Part shown: positions 1 through 64,000 of the stretch, piece by piece
Numbering within the stretch: position 1 is the first letter of the stretch
Layout: each line of letters starts with the position of its first letter
Origin: an uncultured Verrucomicrobia subdivision 3 bacterium
GTDB lineage: Bacteria; Verrucomicrobiota; Verrucomicrobiia; Limisphaerales; UBA11358
DNA length: 64,000 nt
Reading direction: 5' to 3'
Assembly: GCA_903884535.1 (NCBI GenBank)
Contig: CAISEZ010000164.1
Span: 1-64,000 of the forward strand
The notes under the pieces: model-generated
Database searches by the model: none
What the model saw: only the letters and a program-made list of their open reading frames with translations
Told to the model about the DNA's origin: nothing
Program-made: the position numbers and the translations under genes

Positions 1-1181
1 ACATTGATCCCAGCCCCAGCGGCAGCGGTTACACCCGGCTCGAAGATTATCTCAACTGGCTCGCCGAACCGCATGGCATCGCGCTGACCACCAATGTGGA
101 CGTTGAACTGCGGCAGTTCACGCGCGGTTTCACGAATTATAATCCGGTTTTCTCCGTCGCGAATGCAACGAATGGAAGCGTTTCCTTGTCCGCCAACGGG
201 CTGCGCGCCCATTTCGTGCCCACGCCCGGCTACACAGGCCCGGCGAGTTTTAACTTCACCGTCACGGACTCGGACGGCAGCACGGTCACGCGGCTGATGA
301 ATCTTTTTTTCACGCCCAGCGCCACAACGGGCAACGTCATTTGGCGCGGCGACGCGCTGACAAACAACTGGAACGCGCTCGGCGATTTGAACTGGTTTGA
401 CGGCTACTCGCTGCTGTTTCCGTTTCACAACGGCGACACCGTCACGTTTGATGACACCGGTTTCAACGCGCCGAATCTGAACCTCACCGGCGCGCTCACG
501 CCCGCGTCGGTCACAATCAACGCCACACAAAATTACGTTCTCAACGGCAGCGGTTCGCTGAACGGCACGATGACGCTGGTGAAATCCGGCGCGGGAATTT
601 TCTGGCTGAACAACACTAATAATTATTCCGGCAGCACCACCGTGAGCAACGGCACGCTGCTCGTGAACGGCGCGTTGACCATCAGCCCCGTTTCCGTCTT
701 GAGCGGCGGTAGCTCGGGCGGCAGCGGACGTTTCGGCAATGGCCTCACGGTCGCCAGCGGTGGCTCGGTCGTCGCGGGCGACGGCATCGGCACGCCCGGC
801 ACGCTGGTCATCACGAATGCGCTGACCGAGAGCGGCGGCGTGATCAACCGCTTTGATTTGTCCGACGACCCGACGGGCTTGGTCAAAACGAACGACCAGA
901 TTCGCGTCGTCGGCAATTTGAATCTGGCCGGCGTGAACCCGATTCAAGTCAACCTGCTCAACGGCCCGCTGGCGAATGGCGATTACGTTTTGTTCACCTA
1001 CACCGGGGCGTTGAGCGGCAGCCTCGCGAATCTCACCGTCGTCGGCGCGAACGGCACCCTACGAGTCCGGTTGGCCAAATCGTGCTGCACGTGGACAACA
1101 CGCGCGCGCCGGCAAGTCTTGTCTGGGCGGGCGGACTCGGCGGGAACACGTGGGACGTGGGCACGAACGGCAACTGGATGA
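1..1181 (+). CDS. Secreted pectate-lyase-like protein, 5'-truncated, N-terminal fragment before a frameshift
   Basis: The reading frame enters from the left edge (codons from position 3) with no start in the window. It begins with GYTRLEDYLNWLAEPH, a segment I associate with the end of verrucomicrobial pectate-lyase-type enzymes, so the catalytic part would lie upstream. An Ig/cadherin-like domain follows (around SFNFTVTDSDGST, nt 240-290), then an autotransporter-associated beta-strand module (nt 330-1050) rich in NGSGSLNGTMTL-type strands. After about nt 1057 the frame turns into unrelated residues (KSCCTWTTRARR) and stops at 1181, while the homologous protein continues in the next frame from about 1058. 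The module aligns end to end with the first repeat module of the neighbouring PL4 gene. The repeats are certain; the catalytic class is a guess because it lies outside the window. Confidence 0.6.
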   Translation, partial: IDPSPSGSGYTRLEDYLNWLAEPHGIALTTNVDVELRQFTRGFTNYNPVFSVANATNGSVSLSANGLRAHFVPTPGYTGPASFNFTVTDSDGSTVTRLMNLFFTPSATTGNVIWRGDALTNNWNALGDLNWFDGYSLLFPFHNGDTVTFDDTGFNAPNLNLTGALTPASVTINATQNYVLNGSGSLNGTMTLVKSGAGIFWLNNTNNYSGSTTVSNGTLLVNGALTISPVSVLSGGSSGGSGRFGNGLTVASGGSVVAGDGIGTPGTLVITNALTESGGVINRFDLSDDPTGLVKTNDQIRVVGNLNLAGVNPIQVNLLNGPLANGDYVLFTYTGALSGSLANLTVVGANGTLRVRLAKSCCTWTTRARRQVLSGRADSAGTRGTWARTATG

Positions 1182-3025
1182 ACGGCGCGTTGCTCGACTT
1201 CTTTTACTTCGGCGACACCGTCCGTTTCGACGACTCCGGCCTGACGAATCCCGCGGTGAATCTCGTCGGCTCGCTCTCGCCCGCGGCGCTCACCGTGGAC
1301 TCGACGAACAACTACACGTTCAGTGGCACGGGGAAAATTTCCGGCACGGGTGTCTTCACGAAAACAAATTTCGGCACACTCACCATTACCACGACCAATG
1401 ACTTCACCGGCCCGGTGATCATCGGCAACGGTGTGCTCGCGGTGTCGCGACTTGCAAATGGCGGTAGCGCCAGTGGCCTCGGCGCGAGCAGTAGCGATCC
1501 GACGAATCTGGTTTTTTACGGTGGCACGCTGCGTTACAGCGGCGGTTCCGTCGCGACCGATAAACGCGCGACGCTGAACGGAAACGCCACGATTGACGTG
1601 GTCAGTGGCACGTTGACCGCGAACGGCACGTTGACCGGCAGCGGAGCGCTCATCAAAACCGGCACGGGCACGCTGGCAATTCCCGTGGCCAACACGAACA
1701 TTGGCGGCATCATTATCAGCAACGGCACGGTGAATCTCACGACGACCATCGCGCGCGACGGCGGCCTCGGCGCGGGCGCGACGACGCTCGCCGGTGGCAC
1801 GTTGCAATGCTACGGCTACGCGGGCAGCACCGCGACGGACTGGGGAACATTCAGCCACGGAATTTTTGTCGCCGCTGGCACGACGGGCAGTCTGCTCACC
1901 CCGCCGCGCTGCGCGCTGACGTTCCCGCTTACCGGCAGCGGCACGGTGAATCTCACGGTGGATTATGTGCGCGACGTTTTGAGCGGCAACTGGTCGGCGT
2001 TCACCGGCACGATCAATGTCACCGGGCGCATCGCCGCGTCGGAATTTCGCGTCGCGAATACTGCCGGCTACGGCAACGCCACCGTGAATATCACTGACAA
2101 CGTCATCATCACCCGCAACGGCAGCGCGACGACGATTTACTTCGGCGCGCTCGGCGGCACGAGCGGTTCGTCGGTTGGGCCGGGCAATTCAAGTTCGAGC
2201 GGCAGCAGTTACAGCATCGGCGGCAACAACACGGATGCAACGTTCGCCGGCACGTTGAAATCCGACGGCACGAATCCGTTTTTCAAAACCGGAACCGGTC
2301 GCTGGACGCTGACCGGCGCGAACACGTGGAACGGCGGACTGACCATCAACGGCGGGCTCGTCCTCGCGAACAATACGAGTGGTAGCGCGACCGGCACCGG
2401 CGTAGTCACGGTCAACACCAATGGCGCGCTCGGCGGCACCGGTTCGGCGAGCGGCGCGGTGACGGTCAATGCCGGCGGCGCCATTGCGCCCGGCAGCAAC
2501 GGCGTGGGCACAGTCTCACTCACGGGCGGACTGACCTTGAACAGCGGCGCAATTCTGAATATCGAAATCGGTTCGACCAATGACAAGGTTGCCGTCACCG
2601 GCGCGCTCGCGCTCAACGGTGTGATCAATGTGACGAATCTCGCCGGCTTCAGCGCGGGCACTTATCCGATTGTCACCTACAGCGGCGCGTTGAGTGGCGT
2701 TTTACCGGTCATCGGCAGCAAGCCAGTCGGCTACAGTGTGGCGGTGAACACCAATACCGCTGGTCAGGTGCGGCTCGTCGTGCAGACGCAGACGCCGCCG
2801 GTTTTCGGGAGCATCAAACTCGCGGGAACCAATCTGGTGTTCAGCGGCGCCGGCGGCCCGACGAATGAAAATTATTTCCTGCTGGCTTCCACCAATCTGG
2901 CGCTGCCGGTGGCGAATTGGACGAGACTTTACACCAATCAATTCAGCGCCACGGGCGCCTTTGCCTTCACCAACGCAGTCAACGCCGCCTGGCCACTCAG
3001 TTATTACCGTTTGCAATTACCGTGA
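1082..3025 (+). CDS. C-terminal part of the frameshifted lyase-like protein: beta-strand repeats and RLQLP-ending domain
   Basis: This 647-codon frame (GTG at 1082) continues the preceding fragment; the shared frame is already open from about 1058. It contains an autotransporter-associated beta-strand repeat module starting LVWAGGLGGNTWD, several shorter GSG/NGTL repeats (nt 1300-2560) and a C-terminal domain of about 65 residues ending SYYRLQLP. The same module order and terminal domain occur at the end of the PL4 lyase next door, so these tails are homologous. The repeats probably form a long secreted beta-solenoid stalk; no beta-barrel autotransporter domain is present. As a separate gene it would lack a signal peptide, so it is better read as the second half of one broken gene. 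Its stop overlaps a GTG codon that may start the next gene (GTGA at 3022-3025). Confidence 0.65.
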   Translation: MLHVDNTRAPASLVWAGGLGGNTWDVGTNGNWMNGALLDFFYFGDTVRFDDSGLTNPAVNLVGSLSPAALTVDSTNNYTFSGTGKISGTGVFTKTNFGTLTITTTNDFTGPVIIGNGVLAVSRLANGGSASGLGASSSDPTNLVFYGGTLRYSGGSVATDKRATLNGNATIDVVSGTLTANGTLTGSGALIKTGTGTLAIPVANTNIGGIIISNGTVNLTTTIARDGGLGAGATTLAGGTLQCYGYAGSTATDWGTFSHGIFVAAGTTGSLLTPPRCALTFPLTGSGTVNLTVDYVRDVLSGNWSAFTGTINVTGRIAASEFRVANTAGYGNATVNITDNVIITRNGSATTIYFGALGGTSGSSVGPGNSSSSGSSYSIGGNNTDATFAGTLKSDGTNPFFKTGTGRWTLTGANTWNGGLTINGGLVLANNTSGSATGTGVVTVNTNGALGGTGSASGAVTVNAGGAIAPGSNGVGTVSLTGGLTLNSGAILNIEIGSTNDKVAVTGALALNGVINVTNLAGFSAGTYPIVTYSGALSGVLPVIGSKPVGYSVAVNTNTAGQVRLVVQTQTPPVFGSIKLAGTNLVFSGAGGPTNENYFLLASTNLALPVANWTRLYTNQFSATGAFAFTNAVNAAWPLSYYRLQLP

Positions 3026-6000
3026 GAAAAATGCTCTCCGAACTTCTGCTGGCCGGCACCATTATTTTCGCGGCTGGAAATGTTGTTTTTGCCAACGATC
3101 CCGGCGGCGGCACGAATGGCTTGGGCGCGGATGTCACCCTGACGGACAACGGCAGTTCCGTCACGCTCGCCAACGGCGTCGTGACCGCGACGATTGACAA
3201 GGGCAGCGGCAAAATCACTTCGATGCTTTACGGTGGCCGGCAAGTCGTGCAATCCGGTGGCAATGTTTACTACAGCATGGATGGCGACGACGGTTACCGG
3301 GACATGAGCAGTTGCGCCTACGTCATCAAGACGAACACCGCCGACATGGTGGACGTGTCGTTCCGTCAGACCTGGAATGGCAGCCTGCCGTATGCGTTCG
3401 ACATCGAGGCGCACTGGGTTTTGCGGCGAGGCAATTCCGGCCTGTATGCCTACGCCTTGTTGGATCATCCGGCGAATTATCCGAGCACCACGAACGTCGA
3501 GTGGCGCTGCGTCTGGAAATTTCCGAACGATGTGCTGGAACGGACTTATGTGGATCCATTGCGGCACTGGCAGATGCCGTCCTCGGCGGACATCGCCGCC
3601 GCGCAGGCGACGAGCATCGCTGAAATCCTGAAAATTGTCACCGGCGTCCGCGCCGGTTATTACGACTCGAAATACGAATACTCCGCCGAATACGAAAACA
3701 TCGGCACCTGGGGGCACGCGAGCAGCGTCAACAAGATCGGCGCGTGGTTTGTGACGGGCAATTACGAATACTTCAACGACGGCCCGACGAAACAGGACCT
3801 GACGCTGTCGTGGGATTACAATGTCATCCACTTTGGCCGGAATCACTACACGCTCAACGACAGCAGTGTGACTTACGCGCTGACCAATGTGGCGTGGAAA
3901 AAAATCTACGGCCCGTTCCTGCTTTATCTCAACACCAACTCCGCCGGCGGCGATGCGCTGTGGGCCGATGCCAAGTCGCAGGTGCAGGCCGAGCATGGCG
4001 CATGGCCTTATGCGTGGCTGACCGGCAACACCAATTATCCGCTGGCCGACGCGCGCGGCGCGGCGAGCGGACGTTTCCTCGCGACGGATTCATTGAAATC
4101 TTCCGTCAGCACTTCCAACGCGTGGGTGGGCCTGGCTGACCCGTCGGTGGACTGGCAGTTTGACATGACGCATTACGAGTATTGGGTGCGGGCGGCGGTG
4201 GACGGTTCGTTTGCGATTCAAAACATTCGTCCCGGCACTTACAGGTTGCACGCCTTCACCGACGGCGAGATGGGCGAATACGCCTTGAGCAATGTCGTTG
4301 TGACGGTCGGCGCGACGAATGCGCTTGGCGATCTGACGTGGAGCGTGCCGCGTGTTGGAAATTATCTGCTGTGGGAAATCGGCACGCCCAATCGCACGGC
4401 CAACAAATTTCGCCACGGCACGAGTAATTACTACGAGGGTTTCATTTGGAACACGTTTGCGAGTGAATTTCCGAATCCCATCGAATACAACATCGGCGCG
4501 AGCGACTGGTCGATGGATTTGAACTACGTCCACGACTCCTACACCGTGAACGGCACCTCCACGGCGAGCGGCACCCGCAGCCAGTGGAAATGGCGGCTGA
4601 ATTTTCTCATGTCCAGCGTTCCGGCCAGCGGCAACGCCACGCTGAATTTCGCCTTTGCCAGCGTGCAAAACGGATCTTCGCTGGACGTTTATGTCAACAA
4701 CGAGGCCAGCGTATTCACAACGATTACGCCATCGTCGCCGCCCGCCGGCGGCAACGCGCTCGTCCGCGAAGGCATTCATGCGAAATACATCACACAGTCG
4801 GTTTCCATTCCGGTCGCAAATCTGCGCGTCGGCACGAACACCTTTTCGCTCATCATGACTTCGACGGGCAGCGATCAGAATCATTTCATGTATGACGCGA
4901 TCAATCTTGAATTGCCGGGCAAACCGCCGTTGCCTGCCGGATACGATTTGACCTGGAGCGGTGGCTCGGCCGCCAACGTCTGGGATTTGGCGACGACAAA
5001 CTGGTCGAGCAATTCCGTCGCGCGCATTTTTGCGAACGGCAACAAGGTTCTTTTCGACGACACCGGCCTGAACAATCCCGCCATCGTCCTGACCAACGCA
5101 TTGTCACCGGGCGCGATGACGATTTATGCGATGAAAAGTTTTACGTTCAACGGCAGCGGTTCGCTGACCGGCGCGATGACACTCGCAAAATCCGGGCCGG
5201 GGACATTGACGTTCAACAACACCAACACCTTCACCGGCACAACCTTCATCACCAACGGCGCGCTGGTCGTCAATGGCGCACTGAATTCCAGCGCCGTCAC
5301 GGTTCGGTTCGGTGCCAGTGTCGGCGGCACGGGAAAATTGGGCGGCGGATTGACCGCGCAATCCGGCAGCATCGTGCAACCGGGCATCGCCGTTGCGGGG
5401 ACTTTGGTGGTCAGCAATTCGCTGGTCGAGTCCGGCAGCGTGACAAACCTTTTTGATTTGTCGGATGACGTGACCGGCGTGGTGAAGCCAAACGACTTGA
5501 TCAAACTCGCCGGCAATCTCACCGTCAGCGGCACAAATATATTCCTCGTCAATCCGCTCAACGGCATGCTTGCCGACGGCATTTATCCGCTGATTCAATA
5601 CAGCGGCACGCTGACCGGCAGCGTGACTAATTTCGCGGTGCGCGGCGTCGTCGGCAAACCGTTCGCGCTCACGAATCTTTCAGGGACGATTGCGCTGATC
5701 GTCATCAGCAATCGTCCGCCAACAAATGTGGTTTGGCACGGCGGTCTGGCCGCAAATATCTGGGATCAATCCGGCACCAGCAACTGGCTCAACGGCGCGG
5801 CGCTTGACGTTTTTGCCTTCGCCGACAACGTGACGTTCGACGACACCGGCTCGACCAGTCCGGCGGTGAATTTGTCCGGCGATCTGACGGCGTCTTCGGT
5901 CACGGTGAATGCCTCGGTGAATTATACTTTTTCCGGCAGCGGCGGCATCGTGGGCGATGGCGGCCTGACGAAACTGAATTCCGGCACGCTGACGGTGCTG

Positions 6001-8187
6001 ACGACGAACAAATTTACCGGGCCGGTGTTGATCAGTGGCGGCGCACTGGCGGTCAACGCACTGGCCAACGGCGGTTCGCCCGGCGCCATCGGCGTGTCCT
6101 CCGCTGACGCCAGCAATCTGGTTTTTCAATCCGGCGGCACGCTGCGCTATCTCGGAACAACGGCGGCTTCGGATCACGGGGCCACGCTCAATGCCGGGGG
6201 CGGCACGATTGAAGTCACGAACAGCGTGGCCAACCTGACGCTGGCCGGAACATTGACCGGCGGCGGCGGGCTGGCAAAAATCGGGCCGGGAACATTGACG
6301 CTGGGCGGCTCGAATGATTATTCCGGAGGCACGCTCATCAGCGCAGGGATTTTGCAGATGGGCGCGGGGGCTAGTTCCGGCACGCTCGGCAGCGGCACGG
6401 TGACCAACAATAGCGTGCTCACATTCAGCCGCGCCGATGCCGTCACGATTTTGCCGGTCATCACCGGCAGCGGCAGCGTCGTCAAGAGCGGGGGCGGTTC
6501 GGTAACGCTGGTGAACGCCAATTTCTACACCGGCGGCACCACCAATTCGTCCGGCATTCTGATGATTTCCAACAACACCGCACTCGGTAGCAGCGTGCTT
6601 ACTTTTGTCGGCACCTCCGGCTCCGTGCAACTTGCCAACGGCGTGACGGTCACAAATAATTGGAATATTCCGGGCGCGACGGTGGACCTGATGCTCGATT
6701 GTCCCAGCGGCACGGCCACCTGGGCGGGGAATGTTTCCGTTTCCGGCGGCGGCTCATTCCGCCCGGGAACCTCATCCGGCAATGGCACGCTGGTTTATAG
6801 CGGCACGGCCAACATGGGCGGCGCGAATTTCATCGTGCCGCGCGGCAACGTGGTCATCGCGTCGAATGGAATCATTTCCGCCGGCGGAACCGTGTGCGCG
6901 CTGGGCCGCTCCAGTTCCGGCAGCGGCACGACGTTCGTCGCCAGGGACAACGCGAGCCTGACATTTGGTTCCGGCTTCATGCTCGGTCACACCAGTTCGG
7001 GTTCGCCGTATCCAATTGTTTTCACGATTCAGGACAACGCGGTCGTTTCGTGCGGCGTCAGCAATCTCGACCTGCATAATTCACCCAACGCCTCGGCCAC
7101 GACGACGCTGAACCTGAATGGCGGAACGCTTTCCGCCAGCGGCTTCAAGAAATCCCAGACCGGTGCGAATCAGACTTCCACGGTCAATTTCAACGGTGGC
7201 GTATTGAGAGCGTCGGCTGCCAACGCGGCATTTTTAGACACGCTTTCCGGTTTGACCGCGGATGTTTCAACCGGCGGCGCAAAGATTGACGACGGCGGAT
7301 TCGCGCTCACCATTCCCGCAAATTTAATCCACGATCCCGCTCTTGGCGCAACGCTGGACGGCGGCTTGACCAAGCTCGGTGCCGGAACGCTCACGTTGTC
7401 CGGAACCAACACCCTGACTGGTAATCTGTTGGTGAGCAACGGCACTTTGGCGCTGGCCGCCTTTGCGCGGTTGACCAACCTCGCCAACATTTTCATCGGC
7501 ACCGGCGCGATTTTTGATGTCAGCTTGCAAAACCCTCTTTACACCCTTGGCAACGGACGGACGATTTCCGGCAGCGGCGCGGTCAAGGGCATTTTTTATT
7601 TGGGCAGCGGTGCCGTCCTTTCGCCGGGCGGCCCTGGCAACCAGGTGGGAACGCTGACCTTCAGCAATAACCTGCGGATAGGCTTTGGTCCGAACGCGCT
7701 TAATTTCAAGCTCGGCTCCACCAATAACAGCGACCGGGTTTTTTGCGGAACGCTGGAGAGTTCCATTCAGTCGGTCGTGAATGTCACGCCGCTGGCGGGT
7801 TTTGGCCCGGGCACTTACAAATTGATTTCCTACAATTTGTTCACTGGCGATGCCCCCACGCTCGGCGCGGCTCCCGCCGGCTACGCCTACAGCCTCATCA
7901 AGACCAGCTACGGTGTCGGCGAAGTGCAGCTCATCGTGACCAGCACGAACACCACGCCGCCGGCCTTTGGACCGCTGTATTTCACCAACGGCATGCTGAA
8001 TTTTAACGGCAGCAACGGCGTGGGCGGTGGAAATTTTTACCTGCTCGCGGCTACCAATGTTTCAACCCCGATGAGCAATTGGGTGCGGCTGCTGACCAAC
8101 CAGTTTGACGGCTCCGGCAATTTCAATTTCACCACCAACACGGGCGCAGGTCGGCCGCAGAATTTCTTCCGCTTGCAACTGCCTTGA
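3022..8187 (+). CDS. Rhamnogalacturonan endolyase, PL4 family, with beta-strand repeat stalk
   Basis: Secreted enzyme of about 1721 residues predicted to cleave rhamnogalacturonan I by beta-elimination. A signal peptide (MRKMLSELLLAGTIIFAAG) starts from GTG 3022 or ATG 3031; GTG gives the charged N-region and overlaps the previous stop. Residues about 27-370 match the PL4 catalytic domain (VTLTDNGSSVTLANGVV, NVEWRCVWKFPNDVLERTY, GTWGHAS). A fibronectin-like domain follows at about 375-440 (FAIQNIRPGTYRLHAFTDGE), then the CBM-like third domain at about 443-630 (GNYLLWEIGTPNRTANKF), as in family members. From about 640 to 1640 there are autotransporter-type beta-strand modules, and the last 65 residues form the FFRLQLP-ending domain shared with the upstream protein. 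PL4 enzymes are usually far shorter, so the stalk is the unusual part. It converges, 8 bp apart, with the esterase operon. Confidence 0.88.
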   Translation: MRKMLSELLLAGTIIFAAGNVVFANDPGGGTNGLGADVTLTDNGSSVTLANGVVTATIDKGSGKITSMLYGGRQVVQSGGNVYYSMDGDDGYRDMSSCAYVIKTNTADMVDVSFRQTWNGSLPYAFDIEAHWVLRRGNSGLYAYALLDHPANYPSTTNVEWRCVWKFPNDVLERTYVDPLRHWQMPSSADIAAAQATSIAEILKIVTGVRAGYYDSKYEYSAEYENIGTWGHASSVNKIGAWFVTGNYEYFNDGPTKQDLTLSWDYNVIHFGRNHYTLNDSSVTYALTNVAWKKIYGPFLLYLNTNSAGGDALWADAKSQVQAEHGAWPYAWLTGNTNYPLADARGAASGRFLATDSLKSSVSTSNAWVGLADPSVDWQFDMTHYEYWVRAAVDGSFAIQNIRPGTYRLHAFTDGEMGEYALSNVVVTVGATNALGDLTWSVPRVGNYLLWEIGTPNRTANKFRHGTSNYYEGFIWNTFASEFPNPIEYNIGASDWSMDLNYVHDSYTVNGTSTASGTRSQWKWRLNFLMSSVPASGNATLNFAFASVQNGSSLDVYVNNEASVFTTITPSSPPAGGNALVREGIHAKYITQSVSIPVANLRVGTNTFSLIMTSTGSDQNHFMYDAINLELPGKPPLPAGYDLTWSGGSAANVWDLATTNWSSNSVARIFANGNKVLFDDTGLNNPAIVLTNALSPGAMTIYAMKSFTFNGSGSLTGAMTLAKSGPGTLTFNNTNTFTGTTFITNGALVVNGALNSSAVTVRFGASVGGTGKLGGGLTAQSGSIVQPGIAVAGTLVVSNSLVESGSVTNLFDLSDDVTGVVKPNDLIKLAGNLTVSGTNIFLVNPLNGMLADGIYPLIQYSGTLTGSVTNFAVRGVVGKPFALTNLSGTIALIVISNRPPTNVVWHGGLAANIWDQSGTSNWLNGAALDVFAFADNVTFDDTGSTSPAVNLSGDLTASSVTVNASVNYTFSGSGGIVGDGGLTKLNSGTLTVLTTNKFTGPVLISGGALAVNALANGGSPGAIGVSSADASNLVFQSGGTLRYLGTTAASDHGATLNAGGGTIEVTNSVANLTLAGTLTGGGGLAKIGPGTLTLGGSNDYSGGTLISAGILQMGAGASSGTLGSGTVTNNSVLTFSRADAVTILPVITGSGSVVKSGGGSVTLVNANFYTGGTTNSSGILMISNNTALGSSVLTFVGTSGSVQLANGVTVTNNWNIPGATVDLMLDCPSGTATWAGNVSVSGGGSFRPGTSSGNGTLVYSGTANMGGANFIVPRGNVVIASNGIISAGGTVCALGRSSSGSGTTFVARDNASLTFGSGFMLGHTSSGSPYPIVFTIQDNAVVSCGVSNLDLHNSPNASATTTLNLNGGTLSASGFKKSQTGANQTSTVNFNGGVLRASAANAAFLDTLSGLTADVSTGGAKIDDGGFALTIPANLIHDPALGATLDGGLTKLGAGTLTLSGTNTLTGNLLVSNGTLALAAFARLTNLANIFIGTGAIFDVSLQNPLYTLGNGRTISGSGAVKGIFYLGSGAVLSPGGPGNQVGTLTFSNNLRIGFGPNALNFKLGSTNNSDRVFCGTLESSIQSVVNVTPLAGFGPGTYKLISYNLFTGDAPTLGAAPAGYAYSLIKTSYGVGEVQLIVTSTNTTPPAFGPLYFTNGMLNFNGSNGVGGGNFYLLAATNVSTPMSNWVRLLTNQFDGSGNFNFTTNTGAGRPQNFFRLQLP

Positions 8188-8195
8188 AGCGGCAA

Positions 8196-9428
8196 TCAAT
8201 TTCCCAACGGCTTCACGCTTGAAACGGCCGGACTGGCGGGCATTTCAAACGTGGCGACGGCATCCGGGTGCGCCGGGTCAAAATTGAAATTGTCCACGAC
8301 GAATTTTGCCAGGGGCAGTTTGGCCTGCTGAAGGCCGAGAACCACGCACTTCGCCAGTTCGTAGCTGCCGTAATTGTTGTGGTGCGTGCCATCCTGAAAC
8401 GCCTTGTCCAAGTCTCCCCCGAGCGCCTGGTAAAAAATCCGGCTCAACGCGTTCAGATCAATCAGCGCGCAATTTTCTTCCTTCGCCACGGCGCGCACGG
8501 TTTGCGGATATCCGGCGAGCGTGTCTTGCTCCACGCCGTTTTTCCGCTCCATCGAAGTCACCAAAACCGGCGTGCCGCCGAGCGAGCGCGTCCGAGCCAC
8601 CACTTTTTTTAAATTGGCTTTGTAGGTTTCCAGCGCATTCGTTCCTTTATCCTTCTGGTCATTGTGGCCAAATTGCACGAACAAATAGTCGCCCGGCTGC
8701 ATCAGGCTGAACACTTTTTCAAACCGCTGGGCGCGGAGTGAATTGGCAATCGTCTCGCCGGATTCAGCATGGTTGGCCACGGCGATTTCCGGTTTGAAAA
8801 AACGCGGCAGCATCTGGCCCCAGCTATTCCACGGCTCGGCCGGCTGGTCACACACCGTCGAGTCGCCCAGCAGAAAAACCGTCGGCACCCTGGCCGGTTC
8901 GATTTCCAACGACCGCAGGCTGGGGTGCTCGCCATTGAATTCCAGCGTCAGTTTTTCATCCCAATCCCAAATCTCGCTGGCTTTTTCGCGGGGCTTCAGA
9001 TGCACGTGGTTGCTCGCGGAGATTTCCGGCGTGCGCAGGTTCACGATGAACGTGCGCGACTCGGATTTGCCGGCGGCGAGGTGGGTTTTTTCCAGCATCA
9101 GTCGCCGCAGCTCGGCCTTCACCGTGGTTGTGGATTCCTGCGTGCCGCCCAGCTCGGCGGTCACGCGGTAATTCCCCTCCGGCAATTTGGCGGAAAAATA
9201 AAATGGCTGGCCGCTGGCCGCCTCGCTGTCGTTGCTGGCCGCACCCGGCTCAAAACCGAAACCGGTTTCAGCCGAATAAATATTCGTCGGCGAAACGTGA
9301 ATCCAGCCGGCCTTGGCGGCGTTGCTGAAATCAAACTTGAAACTGCTTGGCGCGCCCCATGCCGCCGCCCCAGTGGTCAACAAAACAGCCGAAATAATTC
9401 CCGGTAAGAAGTGATGATGGCGATTCAT
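8196..9428 (-). CDS. SGNH/GDSL esterase, rhamnogalacturonan acetylesterase type (CE12), with N-terminal beta domain
   Basis: Secreted hydrolase of 410 residues predicted to remove acetyl groups from rhamnogalacturonan. A signal peptide (to about residue 25) is followed by a beta-rich accessory domain (27-180, FKFDFSNAAKAGWIHV). The SGNH domain then shows FLLGDSTVCD with nucleophile Ser190, ESGETIANS (block II), FGHND at 253-257 (block III) and DGTHHN with Asp346 and His349 (block V). All catalytic residues are present. It is the last gene of the six-gene minus-strand pectin operon, and its ATG overlaps the stop of the preceding esterase by 4 nt (ATGA), which suggests translational coupling. 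The accessory domain distinguishes it from the two shorter paralogues upstream. Confidence 0.88.
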   Translation of the reverse strand: MNRHHHFLPGIISAVLLTTGAAAWGAPSSFKFDFSNAAKAGWIHVSPTNIYSAETGFGFEPGAASNDSEAASGQPFYFSAKLPEGNYRVTAELGGTQESTTTVKAELRRLMLEKTHLAAGKSESRTFIVNLRTPEISASNHVHLKPREKASEIWDWDEKLTLEFNGEHPSLRSLEIEPARVPTVFLLGDSTVCDQPAEPWNSWGQMLPRFFKPEIAVANHAESGETIANSLRAQRFEKVFSLMQPGDYLFVQFGHNDQKDKGTNALETYKANLKKVVARTRSLGGTPVLVTSMERKNGVEQDTLAGYPQTVRAVAKEENCALIDLNALSRIFYQALGGDLDKAFQDGTHHNNYGSYELAKCVVLGLQQAKLPLAKFVVDNFNFDPAHPDAVATFEMPASPAVSSVKPLGN

Positions 9429-10321
9429 GGGTTGGCTTTGGCTGGGTTGGTTGAAATGATTTGGCGGGCGGGTTTGTAAGCTTCGATGGTCCTGCCCTTC
9501 GCAGAAAAGTAATTTTCCAGCGGATTGCCCGGCAAGCTTTTCAGGCCGGCGATGACCTGCGCCGCGTTGAACTGCGCGCCGCTGTCGGTTGTGTGCGTGC
9601 CTTTGTCAGCGAAAAATGTCGCGACCGTTTCCGCGCCGATTATTTTGTAAGCGTCGGTGATGACCATGGTGAGATCGAAATAAAGCGCGCCGTTATTTTT
9701 CGCCACCTGTTGATCCCACGCGGCAAGATTTTCAAAATCGCGGCCGGTTTCCCAGCGCTGCTTGTGCGGAATCGGCGAGCAAATGATCGCGGTCACTCCT
9801 TTCGCCTTCGCGTCGGTGACGAACTTCGCCATATACCAGCCGAAGGTGTGGACGAGTTCCTTCGTGCCGTCGGGCTTGGTGTCCTCCACGGTTTCGTCGC
9901 CGATACCTTTGCCGTCCACCCGGCCTTTCATCGCCGGATCGCCGATGCGCCCCTGATCATTGTGCCCAAACTGGATGATGACAAAATCGCCGGCCTTAAT
10001 GGCGTCCGCGACTTTTTGCCAGCGGCCTTCGGTGAAATAAGTCCGCGCGCTGCGCCCGCCGATGGCGTGGTTGACCACGTTAATTTTATTTGTGTCAAAG
10101 AACGGCGCGATGCGTTCGCCCCAGCCCCACAAGCCCGCGCCGGTGCCGCCGCTGCGCACCGTCGAATCGCCGACGATGTGAAACGTCGGCAGTGAAGCAT
10201 TCGCGACTTTTTCGGCCGCGACTTTCGACGCGTCCACCACGGGACGCTCGTCCTCGGCGGCGAACAGAATTCCGGTTGCAAAAGTCAAAATAATAACCAG
10301 CGGGGCCAGACAGTTTTTCAT
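9425..10321 (-). CDS. SGNH/GDSL esterase, rhamnogalacturonan acetylesterase-like (CE12 type)
   Basis: Secreted esterase of 298 residues with a signal peptide (MKNCLAPLVIILTFATGILFA). The core begins FHIVGDSTVRSGGTGAG with nucleophile Ser53, then GGRSARTYF (block II), FGHND at 118-122 (block III) and ADKGTH with Asp239 and His243 as the likely triad partners. The predicted role is deacetylation of pectic polysaccharide in the periplasm or outside. It closely resembles the next upstream gene over the whole length (both have HTFGWY and a run ending in IP after the central strand), so the pair looks like a tandem duplication. It overlaps the downstream esterase by 4 nt and lies 4 nt after its upstream paralogue. 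Confidence 0.87.
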   Translation of the reverse strand: MKNCLAPLVIILTFATGILFAAEDERPVVDASKVAAEKVANASLPTFHIVGDSTVRSGGTGAGLWGWGERIAPFFDTNKINVVNHAIGGRSARTYFTEGRWQKVADAIKAGDFVIIQFGHNDQGRIGDPAMKGRVDGKGIGDETVEDTKPDGTKELVHTFGWYMAKFVTDAKAKGVTAIICSPIPHKQRWETGRDFENLAAWDQQVAKNNGALYFDLTMVITDAYKIIGAETVATFFADKGTHTTDSGAQFNAAQVIAGLKSLPGNPLENYFSAKGRTIEAYKPARQIISTNPAKANP

Positions 10322-10325
10322 AAAA

Positions 10326-11252
10326 TTATTTCGGTTCGGCGTTTCCTGTGGCTGGCCGCGTCGGGCTTAAATCGGCCGGCCTGACGCCGTTCGCATTTTC
10401 CGAGAAGAACTTCGCCAGCGGATTTTCCGGCAAAGCTTTCAGCCCCGACACGACACACAATGCGTTCGTCTGCGCGCCGGCCAGACTCGTGTGCGGCCCG
10501 GCATTGGCGACGAACAATTCCTTCACCTTTTCCTGACCGAGCGAATCGTATTGCCGCGCGATGATTTCGTGGAGGTCAATGAACGGCGCGTGCGCGGCCT
10601 TGGCCGCATTCGCGGCCCAGACGGCGGCACTGTTGGCTGCCGGTCGTGCCACGGTGCCATTGTGCCAGGTGTTGCGGGGAATCAGCGAGCAGATCACCGG
10701 CGTGGCACCTTTCGCGCGGGCCTCGGCGATCATTTTCATTTCATACCAGCCGAAGGTGTGAACCGTCTCGAACTTTTTTGTAATCTGGTTCGTGATGTCC
10801 TGCGACTCGTCGCCGATGCCGTGCAATTCGCCGCGCGCGCGTGACGCGTCGTTGACCTGCCCGCCGTTCGTGCCGAACTGCATGAGGACAAAATCACCGG
10901 GCTTGATGAGCGCCAGTGTGCGCGGCCAGAAATCGCGGTAAAAGGTGCGGCTGGTCGTGCCCCCGAGCGCACGGTTGACCACGTTGATTTTGCTCGTGTC
11001 AAAAAACGCCGCGAGCTGGTCGCCCCAGCCCCATTGTCCGCCGGTGCCGTCGCCGCGTCCGTTGCGCACGGTGGAGTCGCCGACGAGAAACAGCGACGGC
11101 AGATTGGTGTTCGCCGGAAAATTTTCGCGCCGCGCGGAAATCTGCGTTTCATTTTTCGGCTGGCCGTCAACAAACTGGGCAAAACTGCTCGTTGGCAGCA
11201 ATCCAGAAAAGACTGCCATGCCGAGAACGATCAAGAGCTGGTGTGGTTTCAT
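10326..11252 (-). CDS. SGNH/GDSL esterase paralogue with substituted catalytic residues
   Basis: Secreted 308-residue member of the same CE12-like family (signal peptide MKPHQLLIVLGMAVFSGLLP...FA). The nucleophile block LFLVGDSTVRNG (Ser60) and the block II motif GGTTSRTFY are intact. Block III reads FGTNGG where the paralogues have FGHND. The last block reads VANAGPH, so Asn249 replaces the Asp of the Asp-His pair while His253 is kept. SGNH enzymes can tolerate loss of the Asp, but two changes together make reduced or altered activity plausible. It is the fourth gene of the pectin operon, 16 nt after the sialate-esterase-type gene. Either a specialised or a decaying duplicate would fit. Confidence 0.82.
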   Translation of the reverse strand: MKPHQLLIVLGMAVFSGLLPTSSFAQFVDGQPKNETQISARRENFPANTNLPSLFLVGDSTVRNGRGDGTGGQWGWGDQLAAFFDTSKINVVNRALGGTTSRTFYRDFWPRTLALIKPGDFVLMQFGTNGGQVNDASRARGELHGIGDESQDITNQITKKFETVHTFGWYEMKMIAEARAKGATPVICSLIPRNTWHNGTVARPAANSAAVWAANAAKAAHAPFIDLHEIIARQYDSLGQEKVKELFVANAGPHTSLAGAQTNALCVVSGLKALPENPLAKFFSENANGVRPADLSPTRPATGNAEPK

Positions 11253-11268
11253 TTGGTTTTGGAATTAT

Positions 11269-12870
11269 TCACTGGTTCAAATCAAACTTCGGCTCGTCCG
11301 AGCGAAATTGCACAGCCGGCAAACCCGCTGCGTTGTAAAGATGGCCGCCATCAGGAAAGTTCACCCAGGCATAGCGCACGGCGACGGGCGTGGAGATTTC
11401 CGGGCTGCTGACGATGACCGTTTTGCCGTCAATCTTCGCCTCGGCGGAAACGAACTTTCCGTCCGCACCCGCGAGGGTGAACCATTTCAAAGTTCCGTCG
11501 CGCGCAACCAGTCCGTCCGCGTGCGAAAAGTTCACGCGGATGGAATCACCCTCGACTTTCATGGATTCATACACCGGACCGGAAAATTCAATCTTGCGGC
11601 CATAAACCTTTGCCAGCGCGATGCGCGACAGGCGGTCGCCCACGTCCTGTTTATTTTTCGGATGGACATTTTTGCGCTCGCCGATGTCCGTTGCAACCGC
11701 CATGCCGGTGTTTGGCAATGAAAGCAACGTCGCCTGGGCCTCGCGGACTTGCGGGCTGTTGCTCGCGGCTTCCTGGCCCGCGAGTTGGACGATGTAAAAT
11801 GGAAATTCGCCTTCGCCCCACCGTTTGCGCCAGTCGCGGATGAGCGTCGCCTGCACGCGCGGATAAAGTTCGATGCCGCCTTTGCTGGCATCAACGATGG
11901 ATTCGCCCTGATACCAGATGCCGCCGCGGATTGCGAACGGAATGATGGGGTTGATCATGCCGTTGAAAAGCACAGTCGCGTTGTGCTGATCTTGCACTGG
12001 ATCACGCGGAGTGCCGCCGCCGCGTCGGCGTCTGCCGGTGACTGTGTTGGTAGAACTGCCTGCGGTGTTTGTGCTGGCTGCGATGTCATTCGTGGCCGAC
12101 ACGTCTTCGGAACGCGGCGGCGCGACGACCGGCGGCGGGTTGGTGCGAAAATGTTCCACCGCCGCGTCGAAGCGTTCGAGCATCGGTTTCAATTTCAAAT
12201 CCCTGGCTAGGGCTTCACGGCGAATCCACGCCTCGGCTGTGCTCGCGCCAAACGCCTCGGTGATGACACCTACCGGAACTTTAATTTCACGTTGCAGATC
12301 GCGCGCAAAAAAATAACCGACGGCGGAAAACGCCGGCGCGTTTTCCGGCGTGCAAACTTTCCATTCGCCGCCAACATTTGCCTGCGGCGCGAAGGCTTTT
12401 GCCGCCTCGCCGGTGAACATGCGGATGAGCGGATAATTAGCGGCGGCGATCTCCGCTCCCTCGTTTGTGACGCCTGCGAAATATTTCACTTTTTTCGACA
12501 TGGAAAAATCCATGTTCGACTGGCCGGATGCGAGCCACACTTCGCCGACGAGCACGTCTTCGCATTTTAGATTTTCGATCGGCGATTGATGATTGCCGGT
12601 GACGACGAGTTCACGCGGTTCCGCACTGGCTTTCATCGGTTTGAGCTTCACGTTCCATTTGCCATCGGCATCCGCCGTCGTGGAAAGTTTTTGGCCGGCA
12701 AATTCGACCGTGATGGGTTCACCGGGTTCGGCGGAGCCCCAAACTGGGACTTTCATTTCGCATTGCAAAACCATGTGGCTGGTAAAAGGGCTGGCCAGCT
12801 TCACCTCGGCTAGCAGCGGGCCGGTTGTCAGCAACAGGGCGACCAGGGTGGATGAAAATGTTTTATTCAT
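11269..12870 (-). CDS. Sialate O-acetylesterase-family carbohydrate esterase (SASA domain)
   Basis: Secreted esterase of 533 residues; signal peptide to about residue 21. The family signature WLASGQSNMDFS carries nucleophile Ser118. IRGGIWYQGES lies in the second half, and KNVHPKNKQDVGDRL contains the probable catalytic His. In bacteria this family often deacetylates plant polysaccharides rather than sialic acid, and the operon context (GH2, GH53, CE12) points to acetylated pectin side chains. An unusual low-complexity insert of about 45 residues (from about 245; Ser/Thr/Asn/Ala-rich, then RRRRGGGTPRD) precedes the VLFNGMINPIIPFAIRG strand. The spacing to its neighbours (9 and 16 nt) supports co-transcription. 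Confidence 0.85.
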   Translation of the reverse strand: MNKTFSSTLVALLLTTGPLLAEVKLASPFTSHMVLQCEMKVPVWGSAEPGEPITVEFAGQKLSTTADADGKWNVKLKPMKASAEPRELVVTGNHQSPIENLKCEDVLVGEVWLASGQSNMDFSMSKKVKYFAGVTNEGAEIAAANYPLIRMFTGEAAKAFAPQANVGGEWKVCTPENAPAFSAVGYFFARDLQREIKVPVGVITEAFGASTAEAWIRREALARDLKLKPMLERFDAAVEHFRTNPPPVVAPPRSEDVSATNDIAASTNTAGSSTNTVTGRRRRGGGTPRDPVQDQHNATVLFNGMINPIIPFAIRGGIWYQGESIVDASKGGIELYPRVQATLIRDWRKRWGEGEFPFYIVQLAGQEAASNSPQVREAQATLLSLPNTGMAVATDIGERKNVHPKNKQDVGDRLSRIALAKVYGRKIEFSGPVYESMKVEGDSIRVNFSHADGLVARDGTLKWFTLAGADGKFVSAEAKIDGKTVIVSSPEISTPVAVRYAWVNFPDGGHLYNAAGLPAVQFRSDEPKFDLNQ

Positions 12871-12879
12871 GGGGAAAAA

Positions 12880-13959
12880 TTATTGGCCGGCCTTGCGTGG
12901 TAGCGGCAGCGTGTATTTGTCAAAGACGTTCAGCACGGGCAGCGAGTTTCCGTTTTCGTCAAAAAATCCGCGGGCACCGCGGTTGCCCGTCGCCGGCTCC
13001 CACCAAAAGATTCCTTTGCAACGTTCGCCGGGCGTTTGCAGCGCGATGCGCGTCACCTCGTCCAGAAAATCGCGCTGGCCTGCGGGCGATTCAGGAAACG
13101 GCGCGGCGTGGCCCTTGAAATCATTCCCCGCGCGCCAGTTGTAGCCTGTCTCCACAATCATGACCTCTTTGCCGTAAGTTTCCGCCGCGAGCGCCAGGTT
13201 CTCGCGCAAGTCCATCAGCGTCCCATGCCAGCGCGGATAATATGAAAGCCCGATGACATCGTAGGCAATACCACGCCGTTTCAAATTGTCGAAAAACCAT
13301 TTCGTCTTCGCCACATTGCCGCCGGTGTCGGTGTGGATCATGATGCGCGGCGGGGGATTGGTGCCGCGCCCGGCGGCGACGCCCCGGATGCCGGCGCGAA
13401 GATAATCGGAGAAATTGTCCCAGTGCGCCGGCAGTTTTCCGTCCGGCCACAACATGCCCGCTGTGACTTCGTTCCCGATTTGCACCATGTCCGGCAGCAC
13501 GCCCGCGTCGCGAAAGGCGGCGATGGTGTCGCGCGTGTATTCAAAAACTTTTTTCGTTCGAGCCTTGTGCGATAAATTAGTCCACGCGCCCGGCGTCGGC
13601 TGCTTGCCGGGATCGGCCCAGGAATTGGCGTAGTGAAAATCGAGCAGGAATTTGTAGCGGAGCTTTTTTGCGTCCTGCGCCATCGCCAACGTGTATTTCA
13701 AGTCGTTCGGTAGATTGTTGCTCACCGGCTCGACGAAGAGGCGCAGGCGAATCCAGTTGTAACCGTGGTTTTTGAAAATGTGCAAGCCTGGCAGCGCATT
13801 CGTGCCGTCCTTGAAAACAACGCCGCGCGCCTCGGCCTGCTTCAAAAATGACAAGTCCGCGCCCAAAGCAAACTCCGAAGCCTGCGAAGAATTTGCGCCG
13901 ACGCAAAAAATAAAAATTACCGCGCCGAATCGGGCGGCAAGCTGGCGGGCAATTTTCAT
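12880..13959 (-). CDS. Arabinogalactan endo-beta-1,4-galactanase, GH53
   Basis: Secreted 359-residue enzyme predicted to cut beta-1,4-galactan, a side chain of rhamnogalacturonan I. I chose ATG 13959 because the longer frame opens with TTG and because MKIARQLAARFGAVIFIFCVGA makes a good signal peptide. The TIM-barrel domain covers nearly all of the mature protein (FALGADLSFLKQAEARGVVF, NWIRLRLFVEP, FLLDFHYANSWADPGKQ). VQIGNEVTAGMLWP contains the acid/base Glu, and EVMIVETGYNW the nucleophile Glu. Length is normal for the family. It is the second gene of the operon, 47 nt after the GH2 gene and 9 nt before the SASA esterase; with the GH2 enzyme it would convert galactan to galactose. Confidence 0.9.
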   Translation of the reverse strand: MKIARQLAARFGAVIFIFCVGANSSQASEFALGADLSFLKQAEARGVVFKDGTNALPGLHIFKNHGYNWIRLRLFVEPVSNNLPNDLKYTLAMAQDAKKLRYKFLLDFHYANSWADPGKQPTPGAWTNLSHKARTKKVFEYTRDTIAAFRDAGVLPDMVQIGNEVTAGMLWPDGKLPAHWDNFSDYLRAGIRGVAAGRGTNPPPRIMIHTDTGGNVAKTKWFFDNLKRRGIAYDVIGLSYYPRWHGTLMDLRENLALAAETYGKEVMIVETGYNWRAGNDFKGHAAPFPESPAGQRDFLDEVTRIALQTPGERCKGIFWWEPATGNRGARGFFDENGNSLPVLNVFDKYTLPLPRKAGQ

Positions 13960-14006
13960 TTGGAGACGCAATTGATTTTTAAACCATGCCAGAATGCCGC
14001 GCTAAT

Positions 14007-16388
14007 TCATCTCGTCAGTTCTGGCGATGCCTTGAGCGTGATGGCGTCCGGTTTCAATCCGGCGGCGGCCGCGGTCAATGTGATTCGGTTGGAAGCCGCG
14101 GTGGCTTTCACAAAAGCCACGGCTTCACCTTGGAACGCGTGGCGCGATTCCGCCTGAAACTGTTCGTGGCCGCTGTTGTCCGCGTTGTCCCCGGCGGCGA
14201 TCGCGCCCGGCCCGGTAACTTTAAATGAGATTAAATCAGCCGCCCGCGGAACCTCGACGCCTTTCGCGTCCACGATTTTCGCGCGCACGATGGCAATGTT
14301 ATCAAATCCCGGCGAAAGTTTTTTGGTTTCGGTGGACAAAATAATTTTCGCCGGTTTGCCGGCGGTGACGAGTTCATCCGTCGCGACAATTTTTCCGTGG
14401 TTGCGCGCCACGGCCTTGATTTTTCCAGGCGCAAACGGAACATTCCAAAGGCGCGGCGCGGCGTCGGCATTGATGGTTTTCGCGCCCAGCGATATTCCAT
14501 TCAAAAATAATTCCACTTCCTTGCAGTTGGAATAAATTTCCACGTTCTCGTCGTGCGGCGACAGATGTTTTGGCGTCCAGTCGGAAAACAAAACCTGCGT
14601 GTGCCGTTCCTCCGCGCCGTAGCCGGGATCCGTCGGCATCAAATCCGTGTTGGCCACGCGGCGCGCGATGGCGACCATCGGCGTGGCGCACCACCAGCTC
14701 TCGCGTTCGCGACCGAGCGGACGAATGGCCCCGGTGCGATCCAGCAAGCCGGAGCCGTGGCCGACCACCGGCCAGCGCCGCGACTCGCCGAGATAATCAA
14801 TGCCCGTCCATAAAAACTGGCCGGCGTAAGCGGCGTGGTCGCGCACGGCCGTCCACTGGTTGCGGTCATGCGTGTTTTCCGTGCCGACAATTTTGCGGGC
14901 CGGCTTTTGCTCGTGCGCGGCGAGAATTTCCTTTTCGCGATAATTTTGTCCGACCACGTCGAGCATATCCGCGAGGCCGTCGTCATAATCGTGGCTCACG
15001 TTCGGTCGGAACAACGCCTGTGTCACCGGCCGCGTCGGGTCGGCTTCGTGTGCGACGGCGACCAGGTCCGACAAAATGCGCTTGGCCTTGTCCGCCTGCG
15101 GCGTGTCGTGAATCTCGTTACCGACACTGTAAAGAATGACGCTGGGATGATTGCGGTCGCGCAGAATGGCGTCGCGCTCGTCCGTTTTCGACCACGCATC
15201 GAAATACAAATGATAATCGAACGGATTTTTTGCGACCGTCCAGCAGTCGAACATTTCGTCCATCACGAGAAAACCGAGTCGGTCGCATAAATCCAGAAAT
15301 TCCGGCGCAGGCGGATTGTGCGCGGTGCGAATCGCATTCACACCGAGCGATTGCAAGGTTTTCAACCGCGCCTCCCAAATCGCCAGCGGCACCGCCGCGC
15401 CGAACGCGCCGCCGTCGGCGTGCAGGCAAACGCCGTTGAGCTTGAAATTCTTTCCATTCAGCCAGAACCCGGTGTCGGCTTCAAAATGCGCGTCGCGGAT
15501 GCCGAAGGCGGTCGTCTGTTCATCCAAAACTTTTCCGCTGTCACGAATCTCACTGACGACGTGGTAAAGTTCCGGCGCGTCGAGATTCCAGAGCTGCGGT
15601 TTTGAAAAAACAATTTGCGGCGAGAATTTTTCCGCCGCACCGGCGGCAATCTGCCCGTCCATTTGAACCACGGCCACGGTTTTTCCGCTTGGCGAAATCA
15701 GCCGTGTTTGCAGGGTGATTTTGCGGTCGGAAGCGGATTCGTTGGTCAGGGTTGCTGCAATGCTCACCGTCGCGGCGGCGGCGGAAATTTTTGGCGTGCT
15801 GACAAACACGCCATTTTCCGCGAAGTGAACTGGCGCGGTCGCTACAAGCCGCACATGCCGGTAAATCCCCGCGCCGGCATACCAGCGCGACGCCGGCTGC
15901 GCCGAAGTGTCCGCGCGGACGGCGAGGACATTTGCCGCGCTGTCGCCGAAATTTAGCACCGTGCCGGTCAGTTCGTAGCGGAAACCAACGTAGCCATTCG
16001 GGCGGCGGCCGAGGTGATGGCCGTTAATCCACACGTCGCTGTTGGCCATCACTCCATCGAACTCCACAAACACGCGCCGCCCCAAAAAATCATTCGGTAA
16101 TGAAAAAGATTTGCGATACCACGCCACGCCGCTCGGCAGAAATGCGCCCGCGCCGCCGGCCAGATTCGTTTCCGCGAACGGCCCGGCGATGCTCCAGTCG
16201 TGCGGCAGGCTGACCGTTTTCCATCTTGAATCATCAAAGCCGGAATCTTCAGCGCCGGGCGCATCACCTTGGAAAAAATGCCAACCGGCGTCAAAAGGTT
16301 CCGAGACACGGGCCGATGCCGCCGGGGCATTGATCAGTATCAAGGCAAAAGCCAGGGCGGCGAGCGAAACAGTCGGCGTGATTTTCAT
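14007..16388 (-). CDS. Glycoside hydrolase family 2 protein, probable beta-galactosidase
   Basis: Secreted enzyme of about 793 residues. ATG 16388 starts a clean signal peptide (MKITPTVSLAALAFALILIN); in-frame starts at 16406 and 16433 would add a non-signal-like prefix. Domain order is the GH2 one: sugar-binding jelly roll (SEPFDAGWHFFQGDAPG, VSLPHDWSI), immunoglobulin-like domain, then the TIM barrel with LNGKNFKLNGVCLHAD, NAIRTAHNPP, SVGNEIHD (acid/base Glu) and KIVGTENTHDR (probable nucleophile Glu). C-terminal domains include a DUF4982-like segment (VELFLNGISLGAKT) and an Ig-like domain. It is the first gene of the six-gene operon and probably removes terminal galactose from oligosaccharides released by the GH53 enzyme. 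Other exo-beta-glycosidase specificities in GH2 cannot be excluded. Confidence 0.85.
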   Translation of the reverse strand: MKITPTVSLAALAFALILINAPAASARVSEPFDAGWHFFQGDAPGAEDSGFDDSRWKTVSLPHDWSIAGPFAETNLAGGAGAFLPSGVAWYRKSFSLPNDFLGRRVFVEFDGVMANSDVWINGHHLGRRPNGYVGFRYELTGTVLNFGDSAANVLAVRADTSAQPASRWYAGAGIYRHVRLVATAPVHFAENGVFVSTPKISAAAATVSIAATLTNESASDRKITLQTRLISPSGKTVAVVQMDGQIAAGAAEKFSPQIVFSKPQLWNLDAPELYHVVSEIRDSGKVLDEQTTAFGIRDAHFEADTGFWLNGKNFKLNGVCLHADGGAFGAAVPLAIWEARLKTLQSLGVNAIRTAHNPPAPEFLDLCDRLGFLVMDEMFDCWTVAKNPFDYHLYFDAWSKTDERDAILRDRNHPSVILYSVGNEIHDTPQADKAKRILSDLVAVAHEADPTRPVTQALFRPNVSHDYDDGLADMLDVVGQNYREKEILAAHEQKPARKIVGTENTHDRNQWTAVRDHAAYAGQFLWTGIDYLGESRRWPVVGHGSGLLDRTGAIRPLGRERESWWCATPMVAIARRVANTDLMPTDPGYGAEERHTQVLFSDWTPKHLSPHDENVEIYSNCKEVELFLNGISLGAKTINADAAPRLWNVPFAPGKIKAVARNHGKIVATDELVTAGKPAKIILSTETKKLSPGFDNIAIVRAKIVDAKGVEVPRAADLISFKVTGPGAIAAGDNADNSGHEQFQAESRHAFQGEAVAFVKATAASNRITLTAAAAGLKPDAITLKASPELTR

Positions 16389-16417
16389 CTGGGTTTGGAC
16401 GGCCATTGTCCGGCAAA

Positions 16418-16439
16418 GGTGACGCGGGCACAAGTCACC
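16418..16439. promoter_or_regulatory. Inverted repeat in the divergent GH2-operon/UDG promoter region
   Basis: GGTGAC and GTCACC form a perfect 6-bp inverted repeat separated by 10 nt. It sits 30-51 nt upstream of the GH2 start and about 53 nt upstream of the oppositely oriented glycosylase start, where an operator for the pectin operon would be expected. The spacing does not fit CRP, and no regulator gene is nearby, so the function is a guess. Confidence 0.3.
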
Positions 16440-16491
16440 CGAACTGTGGATGGCGGATTGCGCTTCGCCGCGCAGCCGCTAGCATGAATTC

Positions 16492-17427
16492 ATGTCCGAC
16501 AGCTACCGGCAATTGCTCGACGCGACCATCCAGCACGTCGAAAGTTTGAAAGCGCGCGGCGTGCGGCACGTCGCCGTTGCGCCGGAAACGCTCCGCGCGC
16601 TGGCGCAACCGGCGGCGAAATTTCCCATCGCCAATTATCAAGCGCAAGTTGAAAAACAGCCTGCACCGCTGCCAGAAGGTTTGGCTAAAAAATCGGAAAT
16701 CGGAAATCGGAAATCGGAAACTGATTTGAGCCTCCCCGCGTCGGCTGCTACGAACAACGATGTTTCGCCGGTTCAATCCGCAATCCGCAATCTGCAATCC
16801 GCAATGGACAAATCCGCCGCCTTCGCCGCGCTGCGCGAACGCGCGCTGGCCTGTGTGAAGTGTCCGAACCTCGCCGAGTCGCGCAAGAACGTAGTTTTTG
16901 GCGTGGGTAGCATTGACGCGCAGCTGATGTTTGTCGGCGAGGCGCCGGGTGTCGATGAAGATGAGCAGGGCGAGCCGTTCGTGGGCGCTGCAGGACAGTT
17001 GCTTGCCAGAATCATTCTCGCGACCGGGCTGTCGCGCGCCGACGTTTACATCGCCAACATTTTAAAATGCCGGCCGGACACGCCCGGTCAGTCCGCCGGC
17101 AACCGCAAGCCCACGCCCGCCGAAATGCAGACGTGCGTTCCGTTTTTGCACGAGCAGATTGATTTGATCCGGCCCAAAGTCATCGTCGCGCTCGGTGCCA
17201 CGGCAGTGGAAGGATTGCTCGGCAAGACCGTCGGTATCACGAAACTGCGCGGCCACTGGCAGACGTATCGCGGCACGCCGCTGATGCCGACGTATCATCC
17301 GGCGTATTTGCTGCGCAACCAGGCGATGAGCGAGAAACGCCGCGTGTGGGAAGACATGCTGGCGGCGATGGAAAAACTCGAAATGCCCATCAGCGAGAAG
17401 CAGCGTAATTTCTTTTTGAAGGCGTAA
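16492..17427 (+). CDS. Uracil-DNA glycosylase, family 4 type, Fe-S, with extended repeat-bearing linker
   Basis: Base-excision repair enzyme that removes uracil from DNA. The catalytic domain covers about residues 108-311. Cys121, Cys124 (CVKC), Cys193 and Cys215 are the expected 4Fe-4S ligands; LMFVGEAPGVDEDEQGEPF is the active-site motif, and LMPTYHPAYLLRN holds the conserved His. The first 45 residues form an unassigned helical segment (YRQLLDATIQHVESLKARGV). Residues about 46-107 are a low-complexity linker encoded partly by two different heptamer arrays (AAATCGG x4 and CAATCCG x4). Family-4 enzymes are commonly near 200-250 residues, so the extra length is in the N-terminal segment and linker. 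It converges with msrB 34 bp away; no terminator was seen there. Confidence 0.88.
   Translation: MSDSYRQLLDATIQHVESLKARGVRHVAVAPETLRALAQPAAKFPIANYQAQVEKQPAPLPEGLAKKSEIGNRKSETDLSLPASAATNNDVSPVQSAIRNLQSAMDKSAAFAALRERALACVKCPNLAESRKNVVFGVGSIDAQLMFVGEAPGVDEDEQGEPFVGAAGQLLARIILATGLSRADVYIANILKCRPDTPGQSAGNRKPTPAEMQTCVPFLHEQIDLIRPKVIVALGATAVEGLLGKTVGITKLRGHWQTYRGTPLMPTYHPAYLLRNQAMSEKRRVWEDMLAAMEKLEMPISEKQRNFFLKA
16690..16724. repeat. Heptamer array (AAATCGG)4 inside the glycosylase gene
   Basis: Four perfect AAATCGG units at 16690-16717 are followed by a degenerate AAACTGA. They encode the stretch KSEIGNRKSET in the interdomain linker and keep the frame open. Confidence 0.9.
16774..16807. repeat. 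Heptamer array (CAATCCG)4 inside the glycosylase gene
   Basis: Units CAATCCG, CAATCCG, CAATCTG and CAATCCG run from 16774 to 16801, followed by CAATGG. They encode QSAIRNLQSAM, just before the catalytic domain. This is a second, different heptamer in the same linker, 50 bp after the first. Confidence 0.88.
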
Positions 17428-17461
17428 TTTTTTAGACAGAATCTCTGCCCAGCTAGTAGTT

Positions 17462-18004
17462 TTATTTTTTATCTTCCGCCTTCCATGTCGGCGCATTGGT
17501 TCCTTTGGCAAAATCAATTGAGACGGAATTGATGCAATAGCGCTGGCCGGTCGGCGCGGGGCCGTCGTCAAAGACGTGGCCGAGATGGCTGCCGCAGTTC
17601 GCGCACAAGACTTCCGTGCGGTGCATGCCAAAACTACTGTCGTCACGCGCGATCACTTTGCCCTGCGCCGCGATTTCCGAAAAGCTCGGCCAGCCGCAGC
17701 CCGAATCAAACTTGTCGTCCGACTTGAACAACACCTCGCCGCACGCGGCGCAGCGATACACGCCCGGCTCCTTGGTGTTCCAGTATTTGCCGGTGAACGG
17801 ACGTTCCGTGCCGGCCTCGCGCAGGACGTGATATTGTTCAGGCGTCAGGATTTTGCGCCATTCGGCTTCAGTGCGTTGGAGTGGGAATTTCATGGTTGAG
17901 TTGGTTGAATTGTTCATGGCCGCCGGGCTGTTTGTGGAGCCGGCCTCGCAGCCGGTGACGAAGGACATCGCACCAAGCGCCAATAAAATCAAAGTTTTTT
18001 TCAT
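17462..18004 (-). CDS. msrB: Peptide-methionine (R)-S-oxide reductase MsrB, lipoprotein form
   Basis: Repairs methionine-R-sulfoxide in proteins. The start at ATG 18004 gives MKKTLILLALGAMSFVTGC, a lipoprotein signal with Cys19, so the enzyme is probably membrane-anchored in the periplasm. The MsrB domain (about 45-165) shows YRCAACGEVLFKS and EVLCANCGSHLGHVF, with the two zinc-binding CxxC pairs, GCGWPSF, and RYCINSVSIDF with the catalytic Cys157. A Ser/Asn/Thr-rich spacer (about 20-42) separates anchor and domain. Its ATG overlaps the stop of the AddB-like gene by 4 nt (18001-18004), so the two are probably translationally coupled despite unrelated roles. Confidence 0.92.
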   Translation of the reverse strand: MKKTLILLALGAMSFVTGCEAGSTNSPAAMNNSTNSTMKFPLQRTEAEWRKILTPEQYHVLREAGTERPFTGKYWNTKEPGVYRCAACGEVLFKSDDKFDSGCGWPSFSEIAAQGKVIARDDSSFGMHRTEVLCANCGSHLGHVFDDGPAPTGQRYCINSVSIDFAKGTNAPTWKAEDKK

Positions 18005-21000
18005 GTTGTTTCGTTCGTTTCCGTTGACCGCAAGTTGCGCCACTGGTGCGTCCACGGATCGATCCGGCACGCCGCGCGGTAATCGCAATAATCGCACGCC
18101 GTCGTGCTGCCTTTGCGATACGGATCAACCGCCGCCGCGCCGGAGAAAATCTGAACGCCGAGCGACCGCAATTGCTCCTCCACTTGGTCGAGCAAGCCGG
18201 CGAATTCCCCGCCGGAAATCGCCTCTGCGGAATTGGACGGCAGTTTGCCGTCTTTGTTCAAACGGAAATTGAACTGATCACCTTTACTCACATCGGGTCG
18301 CCGGTCAAATTTCCGCAGCTCGCTCGCGTTGAACCGGCCGTTGTGAAGATATGCCATTTTCTTCGCCTCAACGCCGTCCAAAACTTCTGCGCGCGAGCCG
18401 CCGCCTTTAAAATCGCCGCGCAAGTTCACATAAAACGCACCGGCGGGAATGATTTTTTCCGCGCCAAAAAAATCGAGGGGATTGGGCCATTGCCGCAACG
18501 CGCCGAGATACGCCAGCAATTGCAATTGGATGCCGTTTTGCACGAGCAGCGAATCCAGCTTTTTGCCACCGGATTTGTAATCCGTCACGACCGCCAACGC
18601 TTCGCCGGTGGTCGTCCGCGAGGACCGCCATAAATCCACGCGGTCAATGCGGCCTTGCAACGCGAGCTTGCGACCGTTGCCGAGTTCAATTTCCCACGCC
18701 GGCGCGCGATCGTCCTTGCCGCCGAAGCCGATCTCCGCCGCCGCCGGATCGAAGTCATACTGCGTGTGCATCCAGCCAATGATGACCTCGACAAAATCCT
18801 GCAACGCCGTCGCGAGCGACCGCGCGGCGAAAATGGTTTCCGCCGAATCGCTGAATAGACCGTCGCGGAAATGTTCCATCTGCGCGTTCGCAATCTGGCC
18901 GATGCGTGCGCGCGCTTCGACCGGCGACAGATCGCGCCAGCGCTTGCCTTCCGCTTGCAACTGTTCGTGAAAAATTTTCAACACATCGTGTTGGAAATTG
19001 CCGCGCTCGCGGGCGTCCACTTCGAACACCTTGCGTTCGTTCGCACGCAAACCGGAGCGAACAAAAAAGCGGAACGGGCACTGCGCGAATTCTTCCAGCC
19101 GGCTTACCGACGACCGCAGGACTGGCGCGTAAAGTTTTTCCGCCAGCACCGGCGAAAGGTTTTCCTTTTCATCCGGCTCGTGCAATCCGGCGAGTTTTTC
19201 CGCCAGCAATTTGAGCTTGGGCAGTTCGAGCAGACTTTCCCAGCTTTCAGTTTTGAGTTTTGAATTTTGAATCGTCGTCAGCGGTGCCACAAGTTCGCTC
19301 TCGTGTTCCGCCGCGCGCCAATCATGCTCGGTGGAAAATTCATTGGTCGTGAGCTGGGGAAAAACGCGTTGCAGTTGCGCGATGAACGAGGATGGATTCA
19401 ACGTCTTGCCGTCGGCGGTCTGGCGCGCAAACGTGAGCGCCAGCTTTTCGTTCGCGCGTGTGCAAGCGATGTAGCCGAGATATCGCTCGCGGGAAATCTG
19501 GTCGAACAAATTCGCACCGAGCGGCGCGTTTTGCTTTTCCAATTCGTCGCGGTCCGAGTTCGTCAAAATCACCGGCGCCGCCGGCGCGGCGGGGAAAACG
19601 GATTCATTGACGCCCAGCAAAACGGCGAATTTCAGGTTCGGGTTTCGCGCGCGGTCAATTGCGCCGACGAGCACTTCGTCCAACGCCGGCGGGATCACGC
19701 CGACGCTGAGATTCGCCAGCCCGGCTTCGAGAATCGGCAGCCAGTCGCGCAACGGCAGTGTTTCGCGCGGGAAAGCGAGCGTAAGGTTTTCCAGCCAGAC
19801 GTTCATCTGTTCCCAGACGGTGTGGTGCGGCGATGCGGGATTTTCGAGCGCCCAGCGTTCGAGTGTGTCCTCAACTTTCAAATCGCTCCACAGCCGGCGC
19901 AAGGCTTCGGCGAGATCGGGACCGGTCGGCGGCGATTGTTTCAAGCCAACGCGACTCTGAAATTTTTCAAATGGCGGAAAAATAATTTCCCGCAAGCGTT
20001 CGCTATTCTCATCGGGCAACGGCTCGCGCCATTTTTTGCCGTGCCAGCCGAACTCCATCGCCTTGTTTTCCAGATTATCGATGAATTCCTGCTCGACGGG
20101 AGCGAAGCCGGCTTTGAGCGCCGCAAACCAGTCGTCGCTCTGCCAGTCGCACGCGACCGTGCGGAGCGCATTGCGCGTGAGTTCGGCCAGCGGATGATGT
20201 GCCACGCTTTCACGACGATCGAGAAAAAATGGAATGTCGTAGCGCCGAAAGATGCGCGCGAGCGGCTTGTGATAACCATCCAATCGCCGCACCAGCACGG
20301 CGCAATCGCGAAAGCGGTTGCCCGCGCGGACGAATTTCAAAACTTCGCGCGCCGCGAAAATGGCTTCGGCTTCGGGATTTGCGCACGCGGTCATGGAAAT
20401 TTGCGTCGTCAGGTTCGGTATCTCCAAGCCGGCGGCATTGGGCAACGACCAGTTTTGCTCCAGCTCCGCGAGCGAAGAATTTTCGACAAAGCGGCTTTTG
20501 CTGGCGTCGCGTTTGAGGATTTCTGTCGCGACGTGGCTGCCGGGCAGGTTGGAAATCTGCGCGCGGCATTGTTGAAAGGTTTTGCCGATGGCTGCCCAGA
20601 TTGAAAGCCAGGAGGCATCCGGCGTTGGCTCGGTTTCGAGACAAAACGCCAGCGTGGCCTGCTCGCATAGGGGCACCACCGCGGAGAGCAGCGCAAGTTC
20701 CTGCGGCGTCATCTCGGCGAAGCCATCGAGCCACAGGGCTTCAATTTTGAATTTTGAATTCCGAACTTTGAATCCACTGCGCAGGGCTTCGGTTGCCACA
20801 TCCAACAAGTTGTTCGCGTCCTGCAGTCCGTGTTCGCGCAACCAGTCGGCATATTTTTCCGAAAGTAGCGCGAGGTCGTGAAGCTTGTCGCGGAGTTCGC
20901 GGCGCAAATCGTTTTTCGCAGCAATTTCGCGTAGTTTGGCGGGCGTGAACTGATGCTGCTGCAACTCGGCGAGTAGCGTGCCGAGTTCCTGCGCGAAGCC

Positions 21001-21351
21001 GGAGCGGCGGGCGCTGCCGCGAAACAATTGCAACTCCTCCGCGTGCCTTTGCAGGAGTGCGCGCAACACCATGAGCCGGCCTTCGACGGACAACAGTTTT
21101 GGCGGCGCAATGTTCAGCTTTTCGAAAATATATTTCGCCAGCCGGTCGAAGGAAAAGATATGCAGCCGCGTGTAACCGGAAATTTCATCGTCGGCCAGCA
21201 ACTGGCGCTCGAGCTGGAAGGTGGCCTGCTTTGGCGCGAGCAAAATCAGCGGATCGCCATCGGGATTCCTGGCCAGAGCGGCACGCACCTCGGTAAGACA
21301 TCGAAACGTCTTGCCGCTGCCGGCGGGGCCGAGGAGAAAGCGCGCTTGCAC
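18001..21351 (-). CDS. addB: AddB-like Fe-S PD-(D/E)XK nuclease/helicase subunit
   Basis: Large protein (1116 residues from GTG 21351) resembling the AddB subunit of AddAB-type double-strand-break resection enzymes. It opens MQARFLLGPAGSGKTFRC with a Walker A motif. The middle is helicase-like (VLVRRLDGYHKPLARIF, FAVLLGVNESVFPAAPA). The C-terminal nuclease has VVTDYKSGGKKLD. Cys758 (LEEFAQCPFRFF) and the final CDYCDYRAAC (Cys1086, 1089, 1095) match the CxxCx5C layout of the AddB iron-sulfur cluster. An in-frame TTG at 21369 would add six residues, but it lies inside an octamer repeat array, so GTG is preferred. Two heptamer arrays lie inside the gene. No addA is adjacent; msrB follows with a 4-nt overlap. 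Confidence 0.83.
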   Translation of the reverse strand: MQARFLLGPAGSGKTFRCLTEVRAALARNPDGDPLILLAPKQATFQLERQLLADDEISGYTRLHIFSFDRLAKYIFEKLNIAPPKLLSVEGRLMVLRALLQRHAEELQLFRGSARRSGFAQELGTLLAELQQHQFTPAKLREIAAKNDLRRELRDKLHDLALLSEKYADWLREHGLQDANNLLDVATEALRSGFKVRNSKFKIEALWLDGFAEMTPQELALLSAVVPLCEQATLAFCLETEPTPDASWLSIWAAIGKTFQQCRAQISNLPGSHVATEILKRDASKSRFVENSSLAELEQNWSLPNAAGLEIPNLTTQISMTACANPEAEAIFAAREVLKFVRAGNRFRDCAVLVRRLDGYHKPLARIFRRYDIPFFLDRRESVAHHPLAELTRNALRTVACDWQSDDWFAALKAGFAPVEQEFIDNLENKAMEFGWHGKKWREPLPDENSERLREIIFPPFEKFQSRVGLKQSPPTGPDLAEALRRLWSDLKVEDTLERWALENPASPHHTVWEQMNVWLENLTLAFPRETLPLRDWLPILEAGLANLSVGVIPPALDEVLVGAIDRARNPNLKFAVLLGVNESVFPAAPAAPVILTNSDRDELEKQNAPLGANLFDQISRERYLGYIACTRANEKLALTFARQTADGKTLNPSSFIAQLQRVFPQLTTNEFSTEHDWRAAEHESELVAPLTTIQNSKLKTESWESLLELPKLKLLAEKLAGLHEPDEKENLSPVLAEKLYAPVLRSSVSRLEEFAQCPFRFFVRSGLRANERKVFEVDARERGNFQHDVLKIFHEQLQAEGKRWRDLSPVEARARIGQIANAQMEHFRDGLFSDSAETIFAARSLATALQDFVEVIIGWMHTQYDFDPAAAEIGFGGKDDRAPAWEIELGNGRKLALQGRIDRVDLWRSSRTTTGEALAVVTDYKSGGKKLDSLLVQNGIQLQLLAYLGALRQWPNPLDFFGAEKIIPAGAFYVNLRGDFKGGGSRAEVLDGVEAKKMAYLHNGRFNASELRKFDRRPDVSKGDQFNFRLNKDGKLPSNSAEAISGGEFAGLLDQVEEQLRSLGVQIFSGAAAVDPYRKGSTTACDYCDYRAACRIDPWTHQWRNLRSTETNETT
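19251..19271. repeat. Heptamer array (TTTTGAR)3 inside the AddB-like gene
   Basis: The units are TTTTGAG, TTTTGAA and TTTTGAA. On the coding strand they encode IQNSKLKTE, a lysine-rich loop. Three units equal 21 nt, which keeps the reading frame. Confidence 0.8.
20745..20772. repeat. Degenerate heptamer array inside the AddB-like gene
   Basis: The units are TTTTGAA, TTTTGAA, TTCCGAA and CTTTGAA. On the coding strand they encode FKVRNSKFKIEA between two helicase-like segments, in the same style as the array at 19251. Confidence 0.8.
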
Positions 21352-21364
21352 ACGGAAGTTTTCA

Positions 21365-21388
21365 CGCAAAGGCGCAAAGGCGCAAAGG
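21365..21388. repeat. Octamer array (CGCAAAGG)3 directly upstream of the AddB-like start
   Basis: Three perfect CGCAAAGG units. In the sense of the minus-strand gene they read CCTTTGCG and end 13 nt before GTG 21351. The TTG codon at 21369 lies inside the array. A related octamer array occupies the same position before argC. Confidence 0.85.
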
Positions 21389-21458
21389 AATTTGTTTAAG
21401 TATGAAAAATTATTTCTCGAATCCCTTCGTTCCGTTAATCTGCGTGCCTGACTTGCAA

Positions 21459-22940
21459 ATGAAAATTTCCATCCAAGAACTCATGGTTCGCAGCGGCGTG
21501 GCGTTTGGCACCAGCGGCGCACGCGGCCTGGCCACAGCGATGACCGATTCGGTCTGTTACGCCTATGCCAAAGGATTTCTCCAATACCTTGAATCCATTG
21601 GCGAAATCAAGCGCGCGGACGAATGCGTTGCCGTCGGCGGCGATTTCCGACCCAGCACGAGCCGCGTGATGGAAGCGGTCTGTCGTGCGGCGGATGATCT
21701 CGGCTACCGCGCGGTGAACTGCGGAAAAATCCCGTCGCCGGCGGTCGCGTTATTTGGGTTTGAAAATAAAATCCCATCGATCATGGTCACGGGGAGTCAC
21801 ATTCCGGATGACCGCAACGGCATCAAGTTCAACAAGTGCGCTGGAGAGGTTTTAAAGTCCGACGAACAAGGCATGAGCAGCCAGATTGTGGAGCTGGACG
21901 ACGCGATGTTTGGGGTGGATGGAAATTTTGCGAAGCCAGCCGCACCGCACGAAGTTTCGCCCGTGGCCGGGGAAAATTACGCGATGCGCTACCTGAATTT
22001 TTTTGCGCCCGACGCGCTGGCAGGTTTGCGAGTCGGCGTTTATCAACACTCCGCCGTCGGGCGCGATGTGCTGGTGAAAATTTTTTCGCACCTCGGAGCG
22101 GAAGTCACGCCGCTGGGCCGCTCGGAGAAATTCATTCCGGTGGACACCGAGGCCATCCGGCCGGAGGACGTGGAACTGGCACGCGAGTGGGCGGCGACCG
22201 GGAAATTTGACGCCATTGTTTCCGCCGACGGCGACAGCGACCGTCCACTGGTCAGCGATGAACATGGCCACTGGCTGCGCGGCGACATCGCGGGAATTCT
22301 CTGCGCGAAATTTCTGGCCGCGGATTCAATCAGCACGCCGGTGAGCTGCAATACGGCAGTGGAAAAATGCGGTTGGTTCCGCGACGTCCGCCGCACGCGC
22401 ATCGGCTCGCCGTTTGTGGTGGCCTCGATGATTCAAGCCAGCGCTGACGGGGCAAAACGCGTGGTCGGTTACGAAGCTAACGGCGGATTTTTGCTGAACT
22501 CGGACATCGAATCTGGCGGCAGAAAATTGCGCGCCCTGCCGACGCGCGACGCGGTGATCGTGATGCTGGGCATCTTGTTGCTCGCCAAAGCAGAAGGCAA
22601 AACCATTTCGCAACTGGCGGCCAATTTGCCGGCGCGGTTCACGGCGAGCGACCGTTTGAAAAATTTTGCGACGGAAAATAGCGCGGCGCTGCTGGCGCGG
22701 TTTAATTCTGGCGACGAAGCGGCCGACAAAATTGAAATAGGAAAAATGTTCGGCGAGATTTGCGGTCGTGTGCAGAGTTTGAACCGCACGGACGGGTTGC
22801 GAATAATTTTTGCAAACGACGAAATTATCCACCTGCGTCCGTCCGGCAATGCGCCGGAATTCCGGGTTTACGCTGAGGCGGCGACGGACGAGCGGGCCCG
22901 CGAAATCACCCGGTTATCGCTGGTGAAAATAGCCGGTTGA
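21459..22940 (+). CDS. Phosphomannomutase/phosphoglucomutase family protein
   Basis: Cytosolic alpha-D-phosphohexomutase of 493 residues, interconverting hexose 1- and 6-phosphates for nucleotide-sugar supply. ATG 21459 is chosen because the domain starts at once (MKISIQELMVRSGVAFGTSGARG); an upstream in-frame ATG at 21402 adds an unrelated prefix. MVTGSHIPDDRNG holds the phosphorylated Ser113, DGDSDRP (257-263) is the metal-binding loop, YEANGGFLL is the sugar-binding loop, and HLRPSGNAPEFRVY is the C-terminal phosphate-binding segment. The usual second residue pattern TASHNP is TGSHIP here. The exact sugar cannot be told from sequence. It stands alone on the plus strand and converges, 3 nt apart, with the efflux operon. 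Confidence 0.87.
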   Translation: MKISIQELMVRSGVAFGTSGARGLATAMTDSVCYAYAKGFLQYLESIGEIKRADECVAVGGDFRPSTSRVMEAVCRAADDLGYRAVNCGKIPSPAVALFGFENKIPSIMVTGSHIPDDRNGIKFNKCAGEVLKSDEQGMSSQIVELDDAMFGVDGNFAKPAAPHEVSPVAGENYAMRYLNFFAPDALAGLRVGVYQHSAVGRDVLVKIFSHLGAEVTPLGRSEKFIPVDTEAIRPEDVELAREWAATGKFDAIVSADGDSDRPLVSDEHGHWLRGDIAGILCAKFLAADSISTPVSCNTAVEKCGWFRDVRRTRIGSPFVVASMIQASADGAKRVVGYEANGGFLLNSDIESGGRKLRALPTRDAVIVMLGILLLAKAEGKTISQLAANLPARFTASDRLKNFATENSAALLARFNSGDEAADKIEIGKMFGEICGRVQSLNRTDGLRIIFANDEIIHLRPSGNAPEFRVYAEAATDERAREITRLSLVKIAG

Positions 22941-22943
22941 AAT

Positions 22944-24500
22944 TCAATGCGCGGCGGCGGCCGGTTTTTTAACGAACTGCACGCGCTTGAACAGAAAAAC
23001 CAGCGGAATGCCGCCGAGCGCCAGCACGCCGAACAGAAAGAAATTATCCACGAACGCCCACAGGTGCGCCTGCTGATCGAGCAGTGAATAAACGGCGGCA
23101 TAAGCCTGCTGCGTCGCGCTCACGGGATCCGTGTGACGCGAAAGGAGATTTTTGGCAGCGGCAAACCGCTGCGCAAATGCCGGGTCGGTCGGCGTCAGAT
23201 GTCCGACCATCAGGGCTTGATGCGATTGCGCGCCGCGCGCCAGCATGGTGGTGACGAATGCGATGCCGATGCTGCCGCCGAGATTGCGCATTAAATTATA
23301 GAGCCCGCTGGCGTTGCCGATCTGCGCCTGGCTGAGCTGGCTCATTGTCGTCGTCGTCAAGGGCACAAAAATAAAACTAATGGCGATCCCGTTGACGATG
23401 CTTGGCCAGATGACGTTGCCCATGCCGACTTGCAGGTTGATGTTCGCGAGCAGGAACGATGAATACGCCAGCGTCACAAATCCGATGCATAACATCCAGC
23501 GCACCCGGATTTTTCCGACCATGCGCCCGACGAAAAATGTGGTGAAGAATGCCGCCACGCCGCGCGGGCTCATGGCGTAACCGGCTTGCAGCGCCGGATA
23601 ACCCATCAGCGTTTGCAGGAACAATGGCAGTTGCGCCGTGGTGCCGTAAAGAATCGCCGCCAGCGAGGTCATCAAAATCAAACCGATGGTGAAATTGCGG
23701 TTTTTGAAAACGTGCAGGTCCACCAACGGATGATCGGTTTGAAATTCCCACCAGATGAAACTCAAAAAAGAAACCACCGACGTGAACGTGAACCAGCGCA
23801 CCCATTCCGCGCCGAGCCAGTCGGCTTCCTGGCCTTTGTCCAACACGATTTGCATCGTGCCCAGCCACACGGCCAGCAGCGCGAAGCCGATGTAGTCAAT
23901 CGTCGCATGAACATTGCGTTTAATGTAAGGCGGATCTTCGACGACCCATTTCGCCATGAGCACCGCGAAAATTCCCACCGGCACGTTGATGTAAAAAATC
24001 CAGCGCCAGGAATAGCTGTCCGTAATCCACCCGCCCATCGTCGGGCCAAGAATCGGCGCGACGACCACGCCCTGCGCGAAGACCGCCATTGCCGCGCCGC
24101 GCTTTTGCGGTGGAAAACTTTCGAGCATGATGGACTGCGCGATTGGCACCATCGCGCCGCCGCCGAAGCCCTGCAAAATCCGCGCGATCACCAGCGTCGG
24201 CAAATCCCACGCCAGCCCGCATAACGCTGACGCGAACGTGAACATGACGATGCACGAAAGCAGCACGCGTTTGCGGCCGAAATAATTTCCTAGCCAACCG
24301 GTCATTGGCAGCACGATGGCGTTGGCGACGAGATAGCTCGTGAGCACCCAGGTTGCCTCTTCCGGCGTGGCCGACAGGCCGCCCGCGATGTGCGGCAGCG
24401 CGATGTTGGCGATGGACGTGTCCAGCACCTCCATGAACACCGCCAGCATCACCGTGAGCGTGATCAGCCACGGATTGTGGCGTGGATGCCATTCCTGCAT
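22944..24500 (-). CDS. DHA2-family MFS drug exporter, EmrB type
   Basis: Inner-membrane proton-driven exporter of 518 residues with about 14 predicted membrane segments. The signature LDTSIANIALPHIAGGL lies in segment 1, WVLTSYLVANAIVLP in segment 2 and GWLGNYFGRKRVLL in the cytoplasmic loop, all typical of EmrB/QacA proteins. Together with the adaptor encoded just upstream it would form an EmrAB-type pump for hydrophobic compounds. It is the last gene of the TetR-controlled operon, separated from emrA by 58 nt that contain a heptamer array and a weak T-rich hairpin. No outer-membrane channel gene is present in the window. Confidence 0.9.
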   Translation of the reverse strand: MQEWHPRHNPWLITLTVMLAVFMEVLDTSIANIALPHIAGGLSATPEEATWVLTSYLVANAIVLPMTGWLGNYFGRKRVLLSCIVMFTFASALCGLAWDLPTLVIARILQGFGGGAMVPIAQSIMLESFPPQKRGAAMAVFAQGVVVAPILGPTMGGWITDSYSWRWIFYINVPVGIFAVLMAKWVVEDPPYIKRNVHATIDYIGFALLAVWLGTMQIVLDKGQEADWLGAEWVRWFTFTSVVSFLSFIWWEFQTDHPLVDLHVFKNRNFTIGLILMTSLAAILYGTTAQLPLFLQTLMGYPALQAGYAMSPRGVAAFFTTFFVGRMVGKIRVRWMLCIGFVTLAYSSFLLANINLQVGMGNVIWPSIVNGIAISFIFVPLTTTTMSQLSQAQIGNASGLYNLMRNLGGSIGIAFVTTMLARGAQSHQALMVGHLTPTDPAFAQRFAAAKNLLSRHTDPVSATQQAYAAVYSLLDQQAHLWAFVDNFFLFGVLALGGIPLVFLFKRVQFVKKPAAAAH

Positions 24501-24502
24501 AG

Positions 24503-24523
24503 AAATTAAAAATTAAAAATGCA
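24503..24523. repeat. Heptamer array (AAATTAA)2-AAATGCA between emrA-like and emrB-like genes
   Basis: The units are AAATTAA, AAATTAA and AAATGCA. They lie immediately upstream of the exporter start codon (ATG at 24500 on the minus strand), where a ribosome-binding site would be expected. Confidence 0.7.
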
Positions 24524-24558
24524 AAGTGAAAAAACCGGCGGAGCCTGCGTTTTTCGGT

Positions 24559-25794
24559 TCATTTTTGCGCCACTGATTTCCTGTTGGTGACGAGAACGAA
24601 AACCAGCACCGACGGGCCGGCGATGATGATGGCCATGAGCGTAATCGCCCACGCGGGCAAAACAAACTGGCGCACCTGCACGCTCGGCGTGACCGTCAGG
24701 CCGGGGCCAATGACGTGATCGGCGGGCAGCGCGTCGTCGAAAATGATTTTCACCGGCACGCGCTGGATGACTTTCACGAAATTACCCGTGGCGTTTTCCG
24801 GCGGCAGCAGGCTGAACTGCGCGCCGCTGCCGGCCTGCACGCTGTCCACATGCGCGCGGAATTCTTTGCCGCCGAGCGCGTCAATCGCCACGATCACCGG
24901 CTGGCCGGGCTTCATGGATTTCAATTGTGATTCCTTGAAGTTTGCCACCACCCAGACTTCCGGCGGCACGAGGGACATCAGTTGCTGGCCGGTTTGAACA
25001 TAATCGCCGGCCTCCACGGCCTTGCGCGTCACGCGGCCGTCGGCGGGCGCGCAAATTTTTGTGTAGGCGAGATTGATCTGGGCGGCGGCGATGTTCGTCT
25101 GCGCCTCACGCAATTGCGCCTGCACGGTGGCGACCTGAGCCCACGCGGCGTCGAGCGTGCGATTCGCTTCCACGACGCGGGAGTTCGCTTCGATCACATT
25201 CTCATTCGCCGATTTCAAGTCAGCCTGCGCTTTGGTGTTGGCGGCCTGCGTCGAGTCGAATTCCTGCTGCGAAACAGTTTTTTGTTTCAGCAAATCCTGG
25301 GCGCGTTCCAAATCGGCTTGCGTTTTTTTGGCGGTGGAATCGGCGGAGTCCGCATCGGCCTGCGCCTTGCGCACGTCGGCTTCGGCAGTGGTGACTTTGG
25401 CCTGCATTAATTGCCAGCCCGCCAGCATCGTCTGGCAACTTGCCTGCTGCGCTTCCGCCGCCGCCGTTTTTTGCGCGACGGTCATGGCGTAATCGGTGGA
25501 ATCAATTTCCACGAGCAAATCATTTGAGCGCACCATCTGGTTGTCCAAAACGTGAACGGCGGCCACTTGCCCGGAAATGCGCGGCGCGATGGAAACGACG
25601 TGCCCGGCGATGAAGGCGTCATCGGTGGCTTCGTGGGTGAACACGTCCACGAGATACGCGATGCCGAAATACAGCAGCACCACAAGCACGAGGGCGGCCG
25701 GCCAGAGAAATTTTGGCGAATTAAATTTTGTGGCGGAGTCGTCCGGCGCGATGACTACCGGCGGCGTGGCGTTGGCTGGCGGATTTTCATTCAT
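24559..25794 (-). CDS. HlyD/EmrA-family membrane-fusion adaptor
   Basis: Periplasmic adaptor of 411 residues linking an inner-membrane exporter to an outer-membrane channel. One N-terminal membrane segment (about 28-50, FLWPAALVLVVLLYFGIAYLV) is followed by a biotinyl-lipoyl half (ISGQVAAVHVLDNQMV). A long alanine- and glutamine-rich coiled coil spans about residues 100-215, then the second lipoyl half (ICAPADGRVTRKAVEAGDYV) and a beta-barrel. A second hydrophobic stretch at the very C-terminus (AWAITLMAIIIAGPSVLVFVL) is unusual for this family. Its ATG overlaps the stop of the RND permease by 4 nt, tying the EmrAB pair to the RND pair in one transcript. Confidence 0.88.
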   Translation of the reverse strand: MNENPPANATPPVVIAPDDSATKFNSPKFLWPAALVLVVLLYFGIAYLVDVFTHEATDDAFIAGHVVSIAPRISGQVAAVHVLDNQMVRSNDLLVEIDSTDYAMTVAQKTAAAEAQQASCQTMLAGWQLMQAKVTTAEADVRKAQADADSADSTAKKTQADLERAQDLLKQKTVSQQEFDSTQAANTKAQADLKSANENVIEANSRVVEANRTLDAAWAQVATVQAQLREAQTNIAAAQINLAYTKICAPADGRVTRKAVEAGDYVQTGQQLMSLVPPEVWVVANFKESQLKSMKPGQPVIVAIDALGGKEFRAHVDSVQAGSGAQFSLLPPENATGNFVKVIQRVPVKIIFDDALPADHVIGPGLTVTPSVQVRQFVLPAWAITLMAIIIAGPSVLVFVLVTNRKSVAQK

Positions 25795-28700
25795 ACGGCG
25801 TGCGGGTTTTCCCCGGTGGTAGCGTGGCCTTCTGAAGTGTGATCCTTGGCGATCAAAATATAGATGGACGGGATCACCAGCAGCGTGAATAGCGTGCCGA
25901 TGGCCATGCCGGAAACAATGACGAGGCCGATGGAATTACGCGCGGCGGCCCCGGCCCCGGTGACCATCGTCAGCGGAAAATGGCCGGCGACCGTCGCCAC
26001 GCTGGTCATCAACACCGGGCGCAGCCGCAGCAGCGAGGCTTCGCGGATGGCGAGCATTTTTGTGCGGCCGGAGCGCTGCAGCTCGTTGGCGAATTGCACA
26101 ATTAAAATTCCGTTTTTCGTCACCAGCCCGACGAGCGTGACCAGGCCGACCTGCGAATAAATGTTCAGCGTAGTTGTCCAGCCGTTGGTCCAAAACGGGA
26201 TGTTCGGGTTGGGCATTTTCAGAAAACAGAACATCAGTGCGCCGAACATCGCCAGCGGCACGGAGCCGAGCAGGATAATCCACGGATCGCGGAAACTGTT
26301 GAACTGCGCGGCCAGCACGAGAAAAATCATCACGACGGACAGCATCATGGCCGGCAAGAATTTATTCCCTTCCGTCCGCAACTGACGCGATTCGCCGGTG
26401 TAATCGAGGCGATAGTTCGCCGGCAGAATTTTTGTGCTTTCCGTTTCCAGAAATTTCAGCGCGGTGTCCAGCGGCACGATGGCGACGCCGCTGATCTTCA
26501 CCGAGTTCAACTGCTGAAAGCGATTGAGCGAGCGCGGCGTGGTGCGCTTTTCAAAATGCGCGAACGTGTTCAACGGCACGAGCCGGCCGTTCGGGCCTTT
26601 GATGTAGGTGCTTTCGAGCTGGTCGGTGGTCAGCCGGGCGCCGCGCCGAAGTTGCGGGATGACTTTGTAACTGCGGCCCGCGAGATTGAAGCGGTTCACA
26701 TAATTGCCGCCGACGAGCGCGGCGAGATCCGAGCCGACGGTTTGCAAATCCAAACCAAGCACGGCCACTTTGTCGCGATCAATCACCAGCTCCACTTCCG
26801 GCTGGTCAATCTTCGTGTCAATGATCGGCGGAAAGGCGAACATGCCATTCGTCGCGGCCATCTGCGCAATCTGCTGCGCAAAGGGCAAAATCTGCGCCGG
26901 CTCGGCAGTCGAGGACAAAACAAACTCCACCGGAAACTGGCCGCCGCCGGGCAGCGCGGGCGGCGTGACCATCAATAGCCGGATGCCGGGCACACGGTTT
27001 ACCATTTGCTGGATGCCGGGCTGAATCTGAAAAACCGTGCGTTTCCGCTCGCCCCACGGTTTGAGCACCATGCCGCTGAAACCGCTGTCAGGAAATGTTA
27101 GTTGAAACGTCTGCGCAGTTTCCGGAACCGTCTCAAACATTTTGTTCACGGCGTCGGCGTAATACGTGGTCTGCTCAATGGTCGCGTTTGCCGGGCCTTC
27201 GACAATGCCGAACACCACGCCCTGATCCTCCGTCGGCGCGAGTTCGTTGGCGGACATCATATACATCGGAATCGTCAATAAACTCAGGCAAATCCAAACG
27301 GTATAAACCAACGGACGCGCGTTCAACGTGGCGTCCAGCACGCGGCTGTAGAATTTTTTCAGCCGGTCGAAATCGCGGTTGATTTTGCCGGCAAACCCGT
27401 GTTCTTCGCGGTCATGATCCAGCAGCCGCGACGACATCACCGGCGACAGCGTGAGCGCGACGAACCCGGATATGAACACCGCGCCCGCCAGCGTCAGCGC
27501 AAATTCACGGAACAGCGAACCGGTCAGCCCGCCTTGAAATGCGATCGGCGCATAGACCGCCGCGAGCGTGATGGTCATGGCGATGACTGGCCCGATGAGT
27601 TCGCGCGCGCCGAGCAGCGCGGCGTTGATGGGCGTCAAACCTTCGCGAACGTGGCGCTCGACGTTTTCCACCATGACAATCGCATCGTCCACGACCAAGC
27701 CGACGGACAACACGACCGCCAGCAGTGTCAGCAAATTCAGCGAGAAGCCGAAGGTCTGCATGAGAAACACGCCGCCGATGAGCGACAAGGGAATCGCCGC
27801 CAGCGGAATCAGCACCGAGCGCAGCGAGCCGAGAAACAAAAAGATCACGATGGAAACAATCAGCAACGTTTCCGACAGCGTTTTCAAAACTTCGTGGATC
27901 GCGTCTTCGATGTATTTGGTCGCGTCATAGGCGATTTTTCCCTTGAGGCCGGCCGGCAGTTCTTTTTCAATGGCGGCCATTTCAGTGCGGACGCGTTTGA
28001 TGACGTCGAGCGAGTTCGCGTTGGGCAGCACCCAAACGCCCATGAACACGGCGCGTTCGCCGCTGAACCGCACTTCACTGTCGTAATCTTCCGCGCCGAG
28101 CGTCACGTCGGCCACGTCGCGCAGCCGCACAAGCTGGTCGCCGTTTTGGCGCACGACGAGATTTTTGAATTCGTCCACGGAACGCAAATCCGTGTTCGCC
28201 GTCAAATTCACCTGCACCAGCGAACCCTGCGTGTGGCCGACGGCGGCGAGAAAATTATTCTGTGCCAGCACCACGCGAATCTGGTTCGGATTGATGCCGT
28301 AGGCCGCGAGCCGGTCGGGCTTGAGCCAGATGCGCATCGCGAACGTCCGGCCGCCCAGCAGATCCGCGCGCTGCACGCCTTCCAGCGCGGCGAGCCGCGG
28401 CTGCACGATGCGCGTCAGATAATCCGTGATCTGATTCGCCTGCAAAATGTCGGAGGAAAAACTCAAATAACACGCGGCAAACTGCGAATCCGCCGTTTCG
28501 ATGTTGATCGCCGGCACCTCCGCCTCCGGCGGCAGATCGTTGCGCACCTGGTTGATCTTGGAATTGATTTCCGACAACGCGGTTTTGCCGTTGTAATTTA
28601 ATTTCAACCGCGCGGTGATCGTCGATAGCCCGAGTTTGCTGGACGATTCGAGGTATTCAATGCCGTCGGCAGCAGCGATGGCGCGTTCCAGCGGCTGCGT

Positions 28701-28892
28701 GACGAAGCCGCGCACGAGTTCCGCGCTCGCGCCGACGTAGGCGGTGGTGACGGTGATCGTGGCGTTTTCATTGCGCGGATACTGGCGCACGGTGAGCGAA
28801 CTGACGGCGTGCAAACCCGCGATCAAAATGATCAGGTTCACGACAATCGCCAACACCGGCCGGCGAATGAAAAGGTCGGTAAAAGATTTCAT
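25791..28892 (-). CDS. RND multidrug efflux permease (HAE1 family)
   Basis: Inner-membrane trimeric pump of 1033 residues, the usual length for AcrB-like proteins. It starts MKSFTDLFIRRPVLAIVVN with the first membrane helix, followed by the periplasmic porter domain. Helix 4 carries VGLVVDDAIVMVEN with the paired Asp of the proton relay, and a second helix group follows. The C-terminal motif VTLVGLVTKNGILIVQFAN is typical. It probably exports drugs or hydrophobic metabolites with the adaptor 6 nt upstream. The gene overlaps the EmrA-like gene by 4 nt. The substrate cannot be inferred. Confidence 0.93.
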   Translation of the reverse strand: MKSFTDLFIRRPVLAIVVNLIILIAGLHAVSSLTVRQYPRNENATITVTTAYVGASAELVRGFVTQPLERAIAAADGIEYLESSSKLGLSTITARLKLNYNGKTALSEINSKINQVRNDLPPEAEVPAINIETADSQFAACYLSFSSDILQANQITDYLTRIVQPRLAALEGVQRADLLGGRTFAMRIWLKPDRLAAYGINPNQIRVVLAQNNFLAAVGHTQGSLVQVNLTANTDLRSVDEFKNLVVRQNGDQLVRLRDVADVTLGAEDYDSEVRFSGERAVFMGVWVLPNANSLDVIKRVRTEMAAIEKELPAGLKGKIAYDATKYIEDAIHEVLKTLSETLLIVSIVIFLFLGSLRSVLIPLAAIPLSLIGGVFLMQTFGFSLNLLTLLAVVLSVGLVVDDAIVMVENVERHVREGLTPINAALLGARELIGPVIAMTITLAAVYAPIAFQGGLTGSLFREFALTLAGAVFISGFVALTLSPVMSSRLLDHDREEHGFAGKINRDFDRLKKFYSRVLDATLNARPLVYTVWICLSLLTIPMYMMSANELAPTEDQGVVFGIVEGPANATIEQTTYYADAVNKMFETVPETAQTFQLTFPDSGFSGMVLKPWGERKRTVFQIQPGIQQMVNRVPGIRLLMVTPPALPGGGQFPVEFVLSSTAEPAQILPFAQQIAQMAATNGMFAFPPIIDTKIDQPEVELVIDRDKVAVLGLDLQTVGSDLAALVGGNYVNRFNLAGRSYKVIPQLRRGARLTTDQLESTYIKGPNGRLVPLNTFAHFEKRTTPRSLNRFQQLNSVKISGVAIVPLDTALKFLETESTKILPANYRLDYTGESRQLRTEGNKFLPAMMLSVVMIFLVLAAQFNSFRDPWIILLGSVPLAMFGALMFCFLKMPNPNIPFWTNGWTTTLNIYSQVGLVTLVGLVTKNGILIVQFANELQRSGRTKMLAIREASLLRLRPVLMTSVATVAGHFPLTMVTGAGAAARNSIGLVIVSGMAIGTLFTLLVIPSIYILIAKDHTSEGHATTGENPHAV

Positions 28893-28898
28893 CCCGGA

Positions 28899-30023
28899 TT
28901 AATTGTTCGGCGGCGTGGGCGTTTCCGAGGCTGGTGGCACGAGCTCGTTGTTTTCAATCACCGCCATGCCGCTGCGCAATTTGAAAATACCGGCCGTCGC
29001 CACTTTTTCGCCGGCTTTCAAACCGCTTTCCACGCTCACAAAATCGCCGTAGCTGCGGCCGGTGCGGATGAATTTCTGCTGCACCACGAGATTGGTCGAG
29101 GCAGCGTTCGTCGGCGTGTTGATGACAAAAATCGAATCGCCGTAAGGCGCGCTCAACAGCGCCGTTGACGGAATCACCAACGCCGGTTTTTCATCCGGCA
29201 AAATCACTTCGACCTGCACAAACATCCCGCCGTGCAGGAGTTCGTCCGTGTTGGCAAATTGGGCGCGCACGCGGAGGCTGCGCGACGCGGTGTCGAGGTC
29301 CGGATTGATGGCCGCCACGGCGCCTTCGAATTTCTTGCCCGGATACGCATCGGTTGTCGCCAGCACTTTCAGACCGGTGGCCAGTTGCGAGAGGTTTTGC
29401 TGCGGCAGCGAAAAATCCACAAACATTGGCGACGGCGATTGCAGCGACACGATGGCCTTGCCCGCCTCCACCTGTTCGCCAAGATTTACGAGCCGAAGGC
29501 CCAGCCGGCCGGCGAACGGCGCGCGGATAGTTTTCTTGTCAATCGTCGCGCGAATGCTCTCCGCGTTCGCCTGAGCTTGCTTCAAAGTCGCCTCGGCGGT
29601 GTCGAGTTCGGATTGTGAAACCGTTTTGTCCGCGCGCAACTGCCGGGCGCGCTCGGCGTTCAGCCGCGCGAGTTCCACCTGCGCTTCCGCCGCCTGCAAC
29701 TGCGCCGCCTCGGACGCCGTGTTCAGGCGCACCAGCAAGTCACCCTGTTTTACGGTGGCTCCGGAGTCAAAAGCGATTTCGCTCACCGTCCCCGCAATCT
29801 CCGGCGACACCAAGACGCCTTGCGCCGCGCTCACCGAGCCGACGGCGGGCAGGGTTTCCGGCCACTTTTCCTCGTGCGCCACGGCAGACGAAATGGTTTC
29901 CGGCGGCGGCGCGAAGGACGCGCCAAACGCCATCATGGTTCGGATCTGCATGGTTTTCACCGCCGCCAGCGCGCCGGCGACCACCACGACGATCACAATG
30001 CCGACAAATAATTTCCGCGTCAT
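28899..30023 (-). CDS. RND efflux periplasmic adaptor (AcrA/MexH type)
   Basis: Membrane-fusion protein of 374 residues partnering the downstream RND permease. A membrane-anchoring N-terminus (LFVGIVIVVVVAGALAAV) precedes the lipoyl half (VLVSPEIAGTVSEIAFDSG). A short helical hairpin follows (residues about 105-165, QAAEAQVELARLNAERARQ), then APFAGRLGLRLVNLGEQV and a beta-barrel (VDFSLPQQNLSQLATG). No lipobox is seen, so anchoring is by the helix. Its ATG overlaps the stop of the TetR regulator by 4 nt, and 6 nt separate it from the permease. Confidence 0.91.
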   Translation of the reverse strand: MTRKLFVGIVIVVVVAGALAAVKTMQIRTMMAFGASFAPPPETISSAVAHEEKWPETLPAVGSVSAAQGVLVSPEIAGTVSEIAFDSGATVKQGDLLVRLNTASEAAQLQAAEAQVELARLNAERARQLRADKTVSQSELDTAEATLKQAQANAESIRATIDKKTIRAPFAGRLGLRLVNLGEQVEAGKAIVSLQSPSPMFVDFSLPQQNLSQLATGLKVLATTDAYPGKKFEGAVAAINPDLDTASRSLRVRAQFANTDELLHGGMFVQVEVILPDEKPALVIPSTALLSAPYGDSIFVINTPTNAASTNLVVQQKFIRTGRSYGDFVSVESGLKAGEKVATAGIFKLRSGMAVIENNELVPPASETPTPPNN

Positions 30024-30661
30024 TTTTTCCCTTTCGTTTGCTTTTTAATTTTTGTTGCGCCCGGCTTCGGCCCGGCACCCGCCAGAAACAGCTCCACGAT
30101 TCGTTTGGCCGCCGACTTGTCCGGACTGCAATCCGGGCAGACGAGATGGCCGACGAGATAAAAATTAACCAGCCCGTAAAAGCCGAACGCCATTTCCTGC
30201 GCCTCGAAATGCGGATCCAGCTCGCCGTTCTTTCGCGCGGCTTTGATGAGCGAATGGATAAATTCAAAATTGCGCTCGCACTTTTCCGCGCAGGCGGCAT
30301 CTTCCGGCACCTCGCCCGGCGCGGCGAACATGGTGGCGAACGAAATCCGCATCAACTCGCGGTTTTCGCGGAAGTAGGCGAACAAAGCAGCGAGCGCGGC
30401 TTCCAGTTGGGCGCGGATGCCGACATTGCTTTCCGCCGCCGCGCAGAGCAGCCGGTAGCGTTCGTCGTGCGCCTCATGGACCAGCGCCTGGAACAGTCCA
30501 GCCTTGTCCTTGAAATGATAATACAGCGCCGGCTTGGACAGCTTGGCGTCGTCCACGATGTGCTGGACCGACGTGGCCGCGTAGCCGCTGTTGGCGAAAT
30601 GCTTGAGCGCAGCGCGCAGCAGTTGCTGGCGGGTGTCGGTATGGTTTGCGGGCTTGCTCAT
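30020..30661 (-). CDS. TetR-family repressor of the efflux operon
   Basis: Cytosolic transcription regulator of 213 residues. The N-terminal helix-turn-helix domain (about 8-55) reads LLRAALKHFANSGYAATSVQ with AKLSKPALYYHFKDKAGLF, the TetR signature. The rest is the ligand-binding helical domain, ending in a lysine-rich tail (KPGATKIKKQTKGKK). It is the first gene of the five-gene efflux operon and overlaps the adaptor gene by 4 nt. A palindrome typical of TetR operators starts 7 nt upstream of its ATG, overlapping the predicted -10 region, so autorepression relieved by an exported compound is the likely scheme. Confidence 0.91.
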   Translation of the reverse strand: MSKPANHTDTRQQLLRAALKHFANSGYAATSVQHIVDDAKLSKPALYYHFKDKAGLFQALVHEAHDERYRLLCAAAESNVGIRAQLEAALAALFAYFRENRELMRISFATMFAAPGEVPEDAACAEKCERNFEFIHSLIKAARKNGELDPHFEAQEMAFGFYGLVNFYLVGHLVCPDCSPDKSAAKRIVELFLAGAGPKPGATKIKKQTKGKK

Positions 30662-30667
30662 ATAAAA

Positions 30668-30687
30668 CTTACCGAACGGTAGGTAAG
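30668..30687. promoter_or_regulatory. Probable TetR operator
   Basis: CTTACC...GGTAAG arms surround an inner TACCG-AA-CGGTA palindrome, the form commonly found in TetR/AcrR operators. It lies between the tetR start codon and its predicted -35 box and covers the -10 box, so a bound repressor would block transcription of the efflux operon. Confidence 0.7.
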
Positions 30688-30704
30688 AATGACGGTCTTG
30701 TCAA
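30676..30704 (-). promoter_or_regulatory. Predicted sigma70-type promoter of the efflux operon
   Basis: On the minus strand a perfect TTGACA (30704-30699) is followed after 17 nt by TACCGT (30681-30676) as a poor -10. The -10 lies within the TetR palindrome. The spacing and the perfect -35 are the support. Confidence 0.5.
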
Positions 30705-30843
30705 ATGAATTTGTCGATCCCAGGCCGGCCGGCCCGCCAGAATGGAACCGGAAACGAGATTGAAACCCGGCGGCAAATTTTCTAGCCTGCCGGCACGCGT
30801 GGGCGGCGCGCACACATCACAATTCAAACTTTTGGCAAATTTT

Positions 30844-31995
30844 ATGAAAATCTGGCATGGATACTTTTTGGCGGCACTGGCAGTTGCGCTTTTTCTCACC
30901 GGCTGCAACAAGCCGTCGGCCGGTTCCGGCGCGAGCAGCGACACCATCAAGGTCGGCGAATTCGCGTCGCTGACGGGCAGCGAGGCCACGTTTGGCCAGT
31001 CGTCCCACCACGGCACGCAGCTCGCCGTGGACGAACTCAACGCCAATGGCGGCGTGCTGGGCAAAAAAATCCAACTGCTCACCGAGGATAACCAATCGCA
31101 GGCCGGCCAGTCGGCGACGGTCGTGCGCAAGCTGATTTCCAGCGACGGCGTGGTCGCGATTCTGGGCGAAGTCGCCTCGTCGCGTTCGCTCGAAGCCGCG
31201 CCAATCTGCCAGCAAAATAAAATCCCGATGATCTCGCCGTCCTCGACGAATCCGAAAGTGACCGAGACCGGCGACTATATTTTCCGCGTCTGTTTCATTG
31301 ATCCCTTTCAAGGCACGGTCATGGCCAACTTCGCGCGCCAGACGCTCAAACTGCAAAACGTCGCCGTGCTGACGGATGTGAAAAGCGATTACAGCGTGGG
31401 CCTCGCCAAATTTTTCAAGCTCGGCTTCACGGCTGCCGGCGGCAAAATCGCCGCAGAACAAAATTACAGCGGTGGCGACAAGGATTTCAACGCGCAGCTC
31501 ACCTCCATCAAGGCAGCCAATCCGGACGCCATTTTCGTTCCCGGTTACTACACCGAGGTCGGGCTGATTGGGCTGCAATCGAAGCAGCTGGGCCTGAACG
31601 TGCCGATGCTCGGCGGTGACGGCTGGGAATCCACTTCGTTGGTGCCCATCGGCGGCGCGGCGTTGGAAGGCGATTATTTTTCCACGCATTTTTCGCCGCA
31701 GGACACCTCGCCCGTCGTGCAAGGCTTCGCCAAAAAATTCCTGGATAAATTCCATGAATCGTCCGACGCCATGTCCGCACTCGGCTACGACTCCGTGATG
31801 ATTCTTGCCGATGCCATAAAAAAGGCCGGCACCACCGACGGCGCCAAAGTGCGCGACGCACTCGCCGCGGAAAAAGATTTTCACGGCGTCACCGGCAACA
31901 TCACGATTGACGCCAGCCGCAACGCATCCAAGCCCGCCGTGATTCTGGCCATCACCAACGGCGTCTTCCAATATGTCCAGACTGTCGCGCCGTAA
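30844..31995 (+). CDS. livK: Branched-chain amino acid ABC transporter substrate-binding lipoprotein (LivK-like)
   Basis: Periplasmic binding protein of 383 residues for the liv importer. ATG 30844 is chosen because it gives a lipoprotein signal, MKIWHGYFLAALAVALFLTGC with Cys21; an upstream in-frame ATG at 30742 would bury it. The Leu/Ile/Val-binding fold is clear from KVGEFASLTGSEATFGQ, GVLGKKIQLLTEDNQSQ, GEVASSRSLEAAPICQ and IPMISPSSTNPKVTETG. Its stop overlaps the livH start (TAATG). The ligand may be a branched-chain amino acid or another amino acid or amide, since this family is broad. Confidence 0.9.
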   Translation: MKIWHGYFLAALAVALFLTGCNKPSAGSGASSDTIKVGEFASLTGSEATFGQSSHHGTQLAVDELNANGGVLGKKIQLLTEDNQSQAGQSATVVRKLISSDGVVAILGEVASSRSLEAAPICQQNKIPMISPSSTNPKVTETGDYIFRVCFIDPFQGTVMANFARQTLKLQNVAVLTDVKSDYSVGLAKFFKLGFTAAGGKIAAEQNYSGGDKDFNAQLTSIKAANPDAIFVPGYYTEVGLIGLQSKQLGLNVPMLGGDGWESTSLVPIGGAALEGDYFSTHFSPQDTSPVVQGFAKKFLDKFHESSDAMSALGYDSVMILADAIKKAGTTDGAKVRDALAAEKDFHGVTGNITIDASRNASKPAVILAITNGVFQYVQTVAP

Positions 31996-32930
31996 TGGGG
32001 TCTCCATTACAACTGATTTTTTCGCCTGAACTGTTTCTCCAGCAGCTCATCAACGGCCTCGCGTTTGGCTCTATCCTCGCGCTGATCGCCATCGGCTACA
32101 CGATGGTCTATGGCATTTTGCGGTTCATCAATTTCGCGCACGGCGACATCTTCATGCTCGGCGCGTTCGCCGGATTTTATCTTGCGCCGAAAATCGCGAC
32201 GATCCTGCCGTTGCCTTCGGTTGCCGGCGCGCTGGCGGTCATGGGGATATCAATGGCCGCCTGCGCCGCCCTCGGCGTATTGATCGAACGCCTGGCCTAT
32301 CGTCCGCTGAGAAAGCGTCCCAAACTCACCGTCCTCATCACTGCCATCGGGGTTTCGCTTTTCCTCGAATATGCCGGGCAATTTTTCTTCGGCGCCGCGC
32401 CCAAAAAATTTCCTGAAATCCTCCCCAGCTTTGCCGTCACGCACATCGGTAGTTTAAGTTTCAACAGTAATCAAATCGTCGTCCTCGCCATCACCTTGAT
32501 TTTATTGCTCGCGCTGCGGTTCATCGTGATGAAAACAAAAATCGGCACCGCCATGCGCGCCGTGTCCTTCAATCCCGAAGCCGCCGCGCTGATGGGCGTG
32601 AACACCGATGTGGTCATCAGCTTCACCTTCGCGCTCGGCTCCGCGCTCGCGGCGGCGGCGGGTATTTTGTGGGCCATTAATTATCCGTCCATTGACCCGC
32701 TCATGGGCATTCTGCCGGGACTCAAGGCGTTTGTCGCGGCAGTGCTCGGCGGCATCGGCAACCTGCCCGGCGCGGCGCTCGGCGGCATCATCATCGGCGT
32801 CACCGAAACGCTCGTGTCCGGCTACATCTCCTCGACCTACCGCGACGCCATCGCGTTCGCCGTTTTGATTTTGATTCTGCTGGTGAAGCCGTCGGGTTTG
32901 CTCGGCAAAAAAGAAACTGAAAAAGTCTGA
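31995..32930 (+). CDS. livH: Branched-chain amino acid ABC transporter permease LivH
   Basis: Integral membrane permease of 311 residues with about eight helices. INGLAFGSILALIAIGYTMVY and GILRFINFAHGDIFMLGAF at the N-terminus are diagnostic of LivH, and GLKAFVAAVLGGIGNLPGAALGG is the cytoplasmic coupling loop that contacts the ATPases. It starts at the A of the livK stop (TAATG), implying coupled translation. It would pair with LivM to form the membrane channel. Confidence 0.92.
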   Translation: MGSPLQLIFSPELFLQQLINGLAFGSILALIAIGYTMVYGILRFINFAHGDIFMLGAFAGFYLAPKIATILPLPSVAGALAVMGISMAACAALGVLIERLAYRPLRKRPKLTVLITAIGVSLFLEYAGQFFFGAAPKKFPEILPSFAVTHIGSLSFNSNQIVVLAITLILLLALRFIVMKTKIGTAMRAVSFNPEAAALMGVNTDVVISFTFALGSALAAAAGILWAINYPSIDPLMGILPGLKAFVAAVLGGIGNLPGAALGGIIIGVTETLVSGYISSTYRDAIAFAVLILILLVKPSGLLGKKETEKV

Positions 32931-32950
32931 CGCGAAAATAAAGTCAAAAG

Positions 32951-33151
32951 ATGCAACGCAAATTCACAATAAAAATTCACCAAGCGGGAGAATTGTTTGT
33001 GGGTTTTTGCCCAGAACTTCCTGAAGCAAAGGGACAAGGACGGACGAAAAACGAGTGTCTGCAAAACATGAGTTCCGCAATCAAATTAATCCTGAAAGAT
33101 CGTTCAGAAGGATCGAATGAAAATGGTTCTGCGCCGCTCGGAGGCTCTTGA
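32951..33151 (+). CDS. Orphan HicB-like small protein inside the liv operon
   Basis: A 66-residue protein that resembles the HicB-like fold: a beta-strand pair (FTIKIHQAGELFVGFCPELP), then a helix (KNECLQNMSSAIKLILKD). In HicAB systems this fold forms the antitoxin, but no HicA-type gene is next to it and there is no obvious C-terminal DNA-binding domain. It sits between livH (20 nt upstream) and livM (5 nt downstream) in the same direction and would be co-transcribed. Its DNA is visibly more AT-rich than the flanking permease genes, suggesting insertion. The fold assignment is moderately sure; the role is unknown. Confidence 0.7.
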   Translation: MQRKFTIKIHQAGELFVGFCPELPEAKGQGRTKNECLQNMSSAIKLILKDRSEGSNENGSAPLGGS

Positions 33152-33156
33152 TTAAG

Positions 33157-34137
33157 ATGAATTTCCGCCACGCCAAAACGTTTTTGCTCGGCGCCATCGC
33201 GCTGGGATTTTTGGCGTCGCTGTTCGCGGACAAAATTAATCCCTACTGGCTTTTTATTTTTTACGACATCGGCATCGGCATCGTGATGGCCGTTAGCTTG
33301 AATTTAATCAACGGCTACACCGGACAATTCTCGTTGGGTCACGCGGGTTTCATGGCCGTCGGCGCTTACACTTCCGCCGTCATCACCAATCAATTTGGCG
33401 ACTTGAGTTTCTTTGCCGCGAATGGAATTTTTGCCGTCGCGCTGCTCGCGGGCGGACTCGCGGCAGCCGTGGCCGGTTTGCTCGTCGGTATTCCGTCGCT
33501 GAGGCTGCGCGGCGATTACCTTGCCATCGTCACGCTCGGCTTTGGCGAGATCATCCGGGTCATTTTGCAAAACATGGACAAAGTTGGCGGCGCACGCGGC
33601 TTGAGTGTCAATCACGGCTGGGCAAATCTGTTTTGGACGTTTGGTCTCGCGGCGGTGACGGTTTATGTCGTCGCGGCGCTCGTCAATTCCACTTACGGCC
33701 GCGGCTTCATCGCCGTCCACGATGACGAAGTGGCCGCCGAGGCGATGGGCATCAATACCACCAAATACAAAGTCACCGCCTTCGTCGTTGGCGCCTTTTT
33801 CGCGGGCATCGCGGGCGGACTTTACGCGCACTCGAAACAATTTCTCACGCCCGGCGGCTTCGGTTTCATGCAATCCATCACCTTCGTCGTCATGGTCATT
33901 CTCGGCGGCATGGGCAACACCATCGGCGTCATCCTCGCCGCGATTTTGCTGACGCTGCTGCCGGAAGGCTTGCGGATGCTGTCCGGCATTGAGCATTTGC
34001 CAGGGTTTACCGCTGAACGTCCGCTTGGCTGGATCGGCGACACGCGCATGATCATTTATTCGCTGCTCTTAATTGTTTTAATGCTCACACGCCCGCAAGG
34101 CCTTTTCAGCTTTAAAAAATCCTCCGCACCAAAATAA
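33157..34137 (+). CDS. livM: Branched-chain amino acid ABC transporter permease LivM
   Basis: Second membrane permease, 326 residues from ATG 33157; an in-frame TTG at 33148 is possible but overlaps the preceding gene. The LivM signature VMAVSLNLINGYTGQFSLGHAGFMAVGAY is split over helices 2-3, and LRLRGDYLAIVTLGFGEIIR follows. A second conserved loop contains VVMVILGGMGNTIGVILAA. It has about nine membrane segments, the normal size. It is followed 4 nt later by livG. Confidence 0.91.
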   Translation: MNFRHAKTFLLGAIALGFLASLFADKINPYWLFIFYDIGIGIVMAVSLNLINGYTGQFSLGHAGFMAVGAYTSAVITNQFGDLSFFAANGIFAVALLAGGLAAAVAGLLVGIPSLRLRGDYLAIVTLGFGEIIRVILQNMDKVGGARGLSVNHGWANLFWTFGLAAVTVYVVAALVNSTYGRGFIAVHDDEVAAEAMGINTTKYKVTAFVVGAFFAGIAGGLYAHSKQFLTPGGFGFMQSITFVVMVILGGMGNTIGVILAAILLTLLPEGLRMLSGIEHLPGFTAERPLGWIGDTRMIIYSLLLIVLMLTRPQGLFSFKKSSAPK

Positions 34138-34141
34138 AAAA

Positions 34142-34903
34142 ATGTCCGCTCTGCTCCAACTTGACAAAGCCACGATCCGCTTCGGCGGACTCACGGCGGT
34201 GTCGGAACTGGATTTGCAGATCGGGCGCGGCGAACTGGTCGGCCTCATCGGCCCGAACGGCGCGGGCAAAACCACCGCCTTCAACCTCATCACCGGCGTT
34301 TATCAGCCTACCAGCGGTGAAATTAATTTTGACGGCCAATCCATCGCCGGCAGCCCGCCGTATCGCATCACGGCGCGCGGCATTGCGCGGACGTTTCAGA
34401 ACATCCGGCTGTTTCCGTCGCTCACCGTGTTCGACAATGTCCGTGCGGTGTTTCATTTGCATTTGCGCGGCGACGTGCGCCACGCCCTGTGGCGCGGCAA
34501 AGGTTTTCATGCCGAGGAAAAATCCATCGCCGACCGCGTGCTGGAATTGCTGGAAATTTTCCAGCTCGGCAAATTCCGCGATGAGCCGGCGAAAAGCCTG
34601 AGCTACGGCGACCAGCGGCGTTTGGAAATCGTCCGCGCGCTCGCCGCCCAGCCGAAACTACTGCTGCTCGACGAGCCGGCCGCCGGGATGAATGCCACCG
34701 AGAAGGTCGAACTCACGCGGCTTATCCAATTCATCAAGGACAAGTTTCAGATTTCCATTTTGCTGGTCGAGCACGACATGAAAGTGGTGATGGGGATCTG
34801 TGAACGCATCGTGGTTTTGGACTACGGAATCAAGATTGCCGAAGGCAAACCGGATGAAGTGCGCGCGAATCCGAAAGTCATTGCCGCTTATCTGGGCGAA
34901 TAA
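34142..34903 (+). CDS. livG: Branched-chain amino acid ABC transporter ATPase LivG
   Basis: Cytosolic ATPase of 253 residues powering the liv importer. Walker A is GLIGPNGAGKTTAFNLI, and RGIARTFQNIRLFPSLTVFDN is the LivG-type Q-loop region. KSLSYGDQRRLEIVRALA is the signature segment, with SYGDQ in place of LSGGQ as is usual in LivG; LLLLDEPAAGMN is Walker B, followed by the His switch in LVEHDMKVVM. It ends 1 nt before the livF start. Confidence 0.93.
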   Translation: MSALLQLDKATIRFGGLTAVSELDLQIGRGELVGLIGPNGAGKTTAFNLITGVYQPTSGEINFDGQSIAGSPPYRITARGIARTFQNIRLFPSLTVFDNVRAVFHLHLRGDVRHALWRGKGFHAEEKSIADRVLELLEIFQLGKFRDEPAKSLSYGDQRRLEIVRALAAQPKLLLLDEPAAGMNATEKVELTRLIQFIKDKFQISILLVEHDMKVVMGICERIVVLDYGIKIAEGKPDEVRANPKVIAAYLGE

Positions 34904-34904
34904 A

Positions 34905-35612
<708 letters not shown>

Positions 35613-35615
35613 AAT

Positions 35616-37607
35616 TCATCCAGCTGTCGGCGGCGCTTTGGGTAGCAATCGCGTGATGACGACAAGTAAACCCACCACGACCACCGCAAGAATTCCCCAG
35701 AATAAAAAACCACCGCTGCCCGGCGTCTGGCTTTCGGCCCATGACGTTTTTTTCAACTGCTCCTCGGTGGCGAACTTGGCCGCCGTTTTGTCGGCCGCGA
35801 GCAGTTCGGCGGCGACCAGGCTTAAATCATAGGTTGGCGCGGAAACACGCGGGTTGCCGTAATACAGAAACAGCGCATCGTCGGCTTTTGCCTTGAACAG
35901 CACGCGGGTCGCGGGATAAAACGCGGCGAAATTCTCCAACTCGATTGGCGGGTTGTCGCCATTTTGCGTTTCGAGAAACAGCGTGTCGCTCTGCAGCGCG
36001 CTGTCCAGCGGCAGCGAAAATTCCTTGGGCTTGCGCTCTGGTGTTTGCGTCCACGAAACGCTGCTGAGCGAACGGCGATATTTGTCGCCGCGCTCGTCGG
36101 CGAGTTCTTCGTAAAGCGACAGTTCGCGCTGAAACAATGGCGTTTTCGCCACACACGTCAGCCGCGTGAGCGGCAAGCCGGCGCGTGGCAGCCGGATAAT
36201 CCACCGACTCAATTTTAAATTTTTCGCATCATTCGTCGCCGTGACGGCCGGCGTGAGCGAGCGGTTGATGGACGTGTGCTGGACGATGTAAGGCACTTGA
36301 TTGCTGCCGCGCAGCAAGCGCAAGTCGGCAAAGTCCGGATTGGCGCGGGCCAGCACGTCGAGGTCGAGTTCAATTTGCTGGGCCCCGTCGCGTGAAAGCT
36401 GAATCGCTTTGCGGAATTTCCATGCGGAAACATCGAGCGCGGCGCCGGTCATTTCGATTCCGGCCAGCGCTTCCGGCGCGCGATAATTGGGATTGTCCGC
36501 TGGTGGGGAAATTTGCGTCGGAGTAACAGCAGCATTTTTCAAATCTGCGCCGAGCGAGGCCAGATCGTAATGCGGCGCGGCGCAAAATTTGTTGCCGGTC
36601 AGCAGATGGAATGTCCCCGGTGTCCGCGCCAGAAACACCAGATAAACCGGCCGCCGCTCCACGCGCACGGCGGAAATGGCCAACGGCGGGCTGTCGCCAT
36701 TTTGAATGAGCAACACCAGCTCGTGCGAGCGCACTTGGGTTTCCAGCGGCATGGAAAGATTCGCCGACGCCGGCTGACCTTCCACCGCGACGTGATAAAT
36801 CACCCCTTGTCCGACAACCTGTTCGCGAATGCCGTTGTCCGAAATTTGCGGCACCGCGAGGGTCACGGCGCGTGTGAAAAGCGGTTCGTCTGTTTCAATT
36901 TTCAGATTCGCCACGTCCAGATTCGCCGCGCCGAGATTCAGCGTGAGCCGCGTCTCGCCGGGGTTTTCATCACGCTCGGCGATGGCAGAGGTTTGAATTT
37001 CACTCGGCAGTGGATCGACGGCAGCGGCAAAAACCCGCGCGCCAGTGAACGGAATCGCCTGCGATCGCTGGTCATCCACAGTCAGCCGCAGCCAGCGCCA
37101 ACTGCCGGCGGAGAAGGTAATGTGCAGTTGGCTCGCGCCAAATTGCTGCCGGAAAATCGGGCGGCCCTGTGCGAGCGGCTGCCAGCTTTTGCCGTCGGCC
37201 GAGCCATCCACGCGCACGGCCTTGATGAAATTGCCCGCCGGCGTTTCGAGCGCGACGCCGTCGAGCGGCTGCGCAAGTCCGGTTTCCAGCGTGATGACGG
37301 TGGTGCTGGCGTTGAGCGAAACTTGAAAGGACTTCGCGGTCTGGACAATTTTTCCGGCCGGCCTCGGGTGCTCGATCCAAAACGGCAGTTCGTTTCCCGC
37401 CGCGTCGCAGAGCCGCAAATCTTCCAGCGCAGGCCGCGCGGCGGAAAGTGTCTCGGTGGGCAGGCTTATTTTGACAAGTCCGGGCGCGGCGATCTCAAAG
37501 GGCTGTTCCTTTTGCCAGTCGGCTGGCAGTGCGGCGCGGGTCGTCAACCCGGCAGTGAGCGCCAATAAGCACAAGTATTTCGACGCAAAATTATTTTTTA
37601 TTTTCAT
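35616..37607 (-). CDS. DUF3999-family envelope protein
   Basis: Protein of 663 residues of unknown function. ATG 37607 is chosen because it yields a signal peptide (MKIKNNFASKYLCLLALTAGL); a longer frame to 37730 runs into the neighbouring gene and is proline/serine-rich and not signal-like. The mature part is a large extracytoplasmic beta-rich region with repeated sugar-binding-like segments (AVRVDGSADGKSWQPLA). A single membrane helix near the C-terminus (FLFWGILAVVVVGLLVVITRL) carries a short cytoplasmic tail. DUF3999 proteins are known to be encoded beside DUF2339 proteins, as here: the start lies inside the last 17 nt of the DUF2339 gene. A joint envelope role is inference. Confidence 0.8.
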   Translation of the reverse strand: MKIKNNFASKYLCLLALTAGLTTRAALPADWQKEQPFEIAAPGLVKISLPTETLSAARPALEDLRLCDAAGNELPFWIEHPRPAGKIVQTAKSFQVSLNASTTVITLETGLAQPLDGVALETPAGNFIKAVRVDGSADGKSWQPLAQGRPIFRQQFGASQLHITFSAGSWRWLRLTVDDQRSQAIPFTGARVFAAAVDPLPSEIQTSAIAERDENPGETRLTLNLGAANLDVANLKIETDEPLFTRAVTLAVPQISDNGIREQVVGQGVIYHVAVEGQPASANLSMPLETQVRSHELVLLIQNGDSPPLAISAVRVERRPVYLVFLARTPGTFHLLTGNKFCAAPHYDLASLGADLKNAAVTPTQISPPADNPNYRAPEALAGIEMTGAALDVSAWKFRKAIQLSRDGAQQIELDLDVLARANPDFADLRLLRGSNQVPYIVQHTSINRSLTPAVTATNDAKNLKLSRWIIRLPRAGLPLTRLTCVAKTPLFQRELSLYEELADERGDKYRRSLSSVSWTQTPERKPKEFSLPLDSALQSDTLFLETQNGDNPPIELENFAAFYPATRVLFKAKADDALFLYYGNPRVSAPTYDLSLVAAELLAADKTAAKFATEEQLKKTSWAESQTPGSGGFLFWGILAVVVVGLLVVITRLLPKAPPTAG

Positions 37608-40600
37608 TTTTGACCTCGGTTTCCGCGGCGGTGGCGGAAAAAAATTTTTGATACGCAAATGACGCCAGCATCGCGATGACGGCCACGCCGATGAACGCGC
37701 CGATGCGGTAAAGCGGACCGAGTTGCGCAAGGTCGTGGAAAAATAATTTCAGCAGCGTGACGCACAGCAGCGCCATCGCGGCGTAGCGCGCGGCGGCGAG
37801 GCGCTTGAGGATGCCATAAACCAGCAGGCCGAGCGCAAACAGTCCCCACGCGATGGAATAAGACATGTCACGGGCGAAATTGCCGCTGAACTGGAACGTA
37901 AGCGTCGAGCCGGGCGCGCTGAAATAATCGGCGATCTCGATGTTCAGCAGCAAGAACGCCAGCACGGTGCCGAGCGCGCCGAGAATGGCCTGGGCGTTGG
38001 ATTTCAAAACCAGGTGGCGCGGCGGCGCGAGCAGTTTTGTCCCGACAAACAAACAAACGGTCGCGATGCCGTAGGCGTAAAGATACCAGTTGAAAATCGG
38101 CGTGGCGCTGCGCTGATGGTATTCCAGCACGGCGGGATTGAAGGCGAGCCGCACAAACGCGGCGGCGAGCAGGCCGGCACCGGTGAGCCGCAGGCCCGGA
38201 TGCGGCACGCGGTGGAACAGCCAGAGCAGCGCCGCGCCTTCGAGCGCCCAGCCGATGGTGATCCACTGGCGATCGAACTGAATCGGGAAAATCAGCGTGA
38301 TAAAAAAGAGCGCCACGCCGCCAAACCACGCGAGTTGCGCCATGCGCGATTTGTTTTCGGCGGGAATTTTTTTCAGCACGATGACGAGGCTGGTCAGCGC
38401 CGGCAAAGCAAACACGGCGGGCAGCAAGCCCATCGTGGAATTGGGCCACGCGATTTTAACGAGCCGGAAAATCAGGAGAAATTGCGCCGGTCCGACGAGC
38501 GCTGCGGCGGCCCACGGCAGAGTTTTGTCGGCAAATTTCCGCAGGAACAAAAACGGGAACAGCGCGAACGCGGCAAAGAAAATCAGATACCAGCCCAGCG
38601 GCGTGGTCGGCGGAATGGTTGGATTGGAAATGTCAAAACGGTGGAAATGCCAGGCGCATTCGACGGCGAACGTGCTGATGACTCCGACGAGCGGCATCCA
38701 TTCGAAGGAAAAGATTTTGGTCAGGCCAAGCAGCAGCATGACCAGCAGCAGCGCGAGGCCGAATACCGGCGTCGGGTTGGCGAGCGGCAATCGCATTGTG
38801 GCCATGATGAGCAGCAAAAACGGCAGCACGACGGAACTCGCGGGCAGCAGCGCGGCCAGAGTTTCCGGCGTGTTGAGGTCGTCACCGATTTTCAATCCAT
38901 TTTTGAAAACATCCGGCTTGAATTTCCGAACAAGCCAGGCCGTGGCGACGACGAAGAAAACGGCGAACGCACCGAGCAGGAAAAACGAAGTTGGAAGCCC
39001 GGTGAGGTCGGCGGGGATTTTGAAAATGAGCGCGCCGGTGGCGGCGAGCGTGAGCAGCAGCACGGCCAGCACGGGCAGCAGCGTCGCGGTCATCACCGCC
39101 AGCGTGATGGCGAGCAGATCCACGAGCAGCACGAACGGCCAGACGAGGAACGATATTTCCGCCAGCTTGAAAATCGGCACGAGCACGAGCAGCAGCGCCA
39201 GCGGCGGAAAGAAATGATTGAGTTGCGCGGACACTCCCGGAGTCTCGCCGCGACGGCGTTGCAATAGCGCGGGCAGCGCGGAGTGGAAAACCGCGAAGAT
39301 AAAATAGAACGCCAGCGCGGCGTTGAGCAATTCGTTGCTCAAATGTTCCGTTGTCCAAATCGCGAGCAGGCCGAATACGGCCAGACCGGTGATTGGCTGG
39401 GCGATGGAAGTTTTTTGGTCGAGCCACGCCAGCGCAGCGACGGCGAGATCAATCAGGAAGACAAAGCCAAACAATAAAACCGGTCGTTGCGCGAGCGGCG
39501 CGAAGTCGAAGAAAAATAAAGTGAATGCCAGCGCGATCGCGGCCAGCGCGAGGTTGCTGCCGGCCAGCCACCAATTAGATTGGCTGCGGCGTTTGGAAAA
39601 CCAGTTCGCTGCGAGCCAAAGCGCGTTGAAGCCCAGCAGCACGGCGAGCGCGACGAGGATTTTATTTCCCTCAAAATATTTTTCGCTCTCGAAGAATTTG
39701 TCCGCCCAGCCGATTTGCATGAACGCCGTGCCCGCCGCCGCGAGCGCGGTGAGGAAGTGCCAGCGCTTGTTCAGCGCGACGAGAATCAAGCCGAGGTCGA
39801 GAATGGCGATGTAGCCGAAAAGTCCCAGTGGATTGTCCTGGCCGGTCGAAAGCAGAACCGGCGTGAGGAAGCCGCCCAGCATGCCGAGGATGGCGACGAC
39901 CAGGGCGTTGAGCCGCGCAGCGAGCAGAAATGCGGCGGTCGTGATGAGCGACATCATGAGAAACGTCGGGATCGGCCCGAAGAAATCAAAATGGTAGAGC
40001 GCGCGGCACGCGAAGGTGACGGCGTAGAGAATCACCACGCCGGTGGCGCATAAGGTTTGCGACAGCGCCGGAAAATTTTTGCGCGACAGCATCACGCCGC
40101 CGACGAGCAGGCCGAAACCGGTGAGAAAACCGATGGCCACGCGCAGTTGCGGCGGAATGAGGTTGTTGTCGAAGGAATATTTGATGAAAAAGGCAACGCC
40201 GAGGAACAGCGCGAGTCCGCCGAGCCACGCGAAGCCTTTGACGCCCAGGAACTGTTCCCAGTTGATTTTAGGCAGAGGTGGTTTGGTTGGTAATGGCGGG
40301 CGTAACGGCGGTAGTGGCGGAATAAATTTTGGTTCGGGCGGACGCGGTGGCGCGGCAATTGTCGGCGGTGGAATCGGCGGTATTGCGGCAGCAATGATTG
40401 GTGCCGGCATAGGTTGCGGTGCGAGCGGCGGAACCAGCCCAGGCGGGACAAACGGTTTTTCGTCGGCAACAGTTCGGGTTGCCGGCACCGGCGCCGGCTT
40501 TTGTTTCAGCCGGATGACCTCCACTTCCAGTTCGCCGAGTCGCTGGGACAATTCCTCAATGCGGTTGCGGGCGCGGACGGCGCGGATGATGAGCCAGACA

Positions 40601-40659
40601 GCGAGCGCGAGGGGAACGCCAAGCACCAATAAAATGATTAATGGCAATGCGGTGTCCAT
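37591..40659 (-). CDS. DUF2339-family polytopic membrane protein
   Basis: Protein of 1022 residues of unknown function. One N-terminal helix (LPLIILLVLGVPLALAVWLII) is followed by a coiled coil (IEELSQRLGELEVEVIRLKQ), then a proline-rich linker (about 60-130). The motif INWEQFLGVKGFAWLGGLAL opens the DUF2339 domain, which continues as more than 20 hydrophobic segments to the end. Family members share this tether-plus-polytopic layout. It is co-transcribed with the downstream DUF3999 gene, overlapping it by 17 nt. No transport or enzymatic motif is recognised. Confidence 0.85.
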   Translation of the reverse strand: MDTALPLIILLVLGVPLALAVWLIIRAVRARNRIEELSQRLGELEVEVIRLKQKPAPVPATRTVADEKPFVPPGLVPPLAPQPMPAPIIAAAIPPIPPPTIAAPPRPPEPKFIPPLPPLRPPLPTKPPLPKINWEQFLGVKGFAWLGGLALFLGVAFFIKYSFDNNLIPPQLRVAIGFLTGFGLLVGGVMLSRKNFPALSQTLCATGVVILYAVTFACRALYHFDFFGPIPTFLMMSLITTAAFLLAARLNALVVAILGMLGGFLTPVLLSTGQDNPLGLFGYIAILDLGLILVALNKRWHFLTALAAAGTAFMQIGWADKFFESEKYFEGNKILVALAVLLGFNALWLAANWFSKRRSQSNWWLAGSNLALAAIALAFTLFFFDFAPLAQRPVLLFGFVFLIDLAVAALAWLDQKTSIAQPITGLAVFGLLAIWTTEHLSNELLNAALAFYFIFAVFHSALPALLQRRRGETPGVSAQLNHFFPPLALLLVLVPIFKLAEISFLVWPFVLLVDLLAITLAVMTATLLPVLAVLLLTLAATGALIFKIPADLTGLPTSFFLLGAFAVFFVVATAWLVRKFKPDVFKNGLKIGDDLNTPETLAALLPASSVVLPFLLLIMATMRLPLANPTPVFGLALLLVMLLLGLTKIFSFEWMPLVGVISTFAVECAWHFHRFDISNPTIPPTTPLGWYLIFFAAFALFPFLFLRKFADKTLPWAAAALVGPAQFLLIFRLVKIAWPNSTMGLLPAVFALPALTSLVIVLKKIPAENKSRMAQLAWFGGVALFFITLIFPIQFDRQWITIGWALEGAALLWLFHRVPHPGLRLTGAGLLAAAFVRLAFNPAVLEYHQRSATPIFNWYLYAYGIATVCLFVGTKLLAPPRHLVLKSNAQAILGALGTVLAFLLLNIEIADYFSAPGSTLTFQFSGNFARDMSYSIAWGLFALGLLVYGILKRLAAARYAAMALLCVTLLKLFFHDLAQLGPLYRIGAFIGVAVIAMLASFAYQKFFSATAAETEVKNENKK

Positions 40660-40858
40660 GGTTTCTTCCTTTCAGTGGACTATGTGGGTTAAGGCCATTG
40701 GAAACCCCGGCCATCGGCATGGCAAGTCCGAAATGCCCTGCCGGGTTTCTGATTTCGTTTTCACTCGACCAAACTAACGCCGCGCGGCCGGCCAGCGTGA
40801 ATTGAAAAAACTTTTCCCGACATCAGTCCAAACAATGCCGGCGGCGAACCGGAAATCG

Positions 40859-42058
40859 TCACGCCGTCACGGGCTTGTTGTTGAACAAACTCTTGAACCA
40901 CGCCCACGCGGCCAGAATGCCGACATCGCGCGTCCCGGCGAAGCCGTAGATTTTGGCGACTTCCTCCTCGTGGCCGCGATAGCGCGGCGGCAGCAGGATG
41001 ACGGTTCTGGCGTTGCCGCCTTCGATGCGCAGAATTTCGGAATAAAAAAGTCCGCGCCCGGTTTCGTAATTTCCAGCCGGCAGCACCAGCGTGCGCTGTG
41101 GCAGCACCAGCCACGGGCGGTAGTTCAAAACCAGTTCGCCTTTGTCATTGCGCGAAAGCTTTCCGTAAGTGCGGGCGGGGACTTTTTGCGTTTTGCAGGC
41201 GAGGAACAATTTGTTCTCCGTCGCGTCGGGTTTGAAACGCAGTTTCCGGCCGGTGCAAAAATCCCAGATAAACACGAGTCCGAAATGCGTGAGCCGGAAC
41301 GACCAACCCGCGATGAAATAGGCGATGAGCAATATGATGAGCGCCCACGCCGCACCCAGCCATGGATTCATCCAGGCGCTGCCGGCGACGCTGGCGAGAA
41401 TGGCCGTGCGAAAGGTTTTAAGCGAGGCGTCCACGGTCGAGAACGGGCTGATCAAAATCAAAATGTTGATGGCGTTGGACGCCAGAAAAACAACAAAGAA
41501 CGCCGCCATCGCAATCGGCGTCATGAAGATGTCGTAAAAAAACGTGTGCAAATCAATCGCGGCGAAGCCGAGCGAACTCAGCGACGCGGTGGGTTGACCG
41601 CCGGTGGAGTTGGCTTCGCGGATGATGTTCACCATGATCGGCACAAACGCGCCGGTGGCGACGAGGCCGGAGATTTTGTGTTCGATGGTCTCGGCAACAT
41701 CGATCGGTTTTTTTAACGCGGTCGGCAACACGACAACGCCGGCCGCATCTTTCAACGCGCACAGGCCGACGAGCAGCAGCGCCGGGGCCCAAAACAGCGG
41801 ATTGGCAAACCACGGTAGCCGCGCTTTTTGTTCGTCGGAGTTGGCCTTGAAGTATTGATAACAACCGACCGCACCCACGCCGAGCAACGGCGAGATGGCC
41901 ACGCCGGTGATCGTGGAAAGCGTTTGCGCAATGGCCACGCCGGGCGGCGGCGGGGTTTTAGGTGCGGATTGAGATGTCAGCGAGGCTTCGGCCGTTTGCG
42001 CGATGAACAAACCGAGCGTGACGCTTAAAACAATTAGTATCCCAGCCAACTTTTTCAT
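40859..42058 (-). CDS. Uncharacterised membrane protein with C-terminal soluble domain
   Basis: I do not recognise this 399-residue protein. It has a signal-like N-terminus (MKKLAGILIVLSVTLGLFIAQ) and a short proline-rich stretch (SAPKTPPPPG). About five further hydrophobic segments lie between residues 45 and 270 (ISPLLGVGAVGCYQYF, FWAPALLLVGLCALKDAAG, AAFFVVFLASNAINILILI, AWALIILLIAYFIAGW). The C-terminal region of about 125 residues is soluble and beta-rich (LACKTQKVPARTYGKLS, ARTVILLPPRYRGHEEEVA) and resembles a PH-like or barrel fold only loosely. It is transcribed alone, divergently from rplM, and separated by 199 nt from the DUF2339 gene. Its coding nature is clear from consistent frame and codon use. 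Confidence 0.75.
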   Translation of the reverse strand: MKKLAGILIVLSVTLGLFIAQTAEASLTSQSAPKTPPPPGVAIAQTLSTITGVAISPLLGVGAVGCYQYFKANSDEQKARLPWFANPLFWAPALLLVGLCALKDAAGVVVLPTALKKPIDVAETIEHKISGLVATGAFVPIMVNIIREANSTGGQPTASLSSLGFAAIDLHTFFYDIFMTPIAMAAFFVVFLASNAINILILISPFSTVDASLKTFRTAILASVAGSAWMNPWLGAAWALIILLIAYFIAGWSFRLTHFGLVFIWDFCTGRKLRFKPDATENKLFLACKTQKVPARTYGKLSRNDKGELVLNYRPWLVLPQRTLVLPAGNYETGRGLFYSEILRIEGGNARTVILLPPRYRGHEEEVAKIYGFAGTRDVGILAAWAWFKSLFNNKPVTA

Positions 42059-42135
42059 GCCAAAATATCAGCCGCATTTGGGCCGGGTGTAAAGCGGATT
42101 CCGTAGGTGCCTCGCAAAAAAGCCAAAATACCTTG

Positions 42136-42163
42136 TTGACTTCGCCGGTGCCTTTGATAGTTT
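42136..42163 (+). promoter_or_regulatory. Possible rplM-rpsI promoter
   Basis: TTGACT (42136-42141) and, 16 nt later, TAGTTT (42158-42163) lie 28-55 nt upstream of the rplM ATG. The -35 is good and the -10 weak; GATAGT at 42156 is an alternative with shorter spacing. Confidence 0.3.
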
Positions 42164-42190
42164 CCACGTCCCTTTTGTTTGGGTAAAGAA

Positions 42191-42625
42191 ATGAAAACGC
42201 ATTTGCCGAAAATAGATTTAGATCAGCGCAAGTGGCATGTTATTGATGCCGATGGCGCGATCTTGGGCCGACTGGCCGTTCAAATTGCCGACGTTCTGCG
42301 CGGCAAAAACAAGCCCGTTTACACGGCGCATCTCGACGCCGGCGACTTTGTGGTCGTCATCAACGCCGAGAAGGTCCGCCTGACCGGCAAGAAAGAAACC
42401 GCCAAGGAATTCATGACGTATTCCGGGTGGAAGGGCGGCGAAAAATACACCACCGTCGCTCAAGTGCGCGAGAAGCAGCCCGAACGCCTGATCGAGCACG
42501 CCGTCAAAGGCATGATCCCGAAGAACCGCCTCGGCGCGCAACTGCTCACCAAGTTGAAAGTGTTCAAGGGCGACAAACATCCGCACGCGGCCCAGGTGCC
42601 GGCGGTGCTCGTGCCCGTTAAATAA
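42191..42625 (+). CDS. rplM: 50S ribosomal protein L13
   Basis: Large-subunit ribosomal protein of 144 residues, normal length. Diagnostic stretches are [38 protein letters not shown] and [22 protein letters not shown] 42191 is preferred over an in-frame TTG at 42179 because [15 protein letters not shown] matches the family start. It forms the conserved rplM-rpsI pair, 8 nt before rpsI, probably one transcript ending at the hairpin at 43051. Confidence 0.97.
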
Positions 42626-42633
42626 TTTTTCGT

Positions 42634-43035
42634 ATGGCCACCAAAACCACCAATGAATTTCTCGGCACCGGCCGCCGCAAAACGGCGATCGCCCGGGTTC
42701 GTCTCGCGACCGGCAGCGGCAAGATCACCGTCAACGGCCGCGCGTTCGACAACTATTTCCCGCTCGAAACCCTGCGTGCGACCGTGTCGCAGCCGCTGAC
42801 CCTCACCGGCACGGCCGACAAGCTCGACGTGCGCGTCAACGTCATCGGCGGCGGCCCGAACGGCCAGGCCGGTGCGACCCGTCACGGCATTTCCCGCGCG
42901 CTTTTGAAATTCGACGCGAACCTCCGCCCCGCGCTGAAGAAAGAAGGCTTTCTCACCCGCGATCCGCGTGAACGCGAACGTAAGAAATACGGCCAGCCCG
43001 GTGCGCGCAAGCGCTTCCAGTTCAGCAAGCGTTAA
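42634..43035 (+). CDS. rpsI: 30S ribosomal protein S9
   Basis: Small-subunit ribosomal protein of 133 residues. [34 protein letters not shown] and [18 protein letters not shown] are family hallmarks. The C-terminus ends FSKR, matching the conserved basic tail that reaches the P-site tRNA. It follows rplM by 8 nt and is followed by a strong terminator. Confidence 0.97.
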
Positions 43036-43050
43036 TCCGCTGCAACTTTC

Positions 43051-43084
43051 AAAACCCCGCTGGCAGTCCGGCGGGGTTTTTTAT
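43051..43084 (+). terminator. Rho-independent terminator after rpsI
   Basis: AAAACCCCGC (43051-43060) and GCGGGGTTTT (43071-43080) pair perfectly around a 10-nt loop, followed by TTATTT. It starts 16 nt after the rpsI stop codon. Confidence 0.85.
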
Positions 43085-43096
43085 TTGAAAATTTTT

Positions 43097-43120
43097 CTCT
43101 GCGTCTCCGCGTCTCTGCGG
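43097..43120. repeat. Octamer array (CTCTGCGT-type)3 upstream of argC
   Basis: The units are CTCTGCGT, CTCCGCGT and CTCTGCGG. The array ends 18 nt before the argC ATG and reads in the sense direction, like the related array before the AddB-like gene. Confidence 0.8.
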
Positions 43121-43138
43121 TAAACATATCATTCGAAA

Positions 43139-44200
43139 ATGAAAATTAAAAAGGTCGCCATCGTCGGTGCGTCCGGTTACTCCGGCGAAGTCCTGGTGCA
43201 ACTGCTCTTGAACCATCCGCACGCGGAACTGGTCGCCGTCACCTCGCGCCAAAATGCCGGCCAGACGCTCGCGCAGATTTTCCCCAAATTCGCCAGCCAG
43301 CCAAAATCGAAGACACTGCATTTCACCGATCCAAACGTGGAAATTTTGTCCAAGCAGGCGGACATGGTTTTCCTCGCGCTGCCGCACGGCGTCGCCGCGG
43401 AATTTGCCGTGCCGCTGATCGCCGCCGGCTGCGTGGTGATCGATTTGAGCGCCGACTTCCGGCTCAAGAGCGCGGACGTTTACAAAGAATTTTACGCGCA
43501 TGATCACCCTGCGCCGGAACTGCTGAAAAAATCCGTTTACGGTTTGCCAGAATTTTATCGCGAGGAAATTAAAAAATCCCTGCTCATCGCGTCGCCGGGC
43601 TGCTATCCGACCAGCATTTTGCTGCCGACGCTGCCGCTGCTCAAAGCCGGACTCATCAAATCCGCCGGCATCATCGCCGATTCGATGAGCGGCGTCAGCG
43701 GCGCGGGCCGCAAAGCCGAGGTGGATTATCTATTTTGCGAGTGCAATGAAAGCGTTCGTCCTTACGGCGTGCCGAAGCACCGGCATTTGTCCGAGATCGA
43801 GGAACAACTTTCATTCGCCGCCGGCACGAAAGTGGTCATTCAATTCACACCGCATTTGATTCCGGTCAATCGCGGCATTCTGACGACATTGTATCTCGCG
43901 CCGAGCGAACATTTCAGCGATGCCGCCGGCGCGGCCAAGGTCGCGGAGAAAATTTCCGCGTGCTACCAGTCGGCTTACGCCAATGAGCCATTCGTGCGGT
44001 TGCTCGAAGGCAAGGCCTTGCCCGACACGAAAAATGTGGTCGGCACGAATGTCTGCGAAATCGCGTGGCGGCTCGATCCGCGCACCGGCCGGCTCATCGT
44101 CATGAGCGCCGAGGATAATCTCGTCAAAGGCGCCAGCGGTCAGGCCGTGCAAAGCATGAACATTCTCTGCGGCTGGCCGGAAACGGCGGGATTGGTTTAA
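43139..44200 (+). CDS. argC: N-acetyl-gamma-glutamyl-phosphate reductase
   Basis: Arginine biosynthesis enzyme of 353 residues; reduces N-acetylglutamyl phosphate with NADPH. The N-terminal nucleotide-binding motif is VAIVGASGYSGEVLVQLL. The catalytic Cys155 lies in IASPGCYPTSILLPTLPL, and conserved segments VSGAGRKAEVDYLFCE, PHLIPVNRGILTTLY and DNLVKGASGQAVQSMN follow. Length is that of the long (type 1) form. It is followed 3 nt later by a methyltransferase and then argJ, all on the plus strand. An octamer repeat array lies in its leader after the rpsI terminator. Confidence 0.95.
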   Translation: MKIKKVAIVGASGYSGEVLVQLLLNHPHAELVAVTSRQNAGQTLAQIFPKFASQPKSKTLHFTDPNVEILSKQADMVFLALPHGVAAEFAVPLIAAGCVVIDLSADFRLKSADVYKEFYAHDHPAPELLKKSVYGLPEFYREEIKKSLLIASPGCYPTSILLPTLPLLKAGLIKSAGIIADSMSGVSGAGRKAEVDYLFCECNESVRPYGVPKHRHLSEIEEQLSFAAGTKVVIQFTPHLIPVNRGILTTLYLAPSEHFSDAAGAAKVAEKISACYQSAYANEPFVRLLEGKALPDTKNVVGTNVCEIAWRLDPRTGRLIVMSAEDNLVKGASGQAVQSMNILCGWPETAGLV

Positions 44201-44203
44201 GCC

Positions 44204-45013
44204 GTGCCAAAGGCCGCTGCTCAAACTGCGAAATGGAACGCTGCGGATTACGCGGCGAATTCCGTCGTGCAGCAAACGTGGGCGCGCGAACTCATCGCCA
44301 AACTCAGTCTGCGCGGCGATGAACACGTTTTGGATGTCGGCTGCGGCGATGGCAAGGTGACGGCCGAAATTGCCCGCGCTTTGCCACGTGGTTCTGTGAC
44401 CGGCATAGATGCCTCGCCGGAAATGATCGCCTTCGCGTGCAAAACATTTCCGAAATCTGAAATCAAAAATTTAAAATTTCAGGTTTCCGATGCGCGGAAG
44501 ATCAGTTCCAAAACCCGGTTCGACCGCGTTTTTTCCAACGCCGCGTTGCATTGGGTGGACGATCACGAGGCCATCTTGCGCGGCGCTGCCGCCGTGTTGA
44601 AGCCGGGCGGAAGGTTGGTCATTTCCTGCGGTGGCAAGGGCAATGCCCATGATGTTTTTCTCGCGCTTCGGCCGGAGATGCGCTTAAAACGCTGGTGCGA
44701 ATTTTTTCGCAAAATGCCGCTGCCGTATTTTTTTTACGCACCGGCGGATTATGAAAAGTGGTTGCCGCGATTTGGTTTTATTATCCAAGCGCTGAACCTT
44801 GCGCCCAAAAACGCTACTTATGCCGGGGCGGAGGGTTTTGCCACCTGGCTGCGCACGACCTGGCTGCCGTTCGTCCAGCGCGTGCCGGAAAATCTGCGCG
44901 AAGAATTCATCGCCGCAGTCACGCAACGTTACGTCGCCAAACATCCGCCCGATGCCGCTGGCCAAATCCATGTCCGCATGGTGCGGCTGGAAATTGATGC
45001 CGTAAAGGTTTGA
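44204..45013 (+). CDS. Class I SAM-dependent methyltransferase
   Basis: Protein of 269 residues (GTG start 3 nt after argC) resembling trans-aconitate/malonyl-ACP-type methyltransferases. WNAADYAANSVVQQTWAREL precedes motif I, VLDVGCGDGKVTAEIA (Asp44-Gly50), with the acidic residue of motif II in GIDASPEMI. FDRVFSNAALHWVDDHEAIL is the motif typical of that group, and LKPGGRLVISCGGKGN follows. A heptamer array (44453-44480) encodes SEIKNLKFQV between motifs II and III. The C-terminal half is the variable substrate lid. The substrate is unknown; its place between argC and argJ does not itself imply a role in arginine synthesis. Confidence 0.82.
   Translation: MPKAAAQTAKWNAADYAANSVVQQTWARELIAKLSLRGDEHVLDVGCGDGKVTAEIARALPRGSVTGIDASPEMIAFACKTFPKSEIKNLKFQVSDARKISSKTRFDRVFSNAALHWVDDHEAILRGAAAVLKPGGRLVISCGGKGNAHDVFLALRPEMRLKRWCEFFRKMPLPYFFYAPADYEKWLPRFGFIIQALNLAPKNATYAGAEGFATWLRTTWLPFVQRVPENLREEFIAAVTQRYVAKHPPDAAGQIHVRMVRLEIDAVKV
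44453..44480. repeat. Degenerate heptamer array inside the methyltransferase gene
   Basis: The units are AAATCTG, AAATCAA, AAATTTA and AAATTTC; all share AAAT in exact 7-nt phase. The encoded SEIKNLKFQ falls between conserved motifs of the SAM fold. Confidence 0.75.
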
Positions 45014-45049
45014 AAACCGGTCGCGGCTTGCGCAAATTTATTTTCAGTC

Positions 45050-46387
45050 ATGAGCAAAATTACATTCAAAGAAATTCCCGGCTCCATCGTCGCGCCCAAA
45101 GGCTTTCTCGCCAGCGGCGTCTTTTGCGACATTAAACGCCTCGGCACGGGCAAAGGCTCCAACAAAGGCCCGAAGCGTGACCTCGCGCTCATCGTTTCGG
45201 AAACGCCCGCGACCATCGCCGGCCTGTTCACTACGAACCAAGTCTGCGCTGCGCCGGTGAAAGTCTGCGTGGAGCGCATGAAAAATGGCGTTGCGCAAGT
45301 CGTGGTGGTGAATTCCGGCAATGCCAATGCCTGCACCGGCAAACAGGGCATGGCCGATGCACGTGAAATGGTCTCGTTCACCGAACGCACCTTGGCGCTG
45401 TCGGCGGGCCGCGGTCTGGTTGGCTCAACCGGCCGCATTGGTGTGACCATGCCGATGGACAATATTCGCGCTGGCATTCTCGAAGCGGCGATGGAACTGG
45501 GCGGCACGCCGGCGCACGCCGACCAGGCAGCCGAGGCGATCATGACCAGCGATTCGCGCTCGAAACAAATCGCGATTGAATTTTTGCTCGGCGGGAAAAA
45601 AGTGCGCATCGGCGGCATTTGCAAAGGCGCAGGCATGATTCAGCCCGGCATGTCCGCGACCGGTGCGCGTCCAGCCGCGCTGCCGCACGGTGGCTTGCAC
45701 GCGACGATGCTCGGCTATATCACCACCGACGCGGCGGTTGACGCCAAGATTCTGCAGGCGGCGCTGAACGAAGCCGTCGCCAATAGTTTCAATCGCATCA
45801 CCGTGGACGGCGACATGAGCACGAACGACACGGTGCTCGTGCTCGCGAATGGTTTGGCGGAGAACAAAAAATTTGGTGCGAAGAGTCCTGAGTTCAAAAC
45901 CTTCCAGGGCGCTTTGAATCACGTCTCTCTCGAACTCGCCAAGAAAATTGTGCGTGACGGCGAAGGGGTGCATCGCGTGGTGACCGTGCGCGTCAATGAC
46001 GCAAAGACGATTCAAGACGCCGATGCTGCCGCCCGCGCGGTGGCAAATAGTGCGCTCGTGAAGACCAGTTGGCACGGCGGCGACCCGAATTGGGGGCGCA
46101 TCATTGACGCGATTGGTTATTCCGCCGCGAAAGTGGTCGAGGAGAAAATTGACATCGGCTACAGCGCGGTTGGCGGGAAGAAAATTTTCTGGAGCCTCAA
46201 GCACGGGCAGCCGACGAAGGCGACGTTCAAGCAATTGTGCGCCGCCGTCGCGCCGAAGGAATTTGAACTTCACATCAACCTGAATCTCGGCAAGGCCAAC
46301 GCCGTGATGTATGCCGCCGATTTGACCGAAGCCTACGTTGACTACAATAAGGGCGATGTGACTGATCCGACAACTCTCGGGGGTTAA
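45050..46387 (+). CDS. argJ: Bifunctional glutamate N-acetyltransferase/ornithine acetyltransferase ArgJ
   Basis: Arginine biosynthesis enzyme of 445 residues that transfers acetyl from N-acetylornithine to glutamate. It is made as a precursor that self-cleaves before a conserved Thr; here LHATMLGYITTDA places cleavage between Ala218 and Thr219. Other hallmarks are ETPATIAGLFTTNQVCAAPV, VVVNSGNANACTGKQG, GRIGVTMPMDNI, KGAGMIQPGMSATG and TVDGDMSTNDTVLVLANG. The common ATMLAFI reads ATMLGYI. Whether it has both activities cannot be read from sequence. It is the last gene before a bidirectional terminator shared with ilvC. Confidence 0.93.
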   Translation: MSKITFKEIPGSIVAPKGFLASGVFCDIKRLGTGKGSNKGPKRDLALIVSETPATIAGLFTTNQVCAAPVKVCVERMKNGVAQVVVVNSGNANACTGKQGMADAREMVSFTERTLALSAGRGLVGSTGRIGVTMPMDNIRAGILEAAMELGGTPAHADQAAEAIMTSDSRSKQIAIEFLLGGKKVRIGGICKGAGMIQPGMSATGARPAALPHGGLHATMLGYITTDAAVDAKILQAALNEAVANSFNRITVDGDMSTNDTVLVLANGLAENKKFGAKSPEFKTFQGALNHVSLELAKKIVRDGEGVHRVVTVRVNDAKTIQDADAAARAVANSALVKTSWHGGDPNWGRIIDAIGYSAAKVVEEKIDIGYSAVGGKKIFWSLKHGQPTKATFKQLCAAVAPKEFELHINLNLGKANAVMYAADLTEAYVDYNKGDVTDPTTLGG

Positions 46388-46412
46388 TTCGTCGCCGAGA
46401 TTATCTGAAAAT

Positions 46413-46445
46413 AAAAAAGCCGCTGGATTGCTCCAGCGGCTTTTG
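46413..46445. terminator. Bidirectional terminator between argJ and ilvC
   Basis: GCCGCTGGA (46419-46427) and TCCAGCGGC (46432-46440) form a perfect 9-bp stem with a 4-nt loop. It is flanked by AAAAAA on the left and TTTT on the right, so it can stop transcription from both convergent units. Confidence 0.88.
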
Positions 46446-46460
46446 TGTTGAGAGTGTTAA

Positions 46461-47483
46461 TTAGTAAGCGGCCTGCGCGCCTTTGATGGAACGCTTTTTC
46501 ATCCACGGCATCATCGCGCGGAGCTTGGCACCGGTCTTTTCGATCGGATGCGATTCGCCCTTCTTGAGTAGCGCGTTGTAACGTTTGTAGCCGCCTTCGT
46601 ATTCTTTGACCCAATCCTTGGCGAACTTGCCGGACTGGATGTCTTTCAACGCCGCCGCCATGCGTTTCTTCACGCTGGCATCAATGATCTTCGGGCCGAC
46701 GCTGACGTCGCCCCACTTGGCGGTTTCAGAGATCGAGAAGCGCATGCCGCTGATGCCGGCTTCGTTCATCAGGTCGGCGATGAGTTTCAATTCATGCAAG
46801 CATTCGAAGTAGGCCATCTCGGGCGAGTAACCGGCTTCGACGAGCACTTCAAATCCGGCCTGCACAAGCGCGCTGGCGCCACCGCAGAGCACAGTCTGTT
46901 CACCGAACAAATCGGTTTCAGTCTCTTCCTTGAAATTGGTTTCGAGCACGCCGGCGCGGGTGCCGCCGATGCCTTTGGCCCAGGCGAGCGCGATCTTCTT
47001 CGCATCCTTGCCGGGGTTTTGGTAAACGGCGATGAGCGAGGGAACGCCCTTGCCTTCGGTGTATTGGCGGCGGACGGTGTGGCCGGGACCTTTCGGCGCG
47101 ACCATGATGATATTCACATTCTTCGGCGGAACGATGGTCTTGAAATGGATCGAGAAGCCGTGCGAGAACACGAGCGTTTTGCCCTTGGCCAGGTTCGGCT
47201 CGATGTCTTTCTTGTAGCACTTGGCCTGCTTGGTGTCGGGCAGCGCGACCATGATGACGTCGGCGCGCTTGACGGCTTCGGCGGTGGTGACGACTTCAAA
47301 GCCCTTTTCCTTCGCGACGGGAATGGATTTGCTGCCTGCGTAAAGGCCGATGATGACCTTGAGGCCGCTGTCTTTGAGGTTGAGCGCGTGGGCGTGGCCC
47401 TGCGAGCCGAAGCCGAGGATCGCCAGCGTTTTGTTTTTGAACACGCCGAGGTCGGCGTCCTTGTCGGTATAGACTTTTGCCAT
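46461..47483 (-). CDS. ilvC: Ketol-acid reductoisomerase
   Basis: Branched-chain amino acid biosynthesis enzyme of 340 residues (class I length). It isomerises and reduces acetolactate and acetohydroxybutyrate with NAD(P)H and Mg2+. The Rossmann motif is [16 protein letters not shown] (Gly24, Gly26, Gly29). [20 protein letters not shown] and the metal-binding [16 protein letters not shown] follow, then [19 protein letters not shown]. It lies 43 nt after ilvH on the same strand; the gap contains a heptamer-phased repeat. It terminates at the bidirectional hairpin. Confidence 0.96.
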
Positions 47484-47488
47484 AAAAT

Positions 47489-47516
47489 TAGTTGAGGGTT
47501 TTTAGTTGAGAGTTGT
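47489..47516. repeat. Heptamer-phased repeat between ilvH and ilvC
   Basis: The units are TAGTTGA, GGGTTTT, TAGTTGA and GAGTTGT in 7-nt phase, occupying most of the ilvC leader. The array ends 6 nt upstream of the ilvC ATG on the minus strand. Confidence 0.55.
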
Positions 47517-47526
47517 GAGCCGAAAC

Positions 47527-48000
47527 TTATTTGCGCGGCAGAGCCACCTGTCCGGTGCGCGTCAATTCCTGCACGCCGAACGTCAGCATCAGGTGCAGAA
47601 ACTTTTCCACCTTGCTGCCGCTGCCGGTGATTTCGATGGTCAGCGTCTTCGGCTGCACGTCCACGATTTTAGCGCGGAAAATGTCGGTGATCTGCATCAC
47701 CTCGGCGCGCGACTTGGAATCCACGCCGACCTTCACGAGCACCAGTTCGCGGTCCACGTATTCGCCCTCGCTGAGATTCTGCACCTGGATGACGTTCGGC
47801 AGTTTGTTGAGCTGCTTGACGATTTGTTCCAGCGTCGCCTCGTCCCCGGTGGTGACGATGGTCATGCGCGAAAACGCCGCGTCCTGCGTCGGCGCTACGT
47901 TGAGCGTGTCAATGTTGTAGCCGCGGCCGCTGAACAAGCCGGTGACGCGCGTGAGCACGCCGAACTTGTTTTCCACGAGAACTGAAATGGTGTGTCGCAT
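47527..48000 (-). CDS. ilvH: Acetolactate synthase small (regulatory) subunit
   Basis: Regulatory subunit of 157 residues that binds branched-chain amino acids and controls the catalytic subunit. ATG 48000 gives MRHTISVLVENKFGVLTRVT, the family start and first ACT domain; an upstream in-frame ATG adds 14 unrelated residues. FSGRGYNIDTLNVAPTQD and LVKVGVDSKSRAEVMQITDI mark the two halves. Followed by ilvC. The large subunit (ilvB) is not in the window. A TTGACC-N17-TAGGCT promoter candidate lies just upstream. Confidence 0.94.
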   Translation of the reverse strand: MRHTISVLVENKFGVLTRVTGLFSGRGYNIDTLNVAPTQDAAFSRMTIVTTGDEATLEQIVKQLNKLPNVIQVQNLSEGEYVDRELVLVKVGVDSKSRAEVMQITDIFRAKIVDVQPKTLTIEITGSGSKVEKFLHLMLTFGVQELTRTGQVALPRK

Positions 48001-48023
48001 AAAACCGTTTGGAACGGACGGAA

Positions 48024-48052
48024 AGCCTAGCAACGCGGGCAAATGCGGTCAA
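48024..48052 (-). promoter_or_regulatory. Predicted ilvH-ilvC promoter
   Basis: On the minus strand TTGACC (48052-48047) and TAGGCT (48029-48024) are separated by 17 nt, leaving a leader of about 17 nt before the ilvH ATG. No attenuator-like leader peptide was seen. Confidence 0.42.
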
Positions 48053-48123
48053 TTTGCAAATTTCATTCAAAATGGCGCTTTGCCTAAAAACGGAGGCACT
48101 TCTGAAAAATTTAAACGGCGCGA

Positions 48124-49824
48124 TCAAAGCGGAAACTCGTTTTCTTCGGACGGACGAACCACTTCGCGGTGCGTGATTTTTTTCTCGGCGGAAATCTCTT
48201 CCGGCGGCGCGGCGGGAACCGCCACCGTTTCCGCCAAGGGCAGCGTCAGCGCCAATTTTTCCGATGCGGAAATAATTTCTTCAGCGGGCGCGGCGGCCAG
48301 TTGTTTTTCCGGAACCGCCGGCGCGGGCAAAATGTTTTGCATCGGCATGTGCTGCACCAGCGCGAGCAGGCTGATGGCGCTGGCGGCGCGGCGTTCGGCC
48401 TCCTCGATGCGCGCAAACTCGCCGTAGATTTCCGCGAGTGCCGGCGCGGTGTTCACCGGCAGTTCCTGGCCGTGGCCGGCGCGCAGCGCGAGCAGAATGT
48501 CATGTGCGTTGATCGTTTCGAGCGGCCGCGCCGGCAGGTAGCAATTTTCCGCGCCGGCCACTTCCGTGACCAGGCGGGCGGACGCCAGCGTCCGCAAAAC
48601 CTGCTGCGTGAGTCGGCTGGGCACGGCGAGTTCGGCGGACATTTCGCTGACCGTCGCGGGCGGCAGCGCATTTTGAAAACGCTGGCCAAGACAGGTCATC
48701 AGGCGCAGTGCGACGAATTCGCGGCCGCGCTGGTTCACGTTGTCCGCCAGTTTGTCCTGCAAATACGCCGCGCGGTTTTGAAACGCGTAGGCGATCTGCG
48801 CGCCAAATAGCAGAATCAGCCACGACATGTAAAGTCCCACCATGAACACCGGCAGGAGGCCAAGGCTGCCGTAAATATTGCTTTTGGTGACGGCCCCCGA
48901 AACGTAAAGGAAGCCAAACACGTTGTTCAAATGCCAGAGCGTGCCCGCCACGATGCCGCCGACGAGTGCGGCGGAAAACTTTACTTTCGTATTCGGCACC
49001 AGCAAATAAATCAGCGCAAACGTGAACCACAAAACCACCAGCGGGATGAATTCAAAAAATAAATTGCCGGCGACGGTCTGGCCGAGAATGTTTTTGGTCG
49101 CCTGCAAATGCGAACTGCCCGCCAGCCCGATGGCCGCGACGAGCAACAGCGGGCCGAGCGTGATGGTCGTCCAGTAAAGCACGATTCGCCACAGCCAGTT
49201 GCGGCCGCGCGTCACGCCCCAGATGTCGTTGAAGGTTTCCTCGACGCGGCTCAGCATCGAGATAGCAATGAAAACGAGCACCACCATGCCGGTGACGCCG
49301 AGCGTGCCGCTCTGCGTATTTTGCACAAAATCGCGGATCTGGTGCGCGATTTTCTTGCGCGAGCTGACTTCGGTTGGACCGGCAGGTGCCGGTTCGATTA
49401 TGGAACTTGCGGCCAGAGAATTGGTCGTGCCGGGAATCGGCGCGGCTATTTCACCGGCAACGGAATTCGTGACGGAACTGAAATTTACGCTGGCCGGTGC
49501 ATTGGTGCTGAGATAGTCCGGCGGCGTGAAGTTGGCGACAAATTTTTCGATGTAGGAATAATATTGATCCTCGTTCTGCTCCTTGAGCAGGCTGCTGGTG
49601 ACGCCGATGGCCACGGCCAGCATGGGAATGAGCGCGAGCAGCGTGGAATACGACAGCGCCGAGGCGCGGATGAGGCAGCGGTGCCGGACGAACTGCCGCG
49701 TGACCAGCACCCAGAAATGCGTGAAGCGTTCGAACCGGCCCTCCAGTTGGAAAAGTTCCTCTTCCGCGTCGGGGTTGGCTCCGATCAAAATTTTGCCGAG
49801 TCGTGAAAACCGTTTTATGGCCAT
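48124..49824 (-). CDS. YihY/BrkB-family membrane protein with long C-terminal extension
   Basis: Inner-membrane protein of 566 residues from ATG 49824; a TTG at 49857 would add 11 residues. The YihY core has about six helices: FVRHRCLIRASALSYSTLLALIPMLAVAIG opens it, with SRVEETFNDIWGVTRGRNW and YVSGAVTKSNIYGSLGLLPV further on. The first extracytoplasmic loop is enlarged by a Ser/Ala/Pro-rich stretch of roughly 70 residues. After the core comes a winged-helix-like region (VSEMSAELAVPSRLTQQVLR), then a low-complexity Ala/Pro/Glu-rich tail. The family was once called ribonuclease BN, wrongly; its function is unsettled. It is divergent from the vWA cluster and upstream of ilvH with a 123-nt gap. 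Confidence 0.85.
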   Translation of the reverse strand: MAIKRFSRLGKILIGANPDAEEELFQLEGRFERFTHFWVLVTRQFVRHRCLIRASALSYSTLLALIPMLAVAIGVTSSLLKEQNEDQYYSYIEKFVANFTPPDYLSTNAPASVNFSSVTNSVAGEIAAPIPGTTNSLAASSIIEPAPAGPTEVSSRKKIAHQIRDFVQNTQSGTLGVTGMVVLVFIAISMLSRVEETFNDIWGVTRGRNWLWRIVLYWTTITLGPLLLVAAIGLAGSSHLQATKNILGQTVAGNLFFEFIPLVVLWFTFALIYLLVPNTKVKFSAALVGGIVAGTLWHLNNVFGFLYVSGAVTKSNIYGSLGLLPVFMVGLYMSWLILLFGAQIAYAFQNRAAYLQDKLADNVNQRGREFVALRLMTCLGQRFQNALPPATVSEMSAELAVPSRLTQQVLRTLASARLVTEVAGAENCYLPARPLETINAHDILLALRAGHGQELPVNTAPALAEIYGEFARIEEAERRAASAISLLALVQHMPMQNILPAPAVPEKQLAAAPAEEIISASEKLALTLPLAETVAVPAAPPEEISAEKKITHREVVRPSEENEFPL

Positions 49825-49875
49825 GCGCGTCGTCACGCTAACAAAGCGCGCGGCCAAGTCAACGGCGCGGCGGCC

Positions 49876-49914
49876 CTGACAATTCTTTTACAAACCTTTG
49901 ACCCGGCCCTGACA
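49876..49914 (+). promoter_or_regulatory. Four TnACA-type repeats in 11-bp phase upstream of the vWA-kinase-regulator operon
   Basis: CTGACA (49876), TTTACA (49887), TTGACC (49898) and CTGACA (49909) are each followed by exactly 5 nt, giving four direct repeats with an 11-bp period. They end 31 nt before the vWA start. This is the architecture of binding sites for OmpR/PhoB/PhoP-type regulators, and the operon encodes one, so autoregulation is plausible. The outer repeats sit in a 12-nt perfect direct repeat (CGGCCCTGACAA) 33 bp apart. Confidence 0.5.
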
Positions 49915-49945
49915 ACTTTTTTCGGTCGGCAGCGCAGAGTGAGGC

Positions 49946-51274
49946 ATGAAAAAAATACTGCTCACCCTCGGTCTGGCAACCGCCTGCACGGCGAACTTGT
50001 TTGCCGGAGAAACCCTGAGTCTCAAACTGGTGCCCGATCGCGAGGTCGTGTGGAACGGCGCGCCGCAGGAGGTCGTCGTCAAGATCGACCTGTCGGCCAT
50101 CGCCAACAAACCGAAACTCAAACGCACGCCGCTGAATCTTGCCGTGGTGCTGGACAAGTCCGGTTCGATGACCGGCGCGAAATTGGACAAGGCCAAGCAG
50201 GCGGCGATGCTTTTGGTGAACCGGCTCGAGCCGAATGATTATTTCTCGATGGTCATTTTCAGCGACCGCGCCCAGGTGCTGGTGCCGGCGCAAAAAGTGG
50301 AGGACAAGGCCGCGCTGAAGGAAAAGATCGAGAGCATTGAGGCGGATGGCAGCACAGCGCTGTATGCCGGCGTGAAAATGGGTGCGGACCAGCTGCAGGA
50401 ATATTTTTCCAGCCGGCGCATCAACCGCGTTATTTTGCTTTCGGACGGCATGGCGAATGTCGGGCCGAGTTCGCCACGCCAGTTGCGGCGGCTGGGCAGC
50501 GATCTGGCTGAGCGCGGCATTTCGGTCACCACCATCGGCGTGGGCGACGATTACAACGAAGATTTGATGGCCGGTTTGGCTGAGGCGAGCGATGCGAATT
50601 ATTATTACGTCGCGGACACGGAAAAGCTGCCGGCGATTTTCGCGAAGGAACTCGGCGAACTGCTGACGGTGGCGGCGCGCGAAATCAAAATTGAGATCAC
50701 TTGTCCCGATGGCGTGACGCCGCTGGGTTTCATCGGCCGCGCGGAAAAGTTTGAAAACCAAAAAGCCTCGGTCAATTTGAGCCAGCTCACGCTCGGCCAG
50801 AACCGGTATTTGCTGCTGCGCTGCCGGGTGAACGGCGAGCAGCCGGAAATCGCGCGCGTCAAAGTCAATTACACGGACGAACTCAACGGCGGCACGGCGC
50901 AAGCGTGGGATGACACGGCCAAAATCCGGTTCACCGCCGACCGCTCGGATGCCGACAAGTCGGTGAACGGCGCGGTCGTCGCCGAAAAAGAAATCATGCT
51001 GACGGCCGTGGCCAAGGACGAGGCGATTGCCCAAGCGGACGTGGGAAATTACAAAGTCGCCGCCAAAATTCTGGCCGGGCAAGCCGCCGCGCTCAACGCA
51101 GCCTATGCCGCCGCGCCGGCTTCGGTTCAATACCAGATTCGCGCGGAGACAAATAATCTGGACGACTTCAGCGATCGCATTGGCGGGTTTGGCGGCGGCG
51201 GTGCCGGCGGGTTTGATTCCGCCACGCGGAAATCGCTGCAGGAGCAATCCTTCAACACGCGCAATTCAAAATGA
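49946..51274 (+). CDS. Secreted von Willebrand factor A domain protein
   Basis: Exported protein of 442 residues with signal peptide MKKILLTLGLATACTANLFA. After a short beta domain, the vWA domain (about 62-235) has a complete metal-dependent adhesion site: DKSGS (Asp70, Ser72, Ser74), the Thr in DGSTALYAG, and the Asp in ILLSDGMANVG. A beta-sandwich region follows (about 236-330), then an Ala-rich helical segment and a Gly-rich tail (RIGGFGGGGAGGFDSATRKS). It probably binds a protein or glycan in the periplasm. It is the first gene of a cluster with a histidine kinase (45 nt downstream) and a response regulator, so a sensory accessory role is suggested but unproven. Confidence 0.88.
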   Translation: MKKILLTLGLATACTANLFAGETLSLKLVPDREVVWNGAPQEVVVKIDLSAIANKPKLKRTPLNLAVVLDKSGSMTGAKLDKAKQAAMLLVNRLEPNDYFSMVIFSDRAQVLVPAQKVEDKAALKEKIESIEADGSTALYAGVKMGADQLQEYFSSRRINRVILLSDGMANVGPSSPRQLRRLGSDLAERGISVTTIGVGDDYNEDLMAGLAEASDANYYYVADTEKLPAIFAKELGELLTVAAREIKIEITCPDGVTPLGFIGRAEKFENQKASVNLSQLTLGQNRYLLLRCRVNGEQPEIARVKVNYTDELNGGTAQAWDDTAKIRFTADRSDADKSVNGAVVAEKEIMLTAVAKDEAIAQADVGNYKVAAKILAGQAAALNAAYAAAPASVQYQIRAETNNLDDFSDRIGGFGGGGAGGFDSATRKSLQEQSFNTRNSK

Positions 51275-51319
51275 GCTTGGTTATGAAGGCGAACTTGGGA
51301 TATTCGTCGAAGGAAGCCC

Positions 51320-53419
51320 ATGAAAAAAGTCGCGCTGGTTTTTGTCCTGGCCGTTTTGCTGCCGAGCCTCGTGCTCGCGTGGCTGGCGGTGCGCTCGCTG
51401 CACGACCAACAATTCCTGCTCGAGCGTCAGCAGTCGCTACTGGATCAGCGCGCGACCGATGCACTCGCACAAAATATTTCCGATTATCTCGCGCAGCAGC
51501 AGCAGGAGTTCGGCGCGCAGGTGGAAGCGCTGACGGCGGACAAGGACGCGCGGGAAGTGGCCAGTGATTTTGACGAGGAAATCCGTCAACGCTGGCCGTT
51601 GGCCGACGTGGGTTTTTGCGTGACGCTGGCGGGCAAAATTCTTTCGCCTTCACCCAACGCGCGGCCGGCGGCAAAAAAATTTCACTTGGACAACAGCGAT
51701 TTTCTCGGCAACCGCGAGGCGGTTGAAGTTTATTGGAACATCAATGCCGCCCGCAGTGGAACGCAGAATGCCACCCGCGCCGGTCAGACCCAGTCGCTCG
51801 CGCAAAATAATTTTTCCGGCGGCGGATTTGGCGGTGGTGGCGGTGGCGGTTTTAATGGGTCGGTGCGGAGTTCAACCGCGGATACGCTGGCCATGAATAA
51901 GCCGGCGGCAAAGACGTTTGCGCCGGCGGCTCTGCAAAAATTTGAGGACCGATCAGTCGCCGCTGCCAAGGCAATGCCTGCGCCAGCCGCTCCTGCCAGC
52001 GCGGCGCGACCGGAAAAATTCGCACTGGATGATTCGGGCGCGGTATTTTCGGAAGATAAAATTCGCGCGGACCAGGCGAATACGGTAATCGCCAGCGGTG
52101 CCATCGCCGAGGCCCCGGCGCAAAGCACTTTCAATTACAAGGCGGCGCAAGTTCGCAAGGTCAGTCCGCAAAGTGCCAGTTTTGACACGGCCAAAGACAC
52201 CGCCGATGAAACACAAAAAAATCTGTCACGCGTCGTGCCCGCCGAGGCGGAATTTGCCCAACTCGTCGGCAACGAATCCGACGGCGTGCTGGCGCGGTTT
52301 TTGCAAAACAAACTCAAGCTGATGTTCTGGCACCGGCTCAACCGCGAACCGGATTTGATTTTTGGCGCCCAGCTGAATTTGGACCGCATCGTGGCCGGCT
52401 TGCGCGGTTTGATTCAGCCGGAGCGCGGCCAGCAAAATGTAATCTGCCTGGCGCTGCTCGATGACAACGCCAAACCGGTCGTGATTTCGCGCGCGAATTT
52501 TCAGGCGACCTGGAAACGTCCGTTCGTCGCCACCGAAATCGGCGAGGCGCTGCCGCACTGGGAAATCGCCGCTTACCTCGTGAACCCGGCGCAGCTCACG
52601 CAGGCGGCGCACACGGCGCGGCTCACGCTCGGCTTGCTCATCGCGATGCTGGTGCTGGCCATCGGCACCGGCAGTTGGCTCATCGTGACGAGTTTGAATT
52701 CGGAATTGAAACTGGCGCGGCAGAAAACCGATTTTGTGAGCAATGTTTCGCACGAATTAAAAACGCCGCTTACTTCGATCCGCATGTTTTCCGAACTGCT
52801 CGCCGACGGCCGCGTGCCGGATGCCGCCAAGCAAAAAAACTATTTGGACATCATCACGGCGGAGGCGGCACGGCTGACGCGGCTGATCAACAACGTTCTG
52901 GATTTTGCGCGCATGGAAAGCGGTGAAAAGAAATACCAATTCCAGCCGTGTCATTTGGTTGAGGTGGTGCGCTCCACCGCCGAAACATTCCGGCCGCATC
53001 TGGAAGCGAACGGGTTCAAATTTGATTGCGAAATTCCCGCCACGGAGATTGCCGTGCGCGGTGACGCCGATGCGCTGGCGCAAGTCCTTGTTAACCTTTT
53101 GTCGAATGCGGAAAAATATTCCAATGGCCGGAAGGAAATCGGGTTGCAGCTGGCGCTAAAGCAGTCGCCGCTGCCTTACGCGGAAATCCGGGTGCTCGAT
53201 CGCGGGTCCGGCGTGCCGCGCGGCAGTGAGGAAAAAGTATTCGAGAAATTTTATCGCGCGCACGATTCGCTGAGCAGCGGCATTCAAGGCTCCGGTCTGG
53301 GGCTAACGATTGCGCGGCAGATTGCCCGTGCCCACGGCGGCGATGTGGTTTGTGAACCGCGCGAGGGCGGCGGCAGCTGTTTCAGTTTGCGGATTCCATT
53401 ATCAGGAGCGAAGTCATGA
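51320..53419 (+). CDS. Sensor histidine kinase with large low-complexity extracytoplasmic region
   Basis: Membrane kinase of 699 residues. Helix 1 is at residues 1-24 and helix 2 at about 435-457 (LTLGLLIAMLVLAIGTGSWLI); the intervening 410 residues are extracytoplasmic. That region starts with a glutamine-rich coiled coil and includes NNFSGGGFGGGGGGGFNGS and Ala/Pro-rich stretches, then a folded part near the membrane (FGAQLNLDRIVAGLRGLIQP). No HAMP domain is evident. HisKA contains FVSNVSHELKTPLTSIRMFS (phospho-acceptor His478), and HATPase_c has NLLSNAEKYS, DRGSGVP and GSGLGLTIARQIARAHGG. It overlaps the regulator gene by 4 nt. The stimulus is unknown. Confidence 0.92.
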   Translation: MKKVALVFVLAVLLPSLVLAWLAVRSLHDQQFLLERQQSLLDQRATDALAQNISDYLAQQQQEFGAQVEALTADKDAREVASDFDEEIRQRWPLADVGFCVTLAGKILSPSPNARPAAKKFHLDNSDFLGNREAVEVYWNINAARSGTQNATRAGQTQSLAQNNFSGGGFGGGGGGGFNGSVRSSTADTLAMNKPAAKTFAPAALQKFEDRSVAAAKAMPAPAAPASAARPEKFALDDSGAVFSEDKIRADQANTVIASGAIAEAPAQSTFNYKAAQVRKVSPQSASFDTAKDTADETQKNLSRVVPAEAEFAQLVGNESDGVLARFLQNKLKLMFWHRLNREPDLIFGAQLNLDRIVAGLRGLIQPERGQQNVICLALLDDNAKPVVISRANFQATWKRPFVATEIGEALPHWEIAAYLVNPAQLTQAAHTARLTLGLLIAMLVLAIGTGSWLIVTSLNSELKLARQKTDFVSNVSHELKTPLTSIRMFSELLADGRVPDAAKQKNYLDIITAEAARLTRLINNVLDFARMESGEKKYQFQPCHLVEVVRSTAETFRPHLEANGFKFDCEIPATEIAVRGDADALAQVLVNLLSNAEKYSNGRKEIGLQLALKQSPLPYAEIRVLDRGSGVPRGSEEKVFEKFYRAHDSLSSGIQGSGLGLTIARQIARAHGGDVVCEPREGGGSCFSLRIPLSGAKS

Positions 53420-54083
53420 AAATAAAAATTTTAATCGTCGAGGACGACCCGCACATCCTGCTGGGCCTGGAAGAGCTTTTGAAAAGCGAAGGCTACGAAA
53501 CCGCCGCGTGCAATCGTGGCGATGAAGCGGTGGCCGCCGTCGCCAGATTTCAGCCGACGCTCCTCGTGCTGGATGTGATGCTGCCGGGCGCGAGTGGTTA
53601 CGACATCTGCAAACAGCTTCGCGCGAAAAAAGTTTCCACGCCCATCCTCATGCTCACGGCCAAGGGCCAGGAGATCGACAAGGTCATCGGCCTGGATCTG
53701 GGCGCGGATGATTATGTGACGAAGCCGTTCGGCGTGCGCGAGCTACTGGCGCGGATTCAAGCCTTGTTGCGGCGAGCCGCGCCGGCCACCGACAAAACCG
53801 AATCTGAAGCGGCTTTCCAAATTGGCCCGGCGACGATTAATCCGAAAACCTTTCAGGTGAAACGCGGCAAGGTAACCGAAGAGCTCACCGCGAAAGAATT
53901 GAAGCTGCTGCAAGTTTTTCAGGCGCATGCCGGCGAGGTTTTGTCGCGCGACAAATTGCTGAATGAAGTCTGGGGCTACAATTATTACGGCACGACGCGC
54001 ACGCTCGACCAGGTGATCGTGCAGCTCCGCAAAAAACTCGGCGATCACGAGCCGAAGCACTTGCTGACCATCCATGGTGTCGG

Positions 54084-54102
<19 letters not shown>
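53416..54102 (+). CDS. OmpR/PhoB-family response regulator
   Basis: Transcription factor of 228 residues. The receiver domain (1-120) has acidic residues Glu9-Asp10-Asp11, phospho-acceptor Asp53 (LLVLDVMLPGASGYD), and the conserved Thr/Lys (LMLTAKG, DYVTKPFGVREL). The winged-helix domain (about 132-228) includes ELTAKELKLLQVFQAHAGEV and GTTRTLDQVIVQLRKKLG. It overlaps the kinase gene by 4 nt, so the pair is almost surely cognate. Its last 19 nt overlap the end of the convergent sulfatase-maturase gene. The 11-bp repeats upstream of the operon are a candidate target. Confidence 0.94.
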
Positions 54103-55409
<1,307 letters not shown>

Positions 55410-55522
55410 GCGGCGAAAGCATACGCGCTGCGCCGGCCCGGCGCAAACCGCGCGCCGCCGCCGAACGGGCGACGGTGATAGTCTTTCTTGCCGTCGTCGC
55501 CGCGGCTGCTAAGTTTTGAACC

Positions 55523-57046
55523 ATGAACTCCCCGCACGATCCCCGCTGGACGCGTCGTGATTTTTTGGGAACGGTTGCCGCCGCTGCTGCCGCCGCGTCG
55601 CTGCCCGGTGACTTGCACGCGGAAAGCTCCAAGTCCGCGCGCCGGCCGAACGTGCTGTTCATCATGTCCGACGACATGCGGGTGGAGATTGGCTGCTACG
55701 GCAGCCGCTTCGGCGCGCAGACGCCGCACCTCGACGCGCTCGCCGCATCCGGCGTCCGCTTTGACCGGAATTACTGCCAATTTCCGCTCTGCAATCCGTC
55801 GCGCGCCTCGCTGCTTACCGGCCGCCATCCGACCCGGACGAGCGTGCTGGGAAATCGCACTGACTTCCGCACCGCGCATCCGGACTGGACGACGCTGCCG
55901 CAGCTGTTCAAGGAGAATGGCTACGTCTGCGTCCGCGCCGGAAAAATTTATCACGGCGGCATGGATGATGCGAAGTCGTGGGGCGACACGGCGGACAGCG
56001 GCGGGCCGACCGATGATGGCAGCGGACCGGCAGTCGGGAAGACCAAGGCGGTGCACCGCGAAAATGTCGGCGGCAAGCCCGGCGAGGTGCTCGCGCCGTT
56101 GCCCGCCGACACCAGCCGCTCCGCTTATTCCGACCGCATTGTGGTGCTCGAAGGGAATGGCGAAAGCCACGGCGATTATCACACCGCCGACCGCACGATT
56201 GACAATCTGCGCAAATACAAAGACCAGCCCTTTTTCATCGCGTGTGGCTTTGTGAAGCCGCACAGCCCGCCGACCGCGCCGCAGAAATTTTTCGACCTCT
56301 ACGACGTGGACCAGATCAAGCTGACGCCGGATTTTGCCGCGTGGCCGACCGTGCCGCCGGGATTTCCGAGCGCGGCCATCCGCCCGCGCAACGCCGATCT
56401 GTTCATCGGGCGCGGCGCGAGCGAAGCCGAGGCGAAGCAGGTCATCCGCGCGTATCTCGCTTCGATTTCGTGGACCGATTGGAACATCGGCCGCGTTCTT
56501 GGCGAACTCGACAGGCTCGGTTTGCGCGAAAACACGATTGTCGTTTTCGTCGCCGATCACGGCTATCAGCTCGGCGAAAAAGGCAAATGGTCCAAGGCTG
56601 GTTCGCTGTTTGAAATGGGCACGCGCGTGCCGCTGATCATTTCCGCGCCGGGCGTGAAGGGCAACGGCGAGAGCTGCCCGCGCATCGTCGAGTCGCTGGA
56701 TATTTATCCGACGCTGGTGGAATTGTGCGGCCTGCCGAAACAAAATGAAATCGAAGGCGCGAGCCTCACGCCGCTGCTGAAAAAGCCGGCGGCAAAATGG
56801 GACAAGCCGGGCTTCAGCATTTGGAGCGAGGACGGGAAAACTTTGCACGGCATCGCGGTGCGCACGGAAAAATGGCGCTACGCGGAATTTGGTTCCGCCG
56901 GGAAAAACGGGGCGATGCTGTTCGATGTCCACGCCGATCCGCTTGAGATGAAAAATCTGGCCGGTGATCCCGGCTGCGCTTCGGTTTGTGCCGAGCTGTC
57001 TGCGCTGACCCGGCAATACGCCGCCACGCTGAAAATCCCCGGTTGA
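55523..57046 (+). CDS. Tat-exported sulfatase, iduronate-2-sulfatase-like, Cys type
   Basis: Sulfatase of 507 residues with a twin-arginine signal (TRRDFLGTVAAAAAAASLPG, Arg11-Arg12). The alkaline-phosphatase-like domain begins RPNVLFIMSDDMRVEIGCYG with metal ligands Asp50-Asp51. The signature PLCNPSRASLLTG has Cys90 as the formylglycine precursor. HGGMDDAKSWGD, CGFVKPHSPPTAP and VVFVADHGYQLGEKGKWSK (Asp-His metal and sulfate ligands) follow the iduronate-2-sulfatase pattern. The divergent maturase gene 113 nt away would activate it. The substrate is probably a sulfated polysaccharide; the true sugar is unknown. A GH115 gene follows after 38 nt. Confidence 0.92.
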   Translation: MNSPHDPRWTRRDFLGTVAAAAAAASLPGDLHAESSKSARRPNVLFIMSDDMRVEIGCYGSRFGAQTPHLDALAASGVRFDRNYCQFPLCNPSRASLLTGRHPTRTSVLGNRTDFRTAHPDWTTLPQLFKENGYVCVRAGKIYHGGMDDAKSWGDTADSGGPTDDGSGPAVGKTKAVHRENVGGKPGEVLAPLPADTSRSAYSDRIVVLEGNGESHGDYHTADRTIDNLRKYKDQPFFIACGFVKPHSPPTAPQKFFDLYDVDQIKLTPDFAAWPTVPPGFPSAAIRPRNADLFIGRGASEAEAKQVIRAYLASISWTDWNIGRVLGELDRLGLRENTIVVFVADHGYQLGEKGKWSKAGSLFEMGTRVPLIISAPGVKGNGESCPRIVESLDIYPTLVELCGLPKQNEIEGASLTPLLKKPAAKWDKPGFSIWSEDGKTLHGIAVRTEKWRYAEFGSAGKNGAMLFDVHADPLEMKNLAGDPGCASVCAELSALTRQYAATLKIPG

Positions 57047-57084
57047 GTTAAATCTGTTCGTTCTTAACGCCCGAAAATAAAGCC

Positions 57085-59544
57085 ATGCGTCTGCTAAACA
57101 TATTTGTTGCGATCGCCGTGTCGGCCTCGTTGCGCGCGGCGGAATTGACCGTGGCGGATGCGCCCGGCGCGGAAGATTTCGTTTTGGCCGGAGAAAAAAT
57201 CCAGCCCGCCATTTTTGTCGAACCGGCGGATGCGCCGGCCGTTTTGCGCGCCGCCGGCGATCTGGTGGATGATTTCGCGCGCGTCACCGGCGCCAAGCCG
57301 GAAATTAAAAACGAGTTTTCCGGCGGCGAAAAAATTCGCGTCATCATCGGCACGCTGGGCCAGAGCCAGACGATTGACCGGCTGGTGGCGGAAGGAAGAT
57401 TGGCGACAAACGGCATCGCCGGCCAGTGGGAAAGCTATGTTTTGCAGGTGGTGAACAATCCGGCTGCTGGCGTCGAGCGCGCCTTGGTCATCGCCGGCAG
57501 CGACCGGCGCGGGACGATTTACGGCATTTACCAACTGTCCGAAATGATCGGCGTTTCGCCGTGGTATTGGTGGGCGGACGTGCCCGTCCAAAAGAAACAT
57601 CAGGTCGTTTTGCGCGGCGACATTTTCAAACAAGGCCCGCCCGCCGTGAAATATCGCGGCATCTTTTTGAATGACGAAGACTGGGGCTTGCGGCCGTGGG
57701 CGGCGAAAACGGTCGAGCCGGAAACCGCCAACATCGGCCCGAAAACATACGCGAAAATTTTCGAACTGCTGCTGCGGCTGCACGCGAATTATCTCTGGCC
57801 GGCGATGCATCCGGGCACGGCGGCGTTCAATTCTTTTCCTGAAGACGCGAGGCTTGCCAATGAATACGGCATCGTGATGGGTTCGTCGCACTGCGAGCAG
57901 ATGCTGCGGAACAATGTCAGCGAGTGGGATGAAAAAACTTTCGGCGACTATAATTTCGTCACGAACCCGGACGGCGTTTTGAAATACTGGGAGCAGCGTG
58001 TCCGCGAAAATGGCAAATTTGAAAACGTCTTCACGCTCGGCATGCGCGGCATCCACGACGGCGCAATGCCCGGCGGCGGCACGGAACGCGAGAAGGCCGC
58101 GCGTCTGCAAACCATCATCGCCGCGCAGCGCGACCTGCTTGCGCGGTTGGTGAATACAAACGTCGCGCAGGTGCCGCAGATTTTTTGCCCTTACAAGGAA
58201 GTGCTGCCGCTTTACCGGCTGATGACGAATTTGCCGGACGACATCACGCTGGTCTGGCCGGACGACAATTACGGTTATGTCCGGCAGTTTTCCAACGCGA
58301 CGGAGCGGCGGCGCAGCGGGGGGGCGGGGGTTTATTACCACGGTTCGTATTGGGGCGGCCCGCGCGATTATTTGTGGCTGTGCTCCACGCCGCCCGCGCT
58401 CATTGCCGAGGAAGTGACGAAGGCGTTTGACCACGGCGCGGACAAGGTCTGGATTTTAAATGTCGGAGATTTAAAGCCGGCGGAACTCGACGTGGAATTT
58501 TTTCTCAAGCTGGCATGGAATCCGCATTCGTGGAATGGCACGAACACTTACAATTTGCTGGCCAAACAGTTCGCGCGCGATTTTGGAAAAACATCCGCGC
58601 CGGAGCTTGCTTCCATTTTGGCGGAATATTACCGCCTGAATTTCCAGCGCAAGCCGGAGCACATTGGCTGGCCGACAAATTTATTCAACGCGGACGAGGC
58701 GGCGCGGCGGCTGGCGGCGTGGAATAACTTGTCGGCGCGCGTGGAAGCCGTGAAAACACAACTCGCGCCCGGATTGCGCGACGCATTTTTTGAACTTGTG
58801 GAATACCCGGTCAAGGCCGCCGCGCTGGCGAATGAAAAATTTCTCGCGTCGGAAAAATCCCAAGCAGCACAAACCGAAATCAACCGGCTGACAGATTTTT
58901 ACAACGACCAGCTCGCTGGCGGCAAATGGCACGGGATGATGTCGGCCAACCCGCACAAGCTGCTCGATTTTGAACCGTCAACAAACGCGCCGGCAAAAAC
59001 CGGCCCAGCCCAAGGTCAAGGCATCATGCTTGAAGCCAGCCGGGCAGGGGCATTTATTCCCGGCAAAGATGCCAATTGGAAAATGATCACCGGCCTCGGT
59101 TACGGCGGCGAGGCGGTTTCGGTTTTTCCGACAACCGTGCCCGTGCGCGACACGCCGGAAAAAATCCTGGCGGAATCGCCGTGCCTGCAATTCCAGTTGG
59201 ATTTGAAAACTGTCGGCGACTGGAAAATTGTCGTCCGCGCGTTGCCGACATTTTCCGTTGAAACCGGCAAGCCGCAGCGCTATGCCATCGCGCTGGACGA
59301 TGCAGCGCCGAAGATTATTGCGCTGCCGTTGAGCCAGGACGAACGCAACCGGATTTGGGGCGAAAACGTCCTGCGCAATGCCGCGCTCACGTCCAGCATT
59401 CATTCGGTGACTCGTGCCGGAACGCATTTGCTGAAAATCTGGATGGTGGACCCGGGCCTCGTGCTAGACGCGATTGCGGCGGAAAACGGCGGCGGGAAAA
59501 ATTTGGGCTACGTCTGGCCGGCGGAAACGCGGGCCGGTCTTTAA
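57085..59544 (+). CDS. Alpha-glucuronidase, GH115 family
   Basis: Secreted glycoside hydrolase of 819 residues predicted to remove (4-O-methyl)glucuronic acid from polysaccharide side chains. The signal peptide is MRLLNIFVAIAVSASLRA. GH115 hallmarks include SDRRGTIYGIYQLSEMIGVSPWYWWADVP, split across a helix, then FLNDEDWGLRPWA, LHANYLWPAMHPG, FTLGMRGIHDGAMPGGG, LVWPDDNYGYVRQFSN and GGPRDYLWLCSTPP. The C-terminal beta domain ends in AENGGGKNLGYVWPAETRAG. It is shorter at the C-terminus than some members with an extra fourth domain. Its place 38 nt after the sulfatase suggests a joint action on a sulfated, glucuronic-acid-bearing glycan. Confidence 0.92.
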   Translation: MRLLNIFVAIAVSASLRAAELTVADAPGAEDFVLAGEKIQPAIFVEPADAPAVLRAAGDLVDDFARVTGAKPEIKNEFSGGEKIRVIIGTLGQSQTIDRLVAEGRLATNGIAGQWESYVLQVVNNPAAGVERALVIAGSDRRGTIYGIYQLSEMIGVSPWYWWADVPVQKKHQVVLRGDIFKQGPPAVKYRGIFLNDEDWGLRPWAAKTVEPETANIGPKTYAKIFELLLRLHANYLWPAMHPGTAAFNSFPEDARLANEYGIVMGSSHCEQMLRNNVSEWDEKTFGDYNFVTNPDGVLKYWEQRVRENGKFENVFTLGMRGIHDGAMPGGGTEREKAARLQTIIAAQRDLLARLVNTNVAQVPQIFCPYKEVLPLYRLMTNLPDDITLVWPDDNYGYVRQFSNATERRRSGGAGVYYHGSYWGGPRDYLWLCSTPPALIAEEVTKAFDHGADKVWILNVGDLKPAELDVEFFLKLAWNPHSWNGTNTYNLLAKQFARDFGKTSAPELASILAEYYRLNFQRKPEHIGWPTNLFNADEAARRLAAWNNLSARVEAVKTQLAPGLRDAFFELVEYPVKAAALANEKFLASEKSQAAQTEINRLTDFYNDQLAGGKWHGMMSANPHKLLDFEPSTNAPAKTGPAQGQGIMLEASRAGAFIPGKDANWKMITGLGYGGEAVSVFPTTVPVRDTPEKILAESPCLQFQLDLKTVGDWKIVVRALPTFSVETGKPQRYAIALDDAAPKIIALPLSQDERNRIWGENVLRNAALTSSIHSVTRAGTHLLKIWMVDPGLVLDAIAAENGGGKNLGYVWPAETRAGL

Positions 59545-59856
59545 CCGGCATTTGAAATTGTGCCATTGACGGAAATTTGCTGCAGTTCCGTCGCCTGACG
59601 CCGCCCAGCCCACTTGATTTTTTAACTACAACTCTTCACCGGTTCAGAAATTCTACGGGCCGAATTTGTGCCAGACGTGCCAGCCAAACCGCGCTGACTG
59701 TGCCAAATTTTTACCGCTGGCGCATCCCGCCAAACTGCTTGGTTGCAAAACTCTTTTATTTTCAATGGTTTTGCGCCGTTCGCGCGGTTGGCTTTGCCAA
59801 AGCTTAATGGGAAGTGTTGGAACCGAATTAACCAAACACAAACGAAAGGACAAAAT
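59545..59856. other. 312-nt intergenic region between GH115 and hsp20
   Basis: No credible gene is present. A 7-bp stem GACGGAA/TTCCGTC (59568-59592, 11-nt loop) without an adjacent T-run could weakly terminate the GH115 transcript. A 13-nt palindrome GCTTTGCCAAAGC lies at 59791-59803, about 54 nt before the hsp20 ATG, and could be an operator. TGTGCCA/GTGCCA occurs three times near 59668-59706. No CIRCE element and no convincing heat-shock sigma promoter were seen. Confidence 0.5.
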
Positions 59857-60288
59857 ATGAAACTGATACAACGTGAAAATACCGGTCTGGCCTGGCCGAC
59901 GTTCGGTCGGCTGCTGAACCTGCAGGATGAATTGGATCAACTGTTCGAAACGCCGTTGCGCGCCTGGGCGCCGGTGCTGGATGTGCATGAGGACAAGGAC
60001 AACTTTGTCATCCGCACGGAACTGCCTGGCCTGCGCCGCGAGGACATTGACGTCTCGCTGCATGACGGCGCGGTCATCATCTCCGGCGAACGCAAAGTTG
60101 AGGAAGTCAAGGAAGGCGTGGAAGTTCACCGGCAGGAACGCTACTACGGCAAATTCCAACGCGCGCTGACCTTGCCCGCGCCGGTGGCGGCCGACAAGGT
60201 GAAAGCGCAATACAAAGACGGCGTCCTGACCGTGACGCTGCCGAAAGTCGAGGAAGCCAAACCAAAACAAATCACCGTCAGCGAATAA
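59857..60288 (+). CDS. Hsp20/alpha-crystallin small heat-shock protein
   Basis: ATP-independent holdase chaperone of 143 residues. A good ribosome-binding site (AAAGGA, 7 nt upstream) and family length fix ATG 59857, not the upstream in-frame ATG at 59743. The N-terminal arm contains LLNLQDELDQLFETPL. The alpha-crystallin domain spans about 42-140: WAPVLDVHEDKDNFVIRTEL, PGLRREDIDVSLHDGAVIIS, RYYGKFQRALTLPAPV, then KAQYKDGVLTVTLPKVEEAK. It stands alone with its own terminator. Confidence 0.94.
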   Translation: MKLIQRENTGLAWPTFGRLLNLQDELDQLFETPLRAWAPVLDVHEDKDNFVIRTELPGLRREDIDVSLHDGAVIISGERKVEEVKEGVEVHRQERYYGKFQRALTLPAPVAADKVKAQYKDGVLTVTLPKVEEAKPKQITVSE

Positions 60289-60308
60289 TCGCGCACGGGA
60301 AAAGAGCG

Positions 60309-60345
60309 AAGGCAGGAACCCAGGTAAATCCGGTTCCTGCCTTTC
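60309..60345 (+). terminator. Rho-independent terminator after hsp20
   Basis: AAGGCAGGAACC (60309-60320) and GGTTCCTGCCTT (60332-60343) form a perfect 12-bp stem around an 11-nt loop, ending in a short T-rich tail (CTTTCTCGTT). It begins 20 nt after the hsp20 stop. Confidence 0.78.
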
Positions 60346-60399
60346 TCGTTGCAAATAAAAATTATCAGGCAGTAACTAAATGGATTTCTGAACAGAGGT

Positions 60400-61023
60400 T
60401 TAAAAAAAACGAAGCCCTGCGAACATGGGAAGCAGGCCAACAATAAATATAAAAGCACCAGCTAGACGAACACTATCGGGCGGGCTCAATGCCTGTGGTG
60501 GAAATGCAAGATCAACAATTTGGACTGGAGCAGCATTTAGAGGGTCGGACTTGTTTTGCCGCGCTAAATCTAAGCGATATTTGTGATAGGAATCTGCAAT
60601 TTGGTTTGCAATTTTTGCCGCTTCTTCGGGGGAGCTGCTAGATACTCGAATTTCAACGAGCTTGGTGTGGCGGATGGGGGCAAGACCAATATGTTTTATT
60701 AGAAGGTCAATTGTCTCAGGTGTTGTGAGCTTTTTGTTCTCGGCCAGATTTTTGCCCCATGCCTCATTCAGATCCAATATTTCAACAACATTGCTCAAGA
60801 CCAGCGGAGACAGAATAATTCCGAAAGTGGTTTTTACGATGTAAGGATCATATTCTAAGGGCTGATTATCAAGCGGGGCAATGCTGGATTCTGGTTGCAC
60901 TCTAATTCGTGCCAGAGCTTCGTAATAAGATGGTTCAAATAATACATACAGCCCTGAACCACCAATCATAAGACCACACAGCAACAGTGCGAGTCCGAGA
61001 ATTGTTTTCAGGTGTTTTCCCAT
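60400..61023 (-). CDS. Wzz-like chain-length determinant protein, low-GC orphan
   Basis: Inner-membrane protein of 207 residues. Two membrane helices flank a periplasmic domain: ILGLALLLCGLMIGGSGLYVL (about 9-30) and LAGAFIFIVGLLPMFAGLRFF at the C-terminus. The Wzz-type domain has YYEALARIRVQPESS and HTKLVEIRVSSSSPEEAAKI with NQIADSYHKYRLDL. The proline-rich segment before helix 2 (FPPQALSPPDS) is typical. Such proteins set polysaccharide chain length, but no polymerase, flippase or tyrosine kinase gene is nearby. Base composition is clearly lower in GC (about 45 percent by eye against about 60 percent around it) and codon use is less biased, suggesting recent acquisition. Confidence 0.75.
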   Translation of the reverse strand: MGKHLKTILGLALLLCGLMIGGSGLYVLFEPSYYEALARIRVQPESSIAPLDNQPLEYDPYIVKTTFGIILSPLVLSNVVEILDLNEAWGKNLAENKKLTTPETIDLLIKHIGLAPIRHTKLVEIRVSSSSPEEAAKIANQIADSYHKYRLDLARQNKSDPLNAAPVQIVDLAFPPQALSPPDSVRLAGAFIFIVGLLPMFAGLRFF

Positions 61024-61109
61024 GTTGAATTTTCATTGGTTGACATACGAAATGCAATTGCCGTTCAACACCGCTCGACAAAATTTCATTCCCGCGCCAG
61101 ACTGCGGCT

Positions 61110-61712
61110 ATGCATTCAGATTCGCCGCTCGACTCGCTCTGGCAGGAATACGGCCGGACGTTTCGCGATTGGGACGACCTCACGCTCGCTCGCTGGCTCG
61201 CGCAAACGCTCGGCCAGCTCGAAGGCCGCGCGTGGCGGCTTTCGCATCCGCTGGTCGGCGCGTATCGCCTCGCCGCCCAGGTCGCGCACGAAAAACAAAT
61301 CTGGTTCAAGCGCCTCGCCACGCCGCCCGCCGCCTACGCGGAATCGCCCTGCTGCCGCGCGCCGTTCCTGCCGCTGCTCACGCGCGACGTCCGCGCCGAA
61401 GGTCTGGTCTGTCAGCATTGCAATGAAATCCTGGTGCCCTTCGAGGAAATTCCCGCCGAGCGCCGGGCGGAATTGGAAGCGTGGGCGCAACAATACGAGC
61501 CGGTCCACGCCGTTGCGCATTGGGACGACCGGCAGCGGAAGCGTTCGGGCAATTACGACGCGGCCTACGAAGCGGCGGCGGAGCAGGCGGAGCAACTGCT
61601 TGCCTTCGGTGGTCGTCAACTCGCGCCGAAGCTGTTGGATTCTTATGCGGCGGTGATTTGGGAGGACCAGGACGAATGCCTGGAAGTGCGGCCAGAAGAT
61701 GTGCGGATGTGA
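61110..61712 (+). CDS. Uncharacterised protein with zinc-ribbon-like Cys pairs
   Basis: I do not recognise this 200-residue protein. It starts MHSDSPLDSLWQEYGRTFRDWDD and is hydrophilic, without signal peptide or membrane segment. SPCCRAPFLPLL and GLVCQHCNEILVPFEEIP place two Cys pairs about 22 residues apart, which could bind zinc. The remainder is predicted helical and rich in Glu, Ala, Arg and Trp (AAYEAAAEQAEQLLAFGG), ending in an acidic tail. Codon use matches that of the surrounding genes. It is followed after 67 nt by a VF530-family gene on the same strand. Confidence 0.72.
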   Translation: MHSDSPLDSLWQEYGRTFRDWDDLTLARWLAQTLGQLEGRAWRLSHPLVGAYRLAAQVAHEKQIWFKRLATPPAAYAESPCCRAPFLPLLTRDVRAEGLVCQHCNEILVPFEEIPAERRAELEAWAQQYEPVHAVAHWDDRQRKRSGNYDAAYEAAAEQAEQLLAFGGRQLAPKLLDSYAAVIWEDQDECLEVRPEDVRM

Positions 61713-61779
61713 CCGGTGGAATGCGCGGCGCAGTCCGGTGTCGCTTTGACGCCGCCGCCAGCTTGGTTTAATCTGCGGC

Positions 61780-62034
61780 ATGTCTTCGTCTGCCGAAACC
61801 AACCCCGTGCCGCCGCCGCCGCCGGTCCATCCGCGTGATCCGTTGCACGGCGTCACGCTGGAAACCGTCCTCAATCAACTGGTCCAGAAACACGGCTGGA
61901 GCGAAATGGGCCGGCGTATTCCCATCCGCTGCTTTCAATTCAACCCGACGGTGAAATCCAGCCTGACATTTTTGCGGAAGACGCCGTGGGCCCGGCAAAA
62001 AGTCGAAGACTGGTTCATCTCCGAATTTCGCTGA
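61780..62034 (+). CDS. VF530-family (DUF2132) small DNA-binding protein
   Basis: Protein of 84 residues. After a proline-rich start (NPVPPPPPVHPRDP) it has the conserved VF530 core: DPLHGVTLETVLNQLVQKHG, WSEMGRRIPIRCF and NPTVKSSLTFLRKTPWARQK, ending VEDWFISEFR. Known members are compact helical proteins described as DNA-binding; the biological role is poorly defined. Its stop is 1 nt from the end of the convergent RND gene. Confidence 0.88.
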   Translation: MSSSAETNPVPPPPPVHPRDPLHGVTLETVLNQLVQKHGWSEMGRRIPIRCFQFNPTVKSSLTFLRKTPWARQKVEDWFISEFR

Positions 62035-62035
62035 A

Positions 62036-64000
62036 TCAAATCGCCGCCGGTTTGGGGCCGCGTTTGCGCTTGAACCAGTCGTTGAACGATTCCAGGTAAA
62101 GATAAACCACCGGCGTGATGAAGAGCGTGAGCAGTTGCGACACGACCAGGCCGCCCACCACTGCAAGGCCGAGCGCTTTGCGCGCTTCGCCGCCGGCACC
62201 CAGGCCGAGCGCGATCGGTAGCGCGGCCACGAGCGCGCACATGGTGGTCATCATGATCGGCCGGAAGCGCAGCAAGCAACCCTCGTAGATCGCGTCATAA
62301 GCGGTTTTCCCCTGGTGCTGCGCCTCGATGGCAAAATCAATCATCATGATGGCGTTTTTCTTCACGATGCCGACGAGCATGACCAAACCGACGAAGCCGT
62401 AGAGGTTCAAATCGAGGCCGAAAATCATCAGCGTCAGCAACGCGCCAAATCCCGCCGACGGCAGGCCGGACAAAATCGTCAGCGGATGGATGAAGCTTTC
62501 ATACAGAATTCCGAGAATGATGTAGATGACGAGAATCGCGGCGATGAGCAGGCCGGCCAATCCCGCTTGCGACGATTTGAAAACCGCCGCCGTGCCTTGA
62601 AAACTGCCCGTGACGGTCACGGGCAGGTGCATTTCCGTTTCAATTTTTTGCACCTGTTCGACGGCCGTGCCGAGGGAGACGCCGGGCGCGAGGTTGAAGG
62701 AAATGGTCACGGACGGCACCTGGCCGACATGCGAGATGCTCGTGGGCCCGATGGTGCGCGTCAATCTGGCGACGGCACTGAGCGGAATTAGTTTCGGCAC
62801 ATTGTTGGAACCGGCGAATGAACTGGCGATATAAAGTTGCGCGAGCGCGGCGGGATCCAGTTGAAATTCCGGCAGCACTTCAAAGACGACCCAATATTCC
62901 GCCACGTCGGCATAAATAGTGGACGCCTGCCGTTCGCCATAAGCGTCGTAGAGTCCGTTTTCAATTTGCTGCGGCGTCACCCCAAGTGCGGCAGCTTTGT
63001 CGCGATCAATCTGCACGTTCACTTGCGGCGCGGCGATTTGCAGATCGCTGTTCACATCCTGAAAACCAGGCGTCTGTTTCAATTGATCCATCAGCTTGGG
63101 CGCCCAATCAAATAGCTCTTTCACGTCGGTGTCCTGCAGGCTGTATTGGTAAAGCCCCTTGCCCACCATCCCGCCGACATTGATGAGGGGCGGGTTGCGG
63201 AGATAAACATTCATGCCCGGAATCTGCGCAAATTTCGGCCGCAGTTCCTGGATGATCTGGTTGGCGCTCAACTTGCGTTCGGCGTGCGGTTTCAAACGCA
63301 TGAAGATACGGCCATTGTTCGCCGTGCCGCCGAAGCCGGCGCCGATGGACGAGATGAACCCGTCAATGTTCGAATCGGCGGCGACGATTTTCATCGCGGC
63401 CAATTGATGTTCGCGCATCGCGTCGTAGGAAATATCCTGCGCCGCTTCGGTGCTGCCGATGATCCGGTCCACATCTTCATCCGGGAAAAAGCCTTTCGGA
63501 ATCACGACGAACAAAACCAGCGTCGCGATGAAAACAAGCAGCGACACGAACATCGTCGTGCGGCGATGGTGCAGGGCTTTTTGCAACGTGCGGTCGTAAG
63601 CGCCGCGCAAGCCGTCAAAGAATCGTTCAAAGGCATTGTAAACCCGGCCATGTTTGCGCCCATGCGTCGAGCGCACGAAGCGGCTGCACATCATCGGCGT
63701 CAGTGTCAGCGAGACAAAGCCCGAAACCAGCACGGCGACCACGATGGTCACGGCGAATTCGCGCAGCAGCCGGCCCAGCAATCCGCTCATGAACAAAATC
63801 GGGATGAACACCGCCGAGAGCGACAGCGTCATGGAAACAATCGTGAAGCCGATTTCCTTCGAGCCTTTGAGCGCGGCAGCCATCGGGGCTTCACCCATTT
63901 CGATATGACGGACAATATTTTCGAGCATCACGATGGCGTCGTCCACGACGAAGCCGACGCAGAGCGTGAGCGCCATCAACGAAAGATTGTCGAGGCTGTA
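62036..64000 (-). CDS. RND efflux permease (MdtB/MdtC-like), N-terminal part outside the window
   Basis: The C-terminal 654 residues of an HAE1-type pump; the frame stays open to the window edge (YSLDNLSLMALTLCVGF), so the first third and start are missing. The proton-relay motif VGFVVDDAIVMLENIVRH lies in helix 4. The second porter half includes YGERQASTIYADVAEYWVVF. The C-terminal helices contain FVGLVMLVGIVKKNAIMMID and RFRPIMMTTMCALVAALPIA. It is distinct from the RND pump at 25791-28892. Adaptor genes, if present, would lie beyond the right edge. Confidence 0.92.
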   Translation of the reverse strand, partial: YSLDNLSLMALTLCVGFVVDDAIVMLENIVRHIEMGEAPMAAALKGSKEIGFTIVSMTLSLSAVFIPILFMSGLLGRLLREFAVTIVVAVLVSGFVSLTLTPMMCSRFVRSTHGRKHGRVYNAFERFFDGLRGAYDRTLQKALHHRRTTMFVSLLVFIATLVLFVVIPKGFFPDEDVDRIIGSTEAAQDISYDAMREHQLAAMKIVAADSNIDGFISSIGAGFGGTANNGRIFMRLKPHAERKLSANQIIQELRPKFAQIPGMNVYLRNPPLINVGGMVGKGLYQYSLQDTDVKELFDWAPKLMDQLKQTPGFQDVNSDLQIAAPQVNVQIDRDKAAALGVTPQQIENGLYDAYGERQASTIYADVAEYWVVFEVLPEFQLDPAALAQLYIASSFAGSNNVPKLIPLSAVARLTRTIGPTSISHVGQVPSVTISFNLAPGVSLGTAVEQVQKIETEMHLPVTVTGSFQGTAAVFKSSQAGLAGLLIAAILVIYIILGILYESFIHPLTILSGLPSAGFGALLTLMIFGLDLNLYGFVGLVMLVGIVKKNAIMMIDFAIEAQHQGKTAYDAIYEGCLLRFRPIMMTTMCALVAALPIALGLGAGGEARKALGLAVVGGLVVSQLLTLFITPVVYLYLESFNDWFKRKRGPKPAAI

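Follow-up and report, generated by a model that had tools for sequence, protein, structure and literature searches.

The FYRL domain, a candidate C-terminal sorting or retention tag of Verrucomicrobiota

The window analysed here, a stretch of 64,000 nucleotides from an uncultured Verrucomicrobia subdivision 3 bacterium, opens with two adjacent genes whose products carry two beta-repeat modules (M1 and M2) and a common C-terminal domain (Table 1). Base 1 of the window is base 1 of its contig (C164, CAISEZ010000164.1), so the 5' end of protein 1 lies off the contig and no lyase of this protein is visible in the window; its remaining part is split over two frames (3-1181 and 1082-3025). Locus L039 of the same genome, a homologue of the start of protein 1, has a pectate lyase domain at its N-terminus (9buj, E 6e-21), and to judge from such homologues the off-contig domain of protein 1 is probably a pectate lyase. 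Protein 2, which starts at ATG 3031 and not at TTG 2917, is a PL4 lyase, so that of the 'two adjacent lyases' of a preliminary description one is encoded in the window and the other would have its lyase domain beyond the contig edge.

Table 1. Features of the two proteins at the start of the window
Feature	Position	Strand	Remark
Protein 1, 5' part (frame 3): off-contig domain tail, Big_9, first beta-repeat module	3..1181	+	contig-edge cut
M1 of protein 1, WRGD...W...FDDTG	333..1058	+	one PATR repeat at 576-665
Apparent frameshift between protein 1 frames	1050..1081	+	real or assembly error
M2 of protein 1, WAGG...W...FDDSG	1115..2782	+	PATR at 1355-1444, 1649-1738, 2285-2356
C-terminal FYRL-type domain of protein 1	2783..3022	+	end ...SYYRLQLP, stop codon 3023-3025
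Protein 2, 1718 aa: signal peptide, PL4 rhamnogalacturonan lyase, two beta-repeat modules, C-terminal domain	3031..8187	+	
Signal peptide of protein 2, MLSELLLAGTIIFAAGNVVFA	3031..3093	+	by inspection
PL4 lyase region of protein 2	3112..4908	+	Rhamnogal_lyase ~3112-3621, fn3_3 4117-4323, CBM-like domain III 4369-4908
M1 of protein 2	4945..5700	+	PATR at 5182-5271
M2 of protein 2	5725..7941	+	PATR at 5965-6054, 6271-6357, 6478-6561, 7366-7455
C-terminal FYRL-type domain of protein 2	7942..8184	+	end ...NFFRLQLP; modelled, pLDDT 90.6

The modules of both proteins share the signature WxG(G/D)...W...FDD(T/S)G. The M1 modules are 49% identical and the M2 modules 33% overall (51% in the first 244 aa), and since the M1/M1 and M2/M2 scores are about twice that of any M1/M2 pair, the two proteins are collinear, in agreement with the module order described before. 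Their stalks contain the same PATR/autotrns_rpt (TIGR02601) repeat, as had also been recognized, but differ from PATR/TIGR02601 proteins in lacking the PF03797 beta-barrel, which was found neither in the two proteins nor elsewhere in this genome in searches with positive controls. A classical (type Va) autotransporter was rejected on this ground.

The terminal domains of proteins 1 and 2 comprise about 78 residues and are 45% identical across 77 columns, with an alignment score of 190 compared to a mean of 31 (s.d. 6, maximum 72) for shuffled controls. The proposed common domain is thus borne out and extends well beyond the pair, with about 100 copies in this genome of 3.9 Mb. It is not 'invariant', as first thought, because identities range over 17-57%, the genome-wide members being 18-57% identical to the first alignment row. 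The positions that are kept include a tryptophan (170/177), P5 (140/151), the F/Y-Y-R motif and the final proline; the final column of an alignment of 177 sequences carries 2.6 bits, against less than 1 bit in each of the two columns before it. Proline is the C-terminal residue of 51/93 carriers and of 10/111 background proteins (Fisher p 6e-13), and where it is missing the chain ends mostly in Gln, His or Asn. The terminal proline could also be a stability feature. Profile searches with 42 members against Pfam and NCBIfam 20.0 returned no family match for the domain, tblastn against phages and plasmids gave no match, and neither these two databases nor the open papers searched contained a description of it. 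We use the provisional name 'FYRL domain'.

The domain is almost always terminal. Among the 99 confident copies in this genome, 95 end no more than 13 residues before the stop codon, and a terminal position was also found for 35/38 copies in close relatives (16-71 copies per genome), for 57 copies in genomes with names, most of them of subdivision 3, and for all 29 best matches across the phylum, the domain being detected in 110 of the 289 Verrucomicrobiota genomes sampled. In the same data, 0/11 PATR copies and 0/21 Ig F-G motifs are terminal. The C-terminal occurrence predicted for an HMM of the domain was hence observed for about 95% of copies, and the internal occurrence that would have spoken against a tag is confined to a minority of about 4-5% (L046, L052, L053, L158 and L231). 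Tandem copies are also present (L361 and L362), including recent duplications. Some PATR proteins end in FFVRVSAN, FLRISAE or FYKLVHP, which the HMM missed, so the counts may be lower bounds.

Carriers are mostly long proteins of unrelated classes, and the expectation of many enzyme classes was confirmed by very diverse cargo, including Ig, NHL, alginate lyase, kumamolisin-type protease, GH32, PL4, RCC1, FG-GAP, multicopper oxidase and amylase domains; some carriers are short (180-300 aa), and others are propellers or Ig arrays. Many act on polysaccharides, including enzymes that degrade pectin, many others are not carbohydrate-active, and several contain the choice-of-anchor or PEP-CTERM-protein families ScyF, choice_anch_C, choice_anch_Q and GloVer of NCBIfam. 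Most carry a signal peptide, as anticipated: a crude rule, which undercounts, recognized a signal-peptide-like N-terminus in 65/84 complete ORFs, and several of the other 19 are fragments or have other starts. The suggested tie between the domain and the shared stalk did not survive, as most carriers are without PATR repeats.

An AlphaFold2 model of the terminal domain of protein 2 predicts a confident, compact fold that resembles a fibronectin-III (FN3) sandwich with strands A-F. The chain stops where strand G should start, alignments to FN3 proteins span strands A-F, and the FYRL motif aligns with YYYVV of FN3 strand F. VIA gave Z values of 6-7 for FN3 chains, with 68-77 residues aligned (for TENCON, residues 1-75 of 93), a middling similarity that may reflect a common arrangement only, and no Z of 8 or above; Foldseek against the PDB gave no match at E ≤0.001, and structures of type IX secretion (T9SS) C-terminal domains (CTDs) were not among the matches listed. 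Profile comparisons agree in showing a weak resemblance to internal FN3 domains, and part of a glucanase/chitosanase domain (2rv9) is matched by HMM at E 4e-4. The model is thus best described as FN3/Ig-like, without assignment to one specific family.

Co-occurrence with a conserved transport gene had been named as a sign that would support a tag, and exosortase, with two copies in this genome, is encoded in 110/110 genomes with the FYRL domain. However, it is also present in 105 genomes without the domain, it has its own PEP-CTERM substrates here, and the co-occurrence may reflect clade structure; no dedicated transport machine was found. None of the approximately 25 PEP-CTERM proteins of this genome carries the FYRL domain. 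Among scanned PATR proteins, 6/7 end in the FYRL domain here and 16/26 end in PEP-CTERM in sister lineages. A GspD-like secretin occurs in 283/289 genomes including this one and was discarded as a non-discriminating candidate. SprA gave no match in this genome and one sub-cutoff fragment among the 289 genomes, in a search for which no control genome contains SprA.

Based on terminal position, cargo and predicted fold, we favour, with some confidence, the reading that the FYRL domain is a C-terminal sorting or retention tag of Verrucomicrobiota, similar in action but unrelated to the type IX CTD. Judging from the N-termini, cargo would enter the periplasm by its Sec signal peptide, and the last ~78 residues would then fold into the FN3-like sandwich A-F, with strand F (FYRL.LP) as the physical end of the protein and no strand G. 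A machine for export or retention in the outer membrane could dock onto the open edge strand and the almost fixed last residue, so that large unrelated cargo such as lyases, propellers, Ig arrays and PATR stalks would be delivered to the outer surface or matrix or held there. A more specific version, which we put forward only tentatively and regard as somewhat doubtful, is that the open-edged fold is completed by a strand from a dedicated outer-membrane receptor or translocon and is the signal of an undescribed pathway with up to ~100 clients per genome.

FN3-like modules are frequently sugar-binding or mere spacers between domains, and the FYRL domain might instead be an FN3-like CBM module that binds substrate or matrix at the end of secreted enzymes, which would need no tag for their export through general type II secretion. 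We consider this unlikely: while the fold, the weak accessory-domain match to 2rv9, the many polysaccharide-active carriers and the widespread GspD-like secretins agree with it, a strictly terminal position and a conserved last residue are unexpected for a binding module, many carriers have no carbohydrate activity and the cargo is shared with choice-of-anchor families. The compact, confidently predicted fold and its location behind the beta-repeat stalks of the window proteins would also suit a folding nucleus or cap that stabilizes long beta-rich secreted proteins without any address function, and a Pro/Gln end could resist exopeptidases. Yet propellers, Ig arrays and short proteins carry the domain as well, and on the same stalk it is swapped elsewhere for PEP-CTERM, a sorting signal without a capping fold, which makes such a cap improbable. 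Least credible, and in our opinion very improbable, is a neutral, lineage-expanded gene-end cassette that spread by gene-end recombination without a common function; the high sequence divergence and the recent tandem duplications agree with it, but the conserved W, P5, F/Y-Y-R and final P and the distribution across the phylum speak against it.

Verrucomicrobiota play a major part in the breakdown of polysaccharides from plants and algae, and to our knowledge the outer-membrane transport of their very large enzymes and adhesins is poorly known. As a sorting or retention tag, a terminal domain on 16 to 100 proteins per genome would mark the likely surface-directed or exported proteome, and it allows 'hypothetical' proteins to be classified and gives a handle for finding the reader machine.

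By analogy, the role and cargo diversity of the FYRL domain would match those of the type IX CTD and PEP-CTERM, whereas its sequence is neither, as the preliminary description had already stated. Similar to the type IX CTD, and as an analogy only, it is modelled as a beta-sandwich of ~80 residues with which many unrelated, probably Sec-exported proteins end. In the type IX CTD of RgpB the last strands carry the signal (PMC4804311). However, the type IX CTD has a complete seven-strand Ig fold, whereas the FYRL domain is predicted to be FN3-like without strand G and ends in FYRLxxP, and family membership was rejected as T9SS CTD models of NCBIfam 20.0 and Pfam match 0/42 members at E values up to 10. 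Fibronectin type III (PF00041) may resemble it in fold and does so weakly in the profiles of internal FN3 domains, but the FYRL domain stops after strand F, sits terminally and has no PF00041 match in the 42 members at E up to 10. GlyGly-CTERM/rhombosortase membership was likewise dismissed in view of the missing TM helix and NCBIfam match. With the PEP-CTERM/exosortase system (Haft 2006, PMC1569441) it shares many C-terminal copies per genome on diverse signal-peptide proteins, the phylum and common cargo types. In contrast to PEP-CTERM, it is predicted to be a folded domain of ~78 aa, it has no PEP motif or basic tail, the final 45 residues contain a TM-like stretch in 0/95 terminal FYRL proteins, TIGR02595 matched no member in the NCBIfam search, and the two are never on the same protein here. 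Finally, while the FYRL anchor itself matches no tested described model, the cargo domains of the choice-of-anchor families, known for alternative C-terminal anchors, are FYRL carriers in this genome.

The genome, G000, comprises 3.9 Mb in 165 contigs, and bases 1-64000 of contig C164 form the window, at the start of which two genes in tandem encode proteins 1 and 2. Both proteins end in a domain of about 78 residues, here called the FYRL domain. Protein 2 starts at ATG 3031, 5 bases past the stop codon of protein 1, and a signal peptide at its N-terminus is followed by three PL4 rhamnogalacturonan lyase domains. In protein 1, about 40 residues remain upstream of the Big_9 domain; the preliminary description of the pair as two lyases is nonetheless probable from sequence, since an N-terminal pectate lyase is found on proteins sharing this join, such as the one at locus L039 of G000. 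The two frames of protein 1 are separated by an apparent frameshift, either biological or of assembly origin. Other G000 proteins ending in the FYRL domain (carriers), such as those at L066 and L180, are likewise seemingly split between frames, and these splits may be assembly errors.

As had been described, the two proteins share the same module order, with two collinear beta-repeat modules, M1 and M2, ahead of the common end. M1 is 49% identical between them, M2 33% (51% across its first 244 residues) and the C-terminal ends 45%, and cross pairs of M1 with M2 score far below the like pairs. The autotransporter-associated (PATR) repeats reported without a translocator were also found in both, and the PF03797 autotransporter barrel is missing from proteins 1 and 2 and from the whole of G000, with positive controls. 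A pectin cluster follows the two lyases, and no FYRL end was seen by eye at the C-termini of its proteins.

Features of the window and other FYRL domain loci (feature, position, strand, remark)
Protein 1 gene	frames 3-1181 and 1082-3025	+	5' end truncated by contig edge
Apparent frameshift in protein 1 gene	1050-1081		
Three SGNH/GDSL esterase-like proteins and a sialate O-acetylesterase-like protein	8196-16433	-	named from sequence
GH53-like galactanase and GH2-like beta-galactosidase	8196-16433	-	named from sequence
Radical-SAM sulfatase-maturation-type enzyme beside a sulfatase and a GH115-like alpha-glucuronidase	54084-59544		named from sequence
FYRL domain copy with in-frame TAG	G000:C48:57721-57900		86-aa frame; probably a decaying gene
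Tandem array of three closely similar FYRL copies (L361)	G289:C2:202000-206500		last copy at stop codon
Tandem array of two closely similar FYRL copies (L362)	G289:C7:15000-17500		last copy at stop codon

The shared terminal domain is real and belongs to a large family. A profile built from two rows, the ends of proteins 1 and 2, gave 41 matches in G000, nearly all terminal once each locus was oriented and read to its stop codon, and a 42-row profile gave 100. In the genes read, 99 copies are confident (E below 1e-6), of which 95 finish no more than 13 residues before the stop, mostly 1-5; the internal exceptions are at L046, L052, L053 (first copy) and L158. Neither PATR copies nor the Ig F-G motif, taken as comparison repeats in the same data, occur at a C-terminal end. 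A crude rule assigns a signal peptide to 65 of 84 complete carrier ORFs, and several of the remainder are fragments or have alternative start codons. Carriers have a median length of 890 aa (range 180-4855) and their cargo is diverse, including Ig arrays, NHL propellers, PATR stalks, alginate lyase, kumamolisin-type proteases, GH32, PL4, a PL11-type lyase, RCC1, FG-GAP, multicopper oxidase and amylase. The proposal of a surface-display system confined to these lyases and their stalk was too narrow, and the members of the domain family, 17-57% identical, are not invariant.

By identity, the closest database relatives are from Verrucomicrobiota, mostly subdivision 3/Limisphaerales. The domain is present in 110 of 289 genomes sampled across the phylum, where copy numbers are floors because at most 18 candidates were scored per genome; the best loci of this survey are all terminal (29/29). 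A scan of named genomes yielded 47 loci, all from Verrucomicrobiota where the record states a phylum, with 57 terminal copies and 15 other matches; the latter are mostly weak and fall on ordinary FN3 domains inside proteins, and L231 has one clear internal copy. Copy number is 16-71 in five congeneric genomes and 17-52 in three from the same order. The loci read in close relatives were best-scoring matches, biased towards typical copies, and 35 of 38 copies are terminal, the other three being upstream members of tandem arrays that end in a terminal copy. The close similarity of copies within the L361 and L362 arrays indicates recent tag duplication.

No Pfam or NCBIfam model matches more than one of 42 members at E up to 10, and the domain is apparently undescribed. 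AlphaFold2 on the 42-row alignment predicts a beta sandwich (mean pLDDT 90.6; strands 8-9, 13-15, 18-24, 31-37, 48-54, 61-66 and 75-79). Foldseek found no confident match in the PDB; VIA scored FN3- and Ig-like domains at Z 6-7.6, its alignment covering residues 1-75 of 93-residue FN3 scaffolds, which we take to be strands A-F. A separate line of evidence is that genuine internal FN3 domains of the carriers themselves give weak profile matches, in which FYRL aligns with FN3 strand F (YYYVV); those domains then go on to strand G, whereas the FYRL domain stops there. Model and alignment suggest an FN3-like domain lacking strand G, the protein ending on strand F.

Across 177 sequences P5, Y29, S/T-T-N-L, W42, G54, F/Y70-Y71-R72 and the last residue are conserved, the last better than the preceding two (P 110, Q 24, H 7; n=162). 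Among G000 carriers, 51 of 93 have proline as the final residue, compared with 10 of 111 ORFs in the background set (p 6e-13), and no carrier ends in Ala, Val, Ile, Ser, Thr, Gly, Asp or Glu. The codons of the common end residues P, Q and H, and of the rare L and R, are related by single second- or third-base changes from proline codons; S, T and A are missing although one first-base change from P, so selection seems to act on the residue. Such chemical constancy at the end would be expected of a C-terminal recognition signal, and a spacer or binding module has no need of it.

On PATR stalks the domain alternates with PEP-CTERM, the sorting tag read by exosortase. Six of seven G000 PATR-stalk proteins read to the stop end in the FYRL domain (the seventh in FYKLVHP), and 26 such ends in other lineages comprise 16 PEP-CTERM, one FYRL domain and nine others. 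In G216, adjoining PATR genes end in PEP-CTERM and in FFVRVSAN, FYRL-like by eye and unmatched by the profile. G000 encodes two exosortases and about 25 short PEP-CTERM proteins, none with a FYRL domain; at four of these loci (L312, L313, L318, L329) a FYRL-ending gene is close by, both tags side by side. NCBIfam matches among the carriers include choice-of-anchor families and the PEP-CTERM protein ScyF. Tag swapping and choice-of-anchor cargo are the pattern expected if the domain takes an anchor or sorting-signal role, the class sensibly guessed from two copies.

Co-occurrence with a conserved transport gene had been named as a supporting sign. Exosortase is present in 110/110 genomes with the domain against 105/179 without, which is suggestive of a common route, with clade structure confounding the comparison; a dedicated gene was not found. 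The domain itself would not be an expected exosortase substrate, because none of 95 terminal carriers has a transmembrane helix in the tag. GspD-like secretins are near-universal in the genome sample, and work of 2026 on a Verrucomicrobiota alginate degrader likewise pointed to type II secretion, reporting 67 PulG-like proteins (PMC13274419). Type II secretion is a plausible route, unlinked to the FYRL domain.

Alongside the observed terminal position, diverse cargo, conserved end residue and PEP-CTERM alternation, we propose that carriers would be exported via Sec, that an envelope component would dock the terminal residue together with the open edge of strand F, and that the destination would be the cell surface or matrix. 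The type IX CTD is an Ig-like sandwich at the C-terminus, and its last strands hold the signal and can swap (PMC4804311). The FYRL domain falls outside that family by sequence, and a search of the 289 genomes for SprA, without a positive control genome, gave one sub-cutoff fragment and nothing else. As a C-terminal sandwich, the type IX CTD is nevertheless its nearest working analogue, and by this analogy the FYRL domain may work in a like manner.
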